Positions 1-64,000 of a DNA stretch of 64,000 nt are shown in pieces. A program made the position numbers and the translations under genes. Each line of letters opens with the position of its first letter. Within the stretch, counting starts at the first letter, position 1. The notes under the pieces are model-generated. The model did no database searches. It was not told the DNA's origin and saw only the letters and a program-made list of their open reading frames with translations. This DNA comes from Flagellimonas sp. CMM7 (GTDB taxonomy: Bacteria; Bacteroidota; Bacteroidia; Flavobacteriales; Flavobacteriaceae): contig NZ_CP090003.1 of assembly GCF_021390195.1 (NCBI RefSeq), positions 2,034,001 through 2,098,000 of the forward strand. Reading direction: 5' to 3'.

Positions 1-598
1 AGACAAATACCTCTCTATCTAAAAAAGTGGTTTTAGGGATATTTTTTAGTACTCCGGTAATTTCTATGGCCTTATTATTTTGCAAGACAAAAGTCTCTCC
101 TACAACATCTGTTTTTCCATACATTTTTAGGGCGACTGCTTCTGTCAGTACTGCTGTGTTTGGTGCTGAAAGAGAGATGTTATTGCTGCCATTGACCAAA
201 GGGTAATTAAAGATTTTGAAGAAATCTTCTTCTACAAAGGCAACATCTTCCTTAAATTTATGAGTGACGCCATTCTTTTCTACATCCATTATAAGACCAT
301 CTTGACGTGAGATTTTGGCGACTTTTTCTGCATACTCATAATCTTCCCTAAAGGTCTTTGCAAAAGCTGGGGGCACACTGGGTTCATACTCTATTATATC
401 TCTATGCTCCTCAGTATTCATTCTATAAATGCGATCAGCGTTTGCATGGAAATTATCAAAAGAAAGATGATAACTTAAGAACAAATAGATTAAGATACCG
501 CCACCAAAACCAATGGCAAGGCCTAAAATGTTAATAGCAGTAAAAACCTTTCTTTTTAAAAGGTTTCTCCAGGCAATTCTTATATAGTTCTTGAACAT
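1..598 (-). CDS. ABC transporter permease, MacB/FtsX type (partial)
   Basis: About 199 N-terminal residues are visible; the C-terminal part lies beyond the left edge. The start is the ATG at 598, three bases after the stop of the GIN-domain gene. The protein opens MFKNYIRIAWRNLLKRKVFT, followed by a membrane segment around residues 20-42 (INILGLAIGFGGGILIYLF) and a soluble stretch, which is the layout of MacB-type permeases with a periplasmic core domain after TM1. It would form the inner-membrane component working with the ATPase at 1431-2126 and the adaptor and TolC channel further upstream in the same operon. Substrate is unknown; macrolide or lipoprotein labels would be guesses. Confidence 0.9.
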   Translation of the reverse strand, partial: MFKNYIRIAWRNLLKRKVFTAINILGLAIGFGGGILIYLFLSYHLSFDNFHANADRIYRMNTEEHRDIIEYEPSVPPAFAKTFREDYEYAEKVAKISRQDGLIMDVEKNGVTHKFKEDVAFVEEDFFKIFNYPLVNGSNNISLSAPNTAVLTEAVALKMYGKTDVVGETFVLQNNKAIEITGVLKNIPKTTFLDREVFV

Positions 599-601
599 GA
601 C

Positions 602-1366
602 TTAATCGATTTTCTGAATTTCTGCTTCACCTATTATTATACCTCTATCCACTTCCGGAGAACCTTCATAGGCAACAATTGCTTCCCCATAAGCGGTAAC
701 CTTTAGTCTGTCTGAGACTGCTATCCTGTAGCTGCCTTCTCCATATGCCGTTATCTTAACCTCAGAAGAATTCACCTCCAGAGTGTTAATTTTGCTTTCA
801 CCATACGCCGTTATTTTTTGTCTGCCTATAGTGCCTTTTTTAAGTTCTAAGTAGCTTTCACCATAACTGGTTGTAATTAAATGATCCAGGTCGACTTCAT
901 TTAAATACACTTCAGACTCTCCGTAGACCTTGAGTCTAAATTCTGGACCGCTTATAGGACTCTCGCAAACAAATTTTTCTTCTCCACGTAGTGAAAGTTC
1001 TTTTAGCTTTTTATAAGCAACTGTTGCGGTGACCACGGTTCCTCCGTAAATGGATCTTTTGCCTTTCCATTTATCATTTTTGATTTTCTCACCTTTGGTT
1101 ACCATTTTAGCATTGTCCAGATAAAGGTGAAGGGTTCTGCCAACAACTTCTATATTGAGTTTTTCTATTGACTCAGTACTTGAATGAACATTGACAGACT
1201 CAAATTCGCTCTCAACAAAATTTACAGCTATATGTGGGCTTACAATGACCTTGTCAAAGCGTTCAACAGTAACTTTTTTAAGTTGACCAAAAGAATACCC
1301 ATAGAACAGAACAAAACCGATGATGAGCAGTTTTTGAGTATACTTTTGCGTTTTTGATGATTTCAT
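602..1366 (-). CDS. GIN-domain (DUF2807) secreted protein
   Basis: A 254-residue protein with an N-terminal hydrophobic segment (about residues 13-27, ending YGYSFGQ) that looks like a signal peptide. The body is the repetitive beta-strand pattern of the head-GIN/DUF2807 family, with TAYGE or similar turns recurring four or five times between residues 140 and 235, consistent with a beta-helix or adhesin-like fold. It sits inside the efflux operon between the ATPase and the permease, so it may be a cell-surface or periplasmic stress product. The family has no proven biochemical activity that I can cite. Confidence 0.85.
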   Translation of the reverse strand: MKSSKTQKYTQKLLIIGFVLFYGYSFGQLKKVTVERFDKVIVSPHIAVNFVESEFESVNVHSSTESIEKLNIEVVGRTLHLYLDNAKMVTKGEKIKNDKWKGKRSIYGGTVVTATVAYKKLKELSLRGEEKFVCESPISGPEFRLKVYGESEVYLNEVDLDHLITTSYGESYLELKKGTIGRQKITAYGESKINTLEVNSSEVKITAYGEGSYRIAVSDRLKVTAYGEAIVAYEGSPEVDRGIIIGEAEIQKID

Positions 1367-1430
1367 AACTATTCGTCTTTTGATTGATGATTTTGTTTTT
1401 TGATTAATGAATAAACCCCTCGGTTTTTAC

Positions 1431-2126
1431 TTACACCATTGCTCCCATGGGTTTGTTTTGACTTTCCGTAACAATTTGCCCATCAAATAAGTTGATGACT
1501 CTGTGTGCATAATGGGAATCTCTATCGGAATGTGTTACCATAACAATGGTTGTACCCTCTTGATTAAGTTCTGTGAGCAGGTTCATAACCTCAATTCCAT
1601 TTTTGGAATCCAAGTTACCTGTAGGCTCATCCGCAAGAATTAATTTTGGATTGGTTACTACTGCTCTTGATATAGCAACTCTTTGCTGTTGACCACCAGA
1701 AAGCTGTTGTGGAAAATGTTTTTCGCGATGCGCGATTTTCATGCGTTCCAACACTCTTTTTACATTCTCTTTGCGCTCGGACTTATTCATTTTTAAATAA
1801 ATCAAAGGGAGTTCCACGTTTTCATAAACAGTTAACTCATCAATAAGGTTAAAGCTCTGGAAAACAAAGCCTAAATTCCCCTTTCGCAATTGCGTTCGTT
1901 GACTCTCTCGTAACCCTCCAACTTCATGTCCTGCAAATTGGTAACTTCCATCCGTAGGATTGTCCAGCATACCAATAATGTTTAGCAAAGTTGATTTTCC
2001 ACAACCTGAAGGTCCCATGATAGCTACGAATTCCCCGTCGGCCACTTTAAGGTTTACACCATTTAATGCTAGCGTTTCTACTTCCTCTGTTTTGAAACTC
2101 TTTTTTAAATCCTGTATTTGTATCAT
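1431..2126 (-). CDS. ABC transporter ATP-binding protein (LolD/MacB family)
   Basis: A 231-residue ATPase, the normal length for LolD/MacB-type subunits. Walker A is GPSGCGKST at residues 38-46, the Q-loop is in GFVFQSFNLI, the signature is LSGGQQQR and Walker B is LILADEP followed by TGNLDS. These features place it with transporters that use MacB/FtsX-like permeases, which fits the permease at 1-598. It energises the tripartite pump formed with the adaptor (2858-4108) and the TolC-like channel (4117-5457). It is probably transcribed from the sigma-54 promoter at 5482-5497. Confidence 0.95.
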   Translation of the reverse strand: MIQIQDLKKSFKTEEVETLALNGVNLKVADGEFVAIMGPSGCGKSTLLNIIGMLDNPTDGSYQFAGHEVGGLRESQRTQLRKGNLGFVFQSFNLIDELTVYENVELPLIYLKMNKSERKENVKRVLERMKIAHREKHFPQQLSGGQQQRVAISRAVVTNPKLILADEPTGNLDSKNGIEVMNLLTELNQEGTTIVMVTHSDRDSHYAHRVINLFDGQIVTESQNKPMGAMV

Positions 2127-2240
2127 CTTATTCGTTATTGTTTTTTTAAACTTTCTTGGTTAGGTTTCTTTAAAGACCTGTTTTATAGCGGTTTGTTTCA
2201 GTAAACCTGTAATTAATTCTTATTCCTGTTCAGTATTGAT

Positions 2241-2840
2241 TTAATCTGCGTTAATTCCGTTTTTATGAAGGGTTAAACAAATGGTCTTAAAACCAAGGTC
2301 CATTTCTATTTCCTCCCCTTCATCTTCTATGTACTCAATGGAATTTAAATCGAAATAAACTTCATATGGAGAGAAACCAACTGGCAAATAGTTGGCTGTA
2401 TTGAAACCTAATTCCACAGTTTCATCCTCTACATAATTAATGGATTCAACTCCGACTATGTCTGTATAGGGATCAAACCCTTTTGGTAAATTATATGTGG
2501 TATCAAAATCCAACTGTAATGTGTCTTCCTCTTCAATATATATGATGGAATTCAAATCAAAATAGAATTCATAGGGACTAAAACCCTCTGGAAGATAAGC
2601 ACTGGTATCAAAGCCTAAATCAATTTCTGATTCTTCCTCAACAAATTCAATTTCATCTAGATTCAGGGTAAAGTAATCTTTGATTACCTCAGTATTGATG
2701 GTCAATACAGTAAAATGGTTCTCAAACGCACTAACAGTTTTAGTGGTTGTCTGCACAACCATTCTCGTACTTTGTTGTTCTTCGGCTACGGCGGTACTAC
2801 TTATGAGTAAACATCCGTAAATCATTAATAGCTTGTTCAT
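2241..2840 (-). CDS. secreted protein with 34-36 residue tandem repeats
   Basis: A 199-residue protein of unknown function. Residues 1-19 form a signal peptide (MNKLLMIYGCLLISSTAVAEE). The rest contains three successive units built on the pattern L-x-F-(D/N)-T-x3-LP-x-GF-x-PY, then an acidic SI-x-YIE/V-E-D stretch, and a fourth unit begins at LGFKT near the C terminus. Units start at about residues 73, 108 and 142. It lies between the HlyD-like adaptor and the ATPase of the efflux operon, suggesting an accessory envelope role. I do not recognise a named domain. Confidence 0.75.
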   Translation of the reverse strand: MNKLLMIYGCLLISSTAVAEEQQSTRMVVQTTTKTVSAFENHFTVLTINTEVIKDYFTLNLDEIEFVEEESEIDLGFDTSAYLPEGFSPYEFYFDLNSIIYIEEEDTLQLDFDTTYNLPKGFDPYTDIVGVESINYVEDETVELGFNTANYLPVGFSPYEVYFDLNSIEYIEDEGEEIEMDLGFKTICLTLHKNGINAD

Positions 2841-2857
2841 TTTTTGATGTATTTCTT

Positions 2858-4108
2858 TTATTTTAAAACGATTCTTTCTGCAGTTCCAAAACTGTCATAG
2901 TTGCTGGTGATTACCTGTTCACCCGGCTCTAAACCTTCCAACACTTCATAGTATCTTGAGTTTTGCTTTCCAATACGGATGTTTCGTTTTACGGCCTCGT
3001 TTTCATTTGTGCCCACTACAAAAACCCACTGCCCTCCGGTACTTTGAAAGAAACCTCCTTTTGGAAGTAACAGTGCATCATTAGAAGCACCAAGCTGTAA
3101 TTTTATATTGTAGCTCTGTCCAGCTCTTATAGTTTCTGGCTTGTTATCTGTAAAAACTAGATCCACTTTAAACCGTCCACTTCTAACTTCTGGATATACC
3201 TTACGTAAACGAAGGCCATATTCTTTTCCGTTTCTTTCCAATGTTGCTGAAAGATCTCGTTTTATACGATCTATATAATGCTCGTCTATTTCTGCTTCAA
3301 TTTTAAAATCTGTCAGTACATTCACTACCCCAATACGTTCACCTTGTGCAATGCTCTGTCCTATTTCAGCATCTAAAAAACCCAATTGTCCATCAGCGGG
3401 AGCCCTAACATTTAAATGGTCCAAACGCTCATAAACCATGGATAAGGTCTTTTGCATACGTTGTAAATCTGTATCCAACCCTGTTAGCGAGGTTCTTCTT
3501 AATTGATCATCTTGTTCAGTTTGAATCTTTACGATGTCATGCTGCTTTTTAGACAACTCATAGTTTTCCTTGGCGGTTAAATACACTTCTTTAGAAACCA
3601 GCTCGTCCTTGTAAAGTGCTTCGTTTTGTTCATAATTCCTTTTAAGGCGTTGTAGGTCATATTCGGCAGTGGCCAAAGACCTCTTCCCTTCTACTTGTCT
3701 AGAATCAAAGGTCAGTTTAGTGGAGCGCAAATCGTTTTGTTTTAGGGCCAAGTTGCTTTCACTGGCCAAGATTTGCTCATAAAGCATCATGTTTTCCAAC
3801 TTTAGGATGATGTCTCCTTTCTTGACCATGGTACCTTCTTCTATTAACTTTTCGGATACGCGACCTCCTTCATAGGCGTCCATATAAATAGTGGCAATTG
3901 GGGCCACCGAACCATTTATAGTGATGTAATCATCAAACTTACCTTGAGTTACCTGTGCTATTGAAAGACGTTCTTTCTCTGTTCTAAAAGTGGATACTGA
4001 ATTTGCGAAGAGCAATTTCCATCCTGTAAATAAGACCAGGGCACCTAACGCAATGTATCCGTAATGTTTTGGTCTTAATCCTTTTCTTTTTTCCAGTTGT
4101 ATATCCAT
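2858..4108 (-). CDS. HlyD/MacA-type periplasmic adaptor subunit
   Basis: A 416-residue membrane-fusion protein. A short cytoplasmic N terminus is followed by one membrane anchor (about residues 16-36, YIALGALVLFTGWKLLFA). A split lipoyl/biotinyl-like hairpin follows (VAPIATIYMDAYEGGRVSEK and later LNVRAPADGQLGFLD) around a long coiled coil of roughly residues 105-230. The C-terminal beta-barrel and membrane-proximal parts end in LEPGEQVITSNYDSFG. It bridges the inner-membrane ABC permease and the TolC-like channel. It begins 8 bases after the TolC-like stop, so the two are co-transcribed. Confidence 0.93.
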   Translation of the reverse strand: MDIQLEKRKGLRPKHYGYIALGALVLFTGWKLLFANSVSTFRTEKERLSIAQVTQGKFDDYITINGSVAPIATIYMDAYEGGRVSEKLIEEGTMVKKGDIILKLENMMLYEQILASESNLALKQNDLRSTKLTFDSRQVEGKRSLATAEYDLQRLKRNYEQNEALYKDELVSKEVYLTAKENYELSKKQHDIVKIQTEQDDQLRRTSLTGLDTDLQRMQKTLSMVYERLDHLNVRAPADGQLGFLDAEIGQSIAQGERIGVVNVLTDFKIEAEIDEHYIDRIKRDLSATLERNGKEYGLRLRKVYPEVRSGRFKVDLVFTDNKPETIRAGQSYNIKLQLGASNDALLLPKGGFFQSTGGQWVFVVGTNENEAVKRNIRIGKQNSRYYEVLEGLEPGEQVITSNYDSFGTAERIVLK

Positions 4109-4116
4109 TCCTGTGG

Positions 4117-5457
4117 TTAATTAAGATTAAAAATTGGTAAGCCATTATAGAAATCCAAAGTGCTCTTGCTTATCTTTAAGCGCATGCCTACTTGTAGATT
4201 TTCATTTTGGGTGACAGCATATAAATTTTTTGCCTGAAAAAGGTCAATGGCGTTTATAAGTCCTTTTTCGTATCTTTTTTGTGCAATGCTAAAAGCTAGT
4301 TCTTGAGCTTCTACCCTTTTATTACTTTGGTCGTATTCGTCTATTAACGCCTCATTGGTCTGCACCAATTGCTGAATAATCTGAAATAGCTGCTGTTCCT
4401 GTATTTCAAGATTGTTCTTAGCTTGCAGATATGCTATTTTTTGTTGTTTTACTCTAGATTGGTTTGCCCATCCTAAACTAATTGGAACACTGAGTTCAGC
4501 ACCTACAAATCGAGCCAAGTTATCATCGAACTGGTCCTTGAAAGGAATGGTTTCTTCATTATCGTCAGTATTGGTTTCAGAAAACCTTGTCCGCATTCCC
4601 GCAACAAGTGAAAGGGAAGGAAATAAACCACCTCTTGTAGCTTGTAATTGTTTTTTGGCAGCTTTTACCCTAAAATCTTGTGCTTTGACAAGTGGCACAA
4701 AGTTTCTTGCCACCATGTAAACAGAATCTACTGATTGCCCTTCGTTTATTTTTTCGGGTTGGCTATCGAGTGTATCTTGTAGTACAATGTCATTTTCTTC
4801 TGTTAAGTTCATCTCTTGGAGCAAAGTCAGCTTGGCTAATTTGAGCAGGTTTTTATTTTGGGTGACCAATAGTTTATCCGCCAATAAATTGGATTCAGCT
4901 TCGTACAAATCTGCTTTGGCCATAATCCCTAATTCCACTTGTTTGTTGACTAGATCATAATTGGATTGTGAAATCTCCAGTTGTTCCAAAGAATTGGTGA
5001 CCAAGCCCTCGTTGAATTTTATATCATAAAAAGCGCTCATCACCCTAAAAGCCAGAAGGAATTTTTGTTGCAATACATCTTCTTGAGTTGCTTTATAAAT
5101 AAACTTAGAAGCTCTGATGTTGTTCAATTTTTGAAATCCTTGAAACAAATCAATATTCATATTTAAGCTGAAATTGGTGCTGTAGAAATCATTATTTACA
5201 AGAAGACCAGTTGTTGGGTCTTCTCCTAATCCAGTATTATACGTTACATCTGTAAAGGCGGTCACGTTTGGTAATAGATTTCTAATGGATTGTTTGTAGG
5301 TCTCATTGCCAGAGTCTTTATCAAAAGAAGAATTTTTTACTTGGAGGTTATGCTCAACGGCATAAGAAACACATTCATCCAAAGTCCATGTCTTTTGGCA
5401 AATCCCGGTCAAGGAAATAAAAAGGATTAAAGTGGTAAGGTATATTCTAAGATTCAT
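4117..5457 (-). CDS. TolC family outer-membrane efflux protein
   Basis: A 446-residue outer-membrane channel protein with signal peptide (residues 1-20, ending SLTGICQ). It has the two internally similar halves of long alpha-helices expected of TolC, for example the TLDECVSYAVEHNLQVKN opening and the YEKGLINAIDLFQAKNLY segment near the end. It is the first gene of the minus-strand efflux operon. The ATG at 5457 is about 25 bases downstream of the -12 element of a sigma-54-type promoter, giving a very short leader. Confidence 0.93.
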   Translation of the reverse strand: MNLRIYLTTLILFISLTGICQKTWTLDECVSYAVEHNLQVKNSSFDKDSGNETYKQSIRNLLPNVTAFTDVTYNTGLGEDPTTGLLVNNDFYSTNFSLNMNIDLFQGFQKLNNIRASKFIYKATQEDVLQQKFLLAFRVMSAFYDIKFNEGLVTNSLEQLEISQSNYDLVNKQVELGIMAKADLYEAESNLLADKLLVTQNKNLLKLAKLTLLQEMNLTEENDIVLQDTLDSQPEKINEGQSVDSVYMVARNFVPLVKAQDFRVKAAKKQLQATRGGLFPSLSLVAGMRTRFSETNTDDNEETIPFKDQFDDNLARFVGAELSVPISLGWANQSRVKQQKIAYLQAKNNLEIQEQQLFQIIQQLVQTNEALIDEYDQSNKRVEAQELAFSIAQKRYEKGLINAIDLFQAKNLYAVTQNENLQVGMRLKISKSTLDFYNGLPIFNLN

Positions 5458-5481
5458 GATTTATTACTATGCCAAACTATT

Positions 5482-5497
5482 TGCTATTCTCGTGCCA
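5482..5497 (-). promoter_or_regulatory. sigma-54 (-24/-12) promoter of the efflux operon
   Basis: Read on the minus strand, TGGCACG (GG at 5496-5495) is followed by TAGCA (GC at 5484-5483), giving the exact GG-N10-GC spacing required by RpoN holoenzyme. Only one base of the -12 core differs from TTGCA. It faces the TolC-like gene, whose ATG is at 5457. The divergent gene encodes a sigma-54 activator, so the assignment is well supported by context. Confidence 0.85.
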
Positions 5498-5558
5498 AAG
5501 AATTAAACATCTAATTATCAATTGATTAAAATCATTCGATGTAACAGCGGAAATTAAA

Positions 5559-5616
5559 AGTGTAAAATTTTTATACAAAAAATGTCCAATTATTTTACAC
5601 TGTCTAAAAATTTACA
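5559..5616. promoter_or_regulatory. putative activator binding sites (TGT-N10/11-ACA dyads)
   Basis: Three adjacent dyads are visible: TGTAAAATTTTTATACA (5561-5577), TGTCCAATTATTTTACA (5583-5599) and TGTCTAAAAATTTACA (5601-5616). Separately, AGTGTAAAAT (5559-5568) and ATTTTACACT (5592-5601) are a perfect 10-bp inverted repeat. The cluster lies 60-130 bp upstream of the -24/-12 promoter, the usual place for enhancer sites of NtrC-type regulators. Binding by the 5661-7025 product is inferred. Confidence 0.55.
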
Positions 5617-5660
5617 ATCTCAATTCGTAGTTTTAAAACCAAATATGAACAACAGGCCAA

Positions 5661-7025
5661 ATGATTGATGCCAAGATTCTAGTCATTGATGATAATAAAA
5701 GCGTGCTAAGCGCTTTGGAGATTTTATTGCAATTTGAATATAAAAGTGTTCAGACGCTTTTTAATCCAAATCAGATATCTTCCTTCCCCAATATGGAGCA
5801 GATAGATATTGTACTTCTAGATATGAATTTTTCCGCTGGCGTGAACACTGGGAATGAGGGCTTATACTGGTTGAATGAAATTAAAAAGAAATCACCCAAC
5901 ACCTCTGTTATTATGATGACCGCATATGGTGCAGTGGACCTTGCGGTAAAGGCCTTAAAACAAGGTGCGTCTGACTTTGTCTTGAAACCTTGGAACAATG
6001 AACGATTATTGACAACCGTAAAGTCGGCGCATGAACTTAGAAAATCTAAAGAAGAGATACACAAACTTAAAAAGAAAGAAAGCAACTTAAAACAAGTGAT
6101 TAATGATGATAAAAATTTCATCATAGGGAATTCTAAAGCTTTGACTTCTGTTCTCAACTTGGTTAGAAAAGTGGCCAAAACAGATGTAAATGTTCTCATA
6201 ACAGGAGAGAATGGTACAGGAAAGGAATTGATCGCCCGTGAAGTACACCGATTATCTTCCAGAAAGGATGAGGTTTTTATTGGGGTTGATATGGGCTCTA
6301 TAGCTGAAAATCTTTTTGAAAGCGAACTTTTTGGGCATACAAAAGGGTCATTTACAGATGCCAAGGAGGATCGGTCCGGAAAATTTGAAGCTGCACATCA
6401 AGGCACTCTGTTCTTAGATGAAATGGGAAACCTTTCACTTCAGATGCAAGCTAAATTGTTGTCATCCATTCAAAACAAATCCGTGGTAAGGGTTGGTTCT
6501 AACAAATCCGTTAATGTAGATATTCGTTTGGTGTGTGCTACCAATTGCAATTTAGAACAGATGGTTGCAGATGGACTTTTTAGGGAAGATTTGTTGTACA
6601 GAATAAATACGATTCAAATTGAGGTACCTCCATTAAGGGAACGAGGAGAGGATATTATGATTTTGGCAGATTTTTTCCTAAAAAGATTTGCGAACAAATA
6701 TGATAAACAGGGATTGCGGATAAATAATTTGGCCCAAGAAAAACTGATGGAATATTCATGGCCAGGGAATGTTAGGGAACTCCAGCACACTATGGAGCGT
6801 GCTGTAATCCTTTCAGAAGGAAATGTTTTAAAACCTACAGATTTCTTGTTGCACTCCAAGCCAACACAATCCATGGATAATGGTCCGGCAACTTTAGATG
6901 AAATGGAATTGCAAATGATTTCCAGAGCGTTGGACCAGCATGATGGAAATTATAGTGCAGCGGCGGATCAATTGGGTATTTCCAGACAAACCTTATACAA
7001 CAAACTGAAGAAAAAGAATAAATAA
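5661..7025 (+). CDS. sigma-54-dependent response regulator (NtrC family)
   Basis: A 454-residue regulator with three domains in order: a receiver (residues 1-125, phospho-acceptor Asp54 in VLLDMNF, acidic pocket IDD at 9-11), an AAA+ sigma-54 interaction domain (about 150-385, Walker A GENGTGKE, Walker B LFLDEMG) and a Fis-type HTH at the C terminus (YSAAADQLGISRQTLYNKLK). The sigma-54 contact loop reads GSFTDA rather than the textbook GAFTGA. The stop codon overlaps the kinase start (TAATG), so the two form a co-translated two-component system, divergent from the efflux operon they presumably control. Confidence 0.95.
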   Translation: MIDAKILVIDDNKSVLSALEILLQFEYKSVQTLFNPNQISSFPNMEQIDIVLLDMNFSAGVNTGNEGLYWLNEIKKKSPNTSVIMMTAYGAVDLAVKALKQGASDFVLKPWNNERLLTTVKSAHELRKSKEEIHKLKKKESNLKQVINDDKNFIIGNSKALTSVLNLVRKVAKTDVNVLITGENGTGKELIAREVHRLSSRKDEVFIGVDMGSIAENLFESELFGHTKGSFTDAKEDRSGKFEAAHQGTLFLDEMGNLSLQMQAKLLSSIQNKSVVRVGSNKSVNVDIRLVCATNCNLEQMVADGLFREDLLYRINTIQIEVPPLRERGEDIMILADFFLKRFANKYDKQGLRINNLAQEKLMEYSWPGNVRELQHTMERAVILSEGNVLKPTDFLLHSKPTQSMDNGPATLDEMELQMISRALDQHDGNYSAAADQLGISRQTLYNKLKKKNK

Positions 7026-8377
7026 TGGCGAGCAGAAACTTTTATGTACAGCTCATTTTCAGGGTGCTTTTAATTACATTAACGGCCTTGGCCTTGGCCT
7101 TTGCTGTTTTTAAACCATGGTACTTTACCTTGGCCTTCTCTATTGTCTTTCTTATTGCTCAAGTATATTCCTTAATTGCTTTTATCAATAGTACCAACCG
7201 TAAGATTTCTTATTTTTTTGATGCAATTCGCAATGAAGATTTTACATTACGGTTCCCAGAAAAAGTTTCCATAAAATCCTTTAAAGAACTCAATCAAAGC
7301 TTGAATAGGGTGAACGGTCTTATACAAGAAGTTCATTTACAATTGCAGATAAGGGAGCAGTATTATCAAGAAATTCTAAAGCAGGCAAGCATAGGGATCA
7401 TGACCTTCAATGATAAGGGGCATATCCTTTTTTCCAACCCTACCTTGGAAAAATTGTTGAACTATACACCATTAAACCATATTAAACAGCTCGCACAAGT
7501 AGATGAAGGACTGTATCAGGTTTTTAAATCGTTTAAACCGTTTGACAGAAAATTGTTCCAACTTACCAATGAGCGTGAACAAATACAATTAGCGCTAAAA
7601 TCAACACCCATTACGCTGGATGGAAAATCACTGATATTGGTTGTGGTACAGGATATTCATGAAGAGCTTGACGAAAAGGAAACCGAATCATGGGTGCGAC
7701 TTATTAGAGTGCTGACCCATGAAATTATGAATACGATTACCCCAATAGCTTCCATTTCAGATTCCATAATTAAATATTATAAGAACGATGGCAAAGTAGT
7801 GTCTTCTAAAAGTTTGGACGAAACTCAGATAAAAAATACGCTAAAAGGATTGGAAGTAATAAAAGAACAGGGAGGAAATCTAATGGATTTTGTTCAATCT
7901 TACCGTAGTTTATTAAATGTTCCTGAACCCAACAGAACCATAGTAAGTGGAAAAAAACTATTGGGAAAAATTGAGGTTTTAATGTCAACCAGACAAGAAG
8001 ATGAGCAAACCAACTTTTATGTAGAATGCAATCCTGATAACCTTGAATTTTTTATTGACGAAAAACAAATTGCCCAAGTCTTGATTAATCTGGGTAAAAA
8101 CGCACTGCAATCCGTTAGGGAAACCAAAAATGGGCAAGTGTACATTATTGCGGGAATTGAAAACGATGGGGTAAAGTATATTGAAGTAAAAGATAACGGA
8201 CCTGGAATTCCCACAGATTTAATAGATGAAATTTTTGTTCCATTTTTCACTACAAAAAATGAGGGTACGGGTATAGGCTTGAGCCTATCCAAACAAGTAA
8301 TGCAGTTGCATGGAGGCAATTTAAAGGTTCGGTCGATTCCAAATAAAGAAACTGTTTTTAGAATGACGTTTGCTTAA
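7025..8377 (+). CDS. membrane sensor histidine kinase
   Basis: A 450-residue kinase. Two hydrophobic segments at about residues 10-28 and 33-53 anchor it with almost no periplasmic loop, so it probably senses a membrane or cytoplasmic signal. A PAS-like region follows (about 110-210, QASIGIMTFNDKGHILFSNP). The H-box is RVLTHEIMNTITPI. The ATPase domain shows the N-box (QVLINLGKNALQSV), G1 (DNGPGIP) and G2 (GTGIGLSLS). The start ATG at 7025 overlaps the stop of the response regulator, its obvious partner. Confidence 0.95.
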   Translation: MASRNFYVQLIFRVLLITLTALALAFAVFKPWYFTLAFSIVFLIAQVYSLIAFINSTNRKISYFFDAIRNEDFTLRFPEKVSIKSFKELNQSLNRVNGLIQEVHLQLQIREQYYQEILKQASIGIMTFNDKGHILFSNPTLEKLLNYTPLNHIKQLAQVDEGLYQVFKSFKPFDRKLFQLTNEREQIQLALKSTPITLDGKSLILVVVQDIHEELDEKETESWVRLIRVLTHEIMNTITPIASISDSIIKYYKNDGKVVSSKSLDETQIKNTLKGLEVIKEQGGNLMDFVQSYRSLLNVPEPNRTIVSGKKLLGKIEVLMSTRQEDEQTNFYVECNPDNLEFFIDEKQIAQVLINLGKNALQSVRETKNGQVYIIAGIENDGVKYIEVKDNGPGIPTDLIDEIFVPFFTTKNEGTGIGLSLSKQVMQLHGGNLKVRSIPNKETVFRMTFA

Positions 8378-8397
8378 CTATAGTCATTGAAATTAGT

Positions 8398-8841
8398 ATG
8401 AAAGAACAACTTTTAGCGTTTTGTTGGGAGCACATTAATGATAGAACAGATAGGCTACAACAAAGAAGAGTCTCATTGCAAGAATCCTTAAACTCGGAAA
8501 CCAAAAGCAGTGCAGGAGACAAGCATGAAACTGGTAGAGCAATGGTGCAATTGGAACAGGAGAAACTGGGGAAACAACTTTTTGAACTTGAAGAAATAAA
8601 AAGAATTCTTCATAAGGTAGATATCCATAAGAAGTCGAAAAAAATTAGCTTGGGAAGCTTGGTAAAGACTACTACAGCAAATTATTTTGTTGCCATTTCT
8701 GCAGGTGCGGTTAAAATTGATGATACAGCTGTTTTTTGTATTTCTGCCAGTTCACCGATCGCACAATTGTTATTGGGAAAAGAGAAGGGAGATGGTGTAA
8801 TTTTCAATGGTACTGAGATTAAGATTCTCGATGTAAATTAA
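8398..8841 (+). CDS. GreA/GreB-like transcript cleavage factor
   Basis: A 147-residue protein with an N-terminal antiparallel coiled coil (about residues 1-75) and a C-terminal FKBP-like Gre domain (about 80-147: SLGSLVKTTTANYFVAIS, then SPIAQLLLGKEKGD). The coiled-coil tip has GDKHE with acids at Asp41 and Glu44, the same numbers and spacing as the catalytic D41-L-S-E44 of GreA. It probably inserts its tip into the RNA polymerase secondary channel. Proteins like this are, to my memory, often mislabelled 3-oxoacyl-ACP synthase in flavobacterial genomes; nothing here supports that. Confidence 0.75.
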   Translation: MKEQLLAFCWEHINDRTDRLQQRRVSLQESLNSETKSSAGDKHETGRAMVQLEQEKLGKQLFELEEIKRILHKVDIHKKSKKISLGSLVKTTTANYFVAISAGAVKIDDTAVFCISASSPIAQLLLGKEKGDGVIFNGTEIKILDVN

Positions 8842-9122
8842 TTTTTTGCCGCTCTTTTTTCAAATGTTACCCTGAGCAATGTCCTACTTAGCTCGTTGAA
8901 ATATTGTCCAAGAAAAAGAACTTTTTCCTTCTGGCCTATTTATATATCAACAGCCCATATCCATGCATTTCCACTGGATTTGTTCAATAAATTTCCCGAA
9001 CTTCACTTACCGGTCGTTAAAGAATCATTAAAACGATTTTTAGCTTAACGTTGTAATGCATTAAAATAAAACTGTTATTATCTAGACATCCAAATTACTA
9101 TGGAAACATCTGATACAATTTA

Positions 9123-9953
9123 TTGGTGATACAAAAGATATACATACCAACCCATCCCGCTCTCTTTAAGATAGTGAACTTTTTGAGCTATGTTGAGATT
9201 ACTGCTAAAGACATATTAGACGGCTCTATGGCAATATTCCCAAATGCCACGAGTAACCTTTTAATTTCATTAGAAAATGAAATAAAGGTGCAAGAAAGTT
9301 TAGTGGGCTCTTCTATTTATGCATCATGCAGTAGTACAGTTTCCCTGCGACCTTATGCAGGTATGAAATTCATGACAGTTCAGTTCAATAACTTCGGATT
9401 GTTTTATTTAAAGCAGATACCTGCCTATGAATTACAGGACTCTCTATTACACATGGATCTTTTCTTTACTGCAAGTGATATAGATCGAATCTCATCACAA
9501 CTCAAAGAAATAGAACACATTCAAGATAAATTCATTGCACTTGAATCATTTATAATGAATCGTATAAGAATAGAAAAAGTAGATCCTAGACTGCCTTATG
9601 CTATTAACGCATTAAAATCGGATAGGGTTATCTCTATTGACCAACTAAGTGAATCATTGTGTATTTCGAGCCGAAGTTTGCAAAAAATATTTAAGAAGTG
9701 TGTAGGCATGAGTCCGGCTCATTTTAGAAAAATAGTGCGCTTCAATCGAGCCGCCAATCTTCTTTTGAACAGCTCTGTTGATTCTCTTACCGACGTCACC
9801 TATTTATGTGGATATTATGATCAAGCGCACTTCATTAAAGATTTTAGAGCATTTGGAGGTATTTCACCATCTGAGTTTTTGAAACTTAAGGCACATCGTT
9901 CGGATTTTTACAATTACAATCTTAAGGAAATTGATAGCCTGGCCCTCAAATAG
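9123..9953 (+). CDS. AraC family transcriptional regulator
   Basis: A 276-residue regulator with an N-terminal DUF6597-like sensory domain (about residues 1-150) and a C-terminal AraC HTH (about 175-262, ISIDQLSESLCISSRSLQKI and VTYLCGYYDQAHFIKDFRAF). No in-frame ATG precedes the domain: the start must be TTG 9123 or GTG 9126, because the ATG at 9100 runs into a stop in another frame. It is directly followed by, and slightly ahead of, the amidohydrolase gene it may control. The pair is bracketed by motifs shared with the 25600-26436 unit. Confidence 0.88.
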   Translation: MVIQKIYIPTHPALFKIVNFLSYVEITAKDILDGSMAIFPNATSNLLISLENEIKVQESLVGSSIYASCSSTVSLRPYAGMKFMTVQFNNFGLFYLKQIPAYELQDSLLHMDLFFTASDIDRISSQLKEIEHIQDKFIALESFIMNRIRIEKVDPRLPYAINALKSDRVISIDQLSESLCISSRSLQKIFKKCVGMSPAHFRKIVRFNRAANLLLNSSVDSLTDVTYLCGYYDQAHFIKDFRAFGGISPSEFLKLKAHRSDFYNYNLKEIDSLALK

Positions 9954-9966
9954 AGTTAAGAATATT

Positions 9967-10845
9967 ATGAAAAAAACACTTATTGTACTGCTAATATTTC
10001 CAATTTTAAGTTTCTCTCAAGTAGATATTCAACCTATTATTGATATGCACCTTCATGACTACACTGAGCAAACGTATTTCACAGCCCCTGCGCCAGATGG
10101 TATAATGTCACCGAAAGACTATCAAACCTACAGAAACGAATTGCTGAAAGTTCTCAAGAAGCATAATATCGAAAAAGCAATTGTCAGTACTATCGGAGGG
10201 CCAAATAAATTGGATGATGACGGAATTTTAATTCCTGGATATTATACAAATTCTCCACCAAAAGATACTATTGCCTTTAAAGAATTGATTGAATCTGGAA
10301 AACTGAAAGTTTTTGGAGAAATAGGAGCCGTATATGATGGCTTTACATTATCAGACCCAAAATTTGAACCATTCTTAAAAATTTGCGAACGATATGATAT
10401 TCCAGTAGCTCTTCATACTGGAGGCGGTCCAACGGATATTACCTATAGATGCTGTCCGAATTTTAGAATAAAACTAGGAGACCCGTATACAATAGAAAAT
10501 GTACTTGCTAAATTTCCGAAACTGAGAATTTATATGATGCATGCGGGCGAAGTTTATTATGAAAATGCATTACGATTAATGCTCCAATACTCTCAGCTAT
10601 ATACTGACTTAGGAGTTGTTCTTTGGATTCATGAGCAACCGATGGATTATGCAGAACAATTTTTGAGAAAAGCGAAAAAATATGGGTTAATTGACAGAGT
10701 TATGTTTGGATCTGACCAAATGGTATGGCCTCATGCTATTGAAAAAAGTATAAATCAATTAAATAGTTATGATTTTCTATCCGAAGATGATAAAAGGAAA
10801 ATACTTTATAACAATGCAGTGGAGTTCTTAAAATTAAAAGAATAA
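9967..10845 (+). CDS. exported amidohydrolase-family (TIM-barrel) protein
   Basis: About 292 residues from ATG 9967, chosen because it opens a clear signal peptide (MKKTLIVLLIFPILSFSQ). The mature part has metal-dependent hydrolase marks: IIDMHLHDY (H-x-H after beta-1), ALHTGGGPTD, YMMHAGE and MFGSDQMVWP (the last Asp of the barrel). This matches amidohydrolase 2 proteins such as decarboxylases and lactonases. The substrate cannot be told. It starts 13 bases after the AraC stop. Confidence 0.85.
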   Translation: MKKTLIVLLIFPILSFSQVDIQPIIDMHLHDYTEQTYFTAPAPDGIMSPKDYQTYRNELLKVLKKHNIEKAIVSTIGGPNKLDDDGILIPGYYTNSPPKDTIAFKELIESGKLKVFGEIGAVYDGFTLSDPKFEPFLKICERYDIPVALHTGGGPTDITYRCCPNFRIKLGDPYTIENVLAKFPKLRIYMMHAGEVYYENALRLMLQYSQLYTDLGVVLWIHEQPMDYAEQFLRKAKKYGLIDRVMFGSDQMVWPHAIEKSINQLNSYDFLSEDDKRKILYNNAVEFLKLKE

Positions 10846-11063
10846 ACGCATCACAACAACATGTACGAGTAATAGCGGTTGGGTTCTTCCCTAAACCGTT
10901 TTTTTATTAAATTAAAGCTTTTTGCAAACCTAAAAGTAGTTGTACAAAGTCCGCAACGAACCCATAGCCCAACCGATAAGTGCAAATCTCTTGAGACCGA
11001 CAGGTGAGTTTCTGTCAACCTTTTACTAGACTTAGGACTTTAGTTGAACTCGAGGTGACAAAA

Positions 11064-11468
11064 TCAATCCAAATCAGGTTTTTTGCGATACGCCTTTTTA
11101 TTAGAATCTATTTTTTTAGATTTTAATCGTTTTTCAACAGAAGATTTTGAGGGCTGTGTAGCTTTTCTTTTTTTAGGAACCTCCAAGGACTTTTTAAGTA
11201 GATCAAAAAAACGTTTTATGATAAGAGCTTTGTTTTTATGTTGACTTCGAGCTTCATCGCACTGCAAAATAAGCAACCCTTCTTTCGTTAATCTAGCATC
11301 TAGCTTTAACAACAACCTACCTTTTTCTGCATCGGATAAACCGTAAGAAGATTGTGGATTAAAAGTCAATTCTACTTTGGAAGAAACTTTGTTTACGTGC
11401 TGACCACCAGCTCCACTGCTTCGTATGGCTTTAAATTGAAGTTCTTTAAGGATCTGTTCTTTGTTCAA
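11064..11468 (-). CDS. arfB: ArfB-type peptidyl-tRNA hydrolase (class I RF-like)
   Basis: A stalled-ribosome rescue hydrolase of about 134 residues, the standard length. The GGQ catalytic motif is in SSGAGGQHVNK, followed by VELTF, and the C terminus is the basic tail expected to enter the mRNA channel (KRKATQPSKSS, KRLKSKK, KKAYRKK). I take the TTG at 11468 as start because it gives MNKEQILKELQFKA, matching the family N terminus. ATGs at 11504 and 11522 also exist in frame but would add unusual residues. It overlaps the end of the upstream ABC gene by about 20 bases. Confidence 0.85.
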   Translation of the reverse strand: MNKEQILKELQFKAIRSSGAGGQHVNKVSSKVELTFNPQSSYGLSDAEKGRLLLKLDARLTKEGLLILQCDEARSQHKNKALIIKRFFDLLKKSLEVPKKRKATQPSKSSVEKRLKSKKIDSNKKAYRKKPDLD

Positions 11469-12441
11469 TTTGAAGACGTGAATTGATTGTTTCCAAAGAT
11501 ACATTAAGGAAAACAGTATCACCTTTCTTTAGTTTTTTTGAAGTATTGAAATACAAAATGGTTTCCTCATTGGCCATGGCCTCATTTAGAAAATGACTTC
11601 CTTTAAAAAAAGAGTCTTTTACAGACACTTCCAGACCAGAAGTATCTGAAACTTGAAATTCGTGCGGATAAACTAGAACCGATTTATCAATTTCGGCATA
11701 AGACTTTAAAAGCTTAATAGGGAGTTTATTTACTTCCCCAAAAAGCGAAGCTATGTAGTAATTGAGGGGATTTTTGTAAAGCTTTTTTGTTTTCTGATTT
11801 GCAACTATCCTTCCTTTTTCTAAAACAATGGTATTTTCCGCATAAGGTAGAACATCATTGGGGTCATGGCTGGCAGTAAGAACGGTTATCTCTTTTTCCT
11901 TTAGATATGGAAATAGATTTCTCCGTAAGGAGTTCCTTTTAAAATTATCAATATGTCCAAAAGGCTCATCTAAAAGTAATAGTTCAGGTTCTTGGGCCAA
12001 AACGCGAGCTAAAGCTACGCGCTGCTGTTGGCCTCCACTCAAATTTTTAACCTTGGTTTTTGCGTAAGCCTCAAGTTCTATAAGCGCTAAAAGTTCTTGG
12101 ATACGTTGTTGGTGCGTTTCACGCTCAAACACAGACAGATGTTGTCCAATATTTTCTTCAACAGTTATAAAGGGCATCAAATCAAAATCCTGCGAAAGAT
12201 ATTTCATGTAAGACTCCCCAGGAACTAGATTATAATTAGGGCCAAGAGCTTGTACATCACCCCAAAAGATAGCTCCGTTCTCAACATGCAAAAGCCCATA
12301 AATAATTTTGAGCAAGGTACTTTTACCAGACCCACTTTCCCCCATCAACGCCAAGTGCTCGCCCTTTGCTACCTGAAAAGAAATATTTTCCAAAATAGCT
12401 TGGTCTTGATAACTGAAAGAAGGTATATGAACGTCTAGCAT
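11446..12441 (-). CDS. ABC transporter ATP-binding protein with TOBE-like tail
   Basis: 331 residues from ATG 12441 (MLDVHIPSFSYQDQ); an upstream ATG at 12495 would only add a tail encoded in the palindrome. Walker A is GESGSGKST (residues 34-42), the signature LSGGQQQRVALAR, Walker B LLLLDEPFGHID. The last 100 residues (after about 230) resemble the TOBE-like regulatory tail of FbpC/PotA/ModC-type importers. No permease or binding protein is adjacent, so the substrate is open. It is followed by the overlapping arfB-like gene. Confidence 0.88.
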   Translation of the reverse strand: MLDVHIPSFSYQDQAILENISFQVAKGEHLALMGESGSGKSTLLKIIYGLLHVENGAIFWGDVQALGPNYNLVPGESYMKYLSQDFDLMPFITVEENIGQHLSVFERETHQQRIQELLALIELEAYAKTKVKNLSGGQQQRVALARVLAQEPELLLLDEPFGHIDNFKRNSLRRNLFPYLKEKEITVLTASHDPNDVLPYAENTIVLEKGRIVANQKTKKLYKNPLNYYIASLFGEVNKLPIKLLKSYAEIDKSVLVYPHEFQVSDTSGLEVSVKDSFFKGSHFLNEAMANEETILYFNTSKKLKKGDTVFLNVSLETINSRLQIEQRTDP

Positions 12442-12468
12442 AATCGTCAGAAAGATTGTTTTGTCAGT

Positions 12469-12510
12469 TCGAGCGCAGTCGAGAACTATTTGCATCTCGA
12501 CTGCGCTCGA
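12469..12510. terminator. bidirectional palindrome/terminator
   Basis: A perfect 16-bp inverted repeat, TCGAGCGCAGTCGAGA (12469-12484) and its complement (12495-12510), with a 10-base loop and a T-run to the right (TAGGACATTTTTTT). It lies just downstream of the S9 peptidase gene. Sequences with this GAGCGCAGTC core recur between genes of many flavobacteria, to my memory; only this copy was seen here. Confidence 0.75.
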
Positions 12511-12531
12511 TAGGACATTTTTTTAAATCTA

Positions 12532-14685
12532 TCAATCCTTAAACTCTTTTAAAACAGCTTGATTTGGAAGCTTGTCATAGCCCATGTTGAATAGCGTAAA
12601 ACCAAATATATCCGCATACTGTTCAATGGTTTTACTTACAGGAGTTCCTGCCCCGTGCCCCGCATTGGTTTCTATTCGTATTAGAGTAGGATTGTCTCCA
12701 GTTTGTTTTTCCTGCAGCTCCGCTGCAAATTTGAAACTATGCGCTGGTACCACACGATCGTCATGATCTCCTGTGGTCACCAAGGTAGCTGGGTAGGCCG
12801 TTCCCTCCTTAACATTGTGCACAGGGGAATATCCTTTTATATAATTGAACATTTCTTCGCTTTCCTCAGAAGTTCCGTAGTCATACGCCCAGCCTGCACC
12901 TGCTGTAAAGGTATGGTACCTAAGCATATCTAGAACACCAACGGCTGGTAAGGCAACTTGCATTAAATCTGGTCTTTGGGTCATGGTGGCGCCTACCAAC
13001 AGGCCCCCGTTAGAACCACCTCTAATGGCCAAATATTCTTTGGAAGTATACTTATTTTCAATTAGGAATTCCGCAGCAGCTATAAAGTCATCAAAAACAT
13101 TTTGCTTTTGCAGTTTTGTTCCGGCAATGTGCCATTTCTTTCCATATTCCCCACCACCTCTAAGATTGGGAACGGCATAGATACCTCCTTGCTCCATCCA
13201 GACAGCATTTACAATACTGAATGAAGGTGTAAGGCTAATATTGAATCCGCCATAACCATACAAAATGGTAGGATTCTTGCCATTGAGTTGCACTCCCTTT
13301 TTATGTGTAATGATCATGGGAACCTTAGTGCCGTCCTTGGAAGTAAAAAACACCTGTTTAGACTGATAATCTTCCGGATTAAAATCAATTTCAGGTTTCC
13401 AATATTGTTCGTACTCTCCATTTTCTACATTGTATTTGTATGAAGAACTTGGGGTATTATAATTGGTAAATGAAAAGTAAAACTCTTTCTCTTCTTTCTT
13501 GCCACCAAAACCACTTGCGCTTCCCACACCTGGTAACCTGACTTCACGAACCAGTTTGCCGTCATAATCATATTGTAATACTTGAGAAATAGCATCAACC
13601 ATGTATTCTGTAAAGAAATAATCTCCTCCTGTTCCAACAGTCAAAACATTTTCAGTTTCTGGAATAAAATCCTCCCAATTATCTGGAGTAGGATTGCCCG
13701 CATCAGCAATCACAATCTTTTTGTTTGGAGCGCCCATATTGGTGACCAGATATAGCTTGGACCCAACCGTTTCTATGACATAAGTATCTGAATCAGTGTT
13801 GTCCAAAATAGTAATCAACTCACTATTGGGTTGTGTTAAATCCTTTAGGAATAATTTATTGCCCGAGGTTGAGGTAGATGCAGAGATGAACAAATATTTT
13901 TCATCCTCTGAAACCGAAGCACCTACATAACGATGCTTTTCTTCAGAAGTACCACCAAATATAATTTTGTCCTCGGATTGAGGAGTGCCCAATTCATGAT
14001 AGTATAATTTGTGCTGGTCTGTTTTTGCTGACAGTTCACTTCCCTTAGGTTTGTCATAGCTGGAGTAGAAGAACCCCTTATTTCCTTTCCAAGAAATTCC
14101 ACTGAACTTTATATCAACCAAAGTATCTTCAACAATTTCTCTTGTTTCAGAATTGATGACGATGCCTTTGCGCCAATCACTACCTCCTTCAGAAATTAAA
14201 TACGCTGCCCTGGAACCATCTTTGGTAAATTGAAGTCCCATTAAAGAGGTGGTGCCATCCTCAGAAAAAGTATTGGGGTCCAAGAAAACTTCTTCCTCAC
14301 CACCTTCTTTTTTTCTATAGACCACATATTGGTTTTGTAAACCATCATTTTTGTAGAAATACGTGTATTCACCCTCCTTAAAAGGAGAGCCTAATTTTTC
14401 ATAGTTCCATAACTTTTCCAACCTGTTCTTTAAATCTTCCCTAAATGGAATTTTATCAAAGTAACTGAACGTGGAAGCATTCTGTTCTTTTACCCAAGCT
14501 TCGGTTTCTTCGCTACGGTCATCTTCCAACCAACGATAGGGGTCTTTGACTTCGGTTCCAAAATAAGTATCAACAGTATCGACTTTTTTAGTTCTTGGGT
14601 AGTTCACGACTATGGGTTCTCTTTTGGTAGTTTCTTTGCAAGCAGCCATAAGAATTAGGGCAGCAAAAGGGATTAATTTTCGCAT
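12532..14685 (-). CDS. prolyl oligopeptidase family lipoprotein (S9)
   Basis: A 717-residue serine peptidase with a lipoprotein signal (residues 1-16, lipobox LMAAC), so it is probably attached to the outer or inner membrane facing the periplasm. The N-terminal beta-propeller (about residues 80-430) is followed by an alpha/beta hydrolase domain with Ser558 in RGGSNGG, the Asp in GDHDDRV (642/643) and His677 in AGHGAG. Length and motifs match S9A prolyl endopeptidases, which cut short proline-containing peptides. It is a single gene, ended by the palindrome at 12469-12510. Confidence 0.95.
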
Positions 14686-14760
14686 GTCTTTCAGATTGAT
14701 TCTGCTAAAAATACCATAAAAAGCTACAATCTCTATGGAAGGAGAAAGCTTTAACGTATT

Positions 14761-15774
14761 TTAAGAAACTACTTCAGAAGTGTTGGAAACCAGCTTATTT
14801 TCCACCAAATATTCAGCAATTTGAACGGCGTTGGTAGCGGCACCTTTTCTAAGATTATCTGAAACCACCCACATATTTAGAGTATTGCGTTGCGTTTCAT
14901 CTCGGCGAATGCGACCGACAAAAACATCATCTTTACCATGAGCGTAAATGGGCATGGGATAAGTGTTGGTATCTGGATTGTCCTGAACTGTTATACCAGG
15001 AGTTTCACTGAGCAGTTTTCTTACTTCGGTAAGGTCAAAATCATTATGGAACTCCACATTAACAGATTCTGAATGACCTCCGGCGGTAGGGATGCGAACA
15101 GCAGTAGCCGAAACTGAGAAGGTACGGTCATCCAATATTTTTTGAGGTTCGCGAGCAAGCTTCATTTCTTCCTTGGTATACCCATTTTCCATGAACACAT
15201 CGCAATGGGGCAATGCATTTCTCCCAATGGGATATGGGTAGGCCATTTCTCCCTGTACCCCTGCAATCTCATTTTCCAATTGACGAACGGCTTTCACCCC
15301 GGTTCCCGAAACAGATTGATAGGTAGAAACTACCACGCGTTTCATTTGGTATTTTTTATGAAGAGGATTTAGCGCCATCACCATTTGAATGGTTGAGCAA
15401 TTTGGATTGGCTATGATCTTATCTTCAGCAGTTAACTCGTTTGCGTTAATTTCTGGGACCACTAGTTTTTTAGAAGGATCCATTCGCCATGCGGAAGAAT
15501 TATCAATAACAGTGGAACCTACTTCGGCAAATTTTGGAGCCCATTCCAAAGAGGTGTCTCCACCGGCTGAAAAAATAGCAATATCCGGTTGAGCGGCAAT
15601 GGCATCGTTAAGACCAATTATGGTATATTCTTCAGCTTTATAGGTCAGTTTTTTGCCCACAGATCTTTCAGAAGCAACCAGCAATAATTCTGAGATAGGA
15701 AAATTACGTTCTGCCAATACTTTCAACATTACCTCGCCAACCATTCCAGTGGCTCCAACAACTGCTACTTTCAT
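14761..15774 (-). CDS. asd: aspartate-semialdehyde dehydrogenase
   Basis: 337 residues, usual size. The NADP-binding start is VAVVGATGMVGEVML, the catalytic cysteine is Cys126 in ANPNCSTIQ, and the substrate-binding RIPTAGGHSESVNVEF segment carries the catalytic His. The enzyme reduces aspartyl phosphate to aspartate semialdehyde, the branch point for lysine/diaminopimelate, methionine and threonine synthesis. It is a monocistronic minus-strand gene downstream of mscL and its terminator. Confidence 0.97.
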   Translation of the reverse strand: MKVAVVGATGMVGEVMLKVLAERNFPISELLLVASERSVGKKLTYKAEEYTIIGLNDAIAAQPDIAIFSAGGDTSLEWAPKFAEVGSTVIDNSSAWRMDPSKKLVVPEINANELTAEDKIIANPNCSTIQMVMALNPLHKKYQMKRVVVSTYQSVSGTGVKAVRQLENEIAGVQGEMAYPYPIGRNALPHCDVFMENGYTKEEMKLAREPQKILDDRTFSVSATAVRIPTAGGHSESVNVEFHNDFDLTEVRKLLSETPGITVQDNPDTNTYPMPIYAHGKDDVFVGRIRRDETQRNTLNMWVVSDNLRKGAATNAVQIAEYLVENKLVSNTSEVVS

Positions 15775-15864
15775 TTTAATTTCTTTTGGAGAGACAAATG
15801 TACTGCAGATAAAAATTTATACAAGCATTTTAAAACCACATAATCAAAAAATAACAAAATGTTA

Positions 15865-15910
15865 CAAATAAAACAACCGTCAGCATGTTAGCGAAACAGA
15901 CTGACGGCTT
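15865..15910 (-). terminator. terminator of mscL
   Basis: On the minus strand the repeat CCGTCAG (15907-15901) and CTGACGG (15883-15877) forms a 7-bp stem with a 17-base loop, extended by adjacent pairs. It is followed by the T-rich TTGTTTTATTT, as expected of a Rho-independent terminator after mscL. Confidence 0.7.
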
Positions 15911-15960
15911 TAAGATTATTATTGTGATGTAGCGGTTGGCCTTTTACAGGCGAACGATTT

Positions 15961-16362
15961 TTACTTCTTTAATAAGTCCCTGATTTCTGCAAGTAAATCT
16001 TCTTGAGATGGACCTGCTGGTGCTTCTGGAGCTGGTTCTTCTTTTTTCTTCATCTTGTTCACTCCTTTTACAATCATGAACATTACAAAAGCGACAATGA
16101 TAAAATCAATAACGTTGGTTAAAAAATCACCATATAGTACGGCAACTTCACCCACTTTTTCTCCAGCATCATTCATAGCTCCTTCTTTTACAATATATTT
16201 TAAATCTTTGAAATCCGCATTAAAGATTAGTCCAATCAAAGGAGAGACAATTCCTCCGGTAAAAGAAGCAACAACTTTGTTAAATGCTGCACCCATAACG
16301 AAACCTACGGCAATGTCCACGAGGTTTCCTTTCATTGCAAAATCTTTGAATTCTTTCAACAT
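15961..16362 (-). CDS. mscL: large-conductance mechanosensitive channel
   Basis: 133 residues, family length. The N-terminal amphipathic helix and TM1 (MLKEFKDFAMKGNLVDIAVG, then FVMGAAFNKVV) are highly typical. TM2 is at about residues 83-103 (FLTNVIDFIIVAFVMFMIV), followed by a charged C-terminal helix bundle (KKKEEPAPEAP and EIRDLLKK). It is a pentameric pressure-release channel that protects cells on hypo-osmotic shock. Confidence 0.97.
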   Translation of the reverse strand: MLKEFKDFAMKGNLVDIAVGFVMGAAFNKVVASFTGGIVSPLIGLIFNADFKDLKYIVKEGAMNDAGEKVGEVAVLYGDFLTNVIDFIIVAFVMFMIVKGVNKMKKKEEPAPEAPAGPSQEDLLAEIRDLLKK

Positions 16363-16439
16363 AATTTTATAGTTTAAGTGGTTAATAGGCTTACAATGTA
16401 ATTAAAAAAGAGGTTCACGCCAATTTGAAGGCATAAAAA

Positions 16440-17549
16440 TCATGAGTTGATGATTACCCTTTTTACCCTTGGAGAAATAGCGGTTAAGATTTCGTAAGAG
16501 ATGGTATTTGCGGATGCTGCAAAATCTTCGGCAGATTGGTTTTGCCCAAAAACCACAACTTCATCGCCTTCCTTGCAATCGATATCTGTAATATCTACCA
16601 TGATCATATCCATACAGACATTGCCAATAATTGGGGCGCTTTTACCTTTAATAAGCACATGGCCTTTTAGGTTTCCGTACTGTCTACCTATTCCATCGGC
16701 ATGACCCAACGGTAACGTAGCCGTTGTTCTATAGTTTTCAGATGTATAGGCGCGATTGTAACCTACACTTTCATTAGGCTCTATTTTGTGAATTTGCGAA
16801 ATGATGGTCTTTAATATAGCAACTGGCTTCAGCTGGCCATCAATTTTTTTATCATTGCCATAACCATATAAACCTATTCCACTGCGAACCATTTCAAATT
16901 GAGCTTCTGGATAATTTATAATTCCTGAAGTATTCAGCATATGGCGGAAGGGAGCATAGCCCAAATTTTGATTGAGCTCCTCACTTATCTTTTGGAAGGT
17001 TTCAATCTGCCTTAAACTAAATGGTTTTTCAGTTGCATCTTCTGATGCTGCCAAATGGGAAAAAACAGAAATGACCTTTAGTTCCTTTTTATCTTTTAAA
17101 TGCTCAACAATAGCATCCACATCATTTTCCCAAAAACCAAGACGATTTAATCCTGTATTGAATTTTATATGAACGGGATACGTTGTTAGTCCCTTGTCTT
17201 TGGCCACTTCTAAAAAAAGGTTTAGAATTTTTGGTGAATATAGACTGGGCTCTAAGGAATACGTGATAAGCTCATGAAAATTAACAGGCTGGGGGTGTAG
17301 GACTAAAATGGGAGATGTAATACCAGCATCCCTAAGTAAAATACCTTCCTTTACATAGGCAACAGCAAAGTAATCCGTTCCCAAACTTTCCATTTTTTTT
17401 GCAATGTTCACCATATCACTTCCGTAGGCAAAAGCCTTTACTACAGCTAAAAATTTGGTTTCTTGCGCTAATTTGGATTTTAAAAACCTGTAATTGTGTT
17501 CTAGTGCGCTCAGGTCTATTTGAAGTGTGGTTTCACCAATTTTATTCAT
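16440..17549 (-). CDS. alr: alanine racemase
   Basis: About 369 residues from ATG 17549 ([20 protein letters not shown]), which overlaps the tdk stop by 8 bases (ATGAATAA). The pyridoxal phosphate lysine is Lys38 in AVVKAFAYG, with Phe where most homologues have Asn. The second catalytic residue is the Tyr in VGYNRAYT. The enzyme makes D-alanine for peptidoglycan. The start upstream at 17591 is not needed and would lie inside tdk. Confidence 0.96.
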
Positions 17550-18186
17550 TGGCGGCTTTCTTTTTAGCTTCCACTTCCTCAGAATCCACATTCATCTGAC
17601 TCACTTTTTCCTTTAACATGGCCTTATAGAAAGCGGCTCTGCTTAAAGGTTCATATTCTCCAGTTTCTCCAAGAAGCACAAGTTTGTCATTATTGGATTT
17701 TCTAAAACTGTAATTGGCCAAGTTACCTGTGCGGGTACATACCGCATGAACTTTGGTTACATACTCCGCAGTCGCCATTAAAGCAGGCATGGGGCCAAAT
17801 GGATTCCCTTTAAAATCCATATCCAATCCAGCTACCAATACACGAACACCGCGATTGGCCAAATCATTACAAACTGTAACTATCTCATCATCAAAGAATT
17901 GAGCTTCATCAATCCCAACAACATCACAGTCATCTGCTAACAAACGAATATTAGCTGCTGCCGGAACCGGAGTAGATCTAATTTCGTTGGCATCATGGGA
18001 GACCACCATATCTTCATGATAACGAGTGTCTACAATAGGCTTAAAGATCTCAACTTTTTGTTTGGCAAATTGTGCGCGCTTAAGTCTTCTAATAAGCTCT
18101 TCGGTCTTTCCAGAAAACATAGAACCGCAGATGACTTCTATCCATCCAAATTGTTCTTTAGGGTTTACCGTGTTTTCGAGAAACAT
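17542..18186 (-). CDS. tdk: thymidine kinase (type II)
   Basis: 214 residues. The P-loop is GSMFSGKT (residues 21-28), the Walker B/catalytic Glu is in GIDEAQFF (about 91-98), and the C-terminal lasso and substrate loop follow ([16 protein letters not shown]). It phosphorylates thymidine for nucleotide salvage. The zinc-ribbon second pair reads [13 protein letters not shown], so one expected Cys pair is replaced. It is translationally coupled to alr. Confidence 0.96.
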
Positions 18187-18344
18187 ACCGTACTTTTAAA
18201 CGAAATTGTGTAGTTTTTTCGTTTTATTAAAGGAAAGCACAAAACTACTAAAAAAATATGCCTTGACTTAAGATTAAAATTTAACCTTTTGTTCTTAGTG
18301 GTATAATTAAAATGATTTTATTTTTATAGTAAAGATTAATAGCT

Positions 18345-19031
18345 ATGATACGGAAATTAAGGGAGGAGCTGATACAATTGTCCACGGACATTATTACAAC
18401 AAGAGAAGATAAAGAGTTGACAGAACTTTACGATAAGGCCAAAGACATCTATGAAAAGTTGGCGGTACTTAAATTTATAGATGAGAAGTTGAGTGATGTA
18501 GAGGTTGATGTGTCTAAAAACATAATTGCCTCGCGTTTTGAAAAAATGGCAAATGCTGTTCTAAGCGGCAATATTGCAGTGCCAGAAAATAACCCACACG
18601 AAGAAGATATCATTATTCCTGGTATGGATACCATTAAAGATATGGTTTCAGAAATGCCTGCGGAAGAGGCGATAGAGCATGTTTTTACAGAATTTGTGGC
18701 TAAACCTGATTTTATGAAGAATGAGAAAGAAATTCTTTCTCCAACAGAAACAAATGGTAATGCCGAAAATGACAAATCAAAATCGCTTAACGATACTTTC
18801 GTAAAGGATTTTCAAGTAGGACTTAATGACAAACTGGCCTTTGTAAAGCATTTATTCAATGATAACATGAATGATTATAAAAGGGTGTTGTCTCAACTTA
18901 ATACTATTGATACAGAAGAGCGTTCCATTGCTTTTATCACTAACATGGTAAAACCGGAGTACAACAACTGGGAAGGCAAGGAGGAATATGAAGCTCGCTT
19001 TATGACCTTGGTTGAGCGTAGGTTTGCATAA
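18345..19031 (+). CDS. conserved hypothetical cytoplasmic protein
   Basis: A 228-residue protein I can only describe. It is strongly charged, without signal peptide or membrane segment. A helical N terminus (about residues 1-85) is followed by an acidic, Pro/Asn-rich linker (about 85-150) and a C-terminal helical block (DFQVGLNDKLAFVKHLFNDN to the end) with a YNNWEGKEEYEARF motif. I recall similar proteins, unnamed, across Flavobacteriaceae. It stands alone, divergent from tdk. Confidence 0.75.
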   Translation: MIRKLREELIQLSTDIITTREDKELTELYDKAKDIYEKLAVLKFIDEKLSDVEVDVSKNIIASRFEKMANAVLSGNIAVPENNPHEEDIIIPGMDTIKDMVSEMPAEEAIEHVFTEFVAKPDFMKNEKEILSPTETNGNAENDKSKSLNDTFVKDFQVGLNDKLAFVKHLFNDNMNDYKRVLSQLNTIDTEERSIAFITNMVKPEYNNWEGKEEYEARFMTLVERRFA

Positions 19032-19092
19032 ACACTTCTTTTCAGTTTACTTTTTATATTTTTAAGGGTATTGCAACCTTAAATAATCAACT

Positions 19093-19449
19093 ATGAATTT
19101 TAAAAAAATTGCCTTTTGGCTATCAACAGCATTGTTGACAGCAATTATGTTCTTTTCTGTTTACAATTACTTCTTCAACAACGAAATGATTCGTGGCTTC
19201 TTTGAAAGCATGGGCTACCCTACATATATTATCTATCCTTTGGCCATTGCTAAAATACTTGGGCTAATCGCTGTCTGGGGTAACTTTTCTAAGTGGTTGA
19301 AAGAGTGGGCGTATGCAGGTTTTTTCTTTAATTCTATTTTGGCATTTTTTGCACACTATATGGTAAGCGACGGACAACATATGGGAGCTGTCATTGCTTT
19401 TGTAGTTGTTTTGGTATCTTATTTTACAGGAAAGCAAGTAAGGCCTTAA
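19093..19449 (+). CDS. DoxX-like membrane protein
   Basis: A 118-residue protein with four predicted membrane helices (about residues 6-28, 42-62, 70-90, 95-113). The pattern YPTYIIYPLAIAKILGLIAV is typical of the DoxX_2 subfamily. Function in this subfamily is not established. It ends 9 bases before rsmI and may be co-transcribed. Confidence 0.85.
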   Translation: MNFKKIAFWLSTALLTAIMFFSVYNYFFNNEMIRGFFESMGYPTYIIYPLAIAKILGLIAVWGNFSKWLKEWAYAGFFFNSILAFFAHYMVSDGQHMGAVIAFVVVLVSYFTGKQVRP

Positions 19450-19458
19450 CTTTGGCCC

Positions 19459-20130
19459 ATGGGAAAATTATTTTTGGTTCCGACCCCAATAGGAAATCTT
19501 GAAGATATTACACTTAGAGCCATTAAGGTTCTTAAAGAGGTAGATTTAATTCTGGCTGAAGATACCCGTACTAGTGGAAAGCTGCTCAAACACTTTGAGA
19601 TAGCCACACCTTTGCAAAGTCACCATATGCACAATGAACATCAACAAGTAAACATGTTGATACAAAAACTAAAGGGAGGCGCTACTTTGGCATTGATTTC
19701 TGATGCTGGAACCCCTGCCATTTCCGACCCAGGATTTTTATTGACCCGAGCCTGTGTGGAAAATAATATTGGTGTGGAATGCCTTCCAGGTGCCACGGCA
19801 TTTGTTCCAGCTTTAGTAAATAGTGGACTACCAAATGATCGTTTTGTTTTTGAAGGATTTCTACCAGTTAAGAAAGGGCGTCAAACAAGATTAAAGTTTT
19901 TGGCAGAAGAGACCCGCACCATGGTGTTTTATGAATCTCCTCACAAGATACTTAAGACATTAACCCATTTTGTTGAGTATTTTGGTAAAAACAGACCAGT
20001 CTGTATCTCTCGTGAACTTACTAAAATGTATGAAGAAACGGTTCGTGGCACAGCAGAAGAAGTTTTGGAACACTTTACTGAAAATGCACCAAAAGGGGAA
20101 TTTGTAATAGTAGTTGGTGGAAATAAATAA
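19459..20130 (+). CDS. rsmI: 16S rRNA (cytidine(1402)-2'-O)-methyltransferase
   Basis: 223 residues, TP-methylase (tetrapyrrole methylase) superfamily. Diagnostic stretches are LFLVPTPIGNLEDITLRA at the start, LILAEDTRTSGKLL, LISDAGTPAISDPG, LPGATAFVPALVNSGL and PHKILKTL. It methylates C1402 in the 16S rRNA decoding centre. It is about 55 residues shorter than the E. coli enzyme at the C terminus, common in this phylum. Confidence 0.95.
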   Translation: MGKLFLVPTPIGNLEDITLRAIKVLKEVDLILAEDTRTSGKLLKHFEIATPLQSHHMHNEHQQVNMLIQKLKGGATLALISDAGTPAISDPGFLLTRACVENNIGVECLPGATAFVPALVNSGLPNDRFVFEGFLPVKKGRQTRLKFLAEETRTMVFYESPHKILKTLTHFVEYFGKNRPVCISRELTKMYEETVRGTAEEVLEHFTENAPKGEFVIVVGGNK

Positions 20131-20189
20131 TCCTATATTTAGGTTAGCCAATCAATAAGCATGAACATTAAAATGCATTTTAAAAGAGC

Positions 20190-21323
20190 ATGAATTTAGC
20201 TCCTTGGGCCATTGCTCTTTTCACAGTAATTGCTGTTTATTTTCTAGATCATTGGGAGAATAAACATATCAAGTCCATTTTTGACTGGGTGCCGGCAATA
20301 CTTCTAGCCTATCTAATTCCTGCCGGTATTTCATATGCTTTGGGGTTGGATTTATCCCAGGCTGAAATTCACGACTACAGCAAAGAGTTCTTTATTCCTT
20401 TGACCATTATCTCCGTTATGGCAAGTCTCTCATTAGGGCAACTTAAGGCTATTGGCTATAAGCCAATTATACTTTTTGTTGCAGGCTCATTTTTTGTAGC
20501 CCTCTTCCCTGTAGCGTTTGTAATGGGTTTTTCTGAGACGACCTTGGTCTCTGAAACACTATTGGCAGAAGGGTTCTGGAAAGGAATACCGCCTGTGGTT
20601 GGTAGTTGGATTGGTGGAAGTACAAGTCAATTGGTCTTAAAAGAATTGGTGGAATGTCCCGAGGCAATCTTTCTTTCAGTTTTAGTCATGGACAATATTT
20701 TGGTCAACGTTTGGACCATTCTTATGTTCCAAGGAATTAAGAAAAGCAATAAACTAAATACGTGGTTCAAAATAACCGATAAAGGAATACCAGAGGAAAT
20801 TCGTGAGGAAAAACAAAAGCCAATCCCCATATGGATAACCGTTCTGATTCTATTGGGCATTATTTTTATTACCAACTACTTTCTTGAAAGTTTTGTGGGG
20901 AAAGTAGTCTTACTTTCAATGGTTGGGTTGGCTCTTGGAAATTTTATTCCCAGATGGAATTTTAAGTTCTCTCTAAAAGCGGGAGCCATTTTGATTTTGG
21001 TAGTGATGGCAATTTTAGGATTAAAATTGCAGTTTGATACACTGGGCTTTGATGTATCTTTCTTTGGATTTTTAGTTATATGGTTATTAGGACACTTTGT
21101 TTTTATGATCATTATAGCCAAGTTGATGAACGTAAATATGGCCTGGGTTCCCATTGCCAGTATGGCCAATGTGGGAGGAATTGCCACAGCACCCGCAGTT
21201 ACCGCTGCCTACGAAAAAAAATGGATGCCCCATGCCATTGTTTTGGCTATACTAAGCATGGCAACAGGGACTTTCTGGGGAATGCTTACCATATACCTTC
21301 TAAAAGGTATGGCGAGTTCTTGA
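20190..21323 (+). CDS. DUF819 family membrane protein
   Basis: A 377-residue polytopic protein with about 10-11 membrane helices and the DUF819 hallmark region GIPPVVGSWIGGSTSQLVLK and, in the second half, MNVNMAWVPIASMANVGG. The two GG-containing re-entrant-like stretches suggest an inverted-repeat transporter fold. No substrate is established for the family that I can name. It is monocistronic. Confidence 0.88.
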   Translation: MNLAPWAIALFTVIAVYFLDHWENKHIKSIFDWVPAILLAYLIPAGISYALGLDLSQAEIHDYSKEFFIPLTIISVMASLSLGQLKAIGYKPIILFVAGSFFVALFPVAFVMGFSETTLVSETLLAEGFWKGIPPVVGSWIGGSTSQLVLKELVECPEAIFLSVLVMDNILVNVWTILMFQGIKKSNKLNTWFKITDKGIPEEIREEKQKPIPIWITVLILLGIIFITNYFLESFVGKVVLLSMVGLALGNFIPRWNFKFSLKAGAILILVVMAILGLKLQFDTLGFDVSFFGFLVIWLLGHFVFMIIIAKLMNVNMAWVPIASMANVGGIATAPAVTAAYEKKWMPHAIVLAILSMATGTFWGMLTIYLLKGMASS

Positions 21324-21417
21324 CCATACCACAACTTTGAGCGAATCATAACATGGAGAACTTGTTAGTTCAAAGGAACTTTTCCGACAACAACAAGACG
21401 TTTAGTATTTAACTTCA

Positions 21418-22470
21418 ATGGTTCAAAAGTTTAATCCTGAGATAGATAAGGTGTATTTTATCAACAAATACACACTGTTTCATATTATATCAGGCTCAGG
21501 GACCATACAGGTAGATTTTAAAAACTACACGGATTGGGAAGACAAGGCCATATACCTGGAGAAGGGACAATACATTAAATTCTTTTCGGATGACTTCGTG
21601 GTCAGAAAAATAGAATTCCCAAACAAAACCATTTTTGAAAAGAAAGAAGTTCGCGTACTTTTTAAACATTTAATTTCATTGGGCTATATCAACTTCAATG
21701 AGTGTGAGGAGTGTAAAAGATATCTTTCAAACACAGTTTTCTCTGAGAACACGGCTGAAATTATCGACATCTCTTCAAAACAGTGGTATTGGCAAAATCC
21801 TTTTCAGGCCAGCAAACAGGAGTATCAGATTATTTTTGATGTTAAGGAGATTATCGATAAGGAATATTATGGCAATTTCAACAACAACGACCTCTCTGCT
21901 TTAATGTTGGAAAATGGATACAATGCTCAAGCACTTGTAAAGGATAAAATTGGTCTATCGGTTAGAGCTTTGCTCTCTAACAAAAGATTGATGGAGAGCA
22001 AAAAGAAAATAGCATTTACAGACAAGAGCATTCAGGAGGTTTCGTATGAAATCGGGTATAAAGATCCAGCATATTTTAATCGGGTATTTAAAAATACCAC
22101 AGGACAGACCCCATCAGATTTCCGAAGCGATTTCGATTATGAAAACCGTGATACGTTCACCAAGAACCTTATCGAATTATTGAAGAATCATCATGCTGAG
22201 CGGCGAAACCTTGAGTTTTATGCTGACAAAATGAATCTCTCCGTAAAAGCACTGTCCAAAAAAACGAGAGCGAAAATGAATGCATCTTTAGGTCAATTGA
22301 TTCGAAATGAATTGATTTCCACTTCAAAAAAGCTTTTGGTCCAAGAAGCATCCATAAAGGATATTGCATATAAACTGGGCTTTGAAGAGGCCAACCACTT
22401 CTCGCACTTCTTTAAAAATTATACCGGCAGCACTCCTACCGATTATAAAATCAAAAAGTACAATTCTTAG
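21418..22470 (+). CDS. AraC-type regulator with two tandem HTH domains
   Basis: A 350-residue regulator. An N-terminal cupin-like region (about residues 1-110) is followed by two consecutive AraC-type DNA-binding modules. Module one (about 165-240) contains IQEVSYEIGYKDPAYFNRVF and ends TGQTPSDFR. Module two (about 255-345) contains IKDIAYKLGFEEANHFSHFF and ends TGSTPTDYK. AraC proteins normally carry one such module. It lies upstream of the SnoaL-like, YHS and SPW-type genes, which it could regulate. Confidence 0.85.
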   Translation: MVQKFNPEIDKVYFINKYTLFHIISGSGTIQVDFKNYTDWEDKAIYLEKGQYIKFFSDDFVVRKIEFPNKTIFEKKEVRVLFKHLISLGYINFNECEECKRYLSNTVFSENTAEIIDISSKQWYWQNPFQASKQEYQIIFDVKEIIDKEYYGNFNNNDLSALMLENGYNAQALVKDKIGLSVRALLSNKRLMESKKKIAFTDKSIQEVSYEIGYKDPAYFNRVFKNTTGQTPSDFRSDFDYENRDTFTKNLIELLKNHHAERRNLEFYADKMNLSVKALSKKTRAKMNASLGQLIRNELISTSKKLLVQEASIKDIAYKLGFEEANHFSHFFKNYTGSTPTDYKIKKYNS

Positions 22471-22561
22471 CGTCTTTTTTGTACGCCCTAAAGGGCATTC
22501 CATACTGAAATTTGCAATGTAATTACAAACTAAAATTTGTTTAATCATTAAAAATAAAGTA

Positions 22562-22915
22562 ATGGATATTAAATCACTGGCCACCGAAATGGATGGCATT
22601 GTAGGCAAAGGAGCCATTGTAGATGCAGTAAAACAATTCTTCTCAGAAGACGCCACAACATCTGACTATAATGGGCTCGCGACCACGAACAAACAACAAA
22701 TGGTCGAAAAAATGGAAGATTTCGCAGGAGCGATTGCTCAAGTGAATGGGATTACCCATCACCATACTATAGTGGATGGAAATGTATCAGCTTCAGAATT
22801 CACTTTTGATTTCAACATGAAGGATGACAGCAAAATCTACTGGCACGAAATCATTCGTCGTGTATGGAACAACGATGGTAAAGTAGTTCAAGAAGAGTAT
22901 TTCAACGCTCAATAA
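22562..22915 (+). CDS. SnoaL/NTF2-like small protein
   Basis: A 117-residue cytoplasmic protein with the helix-then-beta pattern of the SnoaL/NTF2-like fold (VDAVKQFFSEDATTSDYNGL, then ASEFTFDFNMKDDSKIYWHE). Such domains serve as ligand-binding or isomerase scaffolds. No catalytic residues can be assigned. It follows the tandem AraC gene by 91 bases. Confidence 0.8.
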   Translation: MDIKSLATEMDGIVGKGAIVDAVKQFFSEDATTSDYNGLATTNKQQMVEKMEDFAGAIAQVNGITHHHTIVDGNVSASEFTFDFNMKDDSKIYWHEIIRRVWNNDGKVVQEEYFNAQ

Positions 22916-23100
22916 ATGTTCCCTTATTTCTCTCATATTAAAAAAGGTAATCGATTGCATCGTAATAGCGAGAGTAGTTTTGGCACCCTTTTTATCAGGT
23001 CCAGATGGCATTATCAATTAGGACTTGTAGAGAAAAATATTAGTAGAAATAAAGACGTAATAATTAAAAACAAACAAATAAATATTTAAAGAAAAGTAAA

Positions 23101-23571
23101 ATGAAAGTTTTAAAATTATCCATAGTAATAGTAGCATTAACATTTGCTACAAGTGTATTGGCCCAGGACAAAATGGCCAATAATATTGACAACAGTAATA
23201 TTGCACTTGCTGGTTATAGCCCTGTATCCTATTTGGATTTGGGATTGGCCCAAAGAGGCAACAAAGCGCACAAATCTGAGTACAAGAAAGTAGTGTATTA
23301 TTTCACCTCTGGAGAGCAAAAGGCAACTTTTGATAAAAACCCTACCAAGTACATGCCTCAATATGGTGGTTTCTGTGCTTTTGGAACCTATGCCGGAGCA
23401 AAATTCAGAGTGGACCCAACAAAATTTATAGTGAAAGACGGAAAATACTATTTGTATTTGAACAATGTAGAGCTTGATGCAAAACAACTTTGGCTTGCAG
23501 AAAACAATCACGGTAAATTAAAAAGTGTTGCCGACACCAATTGGAAGAAGTTGGGTAAGACGCACAACTAG
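23101..23571 (+). CDS. exported YHS-domain protein
   Basis: 156 residues with a signal peptide (residues 1-21, TFATSVLAQ). The YHS-like core (about residues 30-115) contains LAGYSPVSYLD, YYFTSGEQKATFDKNPTKYM and the QYGGFCAF segment with one Cys. YHS domains are associated with metal or heme handling and often lie next to copper or oxidase genes. It is followed 31 bases later by the SPW-type membrane protein. Confidence 0.88.
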   Translation: MKVLKLSIVIVALTFATSVLAQDKMANNIDNSNIALAGYSPVSYLDLGLAQRGNKAHKSEYKKVVYYFTSGEQKATFDKNPTKYMPQYGGFCAFGTYAGAKFRVDPTKFIVKDGKYYLYLNNVELDAKQLWLAENNHGKLKSVADTNWKKLGKTHN

Positions 23572-23602
23572 ACCCTTTTAATAATCGCTAAAATTTTAAA
23601 TT

Positions 23603-23956
23603 ATGAAATTCATAACCAAAAGAATTCACGCATTTTTAGATTACCCGGTAGCTATTGCACTAATAGCACTCCCATTCTTGTTAGGTTTGGGCGGTTCTAA
23701 CCCGTTGGCTTTGCAGCTTTCGGTAGCTACAGGAATTGCAGCGTTTGTGCTGACCTTGTTAACAGATCACCACTTAGGAGCATTTAGAGTTATTCCGTAT
23801 AAGTTTCATCTATTGGTGGATTTTATAGTTGCTGTAGTGTTTATCCTGACACCTTTTATGCTTTCTTTTCAAGGAATAGACGCGTATTATTATTGGATAA
23901 ATGGAATTGCGGTACTAACCGTGGTTAGCCTCCATAAAGCAGAAATAAGTGCTTAG
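23603..23956 (+). CDS. SPW-repeat-like membrane protein
   Basis: A 117-residue inner-membrane protein with four helices (about residues 14-30, 36-52, 66-86, 93-110). Short conserved pieces (FLDYPVAIALIALPFLLG, HLLVDFIVAVVFILTPF) match the SPW-type family of small four-helix proteins. Its function is unknown. It is probably an operon partner of the YHS gene. Confidence 0.75.
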   Translation: MKFITKRIHAFLDYPVAIALIALPFLLGLGGSNPLALQLSVATGIAAFVLTLLTDHHLGAFRVIPYKFHLLVDFIVAVVFILTPFMLSFQGIDAYYYWINGIAVLTVVSLHKAEISA

Positions 23957-24102
23957 AACTATGAAAGTGGAGAATAACACTAAAACCATATTCTTTTTCA
24001 TATAAAAACAACTAAAGATTTAGATTGGTTGTGGCTCAAAGCATGTCAATTGTATGATTGATGTGCTTTGGTGTTTAACATAAATCGTAAAATTATTTGA
24101 AC

Positions 24103-24138
24103 AAAAGCTAAGTGGTTAAAACTACTCTTAGCTTTTTT
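24103..24138 (+). terminator. Rho-independent terminator
   Basis: AAAAGCTAAG (24103-24112) pairs with CTTAGCTTTT (24127-24136), followed by further T residues. It ends the YHS/SPW transcript and supports ATG 24154, not the earlier in-frame GTG/ATG-like codons, as the start of the next gene. Confidence 0.75.
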
Positions 24139-24153
24139 ATACATTTAACAGAC

Positions 24154-24729
24154 ATGAAAAAATTACTCTCAGATATAAGAGCTTGTGAAGTGTGTAAGGA
24201 ACACCTTCCTTTAGGTCCCAGGCCTATAGTGGCAGGGCACCCAGATGCTAAAATCTTAATTATTGGCCATGCTCCGGGAACCAAAGTGCATAAAACTGGA
24301 ATACCCTGGGATGACCCAAGTGGCAAACAGCTTCGAAAATGGATGGGTGTAACGGACGAAGAATTTTACGATGAGACCAAAATAGCCCAAATGCCCATGG
24401 GGTTTTGTTATCCCGGAAAAGGAAAAACAGGTGATTTACCGCCAAGAACGGAATGTGCACCCTTATGGCATAAACCACTGCTGAGTAAAATGCCTAATCT
24501 AAAATTAACGATTCTTATTGGTCAATACTCCCAACGTCATTATTTGGGCAACAGAATGGAAAAGAACTTGACCGAAACGGTTAGGAACTACAAGAACTAC
24601 GCACCCGATTATTTTGTAATACCACATCCATCACCCAGAAACCGATTTTGGTTAAGTAAAAACCCGTGGTTTGAAAAAGAGGTGGTATCCAAACTTCAAA
24701 AGCAAATAGCGCAGCAACTAAATAATTAA
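24154..24729 (+). CDS. uracil-DNA glycosylase family protein
   Basis: 191 residues from ATG 24154 (MKKLLSDIRACEVCKEHLPL); earlier codons fall within a terminator hairpin. Motif 1 is IIGHAPGTKVHKTGIPWDDPSG, motif 2 is the HPSPRNRFWLSKNPWF segment, both typical of the UDG fold. The CEVC pair near the N terminus resembles iron-sulfur UDG relatives but a full cluster set is not visible. Role in uracil repair is inferred from family. Its stop overlaps that of the convergent Crp gene by 4 bases. Confidence 0.88.
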   Translation: MKKLLSDIRACEVCKEHLPLGPRPIVAGHPDAKILIIGHAPGTKVHKTGIPWDDPSGKQLRKWMGVTDEEFYDETKIAQMPMGFCYPGKGKTGDLPPRTECAPLWHKPLLSKMPNLKLTILIGQYSQRHYLGNRMEKNLTETVRNYKNYAPDYFVIPHPSPRNRFWLSKNPWFEKEVVSKLQKQIAQQLNN

Positions 24730-25310
24730 TAATCAATAGAGGACCGTAACCTACTAAAAGTTTCAGGTTTCATGTTGAGGTAGGAGGCCAGATATTTTTG
24801 TGGAATAACTTTAAGTTCTTCAGGACATCGTTGCATAAATGTTGTATACCGTTGCTCCGCAGAAAGTGTCAATAACTCTACTTCCCTGTGCAACCGTCCA
24901 AATAATATTTGTTGAAAAAACTCATGCCCCCATACATAAAAATCTGGATGTTTTTCAAATAAACTTTGATAATCCTTGAATGTAATAGCAAGCATTTTTG
25001 AAGGTTTCAATGCTTCCAAAAAGGTGTCAGAAGGTTGTTTTTTAATAAAAGAATCAAACACTCCGGAGGGACTTCCTGAATACGAAAAGCCCAACACCAC
25101 CTTTTCACCCTTTTCATTCAGAATATAGATGGCCTGCACACCTTCAAGAACAAAATAGAAATACCGCTCAACATTTCCAGCTTCTGTGATTAGGTCATAT
25201 TGGTTAAAAGTCTTTACCAACCAAAGCGATTTAAAATGATTTTCTTCTTGTTCGGTCAAAGTGACCTGAGGAAAAAATGCCTTTAGGCGAAGGAAGACCT
25301 CATCATCCAT
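24726..25310 (-). CDS. Crp/Fnr family transcriptional regulator
   Basis: 194 residues. The cyclic-nucleotide-binding-like beta-roll covers about residues 20-125 (LITEAGNVERYFYFVLEGVQ), then the dimerisation helix and a winged HTH end (YLASYLNMKPETFSRLRSSI). There are no Cys residues for an Fe-S cluster, so it is not an Fnr-type oxygen sensor. The HTH is truncated compared with Crp, as usual for this flavobacterial subfamily. Confidence 0.9.
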   Translation of the reverse strand: MDDEVFLRLKAFFPQVTLTEQEENHFKSLWLVKTFNQYDLITEAGNVERYFYFVLEGVQAIYILNEKGEKVVLGFSYSGSPSGVFDSFIKKQPSDTFLEALKPSKMLAITFKDYQSLFEKHPDFYVWGHEFFQQILFGRLHREVELLTLSAEQRYTTFMQRCPEELKVIPQKYLASYLNMKPETFSRLRSSIDY

Positions 25311-25599
25311 ATTAGGGTAAAATTTCTTTAAAAATAACCATTATGATTTAGGCTGTAAAGCCATGTTTTAACACTTTGGTCAGGTCCAGCTTTATCCAGA
25401 TGTCGTCCTGATCCTGTCGATGGGTGATAAAAACAATACCTAAAGATTTTAACCTATATCTTTTAATCCAAAAAACCCGCCTATCAATTTAGTCTGGATT
25501 TTAAAGATAAAAATCCCGAACTTCACCTATCTGGCGATATAGTCCATTGAAACGGAACCATGTTTTAACCTTTGGCAGTAATTTGAACAAAAAGCATAG

Positions 25600-26436
25600 A
25601 TGGATAGTATGAAAACATTTTTAACAATATTCTTTTGTTTCCTAGTCTTTACAGGATGTGAAAAAACTAAAGAATCAGGAGAGAAAAAGGAATCCAATAC
25701 CACTCCCAAGGTCTCAATTTTAGGTGTATTTCATTTTGCAGGAACGTCAGACTTCTCTTCGGTAGAATTTGAAAGCCTTGAGTCGGAAAAGAGACAACAA
25801 GAGATTAAAGAAATTGTAGAAAAACTTAAAGAATTTAGGCCGACTAAAGTTATGCTGGAATTCCCATCCTCTGACTCCCAATATTTGGATAGTTTATATA
25901 CAGAAACCTTAAATGGGAATCATGATTATACCATTAACGAAATAGAGCAATTGGGCTTTAGATTGGCAAAAGAACTGAATCATAATAAGGTTTATTCAAT
26001 AGATTATAGACTTGATTTACCGTTTGAAAAACTCATAGAGTTTGCAGAAAAAAATGATAAGGAAAGATTTGAGAATATGGTTGCTTCGATAAAAAAACAG
26101 GATAAAAAAGAATCGGACTTCTTAGAAAGAAACTCAATACTAGATTACCTTATCTATCGTAACTCAGATGAAGAAGATATTAGAAACAAGGACCAGTACT
26201 TAAACAAGTCCGCAAAATTTGTTAACGATTCAAGCTATATCGGAGCTAAGTTTGTATCAAAATGGTGGGAGCGAAATATTTACATGATGACTAATATCGA
26301 CAAGTGGATTACCCAGAACGACAGAATTTTGGTCATAGTGGGAGCTGCCCACAGGGCGGTACTAAAAGATTTTTATGAAGACAGAACAGACGTTGAGTAT
26401 GTGGAAATAACGAATTTTCTAAAAAAGAAAAAGTAA
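25600..26436 (+). CDS. DUF5694-type lipoprotein
   Basis: 278 residues (275 from the second ATG at 25609, which better fits the signal). The lipobox is VFTGC. The mature part starts with SILGVFHFAG and contains KVMLEFPSSDS, YSIDYRLD and, near the end, ILVIVGAAHRAVLKDF, the pattern of DUF5694 and of the TraB/ChaN-like haem-binding or hydrolase superfamily. Function is unproven. The unit is bracketed by motifs shared with the 9123-10845 pair. Confidence 0.82.
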   Translation: MDSMKTFLTIFFCFLVFTGCEKTKESGEKKESNTTPKVSILGVFHFAGTSDFSSVEFESLESEKRQQEIKEIVEKLKEFRPTKVMLEFPSSDSQYLDSLYTETLNGNHDYTINEIEQLGFRLAKELNHNKVYSIDYRLDLPFEKLIEFAEKNDKERFENMVASIKKQDKKESDFLERNSILDYLIYRNSDEEDIRNKDQYLNKSAKFVNDSSYIGAKFVSKWWERNIYMMTNIDKWITQNDRILVIVGAAHRAVLKDFYEDRTDVEYVEITNFLKKKK

Positions 26437-26587
26437 TTGCAAAACAAAAAGCTCTGGCTCGTAGACCAGATGGAAACAAAAAGTTTCCTTGCCTGCCCTA
26501 CTCGGCATATATTTAGCGATAAGTGCAATCTAAAATGTAGCCCAATACATTTTATTTGAAAGAATTATGCTTTTAAAACCTATAGGG

Positions 26588-27157
26588 TTATCCTAAAATC
26601 TCATCTATCTGCACCATATGCCTTTCCAAATGGCAGAGCAAAAATTCAAAAGCCTCTGGCAAGTAAAACGTTACTATTGGGCCAATCGCCGAAGTAATTT
26701 TAGTTTTGGACACATCCTTACTTCTGCTTTTTAAAATAGACTGTTTTAAATGATCATGGAGTGTAAAAAACTCATCAAAAACAACATCAATTTTTTCGCT
26801 GTTCAAATCTTCATGGCTCAACAGTGGTTCAAAACGCTTAAGGGTTTTCATTTTCCATTTTCGAACGCCATTTTTTGGTCGTTGACCTGCAATCACCATT
26901 TTTTGCCACCATCGGGCTTTGAATTCCGAAGTGCCAGAATACACATCTGGTAATTTGGTAAAGGCTTCATCCAGTCTGGGCATATAAATGCCATAAGCAA
27001 TATTCAAATGGGCAATCACCTCTACTACATTCCAAGATTTTGAGTTTGGAGCAGCTATTAATCGAGAAATGTCTAAGGCCTGAATTGTTCTTACATGATT
27101 CAGGATTCCATTTAGGCGTTGAATTTGGTTTTCAGAAGTGATCAGTAAGCTTGCCAT
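26588..27157 (-). CDS. DinB-like four-helix protein
   Basis: About 189 residues from ATG 27157; an ATG at 27184 is also in frame. The helix pattern with SWNVVEVIAHLNIAYG near residue 45 and EAFEFLLCHLERHMVQID at the end places the metal-binding His positions of the DinB/YfiT fold. These proteins act as metal-dependent thiol transferases or have unknown roles. It is not DNA polymerase IV. It is a single gene. Confidence 0.83.
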   Translation of the reverse strand: MASLLITSENQIQRLNGILNHVRTIQALDISRLIAAPNSKSWNVVEVIAHLNIAYGIYMPRLDEAFTKLPDVYSGTSEFKARWWQKMVIAGQRPKNGVRKWKMKTLKRFEPLLSHEDLNSEKIDVVFDEFFTLHDHLKQSILKSRSKDVSKTKITSAIGPIVTFYLPEAFEFLLCHLERHMVQIDEILG

Positions 27158-27251
27158 AACCGTTCGTTTTTTGATTTGGGACAAAGTTCAGTTACAGTAC
27201 ACGAATAAATCTTGATGTAAATCAAGAAATCTTACTTTCAGACATCAGACA

Positions 27252-27854
27252 TCAGTATTTACTCCCATTATGCTTTCCTTCTTCCCAACCGTGTTTTCCT
27301 AAATATTGCTCACCACTTTCCACTGCTCCATCTTCGATTGAAGTTCCCATGGAATCGTTCCAACGGTTTAGGTATCCAAACAAAGAAATCACGCCTAACA
27401 TTTCTACAATTTCCCCTTCGTTCCAATGCTCATGCAAACGAGCTTTTATTTCGGCATCAACCGCATTGGGCACTTGGGAGGCAACCAAAGAAAAATCTAA
27501 TGCTGCACGCTCGGCTTCGGAAAAAGCAGGATGAGTTCTATATTCCCAAATATTGTCCAACTGCTCTTGTTCTACACCATAACGTTCTGCAGCTCGTATG
27601 GCGTGCGCTTGGCAATAACGGCACCCTGTAGCATTACTGCTTACCCAAGCAATCATTCGTTTTAGTGCAGAAGTAACCCTTCCCTCATTGGCCATTACCG
27701 CTTTGTTAAGGTTAATGAACGCCTTTGAAATGGCAGGCCTATGCTGCATGGTCAGCACCGAATTTGGACAAAACCCAAGAGTCTCGTTAAAGAATTCAGC
27801 TAGTTTTCTTGTCTCTGGATCGTGATTGGGGTCAAGCGGATTAACTAATGCCAT
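27252..27854 (-). CDS. carboxymuconolactone decarboxylase/AhpD-like protein
   Basis: 200 residues, all-helical AhpD-like fold. The redox motif CRYCQAHAIRAAERYG (C-x2-C-x2-H) is complete, suggesting peroxidase or alkylhydroperoxidase-like chemistry. It is divergent from the OsmC gene, with only 54 bases between the two starts, so the two peroxide-defence genes may share control. Confidence 0.9.
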   Translation of the reverse strand: MALVNPLDPNHDPETRKLAEFFNETLGFCPNSVLTMQHRPAISKAFINLNKAVMANEGRVTSALKRMIAWVSSNATGCRYCQAHAIRAAERYGVEQEQLDNIWEYRTHPAFSEAERAALDFSLVASQVPNAVDAEIKARLHEHWNEGEIVEMLGVISLFGYLNRWNDSMGTSIEDGAVESGEQYLGKHGWEEGKHNGSKY

Positions 27855-27908
27855 AGTGCAGTTTTAAATTGTATTTTTGAAGGCTACAAGAAACAAAAAT
27901 TTCACATC

Positions 27909-28331
27909 ATGACAAATCATATCACCACCAAATGGTTAGGCGAAATGGCCTTTGAAAGCAATAACCCTTCGGGATTAAATCTAAAGATTGATGCAGGACC
28001 TGAAGATGGGGGTAAAGGGGAAGGACTTCGTCCTAAGGCGTTGATGCTTTCTTCTGTTGCAGGTTGCTCTGGATTGGATGTTGCATCACTCATTAAAAAA
28101 ATGAAATTGGAAGTAGATGATTTTCAAATTGATACCATTGCCAATTTAACGGATGAACATCCCAAATATTACGACACCGTTGCCATAGAATATCATTTTC
28201 ATGGTTCTAACCTAAATGAAGCAAAACTGCAGAAAGCCGTAGATCTGTCAGTAGAAAAGTATTGTGGTGTAATGGAAATGTTCAGAAGATTTGCAGAATT
28301 GGAAATAAAGACGGTTTTTCATCATAAATAA
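27909..28331 (+). CDS. OsmC family peroxiredoxin-like protein
   Basis: 140 residues, complete OsmC/Ohr fold. Both reactive cysteines are present: AGCSGLDV (about residue 57) and EKYCGVMEM (about residue 119). The family reduces organic hydroperoxides. It is divergent from the AhpD-like gene. Confidence 0.93.
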   Translation: MTNHITTKWLGEMAFESNNPSGLNLKIDAGPEDGGKGEGLRPKALMLSSVAGCSGLDVASLIKKMKLEVDDFQIDTIANLTDEHPKYYDTVAIEYHFHGSNLNEAKLQKAVDLSVEKYCGVMEMFRRFAELEIKTVFHHK

Positions 28332-28426
28332 GACTTAAGTTCAAGCTCAAACCCAAGCTTGTTTTGGTTAAATATATGCGACGTAAAAAGCTTTTAGCTT
28401 AAAACTTGTATTTGAACTTTAAAACT

Positions 28427-30115
28427 ATGCGCTGGACTATAAAGCCCAAACCTACCCCAAAAGATATTGAAAGACTTTCAAAGGAGTTGCAAGTGGATAG
28501 CTTGGTGGCACAATTACTTTTACAAAGAGGAATAACGACTTATGAAGAAGCTAAAGATTTCTTCCGTCCGCAATTATCCCATCTACATGATCCTTTTTTA
28601 ATGAAGGATATGGACAAGGCCGTAGCGCACATTGAATCTGCCATTGCAAACAATGAAAACATCATGGTCTATGGAGATTATGATGTAGATGGCACAACAG
28701 CTGTGGCGCTATTTTCATCTTTTCTTTTAGAGGATTATCCAAATGTGACAACGTATATTCCAGACAGGTATGCGGAAGGATATGGGGTATCCACGCAGGG
28801 AATCGACTTTGCCGCAGACAACGACTTTACCTTGATAATTGCCTTGGACTGTGGCGTAAAAGCTGTTGAACAAGTAAAATACGCCAAGGAAAAAGGAATA
28901 GATTTCATTATATGTGATCACCATAGACCAGGTATGGAACTACCAGATGCAATTGCAGTCTTGGATCCTAAACGTGATGATTGCGATTATCCGTATAAAG
29001 AGCTATGTGGTTGTGGAGTAGGATTCAAACTGATTCAGGCATTGACCCTAAAAAATGGAGGAACGATAGATGACCTTATCCCTTATTTAGATTTGGTGGC
29101 AACAGCTATTGGAGCAGACATTGTTCCTATAACGGGAGAGAATAGGGTATTGGCGTATTATGGATTGCAAGTGATTAATATGAATCCTAGAATTGGATTT
29201 AAGGCGATTATTGACCAAACCAAAAAGAAAACCCTTACCATTACCGATGTTGTTTTTATTATTGCTCCGCGAATTAATGCAGCTGGCAGAATGAAACATG
29301 GTCAACATGCTGTAAACCTTTTGGTTGAAACAGAGTTGGATGTTGCTTCTGAATTTGCGGCGGCAATTGAGCAGTTCAATGCAGATAGAAGAAATCTAGA
29401 TAAAGAAATTACGCAGGAGGCCTTGTTGCAGATTCAGGAGAATGGAGAAGAAGAAGGGTTTACGTCTGTGGTCTATAATGAAAATTGGCATAAGGGAGTT
29501 ATAGGTATTGTTGCCTCTAGGCTTACGGAAACTTACTATCGTCCCACATTGGTTTTCACTAAAAGTGGGAATAAGTTGGCAGCCTCTGCCCGTTCTGTAA
29601 AGGGTTTTGATGTCTACAATGCTTTAGAAGGATGTTCAGACTGTATAGAGCAGTTTGGAGGGCACAAATATGCCGCTGGGTTAACACTTTTGGAAGAGCA
29701 GTATGGAGCATTTAAGATGCAATTTGAAAAAGTGGTTTCAGAAACGATTGACCCTCAATTATTAGAACCGGAACTTTCCATTGATGTAAAGATTAAATTC
29801 AACCAAATTGATGATAGACTAATGAGGATCATAAAACAATTTGCCCCTTTTGGACCAGGGAATATGACACCTGTGTTTATGGCTGAAAAGATTCAAGATA
29901 CCGGTTACGCAAAAGGTGTTGGTAAGAGCGAAAAGCACTTGAAACTATCAGCGTTTCAAAATGGTTCTGCACCTATTGGAGCAATTGGTTTTAATTTAGG
30001 AGACAAACTTGATAATGTGAGAAACAAAAATTCATTTGATGCTGTTTTTTCCTTGGATGAAAATGAATGGAACGGAAGGGTAAGCATACAGTTAAAGTTG
30101 AGAGATATTCGCTAG
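28427..30115 (+). CDS. recJ: single-stranded-DNA-specific exonuclease RecJ
   Basis: 562 residues from ATG 28427 (MRWTIKPKPTPKDIERLSKE); an ATG at 28406 is in frame but atypical. DHH-family metal motifs are clear: VYGDYDVDGTTA, ALDCGV, CDHHRPG. The DHHA1 part contains GRMKHGQHAV and SARSVKGFDVYNALEGC, then IEQFGGHKYAAGL. It degrades ssDNA 5'-3' in recombination and mismatch repair. The MFS gene follows after 6 bases. Confidence 0.97.
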   Translation: MRWTIKPKPTPKDIERLSKELQVDSLVAQLLLQRGITTYEEAKDFFRPQLSHLHDPFLMKDMDKAVAHIESAIANNENIMVYGDYDVDGTTAVALFSSFLLEDYPNVTTYIPDRYAEGYGVSTQGIDFAADNDFTLIIALDCGVKAVEQVKYAKEKGIDFIICDHHRPGMELPDAIAVLDPKRDDCDYPYKELCGCGVGFKLIQALTLKNGGTIDDLIPYLDLVATAIGADIVPITGENRVLAYYGLQVINMNPRIGFKAIIDQTKKKTLTITDVVFIIAPRINAAGRMKHGQHAVNLLVETELDVASEFAAAIEQFNADRRNLDKEITQEALLQIQENGEEEGFTSVVYNENWHKGVIGIVASRLTETYYRPTLVFTKSGNKLAASARSVKGFDVYNALEGCSDCIEQFGGHKYAAGLTLLEEQYGAFKMQFEKVVSETIDPQLLEPELSIDVKIKFNQIDDRLMRIIKQFAPFGPGNMTPVFMAEKIQDTGYAKGVGKSEKHLKLSAFQNGSAPIGAIGFNLGDKLDNVRNKNSFDAVFSLDENEWNGRVSIQLKLRDIR

Positions 30116-30121
30116 TTTTTT

Positions 30122-31378
30122 ATGGATCCCTACGCAGCACTTCGATATAAAGAATTCAATATTTTTTTGATAGTCCGGTTCGCAATGGTCTTTGCTTGGT
30201 CCATGCAGTTTATCGTTATTGAATGGCAGGTGTATTCTTTGACCAAAGACCCATTGTCATTAGGTATTATTGGGTTGATGGAAGTAATTCCGGCAGTGGG
30301 CATGGCACTTTTTGCAGGGCATGTTGTTGACCAAAAAGAAAAAAGAAACCTATTGATAAAATGTATTTTAGGATTCTCGGTAATCAGTCTTGGCCTCTTT
30401 TTCTTGAGCGACCCATCTTTGGAAACGGATATTTCTTCAAAAAATATTTTATACGCCATTTATTTTTTGGTTTTTCTTGGGGGTCTTGTCAGAGCTTTTT
30501 TAGGGCCAACTATTTTTTCTTTGATTGCCTTGATTGTTCCCAAAAAGATTTATCCCAACGCCGCTACTTGGAGTAGCTCCACTTGGCAAATGGCATCTGT
30601 TCTGGGTCCGGCATTAGCTGGTTTTAGTATTAGTTGGATTGGTGTTCATTGGTCCATGTGCGTTATTTTGGCTTTTTCACTACTAGCTTTGATTTTTCTA
30701 TTTAAAATCCCAAGAAAACCTATTTTAAACCCTAAAATTGGAGAGCCTGTTTTTCAAAGTCTAAAAGACGGACTGAAGTTTGTTTTTAGTAGTAAGGCCA
30801 TTTTTGGAGCCCTGACTCTGGATATGGTTGCCGTTCTATTTGGTGGTGCTGTGGCACTTTTACCTATCTATGCCCAAGATATCCTGCATGTAGGTTCAGA
30901 AGGGTTCGGTATTTTAAGGGCAGCACCAGCAATTGGAGCATCTATTACTATGCTCGGTTCTACAAGATTTCCACTACATAAATACGCTGGTAAAAAACTG
31001 TTGCTAGCGGTGTTTGCCTTTGGTATATGTATCATAGTTTTTGGTATTTCCACATCCTTTTGGCTTTCAGTTGTAGCTTTGTTTTTAAGTGGAGCGGTAG
31101 ATGGTGTTTCTATGATAATCCGTCAAACTATTTTGCAATTAAAAACACCGGATCATATGCGAGGAAGGGTAGCTTCGGTGAATTCTATTTTTGTAGGATC
31201 ATCTAATGAGCTTGGCGCATTTGAGAGTGGCTTGGCCGCTAAACTTTTGGGCACCGTTACAGCAGTGGTATTTGGAGGTTGTATGACACTTTTAACGGTA
31301 GGCACCACAGCCTTAATATCACCTACTTTTAGAAGATTGGACTTATCAAAAGATGTTGAGGAACATGAGAAAGATTAA
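30122..31378 (+). CDS. MFS transporter
   Basis: 418 residues with about 12 membrane helices in two halves. The MFS loop-2 motif is recognisable as GHVVDQKEKRNLL. The opening YAALRYKEFNIFLIVRFAMV and the DHMRGRVASVNSIFVG segment match the enterobactin-exporter-like/MFS_3 subfamily. The substrate is unknown. Its end overlaps the convergent lpxH by 4 bases. Confidence 0.9.
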   Translation: MDPYAALRYKEFNIFLIVRFAMVFAWSMQFIVIEWQVYSLTKDPLSLGIIGLMEVIPAVGMALFAGHVVDQKEKRNLLIKCILGFSVISLGLFFLSDPSLETDISSKNILYAIYFLVFLGGLVRAFLGPTIFSLIALIVPKKIYPNAATWSSSTWQMASVLGPALAGFSISWIGVHWSMCVILAFSLLALIFLFKIPRKPILNPKIGEPVFQSLKDGLKFVFSSKAIFGALTLDMVAVLFGGAVALLPIYAQDILHVGSEGFGILRAAPAIGASITMLGSTRFPLHKYAGKKLLLAVFAFGICIIVFGISTSFWLSVVALFLSGAVDGVSMIIRQTILQLKTPDHMRGRVASVNSIFVGSSNELGAFESGLAAKLLGTVTAVVFGGCMTLLTVGTTALISPTFRRLDLSKDVEEHEKD

Positions 31379-32142
31379 TCTTCTAATTTTTCAAGAGATA
31401 ATTTTTCACCATCAAAAACAGCGTAGGTAAAATAAGAAATCCAATCCCCAAGATTGGTATAAGTTGATGTTGAATTTAGTTTTATTTCCATTGGAAGGTG
31501 ACGATGTCCAAAAATAAAATGATCATAGTGTTGTTTTTCCAGTTTTCGCTTTGCATATAGAATTAACCATTCTTTATCTTCCCCTAGAAAAGAGGCATCT
31601 GCTTCACCAGAAATAATGCGGTTATTTACAGAAAGATGTTGCGCCAAACGCACACCCCAATCTGGGTGCAACCATCTAAAGAACCATTTGGCAACAGGGT
31701 TGGTAAATACTTTTTTCATGCGCTTAAAACCTTTGTCATAGGGCCCTAAACCATCACCATGTCCAATAAAAAAAGAAGTATCGTTGATTAAGAACTGCTG
31801 GGGCTTGTGATAAACAGGAATATTGAGCTCTTCTTCAAAATAACCATTCATCCACAAATCGTGGTTCCCTACAAAATACGTAATTGGAATACCAGCATCT
31901 GAGAGTTCTGCCAGTTTGCCCAAAGTTCGTGTGAAGCCTTTAGGAACTACCGTCTTATATTCAAACCAAAAATCGAACAAATCCCCCATTAGGAATATAG
32001 CTGCAGCATCATGCTTTATGGAGTCTAACCATGCCACAAATTTTTTTTCTCTGGGTAAACTAGCTTTTAAAGTAGGAGCGCCTAAATGATTATCGCTGGC
32101 GAAATAAACTTTTTTGCCTGATGGAACGGTTATGCTTTTCAT
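31375..32142 (-). CDS. lpxH: UDP-2,3-diacylglucosamine diphosphatase
   Basis: 255 residues, calcineurin-like phosphoesterase. Metal motifs in order are FASDNHLG, MGDLFDFWFEY, FVGNHDLWMNG, GHGDGLGP and FGHRHLP. The LpxH/LpxH2 type in this phylum cleaves UDP-diacylglucosamine in lipid A synthesis. The variant SDNH in place of the usual SDxH with Leu-Gly matches family members that I recognise. Confidence 0.93.
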   Translation of the reverse strand: MKSITVPSGKKVYFASDNHLGAPTLKASLPREKKFVAWLDSIKHDAAAIFLMGDLFDFWFEYKTVVPKGFTRTLGKLAELSDAGIPITYFVGNHDLWMNGYFEEELNIPVYHKPQQFLINDTSFFIGHGDGLGPYDKGFKRMKKVFTNPVAKWFFRWLHPDWGVRLAQHLSVNNRIISGEADASFLGEDKEWLILYAKRKLEKQHYDHFIFGHRHLPMEIKLNSTSTYTNLGDWISYFTYAVFDGEKLSLEKLED

Positions 32143-32187
32143 TTCCTTGTAAATATAAGAATTCCCACTTTTGGGAATAGGAGTAAT

Positions 32188-32637
32188 TTAGTTGTCCTCA
32201 GCAAACCATTCAGCAAAGGAGGTGTCGGTTTCTTGAAGTTTTAGTGAATGCAATTGAATATTTTTAGGAAGGCGGGCATTTATTTTGGAGGCAAAATCTA
32301 TCACCATATTTTCACTGGTAGGTTGGTAATCTGCCAAAATTACATTGTGGCCTCTTTTTGACAATTCTTTTGCGAGTTCTACATGAGGTGTATTTTTATT
32401 GAAAACGGTCGCATGATCAAATTTGTCCACGATTTCTTCCTTAACAATGGCTTTAAGGTCACCAAAATCGATTACCATTCCCAGTTTTACATGAGCAGTA
32501 TCAACTATTGGTGTGCCAATAACCGTGACAGATAGTTTGTAACTGTGTCCATGCACATTTCTGCATTTGCCATCATAACCAAACAAGGCATGGCCTGTTT
32601 CAAAAGTAAATTGTTTGGTAATCCTAATATTCCCCAT
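32188..32637 (-). CDS. queD: 6-carboxytetrahydropterin synthase
   Basis: 149 residues from ATG 32637 (MGNIRITKQFTFETGHALFG). Zinc ligands are His in TGHAL and both His in VHGHSYKL; the catalytic region includes DFGDLKAIV, the FDHATVF stretch and SLKLQETDTSFAEW with the catalytic Glu. The enzyme makes carboxytetrahydropterin for queuosine synthesis. The longer start at 32679 adds an unrelated hydrophobic leader. Confidence 0.95.
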   Translation of the reverse strand: MGNIRITKQFTFETGHALFGYDGKCRNVHGHSYKLSVTVIGTPIVDTAHVKLGMVIDFGDLKAIVKEEIVDKFDHATVFNKNTPHVELAKELSKRGHNVILADYQPTSENMVIDFASKINARLPKNIQLHSLKLQETDTSFAEWFAEDN

Positions 32638-32708
32638 AAGATGTACAAAAACACAAAGGTAATAATCCTTAAAGGGCAATTAAAACAGGAAGGGGTTTTA
32701 GTAAAGAC

Positions 32709-33137
32709 TTACCTTAAGGTGTATAACAAGTAGGACGAACCTATTACCAGAAATGGAGAAGCAATCATCAATAGAATAACACTGGCTCTATAAAGCCCCC
32801 AGAATGATATTGTTTTTATATTTTCTGGATTGGTCCTATCATAAATGATTTTCACTTTTTCACCCACCTTGTAGGCTGGTGGACTAGAGCTTATAGGACT
32901 TTTATAGGTTCTGGTTACGCTGCTTCGGTCCTTAAATTCAAACACTGGGGTATAGGTATCACCATCATTATCATAATTGGTCAATAGATCAATGACCACT
33001 GCTGTAGTTTTTATGCCATCTGAAAGCAAATTTTGAGTCTTTTGATATTGCTGAAAAGCAAAGAAAAGTAAGGCAAAACCCAAAGTAAAAAAAGAACCGT
33101 ACAAGACTAGCCACATGGTATACTTTTTTGCTGCCAT
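32709..33137 (-). CDS. DUF3592 membrane protein
   Basis: 142 residues with an N-terminal helix (about residues 8-28) and a C-terminal helix (about 112-138) around a small beta domain (YTPVFEFKDRSSVTRTYKSP and VGEKVKIIYDRTNPE), the DUF3592 signature. Function is unknown. It is followed upstream by a 37-residue membrane ORF in the same direction. Confidence 0.88.
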   Translation of the reverse strand: MAAKKYTMWLVLYGSFFTLGFALLFFAFQQYQKTQNLLSDGIKTTAVVIDLLTNYDNDGDTYTPVFEFKDRSSVTRTYKSPISSSPPAYKVGEKVKIIYDRTNPENIKTISFWGLYRASVILLMIASPFLVIGSSYLLYTLR

Positions 33138-33143
33138 ATTTGG

Positions 33144-33257
33144 CTATCGTTTAAATTTTCTTCTATTACGGAATCTGGTAACCAAATAAATTACAACTAC
33201 CATAAATGCCACTAATGGAAAAACAATATCGCTATTTAAAACTGAAAGCAGTTCCAT
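33144..33257 (-). CDS. small single-pass membrane protein (37 aa)
   Basis: Starts at ATG 33257 and ends TAG at 33144-33146, 6 bases before the DUF3592 gene. One hydrophobic helix (IVFPLVAFMVVVIYLV) is followed by a strongly basic tail (TRFRNRRKFKR), giving a clear inside-positive orientation. Spacing suggests an operon with DUF3592. Coding status is inferred from length, hydrophobic pattern and position only. Confidence 0.55.
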   Translation of the reverse strand: MELLSVLNSDIVFPLVAFMVVVIYLVTRFRNRRKFKR

Positions 33258-33314
33258 TTATTTCTTCTTTTAACGTATATGATTATTGACTGAAAAAGCC
33301 ACTTAACAACATCA

Positions 33315-33941
33315 TTAACGATTTTCCACCGACATTATTTTTTGAAGCTTTATTTTTTCCTTTGCACTATACAATTCTTTCCAAACCACAGATTCGTTTG
33401 ATTGTGGAGAAACAATGGAAAGGATATGAACTCCCTTTGTTTGTTTATCTGGAATAACTTCTAATTCCATATTGAGCAATATTTTTTGACCATTGGTAAA
33501 AGGGTCAAAAAAGTCTATTTGAACGCTATAACTCTTGGCCTGAGAACTTGGCTTTTTCAAATTTTTAAGACGCACTTTTATTTGGGAAGTGTCTATCGCC
33601 ATTTTTTTTGGAGTTGCAACGGCATTACATAGACCCTTGTAGTATTCAGATAGAAGTGTTTTTAATTCACTTTGGGGGAATTCTTCTTTATTCTGTATGG
33701 AAAGAACAAACAGGTACGTAAAATAGGTTGATGATGAGGTGTCGAACATCCCAGGAGCAAAGCGCAATTCTTCAAAACCCTCATAGGGTAAGCTGGGTGC
33801 AAAGTCTAATGGAAAATCAATTTTTTCATAGTTCCAACCCTCCGGGCCATTAAGGATAATTGGAGTTGATTCTTGGCTAAATCCCATAAATTGACAAATA
33901 AGCAAGAGTGAAATGGTTAATAGAAGAGGTTGTTTTTTCAT
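33315..33941 (-). CDS. exported protein of unknown function
   Basis: 208 residues from ATG 33941 with a signal peptide (MKKQPLLLTISLLLICQF, cleavage near GFSQ). The mature part is a soluble alpha/beta sequence with GPEGWNYEKIDFPLDFAPSL at the start and no recognised catalytic motif. Similar exported proteins occur in flavobacteria without a name. It is likely periplasmic. Confidence 0.75.
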   Translation of the reverse strand: MKKQPLLLTISLLLICQFMGFSQESTPIILNGPEGWNYEKIDFPLDFAPSLPYEGFEELRFAPGMFDTSSSTYFTYLFVLSIQNKEEFPQSELKTLLSEYYKGLCNAVATPKKMAIDTSQIKVRLKNLKKPSSQAKSYSVQIDFFDPFTNGQKILLNMELEVIPDKQTKGVHILSIVSPQSNESVVWKELYSAKEKIKLQKIMSVENR

Positions 33942-34063
33942 TTGAAACACAAGTTGAAAGTCAGGTTTTTTTGATGTTTAGAGGTTGACCGTTTAAAAAT
34001 ACTGAACTTTTTATAAGCAATAAAGGTCAAATATATTAAGGTCACCATAAGCTAAAGTTTGGA

Positions 34064-34939
34064 CTAATCTTGTTGCACAAAGATTTTTTCAAACCGTTTT
34101 GGGAGTTTATCAATCATATGGATTTCTTCCCCTGTAAATGGATGTATAAATTTTAAGGAATATGCATGCAAATACAACCCTTTCCCTTTTAAAATCAAGT
34201 TTTCAATTCCATAGTCTTTATCTCCCAGGATTGGATTTCCAATACTTGATAAGTGTTTTCGCAATTGATGTCTTCTTCCAGTTGATGGAGTCAATTTTAC
34301 TAAATTGAGCTTACCAAATCTTTTGGAAGGTACCGATTCGGTAATGATATAATTTGATTGAGCAGACTTGCCATCAATTTTTGAACTTATTTCGCCTTTA
34401 GAATCCATTTCTCCAATGGTAGTTGCATAATACATTTTCCCAATCTCTTTGTTTTCAAACATTTTGTTCAATGCCTGAATGCTGCTACTCGTTTTTCCTA
34501 CCAATAAAATACCTGTGGTAGCATAATCCAATCGGTGAACCGGTTGTGGTATTGTAGCATCTGAAAGCTTACTGGATTTAATGTTTTGAGGTAAGGCGCG
34601 GGTAATAGTTTTAAAACTGTTTCCGCTCACCAAAACTCCGGCGGGTTTATGAATCATTACCAAGTATTCGTCTTCAAATAGTATTTTCAGAGGAAAGACC
34701 AACTCTTTTTTTGGACCAACTTTTTCTGGAATTGAAAACCGCATGGTTTCACCTCCGTTTATAAATGTGGCTGAGGTGGCAATAGTATCATTTACAGTAA
34801 TATGCTTCTTCTTTAGAGCTTTTTTTAAGGCTGATTTAGTAGGGATGGTATTAAAAATGCCAACACCATATTCTTGAAGTCGAATAGGGTTTGGTAGTTT
34901 TGGAACAATATGGATTTCCGTTGAAGGTATATTGGTTAT
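34064..34939 (-). CDS. RluA-type pseudouridine synthase with S4 domain, no canonical start
   Basis: The catalytic domain (ATG 34744 onward) has HRLDYATTG with the catalytic Asp, SGNSF and RHQLRKHL, all typical of RluA-type enzymes. The frame stays open upstream to 34939 and encodes a good S4 RNA-binding domain (IRLQEYGVGIF, SALKKALKKKHITVND), yet contains no ATG, GTG or TTG. The natural start is the ATA at 34939-34937, which overlaps the TAA of the enoyl-CoA hydratase (ATAA). A normal ATGA junction would become this by one G-to-A change. The alternative is a truncated, S4-less protein from ATG 34744, preceded by GGAGG. Confidence 0.8.
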   Translation of the reverse strand: MTNIPSTEIHIVPKLPNPIRLQEYGVGIFNTIPTKSALKKALKKKHITVNDTIATSATFINGGETMRFSIPEKVGPKKELVFPLKILFEDEYLVMIHKPAGVLVSGNSFKTITRALPQNIKSSKLSDATIPQPVHRLDYATTGILLVGKTSSSIQALNKMFENKEIGKMYYATTIGEMDSKGEISSKIDGKSAQSNYIITESVPSKRFGKLNLVKLTPSTGRRHQLRKHLSSIGNPILGDKDYGIENLILKGKGLYLHAYSLKFIHPFTGEEIHMIDKLPKRFEKIFVQQD

Positions 34940-35703
34940 TTTTTGAATTTTTCCAAAGCCGCTTTTGTTGCTGACGATAATGCCAGTTTACCAGATTGTT
35001 CTGCCCGGTCCAATAGTAATTTGCTCCAATGTTCTGTGCCCTCCCATAGTGCACGTTTCATCTGGGCTAAAGCCTCTGGGTTATAGGAAGCTAGTTTTTT
35101 AGTGTGAAATTCCAATTCTTTGTCCATTTCAGCTATAGAATCAAATACCTTAGAGAACAGCCCTTTTTCCTTGGCCCAATATGCATTTTTCCATTCTGTT
35201 GGAGATAGGGATAACTCTGCCAATCCCGCTTTTCCAATTTTTCTTTCTACAGCTGGCGCAATGACCAAAGGTGCAATACCAATAGAAATTTCAGAAAGTT
35301 TAATGGAAGCTGCTTCCGTGGCATACACATAGTCACAAGCGGAGGCCAAGCCAACCCCGCCGCCAACTGCTTTGCCCTGTATTCTTCCAATGATAGGTTT
35401 TGTGCATATTCTCATGGCATTGATGACGTTGGCAAAACCACTAAAAAAAGCTTTTCCTTCTTCAAGATTAGAAATGGCCACCAACTCATCAAAAGATGCC
35501 CCTGCACAGAAAGCACGTTCTCCTTCAGATTTTAAAAGAATTATGGAAACTTCATCACTTTTTGAAAGCTTGTCGAGTTCTTTGGTAAGGCGCTCCAACA
35601 ATTCTGATACAAAAGAATTGCTAGCCGGATGGCCAAATTCAATTGTTGCTATGCGGTTTTCAATTTTGGTGTAAAGACTTCCGTTGGCTCTATCTGTGGA
35701 CAT
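34936..35703 (-). CDS. enoyl-CoA hydratase/isomerase family protein
   Basis: 255 residues, crotonase fold. Oxyanion-hole regions are RAFCAGASFDELVAI and the following KAVGGGVGLASACDYVYA. The catalytic Glu pair expected in hydratases is not obvious after KLSEISIGIAP, so the reaction is uncertain (hydratase, isomerase or thioesterase). Its TAA overlaps the putative ATA start of the pseudouridine synthase. Confidence 0.9.
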   Translation of the reverse strand: MSTDRANGSLYTKIENRIATIEFGHPASNSFVSELLERLTKELDKLSKSDEVSIILLKSEGERAFCAGASFDELVAISNLEEGKAFFSGFANVINAMRICTKPIIGRIQGKAVGGGVGLASACDYVYATEAASIKLSEISIGIAPLVIAPAVERKIGKAGLAELSLSPTEWKNAYWAKEKGLFSKVFDSIAEMDKELEFHTKKLASYNPEALAQMKRALWEGTEHWSKLLLDRAEQSGKLALSSATKAALEKFKK

Positions 35704-35736
35704 TATTGTAGATTCTTAGTTCTTCCGGATACTAAA

Positions 35737-37071
35737 TTAACTGTTTTGGACCAAGGGCTTAAATTTTCTTCGAAACTTCCAGACCAAGGCCAAGCCACGT
35801 ATCAACATCCAAACCACAAATGCTATCCAAATGGCATTAAACCCCCAGCCTAAATACTTACCTAAATATAACGCGGGAATAAACCCTAGAAAAGTAGCGG
35901 TCAACAAGACATTTCTTAGGTATTTCATTTCTCCCAATCCTTTAAAGAGGCCATCAAAAACGAATGCTAAAGTGTTCATTGGTAAGCCAATAATTACGAT
36001 AAAGAAGATTCCATAAAAAGTTTCCAGAACAATAGCTTCATTTGAAAAAATGTGCCCAATAGGTTTGTAAAAAACAAATCCGAAAATCATTAGGATAAGA
36101 CTTATGAGCAAACCGTAAGTGATGATTTTTTTGGATAGTTTCCAAAGGCCTTTGTAGTCTTTGGCTCCTAATAATTTTCCTCCCATACTATTTCCAGCAG
36201 CACCATATCCGTCAATAAAAAAGGCGGCAAACAACCATAGGTTTATGGCAATGGTATGGGCACCTATGTATCTGTCACCAAGAGCAGTTGCCTCGCGAAC
36301 GGCAATGATCAAGGCGGCATTAAGTGCCAATGCCCTAACGAATAAATTTAAACTCATTATGACCAGTCTCTTTATTTCTTTGTTTAAAGGAAAAACCAAT
36401 TTTAAGCTTATCTCTGTTTTTTTGAGCAACATGATGAAGACCAAAATGGCCATAATAGCCTGAGAGATTAGGCTGGCCCAAGCGGCTCCCTCTAAATACA
36501 TTGCAGGGATGAGACCTTCTATACCGTAAACAAAAATAAAATCCAAAATAATATTGAGTACAGCCCCAATTAGGGCAATAATCATTGGATAATACGTATT
36601 CTGCAAACCTCTAAAGATTCCAAAGACGGCAAAAGTGAAAAGGGTAAGTGGAAATCCCCATACTCTAATGGAATAATAGGATATGCAATATTCCAATATC
36701 TTCCCGGTAGCTTCAAACAAACTAAAAATTTCTTCTACGATAAAGATGGTTGAGAGCAGTAAGAAGATGCTCAAAAGGATATTAAAAAAGATAGCCTGTG
36801 CGGGTAGATTTTTAACCTCTTCTAGTTTTCCAGCACCTAGATATTGTGAAATTATGGCGGAAATGGAACTTCGGGTTTGACCTAATACCCAAATGAGCAT
36901 GGACAAAAAGGAACCTACGATTCCCGCCGCTGCCAAAGATTCCAAACCATCAATAGGAATATTGCCTACAATAGCTGTATCCGTTATAGATAGTATGGGC
37001 TCTGCAATACCAGAAATGGTTGCAGGAACGGCAAGGTGGTTTATTGTCTTAAAATTGACTTCTGTTCTCAA
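35737..37071 (-). CDS. MATE family efflux transporter
   Basis: 444 residues, 12 predicted membrane helices in two homologous halves. The opening LAVPATISGIAEPILSITDT and later SAIISQYLGAGKLEE and MGGKLLGAKDYKGLWKL repeats are MATE-typical. It probably exports cationic compounds with Na+ or H+. The substrate is unknown. It lies 12 bases after the GNAT gene, likely one transcript. Confidence 0.93.
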   Translation of the reverse strand: MRTEVNFKTINHLAVPATISGIAEPILSITDTAIVGNIPIDGLESLAAAGIVGSFLSMLIWVLGQTRSSISAIISQYLGAGKLEEVKNLPAQAIFFNILLSIFLLLSTIFIVEEIFSLFEATGKILEYCISYYSIRVWGFPLTLFTFAVFGIFRGLQNTYYPMIIALIGAVLNIILDFIFVYGIEGLIPAMYLEGAAWASLISQAIMAILVFIMLLKKTEISLKLVFPLNKEIKRLVIMSLNLFVRALALNAALIIAVREATALGDRYIGAHTIAINLWLFAAFFIDGYGAAGNSMGGKLLGAKDYKGLWKLSKKIITYGLLISLILMIFGFVFYKPIGHIFSNEAIVLETFYGIFFIVIIGLPMNTLAFVFDGLFKGLGEMKYLRNVLLTATFLGFIPALYLGKYLGWGFNAIWIAFVVWMLIRGLALVWKFRRKFKPLVQNS

Positions 37072-37083
37072 AGTCAGCGCAAG

Positions 37084-37584
37084 TTACAGTACTAATTCAT
37101 AACAATGAAAAGGATGTACACTTTGTTTTGGAAAGAAGATATCGTCCAATTTTTGATAGCCTCTTTGCTCGTAGAACCTTTGATTCCTTTTGTTCTGTGA
37201 AAAAGTATCTAACCGTACTGACACAAAGCCATTGGATTTGGAATACGCTTCACCAAAATCCATCAATTCTTGGGCATACCCCTTGCCCTGATATATGGGG
37301 TCTACACCCAGACGATGTATGTAAATACTGTTTCCGTTTGGTGTAAGCCATTGGATTGGGACATATTCTTCATCCATATATGTTGAGATAACGATAGTGC
37401 CAATTACCTTTCCATTACTTTCTTTTACATAAAGTTCATTTCTTTCCAAATCATTTAAAAAAGTACTTTCTGAAGGGTAATTGTCGTTCCATTGAAAAAT
37501 TCCGTTATCACTCATTTTAATGGCACAAGCCTTGGTAATGTTCAGTATATCCTTTATTTCAGATATCTTTGCATGTCTTATCAT
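37084..37584 (-). CDS. GNAT family N-acetyltransferase
   Basis: 166 residues. The acetyl-CoA loop is RLGVDPIYQGKGYAQELMDF, with flanking strands GTIVISTYMD and the NQRFYEQRGYQKLDD end. The acceptor substrate cannot be told. It may be in one transcript with the MATE gene. Confidence 0.9.
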   Translation of the reverse strand: MIRHAKISEIKDILNITKACAIKMSDNGIFQWNDNYPSESTFLNDLERNELYVKESNGKVIGTIVISTYMDEEYVPIQWLTPNGNSIYIHRLGVDPIYQGKGYAQELMDFGEAYSKSNGFVSVRLDTFSQNKRNQRFYEQRGYQKLDDIFFPKQSVHPFHCYELVL

Positions 37585-37637
37585 GGATTCATTTCAATTA
37601 AATTGTAAATTTAAGGTATAATCATAACCACCATACA

Positions 37638-38432
37638 ATGAATAATATACTGGTACCCATAGGAACTTCTCCTAATTCTGCTGACACACTTCAATATGCC
37701 ATTGACTTTGCTGCAAATTTTGGAGCGCAAGTTTTTGTAATGGATGTATTTTCCGTTACATCAGGAACAGGAAGTCTTGCCAATGTTAAAGAGAAAGTGG
37801 CTAAAAGTAGTAAGGAGCACTTGAAGGAAGTTATTGAAACGGTTAACACAAATGGTGTTGAAATAAAAATCGCTACATACAATGGCGACATTGTAGATGG
37901 CCTTAAAGAAATTGATAAAGAGCTTGGCATAGATTTGATGATTATTGCTCCTAGGAGTAATGCGATAGAGGAGGAGCTTTATTTGGGAAACACCACTGGT
38001 AGAATAGTGAAGCAGACTAACATTGCTACTTTGATAGTTCCTAAAGGAACGGTGTTTAAGCCCTTAAACAATATCATGACAGCCTTTGGCTCGGGAATTC
38101 TTAAGAGGAACAGAATCCTAAATCCGCTGGTTGCCATTAAAGATAAATTTAGGTCCAACATTACGCTTCTTTTGGTAAAAAGACCGGGATATTCTGAGGA
38201 AGACCTTCAAGTAAATACAGCACTTTTAGACCTTAGCCAACAGTTGACCATTACAGAACATGCAACCACCTATCTTGGAGTCTTGGAGCACTTTCAAAAA
38301 CAACAACCTGAGATGCTTTGCGTATTCAGAAGAAAGCGTGGATTCTTTAAGAAACTATGGGAAAAAAATACAGTTCCTAAAGCCGAGTTTTTTGTTACAA
38401 TCCCGGTATTGGTGCTTAGCGTTAAAAAGTAG
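37638..38432 (+). CDS. universal stress protein
   Basis: 264 residues. The N-terminal half is a good UspA domain (ILVPIGTSPNSADTLQYAID and the DLMIIAPRS... TNIATLIVPKG end). The second half is more diverged (NIMTAFGSGILKRNRIL), as in tandem Usp proteins. It is cytoplasmic, stress- or starvation-linked by family. It is the last gene before the tRNA and the integrated elements. Confidence 0.9.
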   Translation: MNNILVPIGTSPNSADTLQYAIDFAANFGAQVFVMDVFSVTSGTGSLANVKEKVAKSSKEHLKEVIETVNTNGVEIKIATYNGDIVDGLKEIDKELGIDLMIIAPRSNAIEEELYLGNTTGRIVKQTNIATLIVPKGTVFKPLNNIMTAFGSGILKRNRILNPLVAIKDKFRSNITLLLVKRPGYSEEDLQVNTALLDLSQQLTITEHATTYLGVLEHFQKQQPEMLCVFRRKRGFFKKLWEKNTVPKAEFFVTIPVLVLSVKK

Positions 38433-38491
38433 TAAAGGGATACATCTCAATTTTGAAACTATATTAAAAAGTCTTTCCTTTGCGCACGCTT

Positions 38492-38568
<77 letters not shown>

Positions 38569-38580
38569 GTAAACATAAAG

Positions 38581-38613
38581 GCTTCAAGGGGCTTAGACTT
38601 TTGGAGCTTTTTT
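38581..38613 (+). terminator. terminator downstream of tRNA-Ala
   Basis: GCTTCAA (38581-38587) pairs with TTGGAGC (38601-38607, one G-T pair), followed by a six-T run. It ends the tRNA transcript at the element boundary. Confidence 0.6.
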
Positions 38614-38615
38614 AT

Positions 38616-38637
38616 TTGCACTCAATTTGCACGCAAA
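38616..38637 (+). repeat. element 1 arm-type repeat, left
   Basis: A 22-base sequence made of two TTGCAC-N-CAA-like halves (TTGCACTCAA then TTTGCACGCAAA). It matches 43667-43688 with a single mismatch and in the same orientation. Placement just inside each att suggests integrase arm sites. Confidence 0.6.
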
Positions 38638-39128
38638 ATACTGCTCAAATTAAATTTGATATAACTTGATTAGATTCAATAGCCCTAGGTTCTTACTAAT
38701 TCATTAAATGAGGTTCAAAATAGGTCTAACTCCTGTTGCTTTTAACTTAGACACTTGTAGGGATAGTGTCAAAATAATTGATGACACCCGTTTCTTCAGT
38801 GCTTCCAAGTGAAGCTGTAGTTTTATGAAGCTGTGAGGTAGCTGGGTCAACTGGGTGAGCCTGGTATTTTTGATCATCCAATATTCTCTTTCTCTTTACT
38901 ACTCCAAAAAGTGATAGTTGAACCTGGAATTACCGGGCTAAAAGTATCTGAAGAATTTCCGAAAATCTGTGCAAGCAACTTTTTTGTTAGTAATCATTTT
39001 TCCATAACCAAATTTCTGTTCAACACATGAAAATAGTAGATTACCAATGAGATAGGTAGATTCACAACATTCTTTTTGTTAGAATGAGGGCTATAATTAC
39101 TTTCATCCAGTAACATACAGAAAGGATT
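38638..39128. other. gene-free stretch, left part of element 1
   Basis: About 490 bases with no supported gene. Short minus-strand open stretches are interrupted and I could not join them into a protein. It contains the upstream region of the 39129 gene. Confidence 0.5.
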
Positions 39129-41654
39129 ATGTATAATTTGTTTATTGGGCATAAAAGAGACATAGTTATATTATTGTTTTTGATGTTGGTTGGATTGGTT
39201 TCCTATTCACAAACTTTTGATGACCATTGGTGGAACGGAAACGGATATCTAATGGATTTTCGGACGTCCCCGCCTACCATTACATGCACACTTCCTTCAG
39301 ACGGAGCTTTTGAGGCCACTTCCGTATGGTCGGACCCAGATTCAGGACAACTTGTTTTTTATGTTGACAATGGTGCGGTGCGTGATAGTAATGGCGTCTT
39401 ATATACGAACGGAAACACCATCAATACCAACGCCACGCGTACCCAAATGGCAACGGTTATGCCAGTGCCTGGTTCTAATTTTGACCAAGTATACATATTG
39501 CATGGAGATGGAAGGGATGAGGATAGACAAGGAACCGTTTACTTTTCCATTGTAGATATCCCTTCCAAAACGGTTGTTAGTAGTAATAACATTTTGAACA
39601 CCAGCACAACAGAGGCAGTTTCAGGGGTTGCAACTGGTAATGACTGTGGGGCTTGGATTGCCAGTATTTCCAATACTGTTGGATCGTGTGTAACAAATTG
39701 TGCTGCAACTTTGGGCCTATGGCTTGTAGACGATACAAACCCTCTCACCGTAGCAAGAACAAACAATCCAGACATTACAATTCCTTTACCTATAAATCTT
39801 CCCAGAAGAGGGGAACGTGCTACCATCAGATTCTCACAACAGAGCAATAGAATAGCCATAGCCATTGAAGGAGGCGGAAATACAATCAATGGAGGTATCT
39901 TTTATGCTAATTTCAATTCGGTAACCGGAGCTGTTGGTCCATGGACTAATGTTCCGAGAACAACCTCATTAAATACAGTTACTGGATATAGTGTAGAATT
40001 TTCACCTGACGGAAGCCGATTGTTCTACGCACATCAAAATTTTGTGGGGGTTAGAAATGATAATCAATCCATAGGGTGGTTCGATCCTTTATGGGTCCAC
40101 GTTATAGGAAGCAATTCTTCATCATTGGTAGATGCAACCGTTGCATACTCTGGAGTGCAATTGGGGCCAGATGGTTTTTTATATTACTCGCGCTCTGGGA
40201 GTACAACAATTCGCAGAATCACAAATCCCGATACCGTTACGGGAACTACTGATGTCGTTTTTGATAATTTAAGCTTAAGTTGCGGAGCGACCCAAGGATT
40301 TAATTTTTCGCAGCAGGTAGTCTTTTTTGACACCTGTGCGCCAGATACGGATGATGATGGATTTGATAACAATGACGATATTGATGATGATAATGATGGT
40401 ATAATCGACACCGTTGAAGGTACCTCGGACACTGATGGGGATTCTTTACCAGATTATCTGGATTTGGATTCAGATGGAGATGGAATACCGGATAATGTAG
40501 AGGCACAGGCCAGTACATCGTATGTAGCTCCTTCTAACATTGATAGCGATGGTAATGGATTGGATGATGCCTATGAGTCATCACCAGGTGCTGGGCAAGG
40601 CCTTAGCCCAGTAAACTCCGATGGAAGTGATGCTGTGGATTTTAAAGATACCGATAGTGATAATGCAGACGCTTTAGATACTGCAGAAGCAGGCCTTTCT
40701 TTATCTGGAAGCGATTCGGATGGCGATGGCTTGGATGACGCCGTGGATACTTCTTCCGATTATTCCGACCCTGGAGGGACGATAGACAACCCTATTGCAG
40801 GGCCTGTAATTTTAACAGATACCGATGGAGATGTTCTTACCGGAGGTGACTTGGATTTTAGGGATGTACTAGTATCCGCAGATCAGGATGGGGATGGTTT
40901 TACCAACGATGTGGATTTAGATGATGATAATGATGGTGTCTTGGATACGGATGAGTGCCCAACAAGCGCTGGAACCGTTGCTATAACGACCCCTGTTTTC
41001 AATATTCCTCAGACTGGAGGAACTTCTACGCAGACTGTAGATCTTTCTGCAACCGGAGTGCCTATAGGTGCTGCACTTACCATTTCCAATATTGTTGCCA
41101 CAGGAGATTTGAACGGAACCACTGAGAACTTTTCATTAAACATCAACTCGGGTGAATTTAATACCGGTAACGTACGTACTGGTGTACAATGCAGTGCAAC
41201 TCTCGACCCCCTACTTGCTCCTATTTCTACAACGATTACGGTAATTGATATTGGCGGCGGTGTCCCAGGGATTACTATTCTGGGGCAAACAACGGCAGGG
41301 GTAAATAATTTTGGCAGTTGTAATGGTGTTGATTATCAATTGGACATCAATGGAAGTTATTTTATTCCTTGTACACTAGATACGGATGGTGATGGTATTT
41401 TTAACGCTTTTGATGTTGATAGTGACGGTGATGGATGCCCGGATGCTATAGAAGCCTCTGGTAATTTTAGCAGTATACATTTGAATGCAAATAATCAATT
41501 GAGTGGAAGTGTGGATGCCAACGGTATTCCAAATGTTGTATCCCCTACAGGACAATCAATAACCGTTGCGGTTACGGACAATACAATCAGGTCTGGCTGC
41601 CCAAACACTGTTATAACCAATAGAAGAATTACATATCGGGTAAAACGAAATTAA
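39129..41654 (+). CDS. secreted thrombospondin type-3 repeat protein
   Basis: 841 residues with a signal sequence (about residues 14-30, ending GLVSYSQ). The N-terminal half (about 30-405) is a beta-rich, WD/propeller-like domain with repeated [12 protein letters not shown] turns. From about 405 there are calcium-binding TSP3 repeats of the DTDGDGI-x-D type ([32 protein letters not shown] and others). The C terminus ends [12 protein letters not shown], with no obvious standard type A T9SS signal. It is the only cargo gene of element 1, probably a surface adhesin or matrix protein. Confidence 0.85.
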
Positions 41655-42427
41655 GAAGAATTTTTCTTTCAAATGAAGAGATTAATTCAGAAAAACGATT
41701 CTTTTTTTACAAAACTTTATTCTTATATAATCAAGATGTTTACCCGATGTAAAACTAAATTCAAGATGTGTCTTTGTTACCACAAAAACATCTTGCTTTT
41801 GCGCCCAGAGGTTGCAAAAGAAAACTACGCATTAGGCGGTTGCTTAGAATAGTAAAATGAAAAAGCGAGTGAAACGAAGTTTCACGCTGCAAGCCCCCAA
41901 TCTTGCCAAAACAAACCTGCTGAGCGAGGCAAAGATTCCATTTCAAAGTAAAAATGGGTCAACTTTTCTGATGTTTAAAGGGCTTTCGAGAGGATTTGAC
42001 CCAATTCCCAAAAAATGACCAATGGAAAATGCTAGTTAGCCTATTCATTTGGGCTGACCAAAAGATGCCATTTCTCAGTTCATGACTTTTAGGTTTTTAC
42101 TGTAAACTTTTTCAGTGTTTTTAGGATATTCCAGAGTTTTTACAGTAAAAAATGGAAATTTCATTAAGAGAAGTAATCTGTAAAAAGTAGTGATTTTATT
42201 GGTCTTATGGCCGGAAATTGGATAACGTAGCACCGGCTTGCCGTGCTACCCTCTCGCTATACCCCCAACTCCCTTTCGGTCATTGTTCGGTACACCTTTG
42301 GCAAATCAAAAAGCAGAATGCGCCCTATCGTGTTTTTGTTTTACGCTTATCTATCTGAACACTATAAAAACCCGACAGGATCCATGCGCAAAGTTTAGAG
42401 GTAAGAAATGGGACAAGTAAAAACAAC
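41655..42427. other. gene-free stretch of element 1
   Basis: 773 bases without a supported gene. A 53-codon open frame (41857-42018) and a 13-bp perfect inverted repeat (42094-42106 with 42139-42151) are the only structures I see. The 41860-42230 part resembles, from memory, non-coding DNA near mobilisation genes of Bacteroidota conjugative elements, so it may be a leftover of a larger element. Confidence 0.5.
42094..42151. repeat. 13-bp inverted repeat with 32-base spacer
   Basis: TTTTTACTGTAAA (42094-42106) and its exact complement TTTACAGTAAAAA (42139-42151). It could be a terminator-like hairpin for the minus-strand integrase or a protein-binding site. Confidence 0.6.
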
Positions 42428-43645
42428 CTATAATTCAACAAGCTTTTTATTGTAATCATCTAAAATTTCGCTGGGCAATGATTTCAAATAAACTTGGGTC
42501 GTGGATAATCTATTGTGGCCAAGCATTGAGGAAATTGCCTGTAGCGGTACATCTTGCAACATAGCTTGGGTGGCAAAACTGTGACGGGATACATAAGATG
42601 TTAACCGTTTCTCTATATTACATTTGACCGCAATCTCTTTCAGTCCTTTGTTATATCTTTTTCTTGCCCATAAAACATCTTTGTACTGAAGTTCAAAAAT
42701 TCCTCTTTTGATTATGGGAAAGATAAAGTCAGATTTGTCCTTGTTGCTAAGATAAAATGAAAGTATTTCTTTTAGTTGAGGAGTAACACCTATATCATAA
42801 GGTTTAGAAGTTTTTCTTCTCTGGAACTTAAGACGATTATCAACAATATTTTGAACTTTCAGAAAAGCCAAATCCATAAATGAGATTCCATATAACATAT
42901 AAGAAGCCAGAAAATAGTTTCTATAGTGAAACAAGCTATCCGATTCTTTCAGCTTTAAAAGCATTATGGATTTAATACTATCAGCATCAAGAGCTCTTTT
43001 TTCTGTTGGAGTGGTTTTAATTCTGTAATGGGTAAAAGGATAAGCATCTCTAGTAACCACATCTGATTTAATGGCCTTATTGAAAATTGCCTTAATCGTC
43101 CTCATATAAGTGGAAAGAGCGTTTACGGAGTTTCCCCGTGAATAATGCCAATTCTCAAATCTTTTAAGAAAGTCATAATTGACTTCGTTGAACTTGATAT
43201 CATTCCCTTCAGTAAATTTTTCTAATACCTTGATTACCGCATAATAAGTATTTGCGTTTCCAAAACGTTCCGCCTTTTTTAAATCATCTATAATGTATTT
43301 GCCATATTCAATAAACGATTTAAAAGAGGAGGTTTTTACAATTTTATTTTTGAGTTGTAGAATTGATAAAAAGTCGAGTTCGTCCTTTTCATGTAGGTCA
43401 TTGATTATATCTACAGCCCTGGTTTTTTCTTTCAAAAGCAGATTATTCAATTTGCTAACTGACGAAGTGCCTTTGAAAGCTCTTTTTATTTTTTCGTTTT
43501 TAGCGTCCCAATATTCTTTGCTAACAGATTGCCCTAAACTTATCGAGGTGGTTTTACGAAAATGTGTCAATCGTAAAATGATAGGATAGGAAGCATCTTT
43601 TTTCTTCCTGCGGGTATCTAAAGAAAGTTTTATATTAGTATTCAT
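42428..43645 (-). CDS. tyrosine-type site-specific integrase
   Basis: About 405 residues from ATG 43645 (MNTNIKLSLDTRRKKKDASY). Order: N-terminal arm-binding domain, SAM-like core-binding domain (about 100-190), C-terminal catalytic domain with ALDADSIKSIMLLKL, the catalytic Arg-x-x-Arg region YVSRHSFATQAM (H-x-x-R) and the nucleophile in TQVYLKSLP. It should recombine the att copies of the tRNA-Ala 3' end. It is the only integrase seen in either element. Confidence 0.93.
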   Translation of the reverse strand: MNTNIKLSLDTRRKKKDASYPIILRLTHFRKTTSISLGQSVSKEYWDAKNEKIKRAFKGTSSVSKLNNLLLKEKTRAVDIINDLHEKDELDFLSILQLKNKIVKTSSFKSFIEYGKYIIDDLKKAERFGNANTYYAVIKVLEKFTEGNDIKFNEVNYDFLKRFENWHYSRGNSVNALSTYMRTIKAIFNKAIKSDVVTRDAYPFTHYRIKTTPTEKRALDADSIKSIMLLKLKESDSLFHYRNYFLASYMLYGISFMDLAFLKVQNIVDNRLKFQRRKTSKPYDIGVTPQLKEILSFYLSNKDKSDFIFPIIKRGIFELQYKDVLWARKRYNKGLKEIAVKCNIEKRLTSYVSRHSFATQAMLQDVPLQAISSMLGHNRLSTTQVYLKSLPSEILDDYNKKLVEL

Positions 43646-43666
43646 CTCAATCAAAGATAAAAAAAT

Positions 43667-43688
43667 TTGCACGCAATTTGCACGCAAA
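43667..43688 (+). repeat. element 1 arm-type repeat, right
   Basis: Partner of 38616-38637: the two halves read TTGCACGCAA and TTTGCACGCAAA, one mismatch from the left copy. It lies between the integrase start and att copy 2, where an integrase promoter and arm sites are expected. Confidence 0.6.
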
Positions 43689-43792
43689 TAGTTGGTTTCA
43701 TTTGATTTTAAATCACAACTAATTGAATTAAATAACTGAAAATAAATGAATTATGAAATAATATAAAGCTAGGAAATATATAAATCCTCTTT

Positions 43793-43835
43793 CTGGCAGG
43801 CAAGAGGTCACCGGTTCGAATCCGGTATTCTCCAC
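43793..43835 (+). repeat. att copy 2 (tRNA-Ala 3' end duplicate)
   Basis: 43 bases matching 38524-38566 except C-to-A in the T-loop. It lacks the terminal CA of CCA (TCCACTT). It is shared with the 60369 copy in TTCGAA form. It is the boundary between the two elements. Confidence 0.85.
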
Positions 43836-43846
43836 TTAATAAACAT

Positions 43847-43880
43847 AGGCCTTCACAGATGTGAGGGTCTTTTTGTTTTT
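43847..43880 (+). terminator. terminator after att copy 2
   Basis: The arms CCTTCACA and TGTGAGGG form a stem with a two-base loop, followed by TCTTTTTGTTTTT. It resembles the terminator after the tRNA, as if captured with the att site. Confidence 0.6.
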
Positions 43881-43885
43881 TCAGA

Positions 43886-43902
43886 ATGCACAGTTTATGC
43901 AC
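43886..43902 (+). repeat. element 2 arm-type repeat, left
   Basis: ATGCACAGTTTATGCAC, two TGCAC halves. Matched with two differences by 60236-60252 near the right end, in the same orientation. Confidence 0.55.
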
Positions 43903-44047
43903 ACTTTTGAAATTTTCTTTAAAATCAAGTAAAATTTAACATAAATAGAATTAAAATCGATCAAGCTGTTGTGTTTTTTATCTAATTTTTAGATGCTGCC
44001 AACTTCAACTTTTTAGCAAACAAAGTTATCCTATAATCTGTGTATAC

Positions 44048-44482
44048 TTAATTCCGAACACCATAAAAATAAAGAGAGTGCTCATCAATACTAACCCCAA
44101 AAGTCTCTTCAATGGTCTGTTTTATTTCTTGTATCCTAGGATCTGCAAATTCCAATATTTCACCTGTATCCGTCAAAATAATATGGTCATGCTTACCATC
44201 AAAAAAGGATTTTTCAAAATGGGCAACTTTATCCCCAAATTGATGTTTTCGAACCAAACGCGATTCCAATAAAATATCCATGGTATTATATAAGGTAGCT
44301 CGACTTACCCTATAATTTTTACTTTTCATTAAATCATACAAAGTATCTATGTTGAGATGCTCATCGGTATTATAAATTTCTTCTAGAATGGCATACCGTT
44401 CAGGTGTTTTACGGTGTCCGTTTTCTTCAAGAAAGGAAGTAAATATTCCTTTGATTATTTTAAAACTACTAACACAGGCCAT
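44048..44482 (-). CDS. Fur family transcriptional regulator
   Basis: 144 residues with the winged helix (about residues 1-80, [20 protein letters not shown]) and the Fur dimer domain. Metal-site residues such as His88, Glu90, His98 and His100 (KHDHIIL) are present. The usual CxxC of the structural zinc site reads TDTG here, and there is no C-terminal CxxC. It is the likely reader of the Fur-box-like dyads at 44552, 46931 and 52465. The metal or signal is not certain (iron, zinc or peroxide). Confidence 0.9.
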
Positions 44483-44551
44483 ACGAGATTTTTTAAGTAA
44501 ATGTTAAGCCAATTCGTTCTTTAGATTAACCATTGCAATATACTTATATTT

Positions 44552-44570
44552 ATTTAGATTTATTAAAAAT
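44552..44570. promoter_or_regulatory. Fur-box-like 19-bp dyad, site A
   Basis: ATTTAGATTTATTAAAAAT, a 9-1-9 dyad, between the divergent fur-type gene and the membrane-gene operon. Its complement, ATTTTTAATAAATCTAAAT, matches sites B and C. Confidence 0.65.
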
Positions 44571-44581
44571 AATATCTATGT

Positions 44582-44923
44582 TTGTTTTTTCAAATAAAGG
44601 TAATAGTGGGTATCGTTTTAATTTTTCTCGGTTGTTTTCTGCTTTATGCAAAGTCAAAACACTTTCCAGAACAACTAAATAGCATCAAGAAAAAAGCTAA
44701 TGAGAAGCCCTTGGCAGCAAGGCTTATTGCATATCTACTTTTCATCTCATCAGCAATTTTATTGTCGTTTCAATTGGGATTAGCAACTGGCCTGCTCACT
44801 TTTTTAATCACTTTGCTTTTGAGCCTGTGTCTTACCATTATGTTACTACCACTGCATAAGAAATATGCTTATTTCCTTGCCATACTAAGTTTAATCGTAA
44901 TAGTAATTGAAAATATTCTGTAA
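44582..44923 (+). CDS. DUF3325-like small membrane protein
   Basis: Up to 113 residues with three hydrophobic helices (about residues 6-24, 50-68, 71-89) and a loop around KSKHFPEQL. Size, helix layout and place directly before DUF3649-like and PepSY genes match the DUF3325 component of siderophore-uptake operons in proteobacteria. The start is not certain: TTG 44582 lies 12 bases from the Fur box; a GTG near 44606 is also possible. The next gene begins at once. Confidence 0.65.
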   Translation: MFFQIKVIVGIVLIFLGCFLLYAKSKHFPEQLNSIKKKANEKPLAARLIAYLLFISSAILLSFQLGLATGLLTFLITLLLSLCLTIMLLPLHKKYAYFLAILSLIVIVIENIL

Positions 44924-45205
44924 ATGCCTGCCAACCAAAAACACCTATCAAGTCCCGGCCAAAGAATTCTAAAAATTACCGCAGGCATTCTCGGGGGGTT
45001 CTTTGTAACCATCTTTTTTCATAATGCCCTTGGAAGTTTACTCGAACAAAAAGGTGCCCTGATTATTACCACTGCTTACACCTCCTTTTTTCTTTGGGCC
45101 GCATTGTTGGTCATAGCTTTTTTAGCTAAGAATGGCTGGAAAGTATGGGGAATATACCTCCTATTGACCTTAATCTTTGGTGCCATAATCTTTCTGAATA
45201 AATAA
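44924..45205 (+). CDS. DUF3649-like small membrane protein
   Basis: 93 residues with three helices (about residues 14-36, 45-64, 70-89). The RILKITAGILGGFFVTIFF start and the NGWKVWGIYLLL tail match the DUF3649 pattern seen next to PepSY proteins in siderophore loci. Family similarity is a judgement by eye. It starts immediately after the preceding stop and 8 bases before the PepSY gene. Confidence 0.65.
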   Translation: MPANQKHLSSPGQRILKITAGILGGFFVTIFFHNALGSLLEQKGALIITTAYTSFFLWAALLVIAFLAKNGWKVWGIYLLLTLIFGAIIFLNK

Positions 45206-45213
45206 AACCGACT

Positions 45214-46887
45214 ATGAAACTCAAGGCCCTCAAACCTAGATTATACAATGCAATGTTCCATACCCATACTGTATCGGGTATTGTAATCAGTTTTGCGCTA
45301 TTTGTATGCTTTTATGCTGGCGCAGTAGCTCTTTTCATGGATGAATTATATCAATGGGAGAATCCCGCAGCCCGAATAGAGCATGTTGATCCTGCTACAG
45401 TCGATTATGATAAGGTAATCAGCATAGTCAATGAAAACGCAGAAAATTTTGACAAAAGCCTGACTTTTGGTATTGCTCCTCCAACTGAGGCCAATCCATT
45501 GGTGACTTTATATGGAAGGGATAAAACGGAGGAAGGTAAGTTGACGTTCTTCACTGCCATACTTAATCCCAATACCTACGATGTAATATCCATCGGCGAT
45601 GAGCCTAGCACCCATATGGCACGGACCATTTATGAGCTGCACTATTTCCATCAGATTCCTGTGGTTGGACTTTATCTATCTGGATTTGTTGCTTTTTTCT
45701 TCTTGTTTGCGGTCATTACCGGAGTTTTGACACACTGGAAAAACATCGTTAATAAATTTTACGCCTTTACCACGAAAGGGAAATGGAAACAGATTTGGAC
45801 CAACGGACATATTTCACTAGGATTAATCACGTTGCCTTTTCAAGTAATTTATGCCGTAACCGGTGCATTGCTTGGGCTTTCTATATTGCTGTTGGCACCA
45901 AGTGCCATTTTGATGTACAATGGAGATACTACAGAGGTTGTTAAGGCAGCAAGACCAGATGCAGGAATAAAATATGATGAAAATGCAGAAGCGATTGACG
46001 ATGGCGTTACTTTCAACAGCATCTACGACAAAGTAAGTGCTGCTTACCCAGAAAACAACCTCACCTATATTTACGCAACAAATTATGGTAAAGAAGATGG
46101 CACAATAGGAGTACGTGTAAATGATTATAAGAGCATTGGAGGTGAGGGTATATTTGTATATGGCTATAATGATGGGCAATTAAAAGAGGCCATTGAACCT
46201 GAGACAAGATCATATGCTAAAGGGGCATATGGTGTGTTGATTAAACTTCATTATGCGACCTACGGAGGGATTTTCCTTAAAATAATCTACTTCCTTTTGG
46301 CAATGATTACCTGCTATATCATAATCAGTGGAATAATGATATGGCGCACTGCTCGGGATAAACCTAACTATACGGACAAGCAAAGAAGGTTTCACCATAG
46401 AGTTACTAAATTCTATTTGGCGATTACCCTTTCCATGTTCCCTGCCCTAGCGTTGATATTCATTGCCAATAAGCTAGTTCTGTTGGCAATGGAAGGAAGA
46501 GTACCCATTGTAAACTCAATTTTCTTTATTAGTTGGTTGATTCTTACAATCCTTGGGTTGTTTTGGAACGATTACCGCAAATTGAATAGAAACTATATCG
46601 TTCTTGGCAGTATTTTTGGGCTTCTTATTCCCATTGTCAATGGGGTAATCACAGGAGACTGGATATGGAACTCCCTTGTAAATAAACAGTACTATGTTTT
46701 CAGCGTGGACTTCACTTGGTTGATTATCGGAGTATCTGGATTATTGATTAACCGATATTATTTGAACCGTCCTTCAAAAGTTGACAAAGCGGAAATCGTC
46801 GAAAGGGAAATTATAGATGTACAAGCCCGTAAGTTAGCAAAAGAAAAGCCTGCACCAGTACTACAAAACGCCATTAAGTCTAAGTAG
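45214..46887 (+). CDS. PepSY-associated inner-membrane protein (XusC-like)
   Basis: 557 residues with at least six membrane helices: a first helix (about residues 19-40), a large periplasmic domain of PepSY type, YLSGFVAFFFLFAVITGVLT, a further helix pair, and four helices at the end. Conserved histidines are seen in HTHTVSGI, YELHYFHQIP and IKLHYATYGG, typical of iron-siderophore reductase-like PepSY proteins. It is the likely inner-membrane partner of the receptor and lipoprotein that follow, as XusC is in Bacteroides. Confidence 0.88.
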   Translation: MKLKALKPRLYNAMFHTHTVSGIVISFALFVCFYAGAVALFMDELYQWENPAARIEHVDPATVDYDKVISIVNENAENFDKSLTFGIAPPTEANPLVTLYGRDKTEEGKLTFFTAILNPNTYDVISIGDEPSTHMARTIYELHYFHQIPVVGLYLSGFVAFFFLFAVITGVLTHWKNIVNKFYAFTTKGKWKQIWTNGHISLGLITLPFQVIYAVTGALLGLSILLLAPSAILMYNGDTTEVVKAARPDAGIKYDENAEAIDDGVTFNSIYDKVSAAYPENNLTYIYATNYGKEDGTIGVRVNDYKSIGGEGIFVYGYNDGQLKEAIEPETRSYAKGAYGVLIKLHYATYGGIFLKIIYFLLAMITCYIIISGIMIWRTARDKPNYTDKQRRFHHRVTKFYLAITLSMFPALALIFIANKLVLLAMEGRVPIVNSIFFISWLILTILGLFWNDYRKLNRNYIVLGSIFGLLIPIVNGVITGDWIWNSLVNKQYYVFSVDFTWLIIGVSGLLINRYYLNRPSKVDKAEIVEREIIDVQARKLAKEKPAPVLQNAIKSK

Positions 46888-46930
46888 AGAATCCCCAATT
46901 AAGTATAATCATGACTTCATCAAATACTTT

Positions 46931-46949
46931 ATTTATAATAAGTCTAAAT
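46931..46949. promoter_or_regulatory. Fur-box-like 19-bp dyad, site B
   Basis: ATTTATAATAAGTCTAAAT, 51 bases before the start of the first TonB-dependent receptor. It is nearly identical to site C and the complement of site A. Confidence 0.7.
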
Positions 46950-46999
46950 AAAAATAAAGCATTAGATTTGCTCACCTAAAAAGTAGAACCAACCATAAA

Positions 47000-49369
47000 A
47001 TGAAGAAAATACTATTTTTCTTATTGCTGATTCCAACAGCAATCTTAGCCCAAAACAGATACAATATTTCTGGAATCGTAAAAAGCGAAAATGGGGAGCC
47101 TCTAGCTTATGCCACCATAAATCTTGACAGAAACAATAAATACGCCGTTGCTAATGAAAATGGTATCTACCAAATCAAAAACGTCCGTAGCGGAGACTAC
47201 ACAATTACCGTAAGTTCTATTGGTTTTGCCACCAAAACCCAAGCTATTTCTGTAAATGGTGATTTAACATTGGATTTTACCCTAATAGAAGATGTTCAAG
47301 CCTTGGACGATGTCATTGTCGAGGGTAAAAAATCTTCCACCAAACAGGAAGAAAGGGCTATCACCATTGGTAGTTTTGAATTGGCCGATGTGGTTTCACA
47401 AACTAATATTCTAGCCGATGCCGTGGACAAAATTGCAGGTGTTCGTATCCGTCGTTCTGGTTCTTTGGGAGACGGTGCCGACGTTTCCATCAATGGACTA
47501 AATGGAACGGCTGTGAGGACATTTGTTGACGGAGTACCCATAGAGTTTTTGTTTCCAGGAACCGATATTGCCACATTGCCATTAACGGGAATACGACGAG
47601 TGGATGTTTTCAAGGGTGTACTTCCTGTGGACATTTCTTCGGATGCCCTCGGAGGTGGAATCAATATCATTACAGAAGAAAATACGGTAAATAGGCTACG
47701 AGCATCGTACAGTGCTGGCTCATTCAACACCCACCTTGGAGATTTTAGCGTAACCTTAACTGATGGCAAAGAGAGTTTTGTAAAAGTTACTGCCGGAGCC
47801 AATTATTCTGACAATGACTATACCTTCAAAGCTCCCATTCGTGTATTGAATCCAGATAACGGGCAACCTGTGGATTTAGAAGAACCTTTGAACATAAGAC
47901 GGTTCCACGATCTCTATCGCTTACAGTATAGTACCGCCACATTGGGTACGTATAACAAAAAATGGACGGATCACGCTGAGATTGCCTTCAACTACTTTGA
48001 TACTTTCCGTGAATTTCAGAATAATGTTAGCCCTATTTCCAATGTCGCCATAGGTGAAGCAATAGGTGAACGTGAAAATGTAGCCATAGTTGCCAAGTAT
48101 GATAAAACGTTGATTAAGGATAAATTGAAATTGAAGACCATATCCAACTACAGTGACCTATTTACAAAGTTTGTGGATACCACATCAAACACCTACAACT
48201 GGTTAGGAGATATCATCGATACCAATGGGCGAAGAGGGGAATTTGAAGACGGAAGCCCCGCACTCACAGAAACTACCACAAAAAGCCTTGTAAATCGATT
48301 GACCTTGAACCTTCAAGTGTCTGAAAACAGCAATTTGATCTTTAGCAATCTTTTGGCACATCAAGACCAAGAACTCAAAGACTTCGATATTGATGACCCC
48401 ACACAATTTGGAGTAGCCCCAGAACAGAAAATCACCAAGAATATTTCGGGCTTGCAATATGATAATACCTTATTCAATGAAAACCTTGAATTTTCCGCAG
48501 CCTTAAAATACTATACCTATAAATTGGTTGGTTTTAGTAATCTCAATAGGGTTGCTATTGAAAGTACAGAAGGGTTTTTGGGTTGGAATGGTAGTATTCA
48601 ATACAAGCTCACCGATGTATTTTCGGTAAGAGGTTCTTATGAACGTGGCTTTTTAATTCCTGAGATTGTACAGTTTGCTGGTGATGGATTGAATGTGGCT
48701 CCCAATGGAGAACTACAACCAGAGGAAAGTGACAATTTTAATCTTGGGTTTCGATACAATAAGCGTTATAACGAGAATTATCGATTAGGGTTAACAGCGA
48801 ACGGATTCCTAAGAAAGCAACGGAACTTCATCTTTATTGATGCCAATGCCGCAAGACAACAGAACGCAAACATAGGCGACATAGATTCACAAGGTTTTGA
48901 AACGGAATTACAGTTCAATTTCCTTAAAAACTTCAATTGGAACACCAATGTCAGTTTCGTTGACAAAACCATAGAACGATTTGCAGTCGATACGGCAACA
49001 GATGACTCTGTGGGTTCTCAATTGCCAAATACACCCCGGTTCTTCTACAACACAGAACTATCGTGGCAAACGGAGGATATCTTCAATTCAGGTGTAGATG
49101 TTCGGCTTTATGGATTGTACACCCATGTGGATGTATTCAATATTCGCCCTGTTTCTGACGGCGAAACCTTAGAAACTACACCAGACGCCTTTGTCCCTGA
49201 GCAAGACCGATTTGATGCCGGCGTTTCCCTGAGTTTCCTCGACAAAAAAATTACAGCTGCATTCAATGTGGTCAACATCACAGATGAAGACTTATTCGAC
49301 AATTTTAGCATTCCGAGACCGGGGCGCAACTTCAACTTTAAACTGATTTATGAGATTTCCAATTTTTAA
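47000..49369 (+). CDS. TonB-dependent receptor 1 (XusA-like)
   Basis: 789 residues. Signal peptide (residues 1-17, TAILAQ), CarboxypepD_reg-like domain (about 20-105), plug (about 110-220, with DKIAGVRIRRSGSLGDGADV and VFKGVLPVDISSDALGGGIN) and a 22-strand barrel ending in an aromatic residue (YEISNF). There is no SusC-style TonB box or neighbouring SusD, so this is a siderophore- or metal-type receptor. It is preceded by site B and followed at once by the DUF4374-type lipoprotein. Confidence 0.95.
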   Translation: MKKILFFLLLIPTAILAQNRYNISGIVKSENGEPLAYATINLDRNNKYAVANENGIYQIKNVRSGDYTITVSSIGFATKTQAISVNGDLTLDFTLIEDVQALDDVIVEGKKSSTKQEERAITIGSFELADVVSQTNILADAVDKIAGVRIRRSGSLGDGADVSINGLNGTAVRTFVDGVPIEFLFPGTDIATLPLTGIRRVDVFKGVLPVDISSDALGGGINIITEENTVNRLRASYSAGSFNTHLGDFSVTLTDGKESFVKVTAGANYSDNDYTFKAPIRVLNPDNGQPVDLEEPLNIRRFHDLYRLQYSTATLGTYNKKWTDHAEIAFNYFDTFREFQNNVSPISNVAIGEAIGERENVAIVAKYDKTLIKDKLKLKTISNYSDLFTKFVDTTSNTYNWLGDIIDTNGRRGEFEDGSPALTETTTKSLVNRLTLNLQVSENSNLIFSNLLAHQDQELKDFDIDDPTQFGVAPEQKITKNISGLQYDNTLFNENLEFSAALKYYTYKLVGFSNLNRVAIESTEGFLGWNGSIQYKLTDVFSVRGSYERGFLIPEIVQFAGDGLNVAPNGELQPEESDNFNLGFRYNKRYNENYRLGLTANGFLRKQRNFIFIDANAARQQNANIGDIDSQGFETELQFNFLKNFNWNTNVSFVDKTIERFAVDTATDDSVGSQLPNTPRFFYNTELSWQTEDIFNSGVDVRLYGLYTHVDVFNIRPVSDGETLETTPDAFVPEQDRFDAGVSLSFLDKKITAAFNVVNITDEDLFDNFSIPRPGRNFNFKLIYEISNF

Positions 49370-49373
49370 TGAT

Positions 49374-50744
49374 ATGAAAACGAATTTTAAACATTTTTTT
49401 GGCCTTTTGACGATTGCACTTTTGATTTTGTCCTGTGAACCTGAAGAGGTGGTAACCCAAGTAGTTGTTGAAACGGTTGCAGGAGCAGAACAGACCATTG
49501 CAGATTTACCCTATGCCAAAAGTGGTTTTGTGGCCTCCTCAATCTTAAGTACACCCACATCCTTTTCATATTTCACGGATTATTCTTCGGATTTACCCTC
49601 AGGAGCTATCGATTTGACTACGAATACTTCCAGCTCCTTTAGTCGTTATTTTCCGAATACCATTTATAAATTTCTCGCTTTTGGACCTTCTTTGGACACC
49701 GAAAATCTAGAATTGAACAGGTATGCCGTTGATGAAGAAACCAATAAGATAGTAAGAGCTGGAGCCATTCCCTTAAGCGCAAATCTTAGCCAGGTCTTGA
49801 TTCTAAGTGATGATCTAGGGGTATATACCATATTTGACACCCAAAGTCTTTTCCTTTTCAATCCTACGACTATGCAGTTTATACAAGAAATACAAATGCC
49901 TGAGGCCTTTGCCCCCAAAGACCTAGGAGATAGTCAGGCGAATTCGTATTTCCACATCATTCATAGACCACAGGACAATAGAGTATTCCTTCCTTTGACC
50001 TCTAATTCACCTGTGACGCCCCAATTTTACGAGGGCACTGATATATTTGTTGAGGTGGTGAATCTCAACACCCTTTCTTGGGAAAAAACAGCGGTATTCA
50101 ATGGAGCGACATATCCTTTGACTCGCGGAATGGAAAATCCGCTTGTTGATGAACAAGGCAATATTTTCTTGCTTACACAAGGACAATACAGTCTTGACTT
50201 TCAATTTGGCCCAACGGCTCCACCCAGTTCAAGACCTCAATTTTTAAAGATTCCTGCCGGAAGTACCGATTTTGATACAGATTATGCTTTTAATCCAGTA
50301 GACGCTTTAGGGTTTCAAAACTCAGTGGCCCAACTCTGTACAGGTTCTATTTATGATGCTAACGGTATCGCATATGCTGCAATGACTGCTGAAGCAGATG
50401 TTCCCAGGGTAAATGAACTTTTAGGCTTACTTGCTACAGGAATGATAACTGATGCACAGTTCAATGAGTTGGTTGGTTTGGTTACCAACAGCCCAAATAT
50501 GAAATGGACCAGAATTGATTTGAATGCGCAAACTGCTGAGACCATTGCGGATATTACTTCCACAGCAGGCTTTACGTATCCTTTTTCATACAAGGCAAAT
50601 GGAAAGTTCTATTTTCAAGTTTTTAATCCTACACAAGCAGTAAATGGATATTATGAATTTGACCCAGCTACAAATAGTAGTAGTAACATCTATAATGTAT
50701 CAGCTGGTGGTGTGACCACACACCTATTTATATTACAAGAATAA
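49374..50744 (+). CDS. DUF4374-type surface lipoprotein (XusB-like)
   Basis: 456 residues from ATG 49374, the start that gives a signal peptide with lipobox LILSC. The mature protein is a repetitive beta sequence of about seven blades, for example VLILSDDLGVYTIFD, FHIIHRPQDNRVFLPL and KWTRIDLNAQTAETIADI. This matches the beta-propeller DUF4374 family. XusB, the family's best-known member, binds siderophores and passes them to XusA. The gene starts 5 bases after the receptor stop. Confidence 0.8.
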   Translation: MKTNFKHFFGLLTIALLILSCEPEEVVTQVVVETVAGAEQTIADLPYAKSGFVASSILSTPTSFSYFTDYSSDLPSGAIDLTTNTSSSFSRYFPNTIYKFLAFGPSLDTENLELNRYAVDEETNKIVRAGAIPLSANLSQVLILSDDLGVYTIFDTQSLFLFNPTTMQFIQEIQMPEAFAPKDLGDSQANSYFHIIHRPQDNRVFLPLTSNSPVTPQFYEGTDIFVEVVNLNTLSWEKTAVFNGATYPLTRGMENPLVDEQGNIFLLTQGQYSLDFQFGPTAPPSSRPQFLKIPAGSTDFDTDYAFNPVDALGFQNSVAQLCTGSIYDANGIAYAAMTAEADVPRVNELLGLLATGMITDAQFNELVGLVTNSPNMKWTRIDLNAQTAETIADITSTAGFTYPFSYKANGKFYFQVFNPTQAVNGYYEFDPATNSSSNIYNVSAGGVTTHLFILQE

Positions 50745-50776
50745 GAGTTTAGTTTTAGGAGTTAGTCTAGCTTACC

Positions 50777-50810
50777 AAGCCCCAATCGTTAAATTGGATT
50801 GGGGCTTTTT
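50777..50810. terminator. bidirectional terminator
   Basis: AAGCCCCAATC (50777-50787) pairs exactly with GATTGGGGCTT (50797-50807), followed by T residues in one direction and preceded by A-rich DNA in the other. It separates the convergent lipoprotein and phosphatase genes. Confidence 0.85.
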
Positions 50811-51390
50811 ATTTAAACTTCAAAAGCCCCAATTTTTCCTTTACCCCTTCTTTATCAAGATTTGAAATGAGGTCAATAACATTAGGATACCAATTTTCAT
50901 GATACCTAAGTTCAGGGCGCCGTAACTCAGAAATGGCATCTTCTTTTGACCAATTTTCAAAAACCACACGATATGCGGCCATTATGGCTCCTGTTCTATC
51001 TGAGCCATGCCAACAATGTACCAGCACAGGCTTTTCTGCTGAGTTTATAGCCCTCAATGATGTTATCAAATCAGCCTCGGTAAGTTCAGAAGTCTTTAAA
51101 GGAATGTGCGTCAATTGTAGCCCGGAGCCCTTTGCTTTCTTGGAGTCATCTTTGTTTCTACGGAAGGTTATGGCTGTTTTTACACCAAGAGATTCCAATT
51201 TCCTAAAACCCTTTTTGCTAGGTTGTTCTGAGCGGAACACCGAATCATTAAGGGCATACAATCTTTTGAAATGTTTCGATTGTATTTTATGTAACTTAAA
51301 ATCTTGGGCTTTGTCTTGACCAAAGCTTACTGGGCGCGCAAGAATCAAGGTGATAATACAGACTATTATTAAGTTACTTTTGATATACAT
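50809..51390 (-). CDS. exported tyrosine/dual-specificity phosphatase-like protein
   Basis: 193 residues with a signal sequence (residues 1-24, ending ARPVSFG). The catalytic P-loop VHCWHGSDRTG has the Cys and Arg of protein tyrosine phosphatases, and the fold resembles Siw14/DSP-like enzymes. The substrate is unknown: inositol phosphates or phosphoproteins are family possibilities. It is oriented toward the terminator and just downstream of the AraC gene. Confidence 0.88.
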   Translation of the reverse strand: MYIKSNLIIVCIITLILARPVSFGQDKAQDFKLHKIQSKHFKRLYALNDSVFRSEQPSKKGFRKLESLGVKTAITFRRNKDDSKKAKGSGLQLTHIPLKTSELTEADLITSLRAINSAEKPVLVHCWHGSDRTGAIMAAYRVVFENWSKEDAISELRRPELRYHENWYPNVIDLISNLDKEGVKEKLGLLKFK

Positions 51391-51396
51391 CAGGTA

Positions 51397-52377
51397 TTAG
51401 CTTTTTATGGAACTTGGCACAACACCGAATTGCTTTTTAAAAGCGGAGCTAAAATGTTGTGGATTTTTATAACCAACCATTTCAGAAATTTCAGTTACGG
51501 ATAAATTGTTGTGCAACAACAGGTTTTTAGCTTTTTGCATTTTAGCATCACGGATATAACCAAATACTGTCTTACCATAAATATTTTTGAACTCTTTTTT
51601 AAGTGTACACTCATTAGTACTTACCATTCTAGCCAGATCAGGTAGACTAATAGGGTCGTTTAATTTTCCAATGATAATATCACGGGCCAAATGCATTTTA
51701 TCAATCATTGTTCTGGATGTATCAGAATTTGAGAAACAATATTCACATTGTTGCATTTGATCTAACTGTAAAAGCAAAAGTTCCATCACCTTGGATTCCA
51801 AAAAAAGCCTACGATATTCATTTTTCCAATGACAGTTGATAATATCATTGATGATTTGGAACATTTGGGGTGTTATGGGGTGGTTATGAGAACTTATGGT
51901 TCCTAGTTCTTTATTTTGTATTAATTTTTTGAAAAAATCAAATTGCCCATTGGTAGGAAGGTATTGCTCAAAGAATACTGGTTTTAGATTGATTTCTAAG
52001 AAGAACATTTCCTTTGAATTCCATTCAATTTTACCACGAAAATCGTTCCCGTAAAATATGTTATGACTGTTTGGACCAATCAAAAAACCTCCATCTAAAG
52101 TATCCATTGATGTAGAAGAGTTTCCCTTAATGGCAAAGTGCATCTCTACCGTTTCTTCGTCAAACTCAAAAAAAATTGTGGTCTTCTCCGCAAAACGTCC
52201 ACTTCCATAACTAATTTTAAAATTGTCAAGCGCTATTTCCTTGTACCAACCATTGAACTTTTCATAGTCGAACGTGAACTTAAACTCACTAGTACCGGCA
52301 TTGTCTATATGGTATTGTTGCTGGCCAGTCTCAAAAATAATTTCCTCTAAGTCCTTTAAGTATAATTTCACCCCCAT
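51397..52377 (-). CDS. AraC family regulator (PchR-like)
   Basis: 326 residues. N-terminal ligand domain of about 210 residues with a Cys-rich segment (QMQQCEYCFS), then the AraC DNA-binding domain (ISLPDLARMVSTNECTLKKE and VTEISEMVGYKNPQHFSSAF). PchR-type regulators of siderophore receptors have this layout and respond to ferri-siderophore. It is divergent from receptor 2. Direct repeats of 21-bp period lie at its own start. Confidence 0.9.
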   Translation of the reverse strand: MGVKLYLKDLEEIIFETGQQQYHIDNAGTSEFKFTFDYEKFNGWYKEIALDNFKISYGSGRFAEKTTIFFEFDEETVEMHFAIKGNSSTSMDTLDGGFLIGPNSHNIFYGNDFRGKIEWNSKEMFFLEINLKPVFFEQYLPTNGQFDFFKKLIQNKELGTISSHNHPITPQMFQIINDIINCHWKNEYRRLFLESKVMELLLLQLDQMQQCEYCFSNSDTSRTMIDKMHLARDIIIGKLNDPISLPDLARMVSTNECTLKKEFKNIYGKTVFGYIRDAKMQKAKNLLLHNNLSVTEISEMVGYKNPQHFSSAFKKQFGVVPSSIKS

Positions 52378-52380
52378 TAT

Positions 52381-52418
52381 TATTCCGTTTTACGTAGGTT
52401 TTATTCCGTTTCGCGTAG
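52381..52418. promoter_or_regulatory. AraC-type operator: two direct repeats, 21-bp period
   Basis: TATTCCGTTTTACGTAG (52381-52397) and TATTCCGTTTCGCGTAG (52402-52418) differ at two bases. The 21-bp period is two helical turns, the classical arrangement of AraC half-sites. They abut the AraC start codon at 52377 and lie about 90 bp before receptor 2. Confidence 0.7.
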
Positions 52419-52464
52419 TCACTATTTACAAGCGCAAAAGTATTTTTACGCTTTAAATTTAGTT

Positions 52465-52483
52465 ATTTATAATTAATCTAAAT
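52465..52483. promoter_or_regulatory. Fur-box-like 19-bp dyad, site C
   Basis: ATTTATAATTAATCTAAAT, 24 bases before the start of TonB receptor 2. It is the closest to a perfect dyad of the three sites. Confidence 0.7.
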
Positions 52484-52506
52484 AATAACAGCCAACTTAA
52501 ATACGC

Positions 52507-54870
52507 ATGAATTTCAAGAATCTAGCACTTCTTTTCTTTACTCTTTTATCATTTGCAGGGATTGCCCAAGAAAATAGACTTACAGGAACAATTTCAGATA
52601 CCGATGGAAATCCCGTTCAAGGAGCCAACATTCGCTTGTTGGAAACAACAAAAGGGGCCTCAACGGACAATCAAGGTAAATATGCAATCGAAGGTGTCGT
52701 TTCAAAAACGTATTTTATCGAGATTAGTTACCTGGGATACCAAACTCTTGTCAATCAGATAAATGTATCTCAAAATGCACAATCTTCTTATGATTTTGTT
52801 CTGGTGGCATCCTCTAACCAGTTAGACGAGGTGGTGGTTTCTGCTGCAAATAGACGTTTGCAGAATATTCAAAAGACAGAGGCTTCAATATCGGCGATAG
52901 GGACTAAGGGCATAGAACAGTTACAAGTAAAGGAATTTGGTGAATTAAGTAGTATAGCCCCAAATTTTAACACTTATGATGATGGTGGTCCTGGTATTTT
53001 CACCATTGTAGCCAGTAGGGGGATTTCCACTATTGATGTAAATCCTACAATGGGAGTCTATGTGGATGATGTACCCTATTTTTCCACTTTAGCCTATCCG
53101 CTGGCTTTGGCGGATGTAGAGCAGATAGAAGTACTTAGAGGACCACAAGGAACACTTTATGGAAGAAATGCTTTGGCAGGGGTTCTTAAAATTACCACGA
53201 AGCGGCCTACTAATGAACTGTCAGGTTATGCTACGGTTGGTTATGGGAATTTAAACGCTAAAGAACTGTCCTTTGCCCTTAATGCCCCATTAGTAGAAAA
53301 TAAATTATTCTTTAGAACAAGTGCCAAGGTTGCAGAGCGTGATGGGTTCGTTACCAATGAGTTTAACAACAAAGACCTACAAAATAGAAAAGCGTTAAAC
53401 GCAAATTTCCGGCTAAAATATTTTGCCAATGATAATTTATCCATGGCGCTCCGTTATAATATTCAACGAAGAGAATCCAATGCGTATGCCTTTGCCTTGG
53501 CAACCCCAGATAATTCATTACAAGACATTCTGGAAAACAGTCTCTATAAATTGAATTTTGATGTAGATATTTTTCAGGAGGTGCTTACACAAGACGTTGC
53601 ATTCACCCTAAAATATGATTTTGAAAAGTTTACTCTTAATTCAATTACCTCCTATCAAATTACTCAACAAGAATCTTTGGATGAATTTGATTATATGCCA
53701 TTTGATATACAATCAGCCCGTAGGCCTAATAGTATTTATGAGAACTTCGCGCAAGAACTGCGGCTAAGTTCTTCTTCGGATGCAAGCCTACAATGGACAG
53801 CTGGTGTTTTTCTTTATCAAAATAAAGAAGAACGAGAAGATATTCGCAGATTTGGAAATGATATTGGCTTAGCTGCTCCTGATTTTGCACCCCTTGCACC
53901 TTTTAACCAAATTGAATTGCCTATTGCGGACAGAAAGGGAATCGCAGTGTTTGGTCAAGCCACATATGGCATCTCCGATAAGCTTTCAATCACTGGGGGT
54001 ATGCGTGCCGACTATGAAGAAGTTGAAGCCAGTGTAGTACGTACTTTTTCAAATCCGGTATTACCAGGGAACAGTTTTAGTGATGACGCAACTTTTGATG
54101 CGCTTTCTCCAAAAGTGGCTTTAGGATATGATGTAAATGACAATGTCTTCTTATTTGCCAATTATGCAAAGGGTTTTAGGCCAGGAGGTATTAATACTTT
54201 CGTTACAGACCCCGATGCTGCACCTTTTGAACCCGAAAAATCATCTAATTACGAAGCGGGTGTAAAAACCAATCTTCTGAACAACAGATTAAAGTTGAAC
54301 CTAACAGGGTTCTTTATAAATTACAAAGACCAACAGGTATTTACGGTACTAGATTTAACCAGTTTTATAATTGGTACGGACAATATAGGTGAATCCAAAA
54401 GCTACGGACTAGAATTGGAAAGTAAGTGGGTCGCTGCCAAAGGACTCGATTTCACACTTAACCTTGGTTATCTAAATACTGAAATAACAAAGTACAATCC
54501 AATAGACTTCAACACCGGTGAAGAATTGGACCTTTCAGGGAACAGCCTTCCACTAGCCGCAGAGTTTAATGGTAATATGAACATTAACTATAAATTACCC
54601 TTGAACAAAAAGTTCAATTTAGAAACCAGTCTTGATTACAATTATCAATCAGATTTCTTTTTTTCAGTAGATAATGATACCACACAAGATGGGTATGGTC
54701 TGTTAAATGGAAGAATAGGGTTCACATCTAAGAATTTAGACCTTTTCGTATGGGGAAAGAACATTACTGACGAAGCTTATTATAGCTATGGTTATGGCGT
54801 AGGTGGCTTTAACGCGGCTTCCTTTGGGCTGCCTCAAACATATGGTGTTACACTCACTGGTAAGTTTTAA
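52507..54870 (+). CDS. TonB-dependent receptor 2
   Basis: 787 residues. Signal peptide (ending FAGIAQ), CarboxypepD_reg-like domain (about 22-105), plug (about 115-220, with VLRGPQGTLYGRNALAGVLK, a classic receptor signature) and a barrel ending TYGVTLTGKF. The LRGPQGTLYGRN motif is typical of ferrisiderophore and related receptors. Controlled, by inference, by site C and the AraC operator. It begins an operon with four further genes. Confidence 0.95.
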   Translation: MNFKNLALLFFTLLSFAGIAQENRLTGTISDTDGNPVQGANIRLLETTKGASTDNQGKYAIEGVVSKTYFIEISYLGYQTLVNQINVSQNAQSSYDFVLVASSNQLDEVVVSAANRRLQNIQKTEASISAIGTKGIEQLQVKEFGELSSIAPNFNTYDDGGPGIFTIVASRGISTIDVNPTMGVYVDDVPYFSTLAYPLALADVEQIEVLRGPQGTLYGRNALAGVLKITTKRPTNELSGYATVGYGNLNAKELSFALNAPLVENKLFFRTSAKVAERDGFVTNEFNNKDLQNRKALNANFRLKYFANDNLSMALRYNIQRRESNAYAFALATPDNSLQDILENSLYKLNFDVDIFQEVLTQDVAFTLKYDFEKFTLNSITSYQITQQESLDEFDYMPFDIQSARRPNSIYENFAQELRLSSSSDASLQWTAGVFLYQNKEEREDIRRFGNDIGLAAPDFAPLAPFNQIELPIADRKGIAVFGQATYGISDKLSITGGMRADYEEVEASVVRTFSNPVLPGNSFSDDATFDALSPKVALGYDVNDNVFLFANYAKGFRPGGINTFVTDPDAAPFEPEKSSNYEAGVKTNLLNNRLKLNLTGFFINYKDQQVFTVLDLTSFIIGTDNIGESKSYGLELESKWVAAKGLDFTLNLGYLNTEITKYNPIDFNTGEELDLSGNSLPLAAEFNGNMNINYKLPLNKKFNLETSLDYNYQSDFFFSVDNDTTQDGYGLLNGRIGFTSKNLDLFVWGKNITDEAYYSYGYGVGGFNAASFGLPQTYGVTLTGKF

Positions 54871-54875
54871 ATAAT

Positions 54876-55292
54876 ATGAAAATAGTTGTTTATATCATCC
54901 GATTTTTATTGGCTTTGATGTTCATCTATGCAGGAGTGGAAAAATTGTTTATGCCTTATGACCAATCAGTTTTCCGAGCTGATACGGCAGAGGCAGCCGA
55001 AGAATTCTTTATGTTTTATGAATTTCTGCAGGCATCGGGATATCTGTATTTCGTAGGCTTTTTTCAATTGCTATGTGGAGCATTATTGGTATTTAAGCGC
55101 ACTTATTTACTGGGAAGTGTCATGTTGGTTCCGTTGATACTTTGCCTATTAATGACGCATGTTTTCTTTTCAAAATATATGCAGTTCATCATTTTCGACC
55201 TGGTATTCTTTCTGTTGAATTTAGTAGTGCTTTTTAGTAGGTATAAAGAATGGCAACCTGTATTGCTTAAAAAACAAAAAGGGATAATTTGA
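54876..55292 (+). CDS. DoxX-like membrane protein
   Basis: 138 residues with four membrane helices (about residues 5-21, 52-70, 78-97, 103-122). The RFLLALMFIYAGVEKLFMP start is DoxX-typical. It begins 6 bases after receptor 2, a close coupling. Function is unproven. Confidence 0.85.
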   Translation: MKIVVYIIRFLLALMFIYAGVEKLFMPYDQSVFRADTAEAAEEFFMFYEFLQASGYLYFVGFFQLLCGALLVFKRTYLLGSVMLVPLILCLLMTHVFFSKYMQFIIFDLVFFLLNLVVLFSRYKEWQPVLLKKQKGII

Positions 55293-55302
55293 AAGTACGA
55301 GA

Positions 55303-55977
55303 ATGAAAAAGAACATTGCCATATTCGAAGGAAACAGAGCCAATAACTACGATGATTTTGCAGTAAAGTGGATTCCCAACTACGATTATTATATCGATAT
55401 GTTGCCAAAGCTGCTGAACCACACAGACGAAAAGAACGCCCTGATAGTGGGCTGTGGCACGGGCAATGAGATGAAAGCCTTGGCCGAATCTTCAGAGGAC
55501 TGGTCGCTCACCGGTGTAGATCCTTCCCCGGAAATGATTGCCTTGGCCAAGGAAAAATTAAGAGCTTTCAGTACTATCGAATTGTTTACGGGCAAGCTCG
55601 AACACTTTAAGAACACTACTTTTTTCAATGCAGCAACGCTATCTCTCGTCTTACACTTTATAAAATATCCGAAGGATAAATTGGCATTGTTACAGCAAGT
55701 CGAAAAACGTTTGAAACCCGGCTCTCCATTCATAATTATGGGGATTTTTGGGAATGGCGAACAGTTGAGAACCAATTTGGAAGTACTCGAACTTTTATTG
55801 GAAAACACAGTAGCCCAAAAGGAAATCGATGAACGTTTCACAAGGATAAAAAAAGAATTACATCGCACAAGTGAAGAAGAATTAAAGAAGTTATTGGTTC
55901 GTGCTGGCTTTAAGCCACCGACCCGTTTTTTCCAAACCTCTATTTACAGTGCTTGGATAACTCATAAAATTGATTGA
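55303..55977 (+). CDS. class I SAM-dependent methyltransferase
   Basis: 224 residues. SAM motif I is ALIVGCGTGNEMKAL (about residues 47-61), motif II LTGVDPSPEMIALAKEKL, motif IV FFNAATLSLVLHFI. It is a Rossmann-type small-molecule methyltransferase by layout. No substrate clue is seen except its place inside a metallophore receptor operon. It overlaps no neighbour and is followed 1 base later by the ABC ATPase. Confidence 0.88.
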   Translation: MKKNIAIFEGNRANNYDDFAVKWIPNYDYYIDMLPKLLNHTDEKNALIVGCGTGNEMKALAESSEDWSLTGVDPSPEMIALAKEKLRAFSTIELFTGKLEHFKNTTFFNAATLSLVLHFIKYPKDKLALLQQVEKRLKPGSPFIIMGIFGNGEQLRTNLEVLELLLENTVAQKEIDERFTRIKKELHRTSEEELKKLLVRAGFKPPTRFFQTSIYSAWITHKID

Positions 55978-55978
55978 A

Positions 55979-56848
55979 ATGAAACTAGAAATCAACAACT
56001 TATCAAAAACCTATTCGAATGGTGTACAGGCCCTGAAAAATGTTTCTTTAACCATTGAAAAAGGGATGTTTGGACTTTTAGGACAAAATGGGGCAGGTAA
56101 GTCTACCTTAATGCGAACCATAGCCACTTTACAAGATCCGGATACCGGGGAAATTGATTTCAATGGCATCAATGTGCTAAAGAACCCCGAAGCATTGAGA
56201 AAAACCTTGGGGTATCTCCCCCAAGAGTTTGGAGTATATCCCAATGTAACCGCAGAAGAATTACTCACACATATTGCGGACATGAAGGGCATTGTGCATA
56301 AAGGGGAACGAAAAGATACCGTAGCCGCCCTCTTGCAAAAAGTAAACCTTTACGATGTTCGGACGAAGAAACTGGATGGCTATTCAGGAGGCATGAAACA
56401 GCGTTTTGGAATTGCTCAGGCTTTATTAGGCAATCCCCAGCTCATCATAGTGGACGAACCTACTGCAGGGCTAGACCCCATGGAACGAAACCGCTTCTAT
56501 AATTTACTTTCGGAATTGGGAGAAAATGCAGTGGTTATACTATCTACCCATATTGTGGAAGATGTGAGTACACTCTGTACGGATATGGCCATTATTGGTA
56601 ATGGTAAAGTAGTGCTTACAGGTAAACCTGATGAAGTTCAAGAAGTGATGCGTGACAAGTTATATGAAGTACCCATTCATAAAGAACAATTAACGGAATA
56701 TCAGGAGAAGTACAATGTCATATCGCAACGTTTCTTTTCCGGTAAATTGATGATAACCGTTTTAGCCGACGAATTGCCTGCTGGTGAATTTGATGCCAAA
56801 TCCCCTTCATTGGAAGATGCCTACTTTAAAATTTTAAGCGAGAGTTAG
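55979..56848 (+). CDS. ABC-2-type transporter ATP-binding protein
   Basis: 289 residues from ATG 55979; a TTG at 55970 would overlap the methyltransferase. Walker A is GQNGAGKST (about residues 35-43), the signature YSGGMKQR, Walker B LIIVDEPTAGLDP, H-loop LSTHIVEDV. It matches exporters of the CcmA/ABC-2 class. It energises the giant permease encoded 1 base downstream. Confidence 0.93.
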   Translation: MKLEINNLSKTYSNGVQALKNVSLTIEKGMFGLLGQNGAGKSTLMRTIATLQDPDTGEIDFNGINVLKNPEALRKTLGYLPQEFGVYPNVTAEELLTHIADMKGIVHKGERKDTVAALLQKVNLYDVRTKKLDGYSGGMKQRFGIAQALLGNPQLIIVDEPTAGLDPMERNRFYNLLSELGENAVVILSTHIVEDVSTLCTDMAIIGNGKVVLTGKPDEVQEVMRDKLYEVPIHKEQLTEYQEKYNVISQRFFSGKLMITVLADELPAGEFDAKSPSLEDAYFKILSES

Positions 56849-56849
56849 A

Positions 56850-59800
56850 ATGAAGACAATATTTTCCATCATAAAAAATGAACTTAAACAACGTTTGTTC
56901 AGTTGGGTTACGCTGATCTTCTTTATAATGCTGGTCTTTCAGGCAATTTGGTATACCAAGGGTTCCTTTGACTATTTCGCGAATGAAGGGGTTTTAATGA
57001 ATGCTAGTAGCATTCTATATCGCAACTATGCTGGTATGGGAATGTTAATGATCATTATCATCGCCATTGCTACAGGTGGTGTTCTCTACAAGGAAATAAG
57101 ATACAAGTCAGCTCAGTGGACTTATGCCATGCCCATTAATGACAAACATTTTTTTATTGGGAGATTTTTAGCGGCTTTTCTGTATCTAGTAATTCTAAGT
57201 ACTGGGTTGATTGTGGGACACCTTTTAGTGCCCTATTCCGGTATTGGTGAAGTCAATCGTTTTGGACCAGTACAATGGGGACCTTTATTGCATGGCTGGA
57301 TCATGTTTACCGTCCCCAACTTGTTTTTTTATGTTGCGCTTGTATTTTTTTCGATTGTCTTTACAAGACGAATAGCCACGAGTTATTTGGCCGTTTTTCT
57401 AGTGGTCATTATATTTTTAATTGCACAAACTTCTTTTGAAACAGGTGGCGGTGATAATCTGATCGCCTATATTTTGGCTGATTCCGGTGGTTACGTAGCT
57501 GCACAACATTATACAGATTTGTTGACCCCTGAACAGAAAAATACCGATTACTTTGAACTGTCGGGATACATACTGCAGAACAGGTTGCTTTGGTTTATAA
57601 TTGCCTTGATACTTGCTGTTGCCGCATATTTTAGGTTCTCTTTTAAATATTTTGTACAAGCAGGGGTAGATAAATCCAAGAAAATAAAGGAAAGTAAAAA
57701 AGAAGTCTTTACAATTCAAACAATAAAAATGCCCGAGATTATAAAACAATTTCGCATTTCAGACTTTCTCCGAAAATTATGGTCCTTATCAAAACTTGAA
57801 TTTTTGAATATAGTTCGGCCTACTTCATTTAAGATTATTCTGGGAATTATTTTATTGATGATTTTTTTACAGAATGTAACTTGGAATGCAACTTATTACA
57901 TAGGTAATGAGCTGCCCATTAGCAGTAATATGACCTATTTCCGTTTGCAATGGGGTGTATTTGTCAACATGTTGATTATGATTTGGGCAGGAGAACTTTT
58001 TTTTAAAGATAAAACGGTCAATATTTGGCAGATTACCGATTCGTTGCCGGTACCCGTCTGGGTAACCCAACTTTCGCGCTTTGCGGCCGTAGTGGGTCTT
58101 GCTTTTGTGCTAAGTCTAAGTTTTATTTTTATATCGGTATTTACCCAAGTTTTGCTAGGCGGGGCTTCTTATATTGATTTAGGCAGATTTGCCGAAGATT
58201 TACTTTTATATAGGTGGGCTTTTCTAAATTTTGTGCTCTGGGCATCCCTGGTATTTTTTATAGGTGCTTTAAGTGGACAACGGATTCTTACCCATCTCTT
58301 ATGTGTGGGTCTGTTCCTTTTTTTGATTGTTTCCTTTGATATGGGTATTATAGAGGACTTGCGGATAGGTTATGGCTTCACCCCGGGAATTGAGGATTAT
58401 TCGGAAATAAGTGGGTATGGTATTTTTCAGCCTGCAGCCAATTGGTTCTTCTTTCTTTGGTTGGCACTGGCAACAACCTTGGTAATGGCTGGAATATGGA
58501 TATGGAAACGTGGCTCTGATAAAAAATGGCGCAATCGCCTATCAATTAAAAATATGCAGCTTGGCTATATCCCAAAAGTAGTAATGCTTGTATGTTTTGG
58601 TCTTTTCTTTGTTCTAATGTCATTCATAACAAAAAATGTTTATGACAATGGAAACTTTACACCAGAAGCTGAGGAAGAGCGACTTGATGCCGAATATGAA
58701 AAGAAATACAAGTATTTAGAAACTCTTCCCCAACCAAAATATAAAACAGTTGATATGAATATTGACCTTTTCCCTTCGGAAAGAAAAGCTAGTTATTCGG
58801 CTAATATCACACTGTGCAGTGAAACAGGAATAGACACGCTGTTCCTAAACTTGAAAGACTTTACAACGGTTACCCAAATAAAACTGAATGGGCAAGAATT
58901 ACAACTTGTTAAGGAGGATAAAAATCAAAACTTTACAGCATATCTTGTTCCAAAGATTGTTCAGGTGGATAGCTTGCTCCAACTTTCATTGGAAGGAGTA
59001 AAGCAATACGAAGGTTTTACACAGAATAATTTCCAAGCAGATATTACGTACCAAGGAAGCTTTGGAAGCGTGCAAGATTTTTTGCCGGTAATCGGTTATG
59101 ATAGCGATAAGGAACTTTTGGAAAACCGAAAGCGGGAGGAACAAGGATTGAGTAGATTAAAATCCAGGATGGCGCAAATTAACGACCCATTTGCACTTGA
59201 ACAAAATGCTTTTTCAATAGATGCCGATTTGGTAAAGGGAAGCATTACCATTAGCACAGAAGCTGTGCAATTACCTTTCGCTGCTGGGGAATTAAAAAAA
59301 ATAGAAACAAAGGATGGTAGAACCATTGCCTATTATGCAATCAATACTCCCCATGTCTTTAATTGGCACATAGGTTCATCGGACTATGCGGTCAAGAAAG
59401 ATGTAGCAAATGGTATCAATTATTCTATCCTCCACAAACCGTCACATGCGTTTAATATAGCGTTGTATCAAGATGCCATTAAGCAAGGGATAACCTATAT
59501 GCAAAAACAATTCGGGACGGAGGCAGTAACTGATAAACTTCAATTAGCAGAAATCCACCGTTGGCAAGATGCTAAATATGCCTTTGCGAATACCATTGCG
59601 CTTTCAGAAAAAGAAGGTTGGGTGGCAAACGCAGAGGGGCTTCAAGAGAAAGCCTATATCTATCAGACCATAGGAAGCGGACTGGCCAGTTTATGGGTGC
59701 AAAAAGAACTGCCTGTTGCAGATGTGCAAGGTGCTGATATGTTCATCTTGGCGTTGCCAGAAGCCGTAGGATTGAGTTTTGTAAAAGAGACTTTAGGACA

Positions 59801-60119
59801 AGAAGCCGTAGAAATGCTTATCCAAAAGAAAATGGATAAATATGGCAAAGACAAAAACAATGAGCCCAATACGGAACCTACCTTGTTGTATGCAGATGGC
59901 ACAGATTATTTGGAAGAAAATAAGGGAGCTGTTGCACTAAACCAATTGCAAAACATAATTGGTAAAGAAAAATTCAATAGCATTTTGTCGGAGTTTGTAA
60001 AAGAGAACTCGGGAGGCCCTAAAGTATTTATTGATTTGTACCAAAAGTTATTGAAGGAAGTTCCAACATCTAAAAAGGAAGAGGTTAGGCTGCTTTTTGA
60101 AACTGCCGAAAAAGTATAG
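56850..60119 (+). CDS. ABC permease fused to an M1-peptidase-like (inactive) domain
   Basis: 1,089 residues. The first 620 hold two sets of about six membrane helices each (first set from FSWVTLIFFIMLVFQAIW, second from about residue 320), as in a fused two-half ABC-2 permease. The last 450 are M1-aminopeptidase-like: an all-beta region (YKTVDMNIDLFPSERKASYS), then a gluzincin-like domain. The zinc site is lost: where M1 has HEXXHxW, residues 943-949 read SGLASLW, although the following PVADVQGADM is conserved. It works with the ATPase just upstream. Export or envelope remodelling is possible. Confidence 0.85.
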   Translation: MKTIFSIIKNELKQRLFSWVTLIFFIMLVFQAIWYTKGSFDYFANEGVLMNASSILYRNYAGMGMLMIIIIAIATGGVLYKEIRYKSAQWTYAMPINDKHFFIGRFLAAFLYLVILSTGLIVGHLLVPYSGIGEVNRFGPVQWGPLLHGWIMFTVPNLFFYVALVFFSIVFTRRIATSYLAVFLVVIIFLIAQTSFETGGGDNLIAYILADSGGYVAAQHYTDLLTPEQKNTDYFELSGYILQNRLLWFIIALILAVAAYFRFSFKYFVQAGVDKSKKIKESKKEVFTIQTIKMPEIIKQFRISDFLRKLWSLSKLEFLNIVRPTSFKIILGIILLMIFLQNVTWNATYYIGNELPISSNMTYFRLQWGVFVNMLIMIWAGELFFKDKTVNIWQITDSLPVPVWVTQLSRFAAVVGLAFVLSLSFIFISVFTQVLLGGASYIDLGRFAEDLLLYRWAFLNFVLWASLVFFIGALSGQRILTHLLCVGLFLFLIVSFDMGIIEDLRIGYGFTPGIEDYSEISGYGIFQPAANWFFFLWLALATTLVMAGIWIWKRGSDKKWRNRLSIKNMQLGYIPKVVMLVCFGLFFVLMSFITKNVYDNGNFTPEAEEERLDAEYEKKYKYLETLPQPKYKTVDMNIDLFPSERKASYSANITLCSETGIDTLFLNLKDFTTVTQIKLNGQELQLVKEDKNQNFTAYLVPKIVQVDSLLQLSLEGVKQYEGFTQNNFQADITYQGSFGSVQDFLPVIGYDSDKELLENRKREEQGLSRLKSRMAQINDPFALEQNAFSIDADLVKGSITISTEAVQLPFAAGELKKIETKDGRTIAYYAINTPHVFNWHIGSSDYAVKKDVANGINYSILHKPSHAFNIALYQDAIKQGITYMQKQFGTEAVTDKLQLAEIHRWQDAKYAFANTIALSEKEGWVANAEGLQEKAYIYQTIGSGLASLWVQKELPVADVQGADMFILALPEAVGLSFVKETLGQEAVEMLIQKKMDKYGKDKNNEPNTEPTLLYADGTDYLEENKGAVALNQLQNIIGKEKFNSILSEFVKENSGGPKVFIDLYQKLLKEVPTSKKEEVRLLFETAEKV

Positions 60120-60152
60120 CCTTTTTTAAATCTCTCCATAAATAACTATTAA

Positions 60153-60227
60153 ATGAACCGTATGAAAAAATCAGTTTATAACATATTGATATGGCCCATT
60201 TTTGTAGCTCTAGTTACATTAAGTTAG
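60153..60227 (+). pseudogene. truncated ORF start (signal-anchor remnant)
   Basis: 24 codons, ATG 60153 (or 60162) to TAG 60225, encoding MNRMKKSVYNILIWPIFVAL then four residues. It looks like the signal peptide of a gene whose body has been lost at the right end of element 2. It lies 33 bases after the permease stop and 9 bases before the right arm repeat. A short real peptide is not excluded. Confidence 0.4.
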
Positions 60228-60235
60228 CAATAAAA

Positions 60236-60252
60236 ATGCACAGTTTGTGTAC
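60236..60252 (+). repeat. element 2 arm-type repeat, right
   Basis: ATGCACAGTTTGTGTAC, two differences from 43886-43902, same orientation. It supports a separate recombination system for element 2. Confidence 0.55.
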
Positions 60253-60368
60253 TCTTTTTATTGAAGCCAAATGATGTTTGATGGTTTCAAATTTTATAAA
60301 AAACGACACAACATTCTGAAAATAAAATAATTTTGGATTTTTACATGGAGCTAATTGGGAAACTAGCC

Positions 60369-60407
60369 GGCAAGAGGTCACCGGTTCGAATCCGGTATTC
60401 TCCACCA
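60369..60407 (+). repeat. att copy 3 (tRNA-Ala 3' end duplicate)
   Basis: 39 bases, GGCAAG through the CCA end, identical to att copy 2 until the last two bases. It carries the CCACCA end of a tRNA and is followed by a terminator, so it is probably the original chromosomal 3' end displaced by the insertions. Confidence 0.85.
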
Positions 60408-60414
60408 AGTAAAA

Positions 60415-60444
60415 AAGCTTCCAAGAGATTGGAGGCTTTTTTAT
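60415..60444 (+). terminator. terminator after att copy 3
   Basis: AAGCTTCCAA (60415-60424) pairs with TTGGAGGCTT (60429-60438, one G-T pair), four-base loop GAGA, then TTTT. It is probably the former tRNA terminator. Confidence 0.75.
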
Positions 60445-60627
60445 TTTTTCATAACAAGTACTACGCCAACCCTTTTCAAGGAACTGATTTATAGGTATTT
60501 GACAAAGTTAATTTAGCATTGTTGATAACGGTGTGGAAAAACTTCAAGATTTTCAGGAGGAACAAGACCAATAAAAATTGACCTTTACGTCTCGCTTCTT
60601 TTAGAGCAATTTTAATCACAAAATATC

Positions 60628-61902
60628 ATGGAAATTACCCACGTCATCAAGAGGGATTTTGTCACGAAACCCTTCCAGCTAGATAAGATAACAAATGCTA
60701 TTCTAAAAGCCATGACTGCTGCAAATCATGGAGATTTTATGGATGCAGAGCGTATTTCAGGTAATGTTTATACAGCACTTTTGGAACGAAAGCAGTTTGA
60801 TGAAAGCTATGTGCCTACCGTAGAGGAGGTGCAGGACTTTGTTGAGAACAAGCTGATGGAAAACGGTTTTTTTGACGTGGCCAAGGGTTATATTCTATAT
60901 CGAAATGAGCAAGCTCAAAAACGGAAGACCAATATTTTTGAGAAGCGCATTAATCTAAAACCTTATGAATACCCAGCCCTGTATGAATACGTGCCAGCTA
61001 TTCGTCATTCCTACTGGATTCATACCGAGTTTAATTTTACAAGTGACATTCAAGATTTTAAGACACGTCTCTCGGAAACTGAGCGTAGTGCCCTAAAAAA
61101 CACTATGCTGGCCATTTCTCAAATAGAAGTGGCGGTAAAAACATTCTGGGGAGATATATACCATAGAATGCCAAAACCTGAGGTGGGTTCAGTAGGCGCA
61201 ACTTTTGCTGAAAGTGAAGTTCGCCATCATGATGCATATTCTCACTTACTTGAGATTTTGGGACTTAATGAAGAGTTCAAGAACCTCAAGAAAAAACCGG
61301 TCATCATGAAGCGGGTACAGTACTTGGAAACAGCGCTTAAAAACGCAAAAAGTGACGATAATAAAGAGTATGCAGAGTCTGTTTTGTTGTTCTCCCTATT
61401 TATTGAGCACGTATCCCTATTCTCACAGTTTTTGATCATCATGGCCTTTAATAAGCACAAGAATATGTTTAAGGGCATCTCCAATGTTGTAGAGGCTACA
61501 TCTAAGGAAGAGCAGATTCATGGTGATTTTGGTATTGATGTCATCAATATTATCAAAGACGAAAACCCAGAGTGGTTTGATGCCGATTACCATAATATGA
61601 TACAGGAAATGTGCAAGGATGCATTTATAGCAGAAAGCGAAGTGGTAGATTGGATTTTTGAAAAAGGCGAGCTTGATTTTCTGCCAAAGACCCTGGTGAA
61701 CGAGTTCATAAAGAATAGGTTCAATAATTCCCTTGAAAGTATTGGGATTGATAAAATATTTGAGATTGATGAGACATTGTTAACCAAGACAGAATGGTTT
61801 GATGATGAGATTATTGGAACCAAACATGGCGATTTCTTCGTAAAGCGCTCCATCAACTACAGCAAAAGAACACAAAGTATAACCAGCGACGACCTTTTTT
61901 AA
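60628..61902 (+). CDS. nrdB: ribonucleotide reductase small subunit with N-terminal ATP-cone
   Basis: 424 residues. An ATP-cone (about residues 1-95, KRDFVTKPFQLDKITNAILK, then VEEVQDFVENKLMENGFFDV) is fused to the ferritin-like NrdB core. Metal ligands are visible in ESEVRHHDAY (E-x-x-H, with Tyr at the radical position) and EEQIHGDFG. The ATP-cone on NrdB is the arrangement shown in Leeuwenhoekiella blandensis to control activity through the small subunit. The metal type (Fe or Mn) cannot be read from the motifs. nrdA follows at once. Confidence 0.96.
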   Translation: MEITHVIKRDFVTKPFQLDKITNAILKAMTAANHGDFMDAERISGNVYTALLERKQFDESYVPTVEEVQDFVENKLMENGFFDVAKGYILYRNEQAQKRKTNIFEKRINLKPYEYPALYEYVPAIRHSYWIHTEFNFTSDIQDFKTRLSETERSALKNTMLAISQIEVAVKTFWGDIYHRMPKPEVGSVGATFAESEVRHHDAYSHLLEILGLNEEFKNLKKKPVIMKRVQYLETALKNAKSDDNKEYAESVLLFSLFIEHVSLFSQFLIIMAFNKHKNMFKGISNVVEATSKEEQIHGDFGIDVINIIKDENPEWFDADYHNMIQEMCKDAFIAESEVVDWIFEKGELDFLPKTLVNEFIKNRFNNSLESIGIDKIFEIDETLLTKTEWFDDEIIGTKHGDFFVKRSINYSKRTQSITSDDLF

Positions 61903-63693
61903 ATGAACGATCAAAAACATACCTTAAGTACAGAAACATCGACTACTATTTCCGAAAGCGAACAACTTGTCAATGCAAGGAAAGAAGCACTAAAAAACCT
62001 AAGCAAACAAGACCAAAAAGGGTTTGAATGGCTTACTGAACACAGCCGAAACTTCTTGGCTTCAGGATATTTAACTGAAGGGGTAAGTGCAGAACAACGC
62101 ATCCGCGAAATTGCAGATAGAGCTGAACAGTTATTACAGATGCCTGGCTTCTCTGATAAGTTTTACGGTTATATGTCTCAAGGGTTTTTCTCCTTGGCAT
62201 CACCCGTATGGTCTAATTTTGGGAAAGAAAGAGGGTTGCCTATCAGTTGTTTTGGTTCTCATATCGATGATGATATGGGCAACATCCTATATACCCAGTC
62301 AGAAGTTGGGATGATGTCTAAACTGGGAGGAGGTACTTCGGGATATTTTGGAAAGATCAGACATCGTGGTGCTGAGGTAAAGAACAATGGTCAAGCATCT
62401 GGAGCAGTGCATATTATGCAGCTTTTTGAGTCTATGGTAGATGTAGTCAGTCAAGGATCTGTTAGACGAGGTCGTTTTTCTCCTTATTTACCGGTTGAAC
62501 ACCCAGACATTTCAGAGTTTTTGGAAATCGGAACGGAAGGTAATCCCATTCAGGAGTTGACCCATGGGGTTACAGTGACTGATAAGTGGATGCAGGAAAT
62601 GATCGATGGAGATACAGAAAAACGCTCTGTTTGGGCAAAGGTATTACAACGAAGAGGAGAGATGGGCTACCCATATATTTTCTTCAGTGACCATGCAAAT
62701 AATTCCGCTGCAGATGTTTATAAAGACAAACAGCACACGATCCATGCAAGTAATCTGTGTACCGAGATTATGTTGCCATCAAATGACGAATGGTCATTTG
62801 TATGTGTACTGTCGTCGGTAAACGTATTGCATTATGACAAATGGAAGGATACTGATGCTGTGGAGACGATGGTATACTTTTTAGATGCTGTTATAACGGA
62901 ATTCATTGAGAAATTGGAAGCTTATCGTGATTCTTCAAACCGTGAGGATCGCCAAACCTTTCTTTTTATGGAAAGAGCCTACAACTTTGCAAAAGATAAC
63001 AGAGCACTAGGACTGGGAGTATTAGGGTGGCACTCATTGCTTCAATCTAAAATGATGCCTTTTAATAGTCAAGAAGCGTATAATTTAAATAATGAAATCT
63101 TCAGGAGCATCAAAACAAAATCCTATAGTGCATCTGAAACATTGGCTAAAAAATTTGGAGAACCAGCTGTTCTTAAGGGTTATGGTAGACGTAATGCTAC
63201 CTTAAACGCAATTGCTCCAACTACTTCTTCAGCTTTTATTCTAGGGCAGGTATCACAAGGAATAGAACCCATATGGTCCAATATTTATGTAAAAGATATT
63301 GCCAAGATCAAAACCACAATAAAGAATCCATTTTTAGAGCAACTTTTAGAGGATAAAGGGGAAAATACCACTGAGGTTTGGCGAAGTATACGTGATCAAG
63401 ACGGTTCGGTGCAACATTTGGACTTTCTTACGCAACTTGAAAAAGATGTGTTTAAAACCTATTCAGAGATTGATCAATTGGATATCATTTATCAAGCTGC
63501 CAATAGGCAAAACCATATTGATCAAGGACAGTCGGTAAACATTATTGTACACCCAGATATGCCAGTGAAAGAAATTAATAAAATTCATGTAACTGCATGG
63601 AAACTAGGGTTGAAATCACTTTACTATCAGCATAGTATGAACGCAGCACAGAAATTTAAACAGAAAAAAGATTGTGCTAGTTGCGAAGCTTAA
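61903..63693 (+). CDS. nrdA: ribonucleotide reductase large subunit (class I)
   Basis: 596 residues, short because it has no N-terminal ATP-cone; that domain is on NrdB. Active-site stretches: GLPISCFGS (first catalytic Cys), SNLCTEIMLPSN (N-x-C-x-E), RALGLGVLGWHSLLQ and SAFILGQVSQGIEPI; the C-terminal redox pair is CASC. It converts ribonucleotides to deoxyribonucleotides. It starts right after nrdB. Confidence 0.96.
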   Translation: MNDQKHTLSTETSTTISESEQLVNARKEALKNLSKQDQKGFEWLTEHSRNFLASGYLTEGVSAEQRIREIADRAEQLLQMPGFSDKFYGYMSQGFFSLASPVWSNFGKERGLPISCFGSHIDDDMGNILYTQSEVGMMSKLGGGTSGYFGKIRHRGAEVKNNGQASGAVHIMQLFESMVDVVSQGSVRRGRFSPYLPVEHPDISEFLEIGTEGNPIQELTHGVTVTDKWMQEMIDGDTEKRSVWAKVLQRRGEMGYPYIFFSDHANNSAADVYKDKQHTIHASNLCTEIMLPSNDEWSFVCVLSSVNVLHYDKWKDTDAVETMVYFLDAVITEFIEKLEAYRDSSNREDRQTFLFMERAYNFAKDNRALGLGVLGWHSLLQSKMMPFNSQEAYNLNNEIFRSIKTKSYSASETLAKKFGEPAVLKGYGRRNATLNAIAPTTSSAFILGQVSQGIEPIWSNIYVKDIAKIKTTIKNPFLEQLLEDKGENTTEVWRSIRDQDGSVQHLDFLTQLEKDVFKTYSEIDQLDIIYQAANRQNHIDQGQSVNIIVHPDMPVKEINKIHVTAWKLGLKSLYYQHSMNAAQKFKQKKDCASCEA

Positions 63694-63780
63694 ATAAAGT
63701 GTAGCGTCCTTTTTTGTTGGAAAGCGTAGTTAGGGATAATAATTGTGCGGAAACAAAATTCTTTAAAAACAGATAGACTA

Positions 63781-64000
63781 TGAATTTGAAGGGTAAAGTT
63801 GCCTATATAACTGGCGGAACAAAGGGAATTGGCTATGGAGTTGCTCAATCTCTATTGCAACAAGGTATGAAGGTTGCGATTAGCGGAAGAAGTATTGAAG
63901 GAGCTACCCAAGCCGCAAAAAGTTTAGGAGATGAAGCAAATGTACTTGGGATATCTTCTGATGTTTCAAAGCTTGTTGATGAGGTTGATGCCGTTAAGAA
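63781..64000 (+). CDS. short-chain dehydrogenase/reductase (partial)
   Basis: About 73 N-terminal residues before the window ends. The Rossmann motif YITGGTKGIGYGVAQSLLQQ (TGxxxGxG) and the LGISSDVS Asp region identify the SDR superfamily. The specific substrate cannot be known. Confidence 0.9.

Follow-up and report, generated by a model that had tools for sequence, protein, structure and literature searches.

In the cited passages of PMC13142918, the XusABC system of Bacteroides consists of a receptor with an N-terminal carboxypeptidase-like domain, a propeller lipoprotein adjoining it and a PepSY protein, all of which recur in the locus described here. As far as the cited passages go, Xus proteins have been characterised from gut Bacteroidota (Bacteroides, Barnesiella), and those of PMC10434189 report that the B. 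theta xus genes go up 489- to 676-fold under low iron. The hiuABC system of Caulobacter, in the portion of PMC12424826 cited, shares with our locus a TonB receptor, a PepSY reductase-like protein and a small membrane protein; it is described there as Fur-regulated in a host not known as a siderophore maker, and its gene order is reported from Bacteroidota too. The RUSTI element of cheese bacteria (PMC5526665, as excerpted) resembles our island in its iron-uptake cargo, its AraC regulator and, in the Actinobacterial form, its nature as a tRNA-sited integrative element. Among the Flavobacteriaceae, Maribacter polysiphoniae grows on a neighbour's siderophore, as cited in the relevant passage of PMC11183961. 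A literature search combining xenosiderophore, Flavobacteri, horizontal gene transfer and island found no paper.

Gene content of the locus

The window analysed here, a 64,000-nucleotide stretch of the genome of the marine bacterium Flagellimonas sp. CMM7, sits within one 4.42-Mb contig. The five genes claimed in the initial annotation are present in the predicted order, all on a single strand:

44606-44923, plus strand: DUF3325-like small inner-membrane protein (Pfam, sub-threshold; start moved from 44582)
44924-45205, plus strand: 93-aa membrane protein of a conserved family (neighbourhood conservation and family search)
45214-46887, plus strand: PepSY_TM inner-membrane protein, presumed ferri-siderophore reductase, in the XusC position (Pfam)
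47000-49369, plus strand: TonB-dependent receptor, XusA homologue (PDB 9gbc_A match)
49374-50744, plus strand: XusB-like propeller lipoprotein (profile and fold; start and lipobox read from sequence)

The first three genes (44606-46887) are separated by gaps of 8 bp or less and the lipoprotein ATG lies 4 bp past the receptor stop, while 112 bp separate the PepSY gene from the receptor, with the receptor's own palindrome inside this gap.

The receptor matches PDB 9gbc_A with an E-value of 8e-77 over residues 22-782 of 789 and contains the Pfam domains TonB barrel, Plug and CarbopepD_reg_2; its kinship to XusA appears strong at this level. An MxcH-like name (NCBIfam) was dropped, since it reached 308 of 925 bits, far under the cut-off. 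The PepSY protein matches PepSY_TM (PF03929) with an E-value of 8.4e-51, and its probable kinship to XusC is only at the level of the PepSY family.

The lipoprotein has a lipobox ending in LILSC and followed by EPEE, as read from the sequence. DUF4374 in the form of PF14298.12 gave no match to it at E≤1, and in an alignment of 36 relatives that includes the window protein it matched 2 (best 2e-5); in precomputed annotation, the newer PF14298.14 is found on 75 of 77 homologues. A DUF4374 search of the host's own genome also gave no match, and is uninformative because no control genome matched either. Assignment to the family is therefore based on profile and fold, not on a direct DUF4374 match, and these support a DUF4374/XusB-type propeller lipoprotein. 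The proposed correspondence to the XusC-XusA-XusB set is thus borne out for XusA by sequence and for XusB by profile and fold, whereas for XusC it extends to the PepSY family only; the DUF4374 label itself found no direct Pfam match at E≤1.

The nearest fold to the lipoprotein model is that of B. fragilis XusB, described in the cited part of PMC13142918 as hookless and ferrichrome-binding. If the lipoprotein likewise lacks the hook, and if this is the mark of a hydroxamate preference, it may favour hydroxamates. The model contains two helices (residues 347-357 and 363-375), both falling in a stretch unaligned in the profile match to BfXusB. Searches of the PDB using either the lone lipoprotein or a distant relative as the query found nothing. 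The closest relative, 95% identical, is annotated as Flagellimonas (Allomuricauda) eckloniae. We consider it unlikely that what the receptor and lipoprotein take up is not a siderophore but some other scarce compound, such as a cobamide (BtuBG-like) or heme.

Of the two small membrane genes, the first scores 23.6 bits against DUF3325, below the Pfam cut-off of 26.8, and among seven relatives scanned one (from locus L001) lies above the cut-off, four lie below it and two have no match. This gene probably starts at the in-frame GTG 44606, not at TTG 44582, because TATGTTTG, the -7 element of a Bacteroidota promoter, occupies 44577-44584 and overlaps the TTG. The second gene itself has zero Pfam matches. 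The family of its 93-aa product numbers 1053 relatives or more, a few of which are named 'DUF3649 domain-containing' or 'Iron transporter' in UniRef; 18 members scanned against Pfam gave no convincing match, with DUF3649 in none, and this identity was dropped. The two small genes that had been suggested are therefore real, one with a sub-threshold likeness to DUF3325 and the other with no DUF3649 assignment in Pfam across those 18 members.

Conservation was counted over 17 loci from genome contigs, a set that overlaps the genus set (L002/G061 locus). The receptor adjoins the lipoprotein in all 17, and the PepSY and 93-aa genes are each nearby in 16, the DUF3325-like gene (E≤1e-3) in nine. Orientation varies among the loci, the genes for the inner-membrane proteins being collinear with the receptor gene in some and divergent from it in others. 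Within the genus, each of the four other lipoprotein-bearing genomes has all five genes. Family-wide, the lipoprotein profile matched in at least 36 of 397 genomes (E≤1e-3), many weakly, and in at least four under 1e-40, own genome counted; these counts are lower bounds because the scoring covered only some of the candidates in each genome. One match, at G039:C1:1040833-1042196, is split in two in different open frames, which may reflect decay of this copy or an error in sequencing.

Two tandem elements at a tRNA gene

The locus lies downstream of a tRNA-Ala gene, and the following features delimit its surroundings:

38492-38568, plus strand: tRNA-Ala (ggc), integration target (ARAGORN), with its 3′ end repeated twice downstream
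38569-43835: tandem element B, integrase and 841-aa protein, without xus cargo (direct repeat)
42428-43687, minus strand: tyrosine recombinase of element B (Pfam Phage_int_SAM_5, Phage_integrase)
43793-43835, plus strand: second tRNA-Ala 3′-end copy, right end of B and left end of A (repeats)
43836-60405: element A, the proposed iron-piracy island (flanking tRNA-Ala 3′-end copies)
60370-60405, plus strand: third tRNA-Ala 3′-end copy, right end of element A (repeat search)

The tRNA-Ala 3′ end at 38524-38566 recurs at 43793-43835 as a direct repeat of 43 nt (98%), and the three copies together delimit two elements in tandem, of which B carries the integrase and A the xus cargo. The adjacent integrase was dropped as island A's own, since a tRNA repeat stands between them, and the view that the locus lies outside any island was dropped after the third repeat was found. 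No integrase was found among the ORFs scanned in element A; element B next door has one. The 841-aa protein of element B (39129-41654) shows aspartate-rich DxDxDG repeats on reading the sequence, and has no Pfam match at E≤0.01.

Comparison with genome G013, which represents another species, revealed an incongruence. The content of element A (44048-60117) is 93-97% identical to G013 in three long pieces, with one overlapping 221-bp piece at 92%, whereas the core flank common to both, about 9 kb, is 78-79% identical, which argues for recent transfer. The G013 cargo is bounded by perfect 44-bp copies of a tRNA-Asn 3′ end and has an integrase at its end, 55% identical to that of element B; an imperfect 27-nt match to the G013 tRNA-Asn end lies about 2.2 kb outside. 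The tRNA-Ala repeat is found in G013 as one exact copy, with two 3-mismatch copies elsewhere. In G064, the flanks of which are about 90% identical to the window, the interval from tRNA-Ala to ribonucleotide reductase is occupied by a different stretch of about 9.6 kb, which includes genes for a TonB receptor and a SusD-like protein, and no lipoprotein match was found in this genome; the interval thus looks like an integration hotspot with changing cargo. The left end of this G064 interval (locus L097, G064:C2:574000-590000) is 70% like that of element A over 247 bp. The ribonucleotide reductase small subunit right of the island (within 60628-63693) is present in 27 of 40 genus genomes and absent from G013 at E≤1e-50.

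These data also bear on whether the genus had the cluster from its ancestor and often lost it, the tRNA repeats delimiting element B only. Its sporadic presence fits loss as well as gain and the core comparison covers about 9 kb only, but the third tRNA-Ala repeat, the excess of cargo over flank identity with G013, the different tRNA with perfect repeats in that genome and the other genes carried by G064 between closely similar flanks make such an ancestry very unlikely. Horizontal acquisition of the xus locus is, by contrast, well supported by these comparisons. The mobile island suggested at the outset therefore stands as regards transfer (repeats, cargo and flank identities, G064), but the neighbouring integrase belongs to tandem element B.

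The remainder of element A encodes a further set of genes:

50809-51390, minus strand: DSP/PTP-like phosphatase with an N-terminal signal-like stretch (Pfam)
51397-52377, minus strand: AraC-type regulator (Pfam)
52507-54870, plus strand: second TonB receptor, FyuA-related (PDB 4epa)
54876-60119, plus strand: second module of DoxX-like, methyltransferase, ABC ATPase and 1089-aa membrane proteins (ORFs, Pfam)

The second receptor matches PDB 4epa (FyuA) with an E-value of 1.8e-46, the next structure being at 2.1e-10. The 1089-aa protein (56850-60119) has just a weak ABC2_membrane_4 match; its C-terminal half is presumably aminopeptidase-like. In G061 the AraC, second receptor, DoxX, methyltransferase and ABC genes are likewise next to xus. 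At the phosphatase, G013 holds about 425 bp extra, breaking the gene match.

Fur and a shared palindrome

The regulatory features of the island are as follows:

44048-44482, minus strand: accessory Fur-family regulator, divergent from the locus (Pfam FUR, 5.8e-27)
44552-44572, plus strand: Fur-box-like palindrome 1, just 5′ of TATGTTTG (pattern search)
46929-46949, minus strand: Fur-box-like palindrome 2 (pattern search)
52463-52483, minus strand: Fur-box-like palindrome 3 (pattern search)

A Fur match was obtained in each of the 70 genus genomes searched, and the window genome has two Fur genes, the other copy (at 3.33 Mb) being 67% identical. Accessory-Fur copies of 73-95% identity are present in G013, G060 and G045, and in the Cellulophaga locus L003 an 80%-identical Fur lies directly behind the lipoprotein. 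The accessory Fur thus often, but not always, accompanies xus, because in G060 it is beside the AraC and second-receptor genes on a different contig from xus, and G045 has it with the lipoprotein absent.

The palindrome ATTTAGANTNATTNNAAATAA is found with zero mismatches upstream of each of the island's two receptor genes and of the operon that begins with the small genes. With up to one mismatch it has 13 matches genome-wide (two of which overlap), compared with 0 for the reversed control; five are perfect, three of them the island sites. It also occurs within one mismatch in 18 of 20 upstream segments from the window and related loci, against an expectation of 0.0 in first-order simulations, the receptor upstream segments of L003 and L004 having none. 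Since ATTTAGANTNATTNNAAATAA was derived from most of these 20 segments, those of the window and G013 being near-copies, independent support comes from its other genomic sites. These lie immediately 5′ of feoA-feoB, 5′ of a DUF4856 lipoprotein-imelysin operon (double copy), at the start of a TonB receptor outside the island (double copy), and between hemA and a gene reading as AraC-type; less clear are sites upstream of nqrA, between a DUF6686 gene and one reading as guaB, and behind a ferritin gene. An operator-like site, putatively that of Fur, thus appears common to the island promoters and other iron genes, and support for iron repression of the locus, via this Fur-box-like palindrome, is only indirect.

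Siderophore synthesis

Neither IucA/IucC (PF04183; controls matched in 2 of 14 genomes) nor the NRPS condensation domain (PF00668; controls matched in 4 of 14) was found in the whole genome, in keeping with the earlier claim that synthesis genes are lacking, for the NIS and NRPS types, the two kinds searched. The host could instead make a siderophore by a non-NIS, non-NRPS route, the locus reclaiming its own product, as only PF04183 and PF00668 were covered and the island encodes a methyltransferase as well as an ABC ATPase paired with a membrane protein. However, no synthesis genes were recognised on the island, and 5 of 71 genus genomes (the window's own included) encode the lipoprotein, as expected for an accessory uptake trait; we therefore regard this route as improbable.

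Discussion

Taken together, the XusA-like sequence, the XusB-like profile and fold and the lack of NIS and NRPS genes uphold the initial proposal of piracy by a XusABC-like locus, and a mobile XusAB-PepSY locus for the piracy of foreign siderophores is our best reading, with a probability of roughly 0.8. Its computed basis comprises homologies, operon conservation, the palindrome, the NIS/NRPS result, the island ends and the near-identity of the cargo in another species, where it sits at another tRNA; we infer ligand binding, reduction, the iron response and a hydroxamate preference, as well as the roles of the small proteins, the second Fur and the second module. Element A would then be a tRNA-integrated island giving its host access to others' siderophores. 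Under low iron, Fur (core, the island's own, or both) would release three island promoters; a ferri-siderophore captured by the surface lipoprotein would be moved across the outer membrane by the XusA-like receptor with energy from TonB. The two small membrane proteins would assist the PepSY protein in reducing the iron in the periplasm, for Fe2+ uptake via FeoAB. The AraC regulator and FyuA-like receptor of the second module would probably handle a second siderophore class. More tentatively, and at somewhat less than even odds, the island could be a portable cassette that serves two siderophore classes through a pair of receptor systems, has Fur and AraC regulators of its own, and moves among Flagellimonas-like species into different tRNA genes by means of exchangeable integrase modules.

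If true, a mobile Xus system with its own iron regulator would offer non-producing Flavobacteriaceae a route to producers' siderophores, and, on the cassette reading, iron theft would itself be transmissible among marine Bacteroidota. The cargo of the locus is defined, and its three promoters and two insertion sites are available for testing.

Among known systems, FyuA, the pesticin/yersiniabactin receptor (PDB 4epa), is the best solved relative of the second receptor, which here adjoins an AraC gene in a genome that, unlike the FyuA case, has no NRPS condensation domain. RUSTI differs from our island in its ABC-type siderophore transport genes, with no Xus named in the cited passages of PMC5526665, and hiuABC in that those of PMC12424826 name no surface lipoprotein, which is present here. 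In contrast to XusABC as described in the passages cited, two extra small membrane genes lie 5′ of the PepSY gene, separate palindromes serve the inner-membrane and the outer-membrane genes, two lipoprotein helices fall in the stretch unaligned to BfXusB, the host is non-gut, judging by its relatives' names, and the whole set is carried on a tRNA island that also encodes a second receptor and a Fur paralogue.
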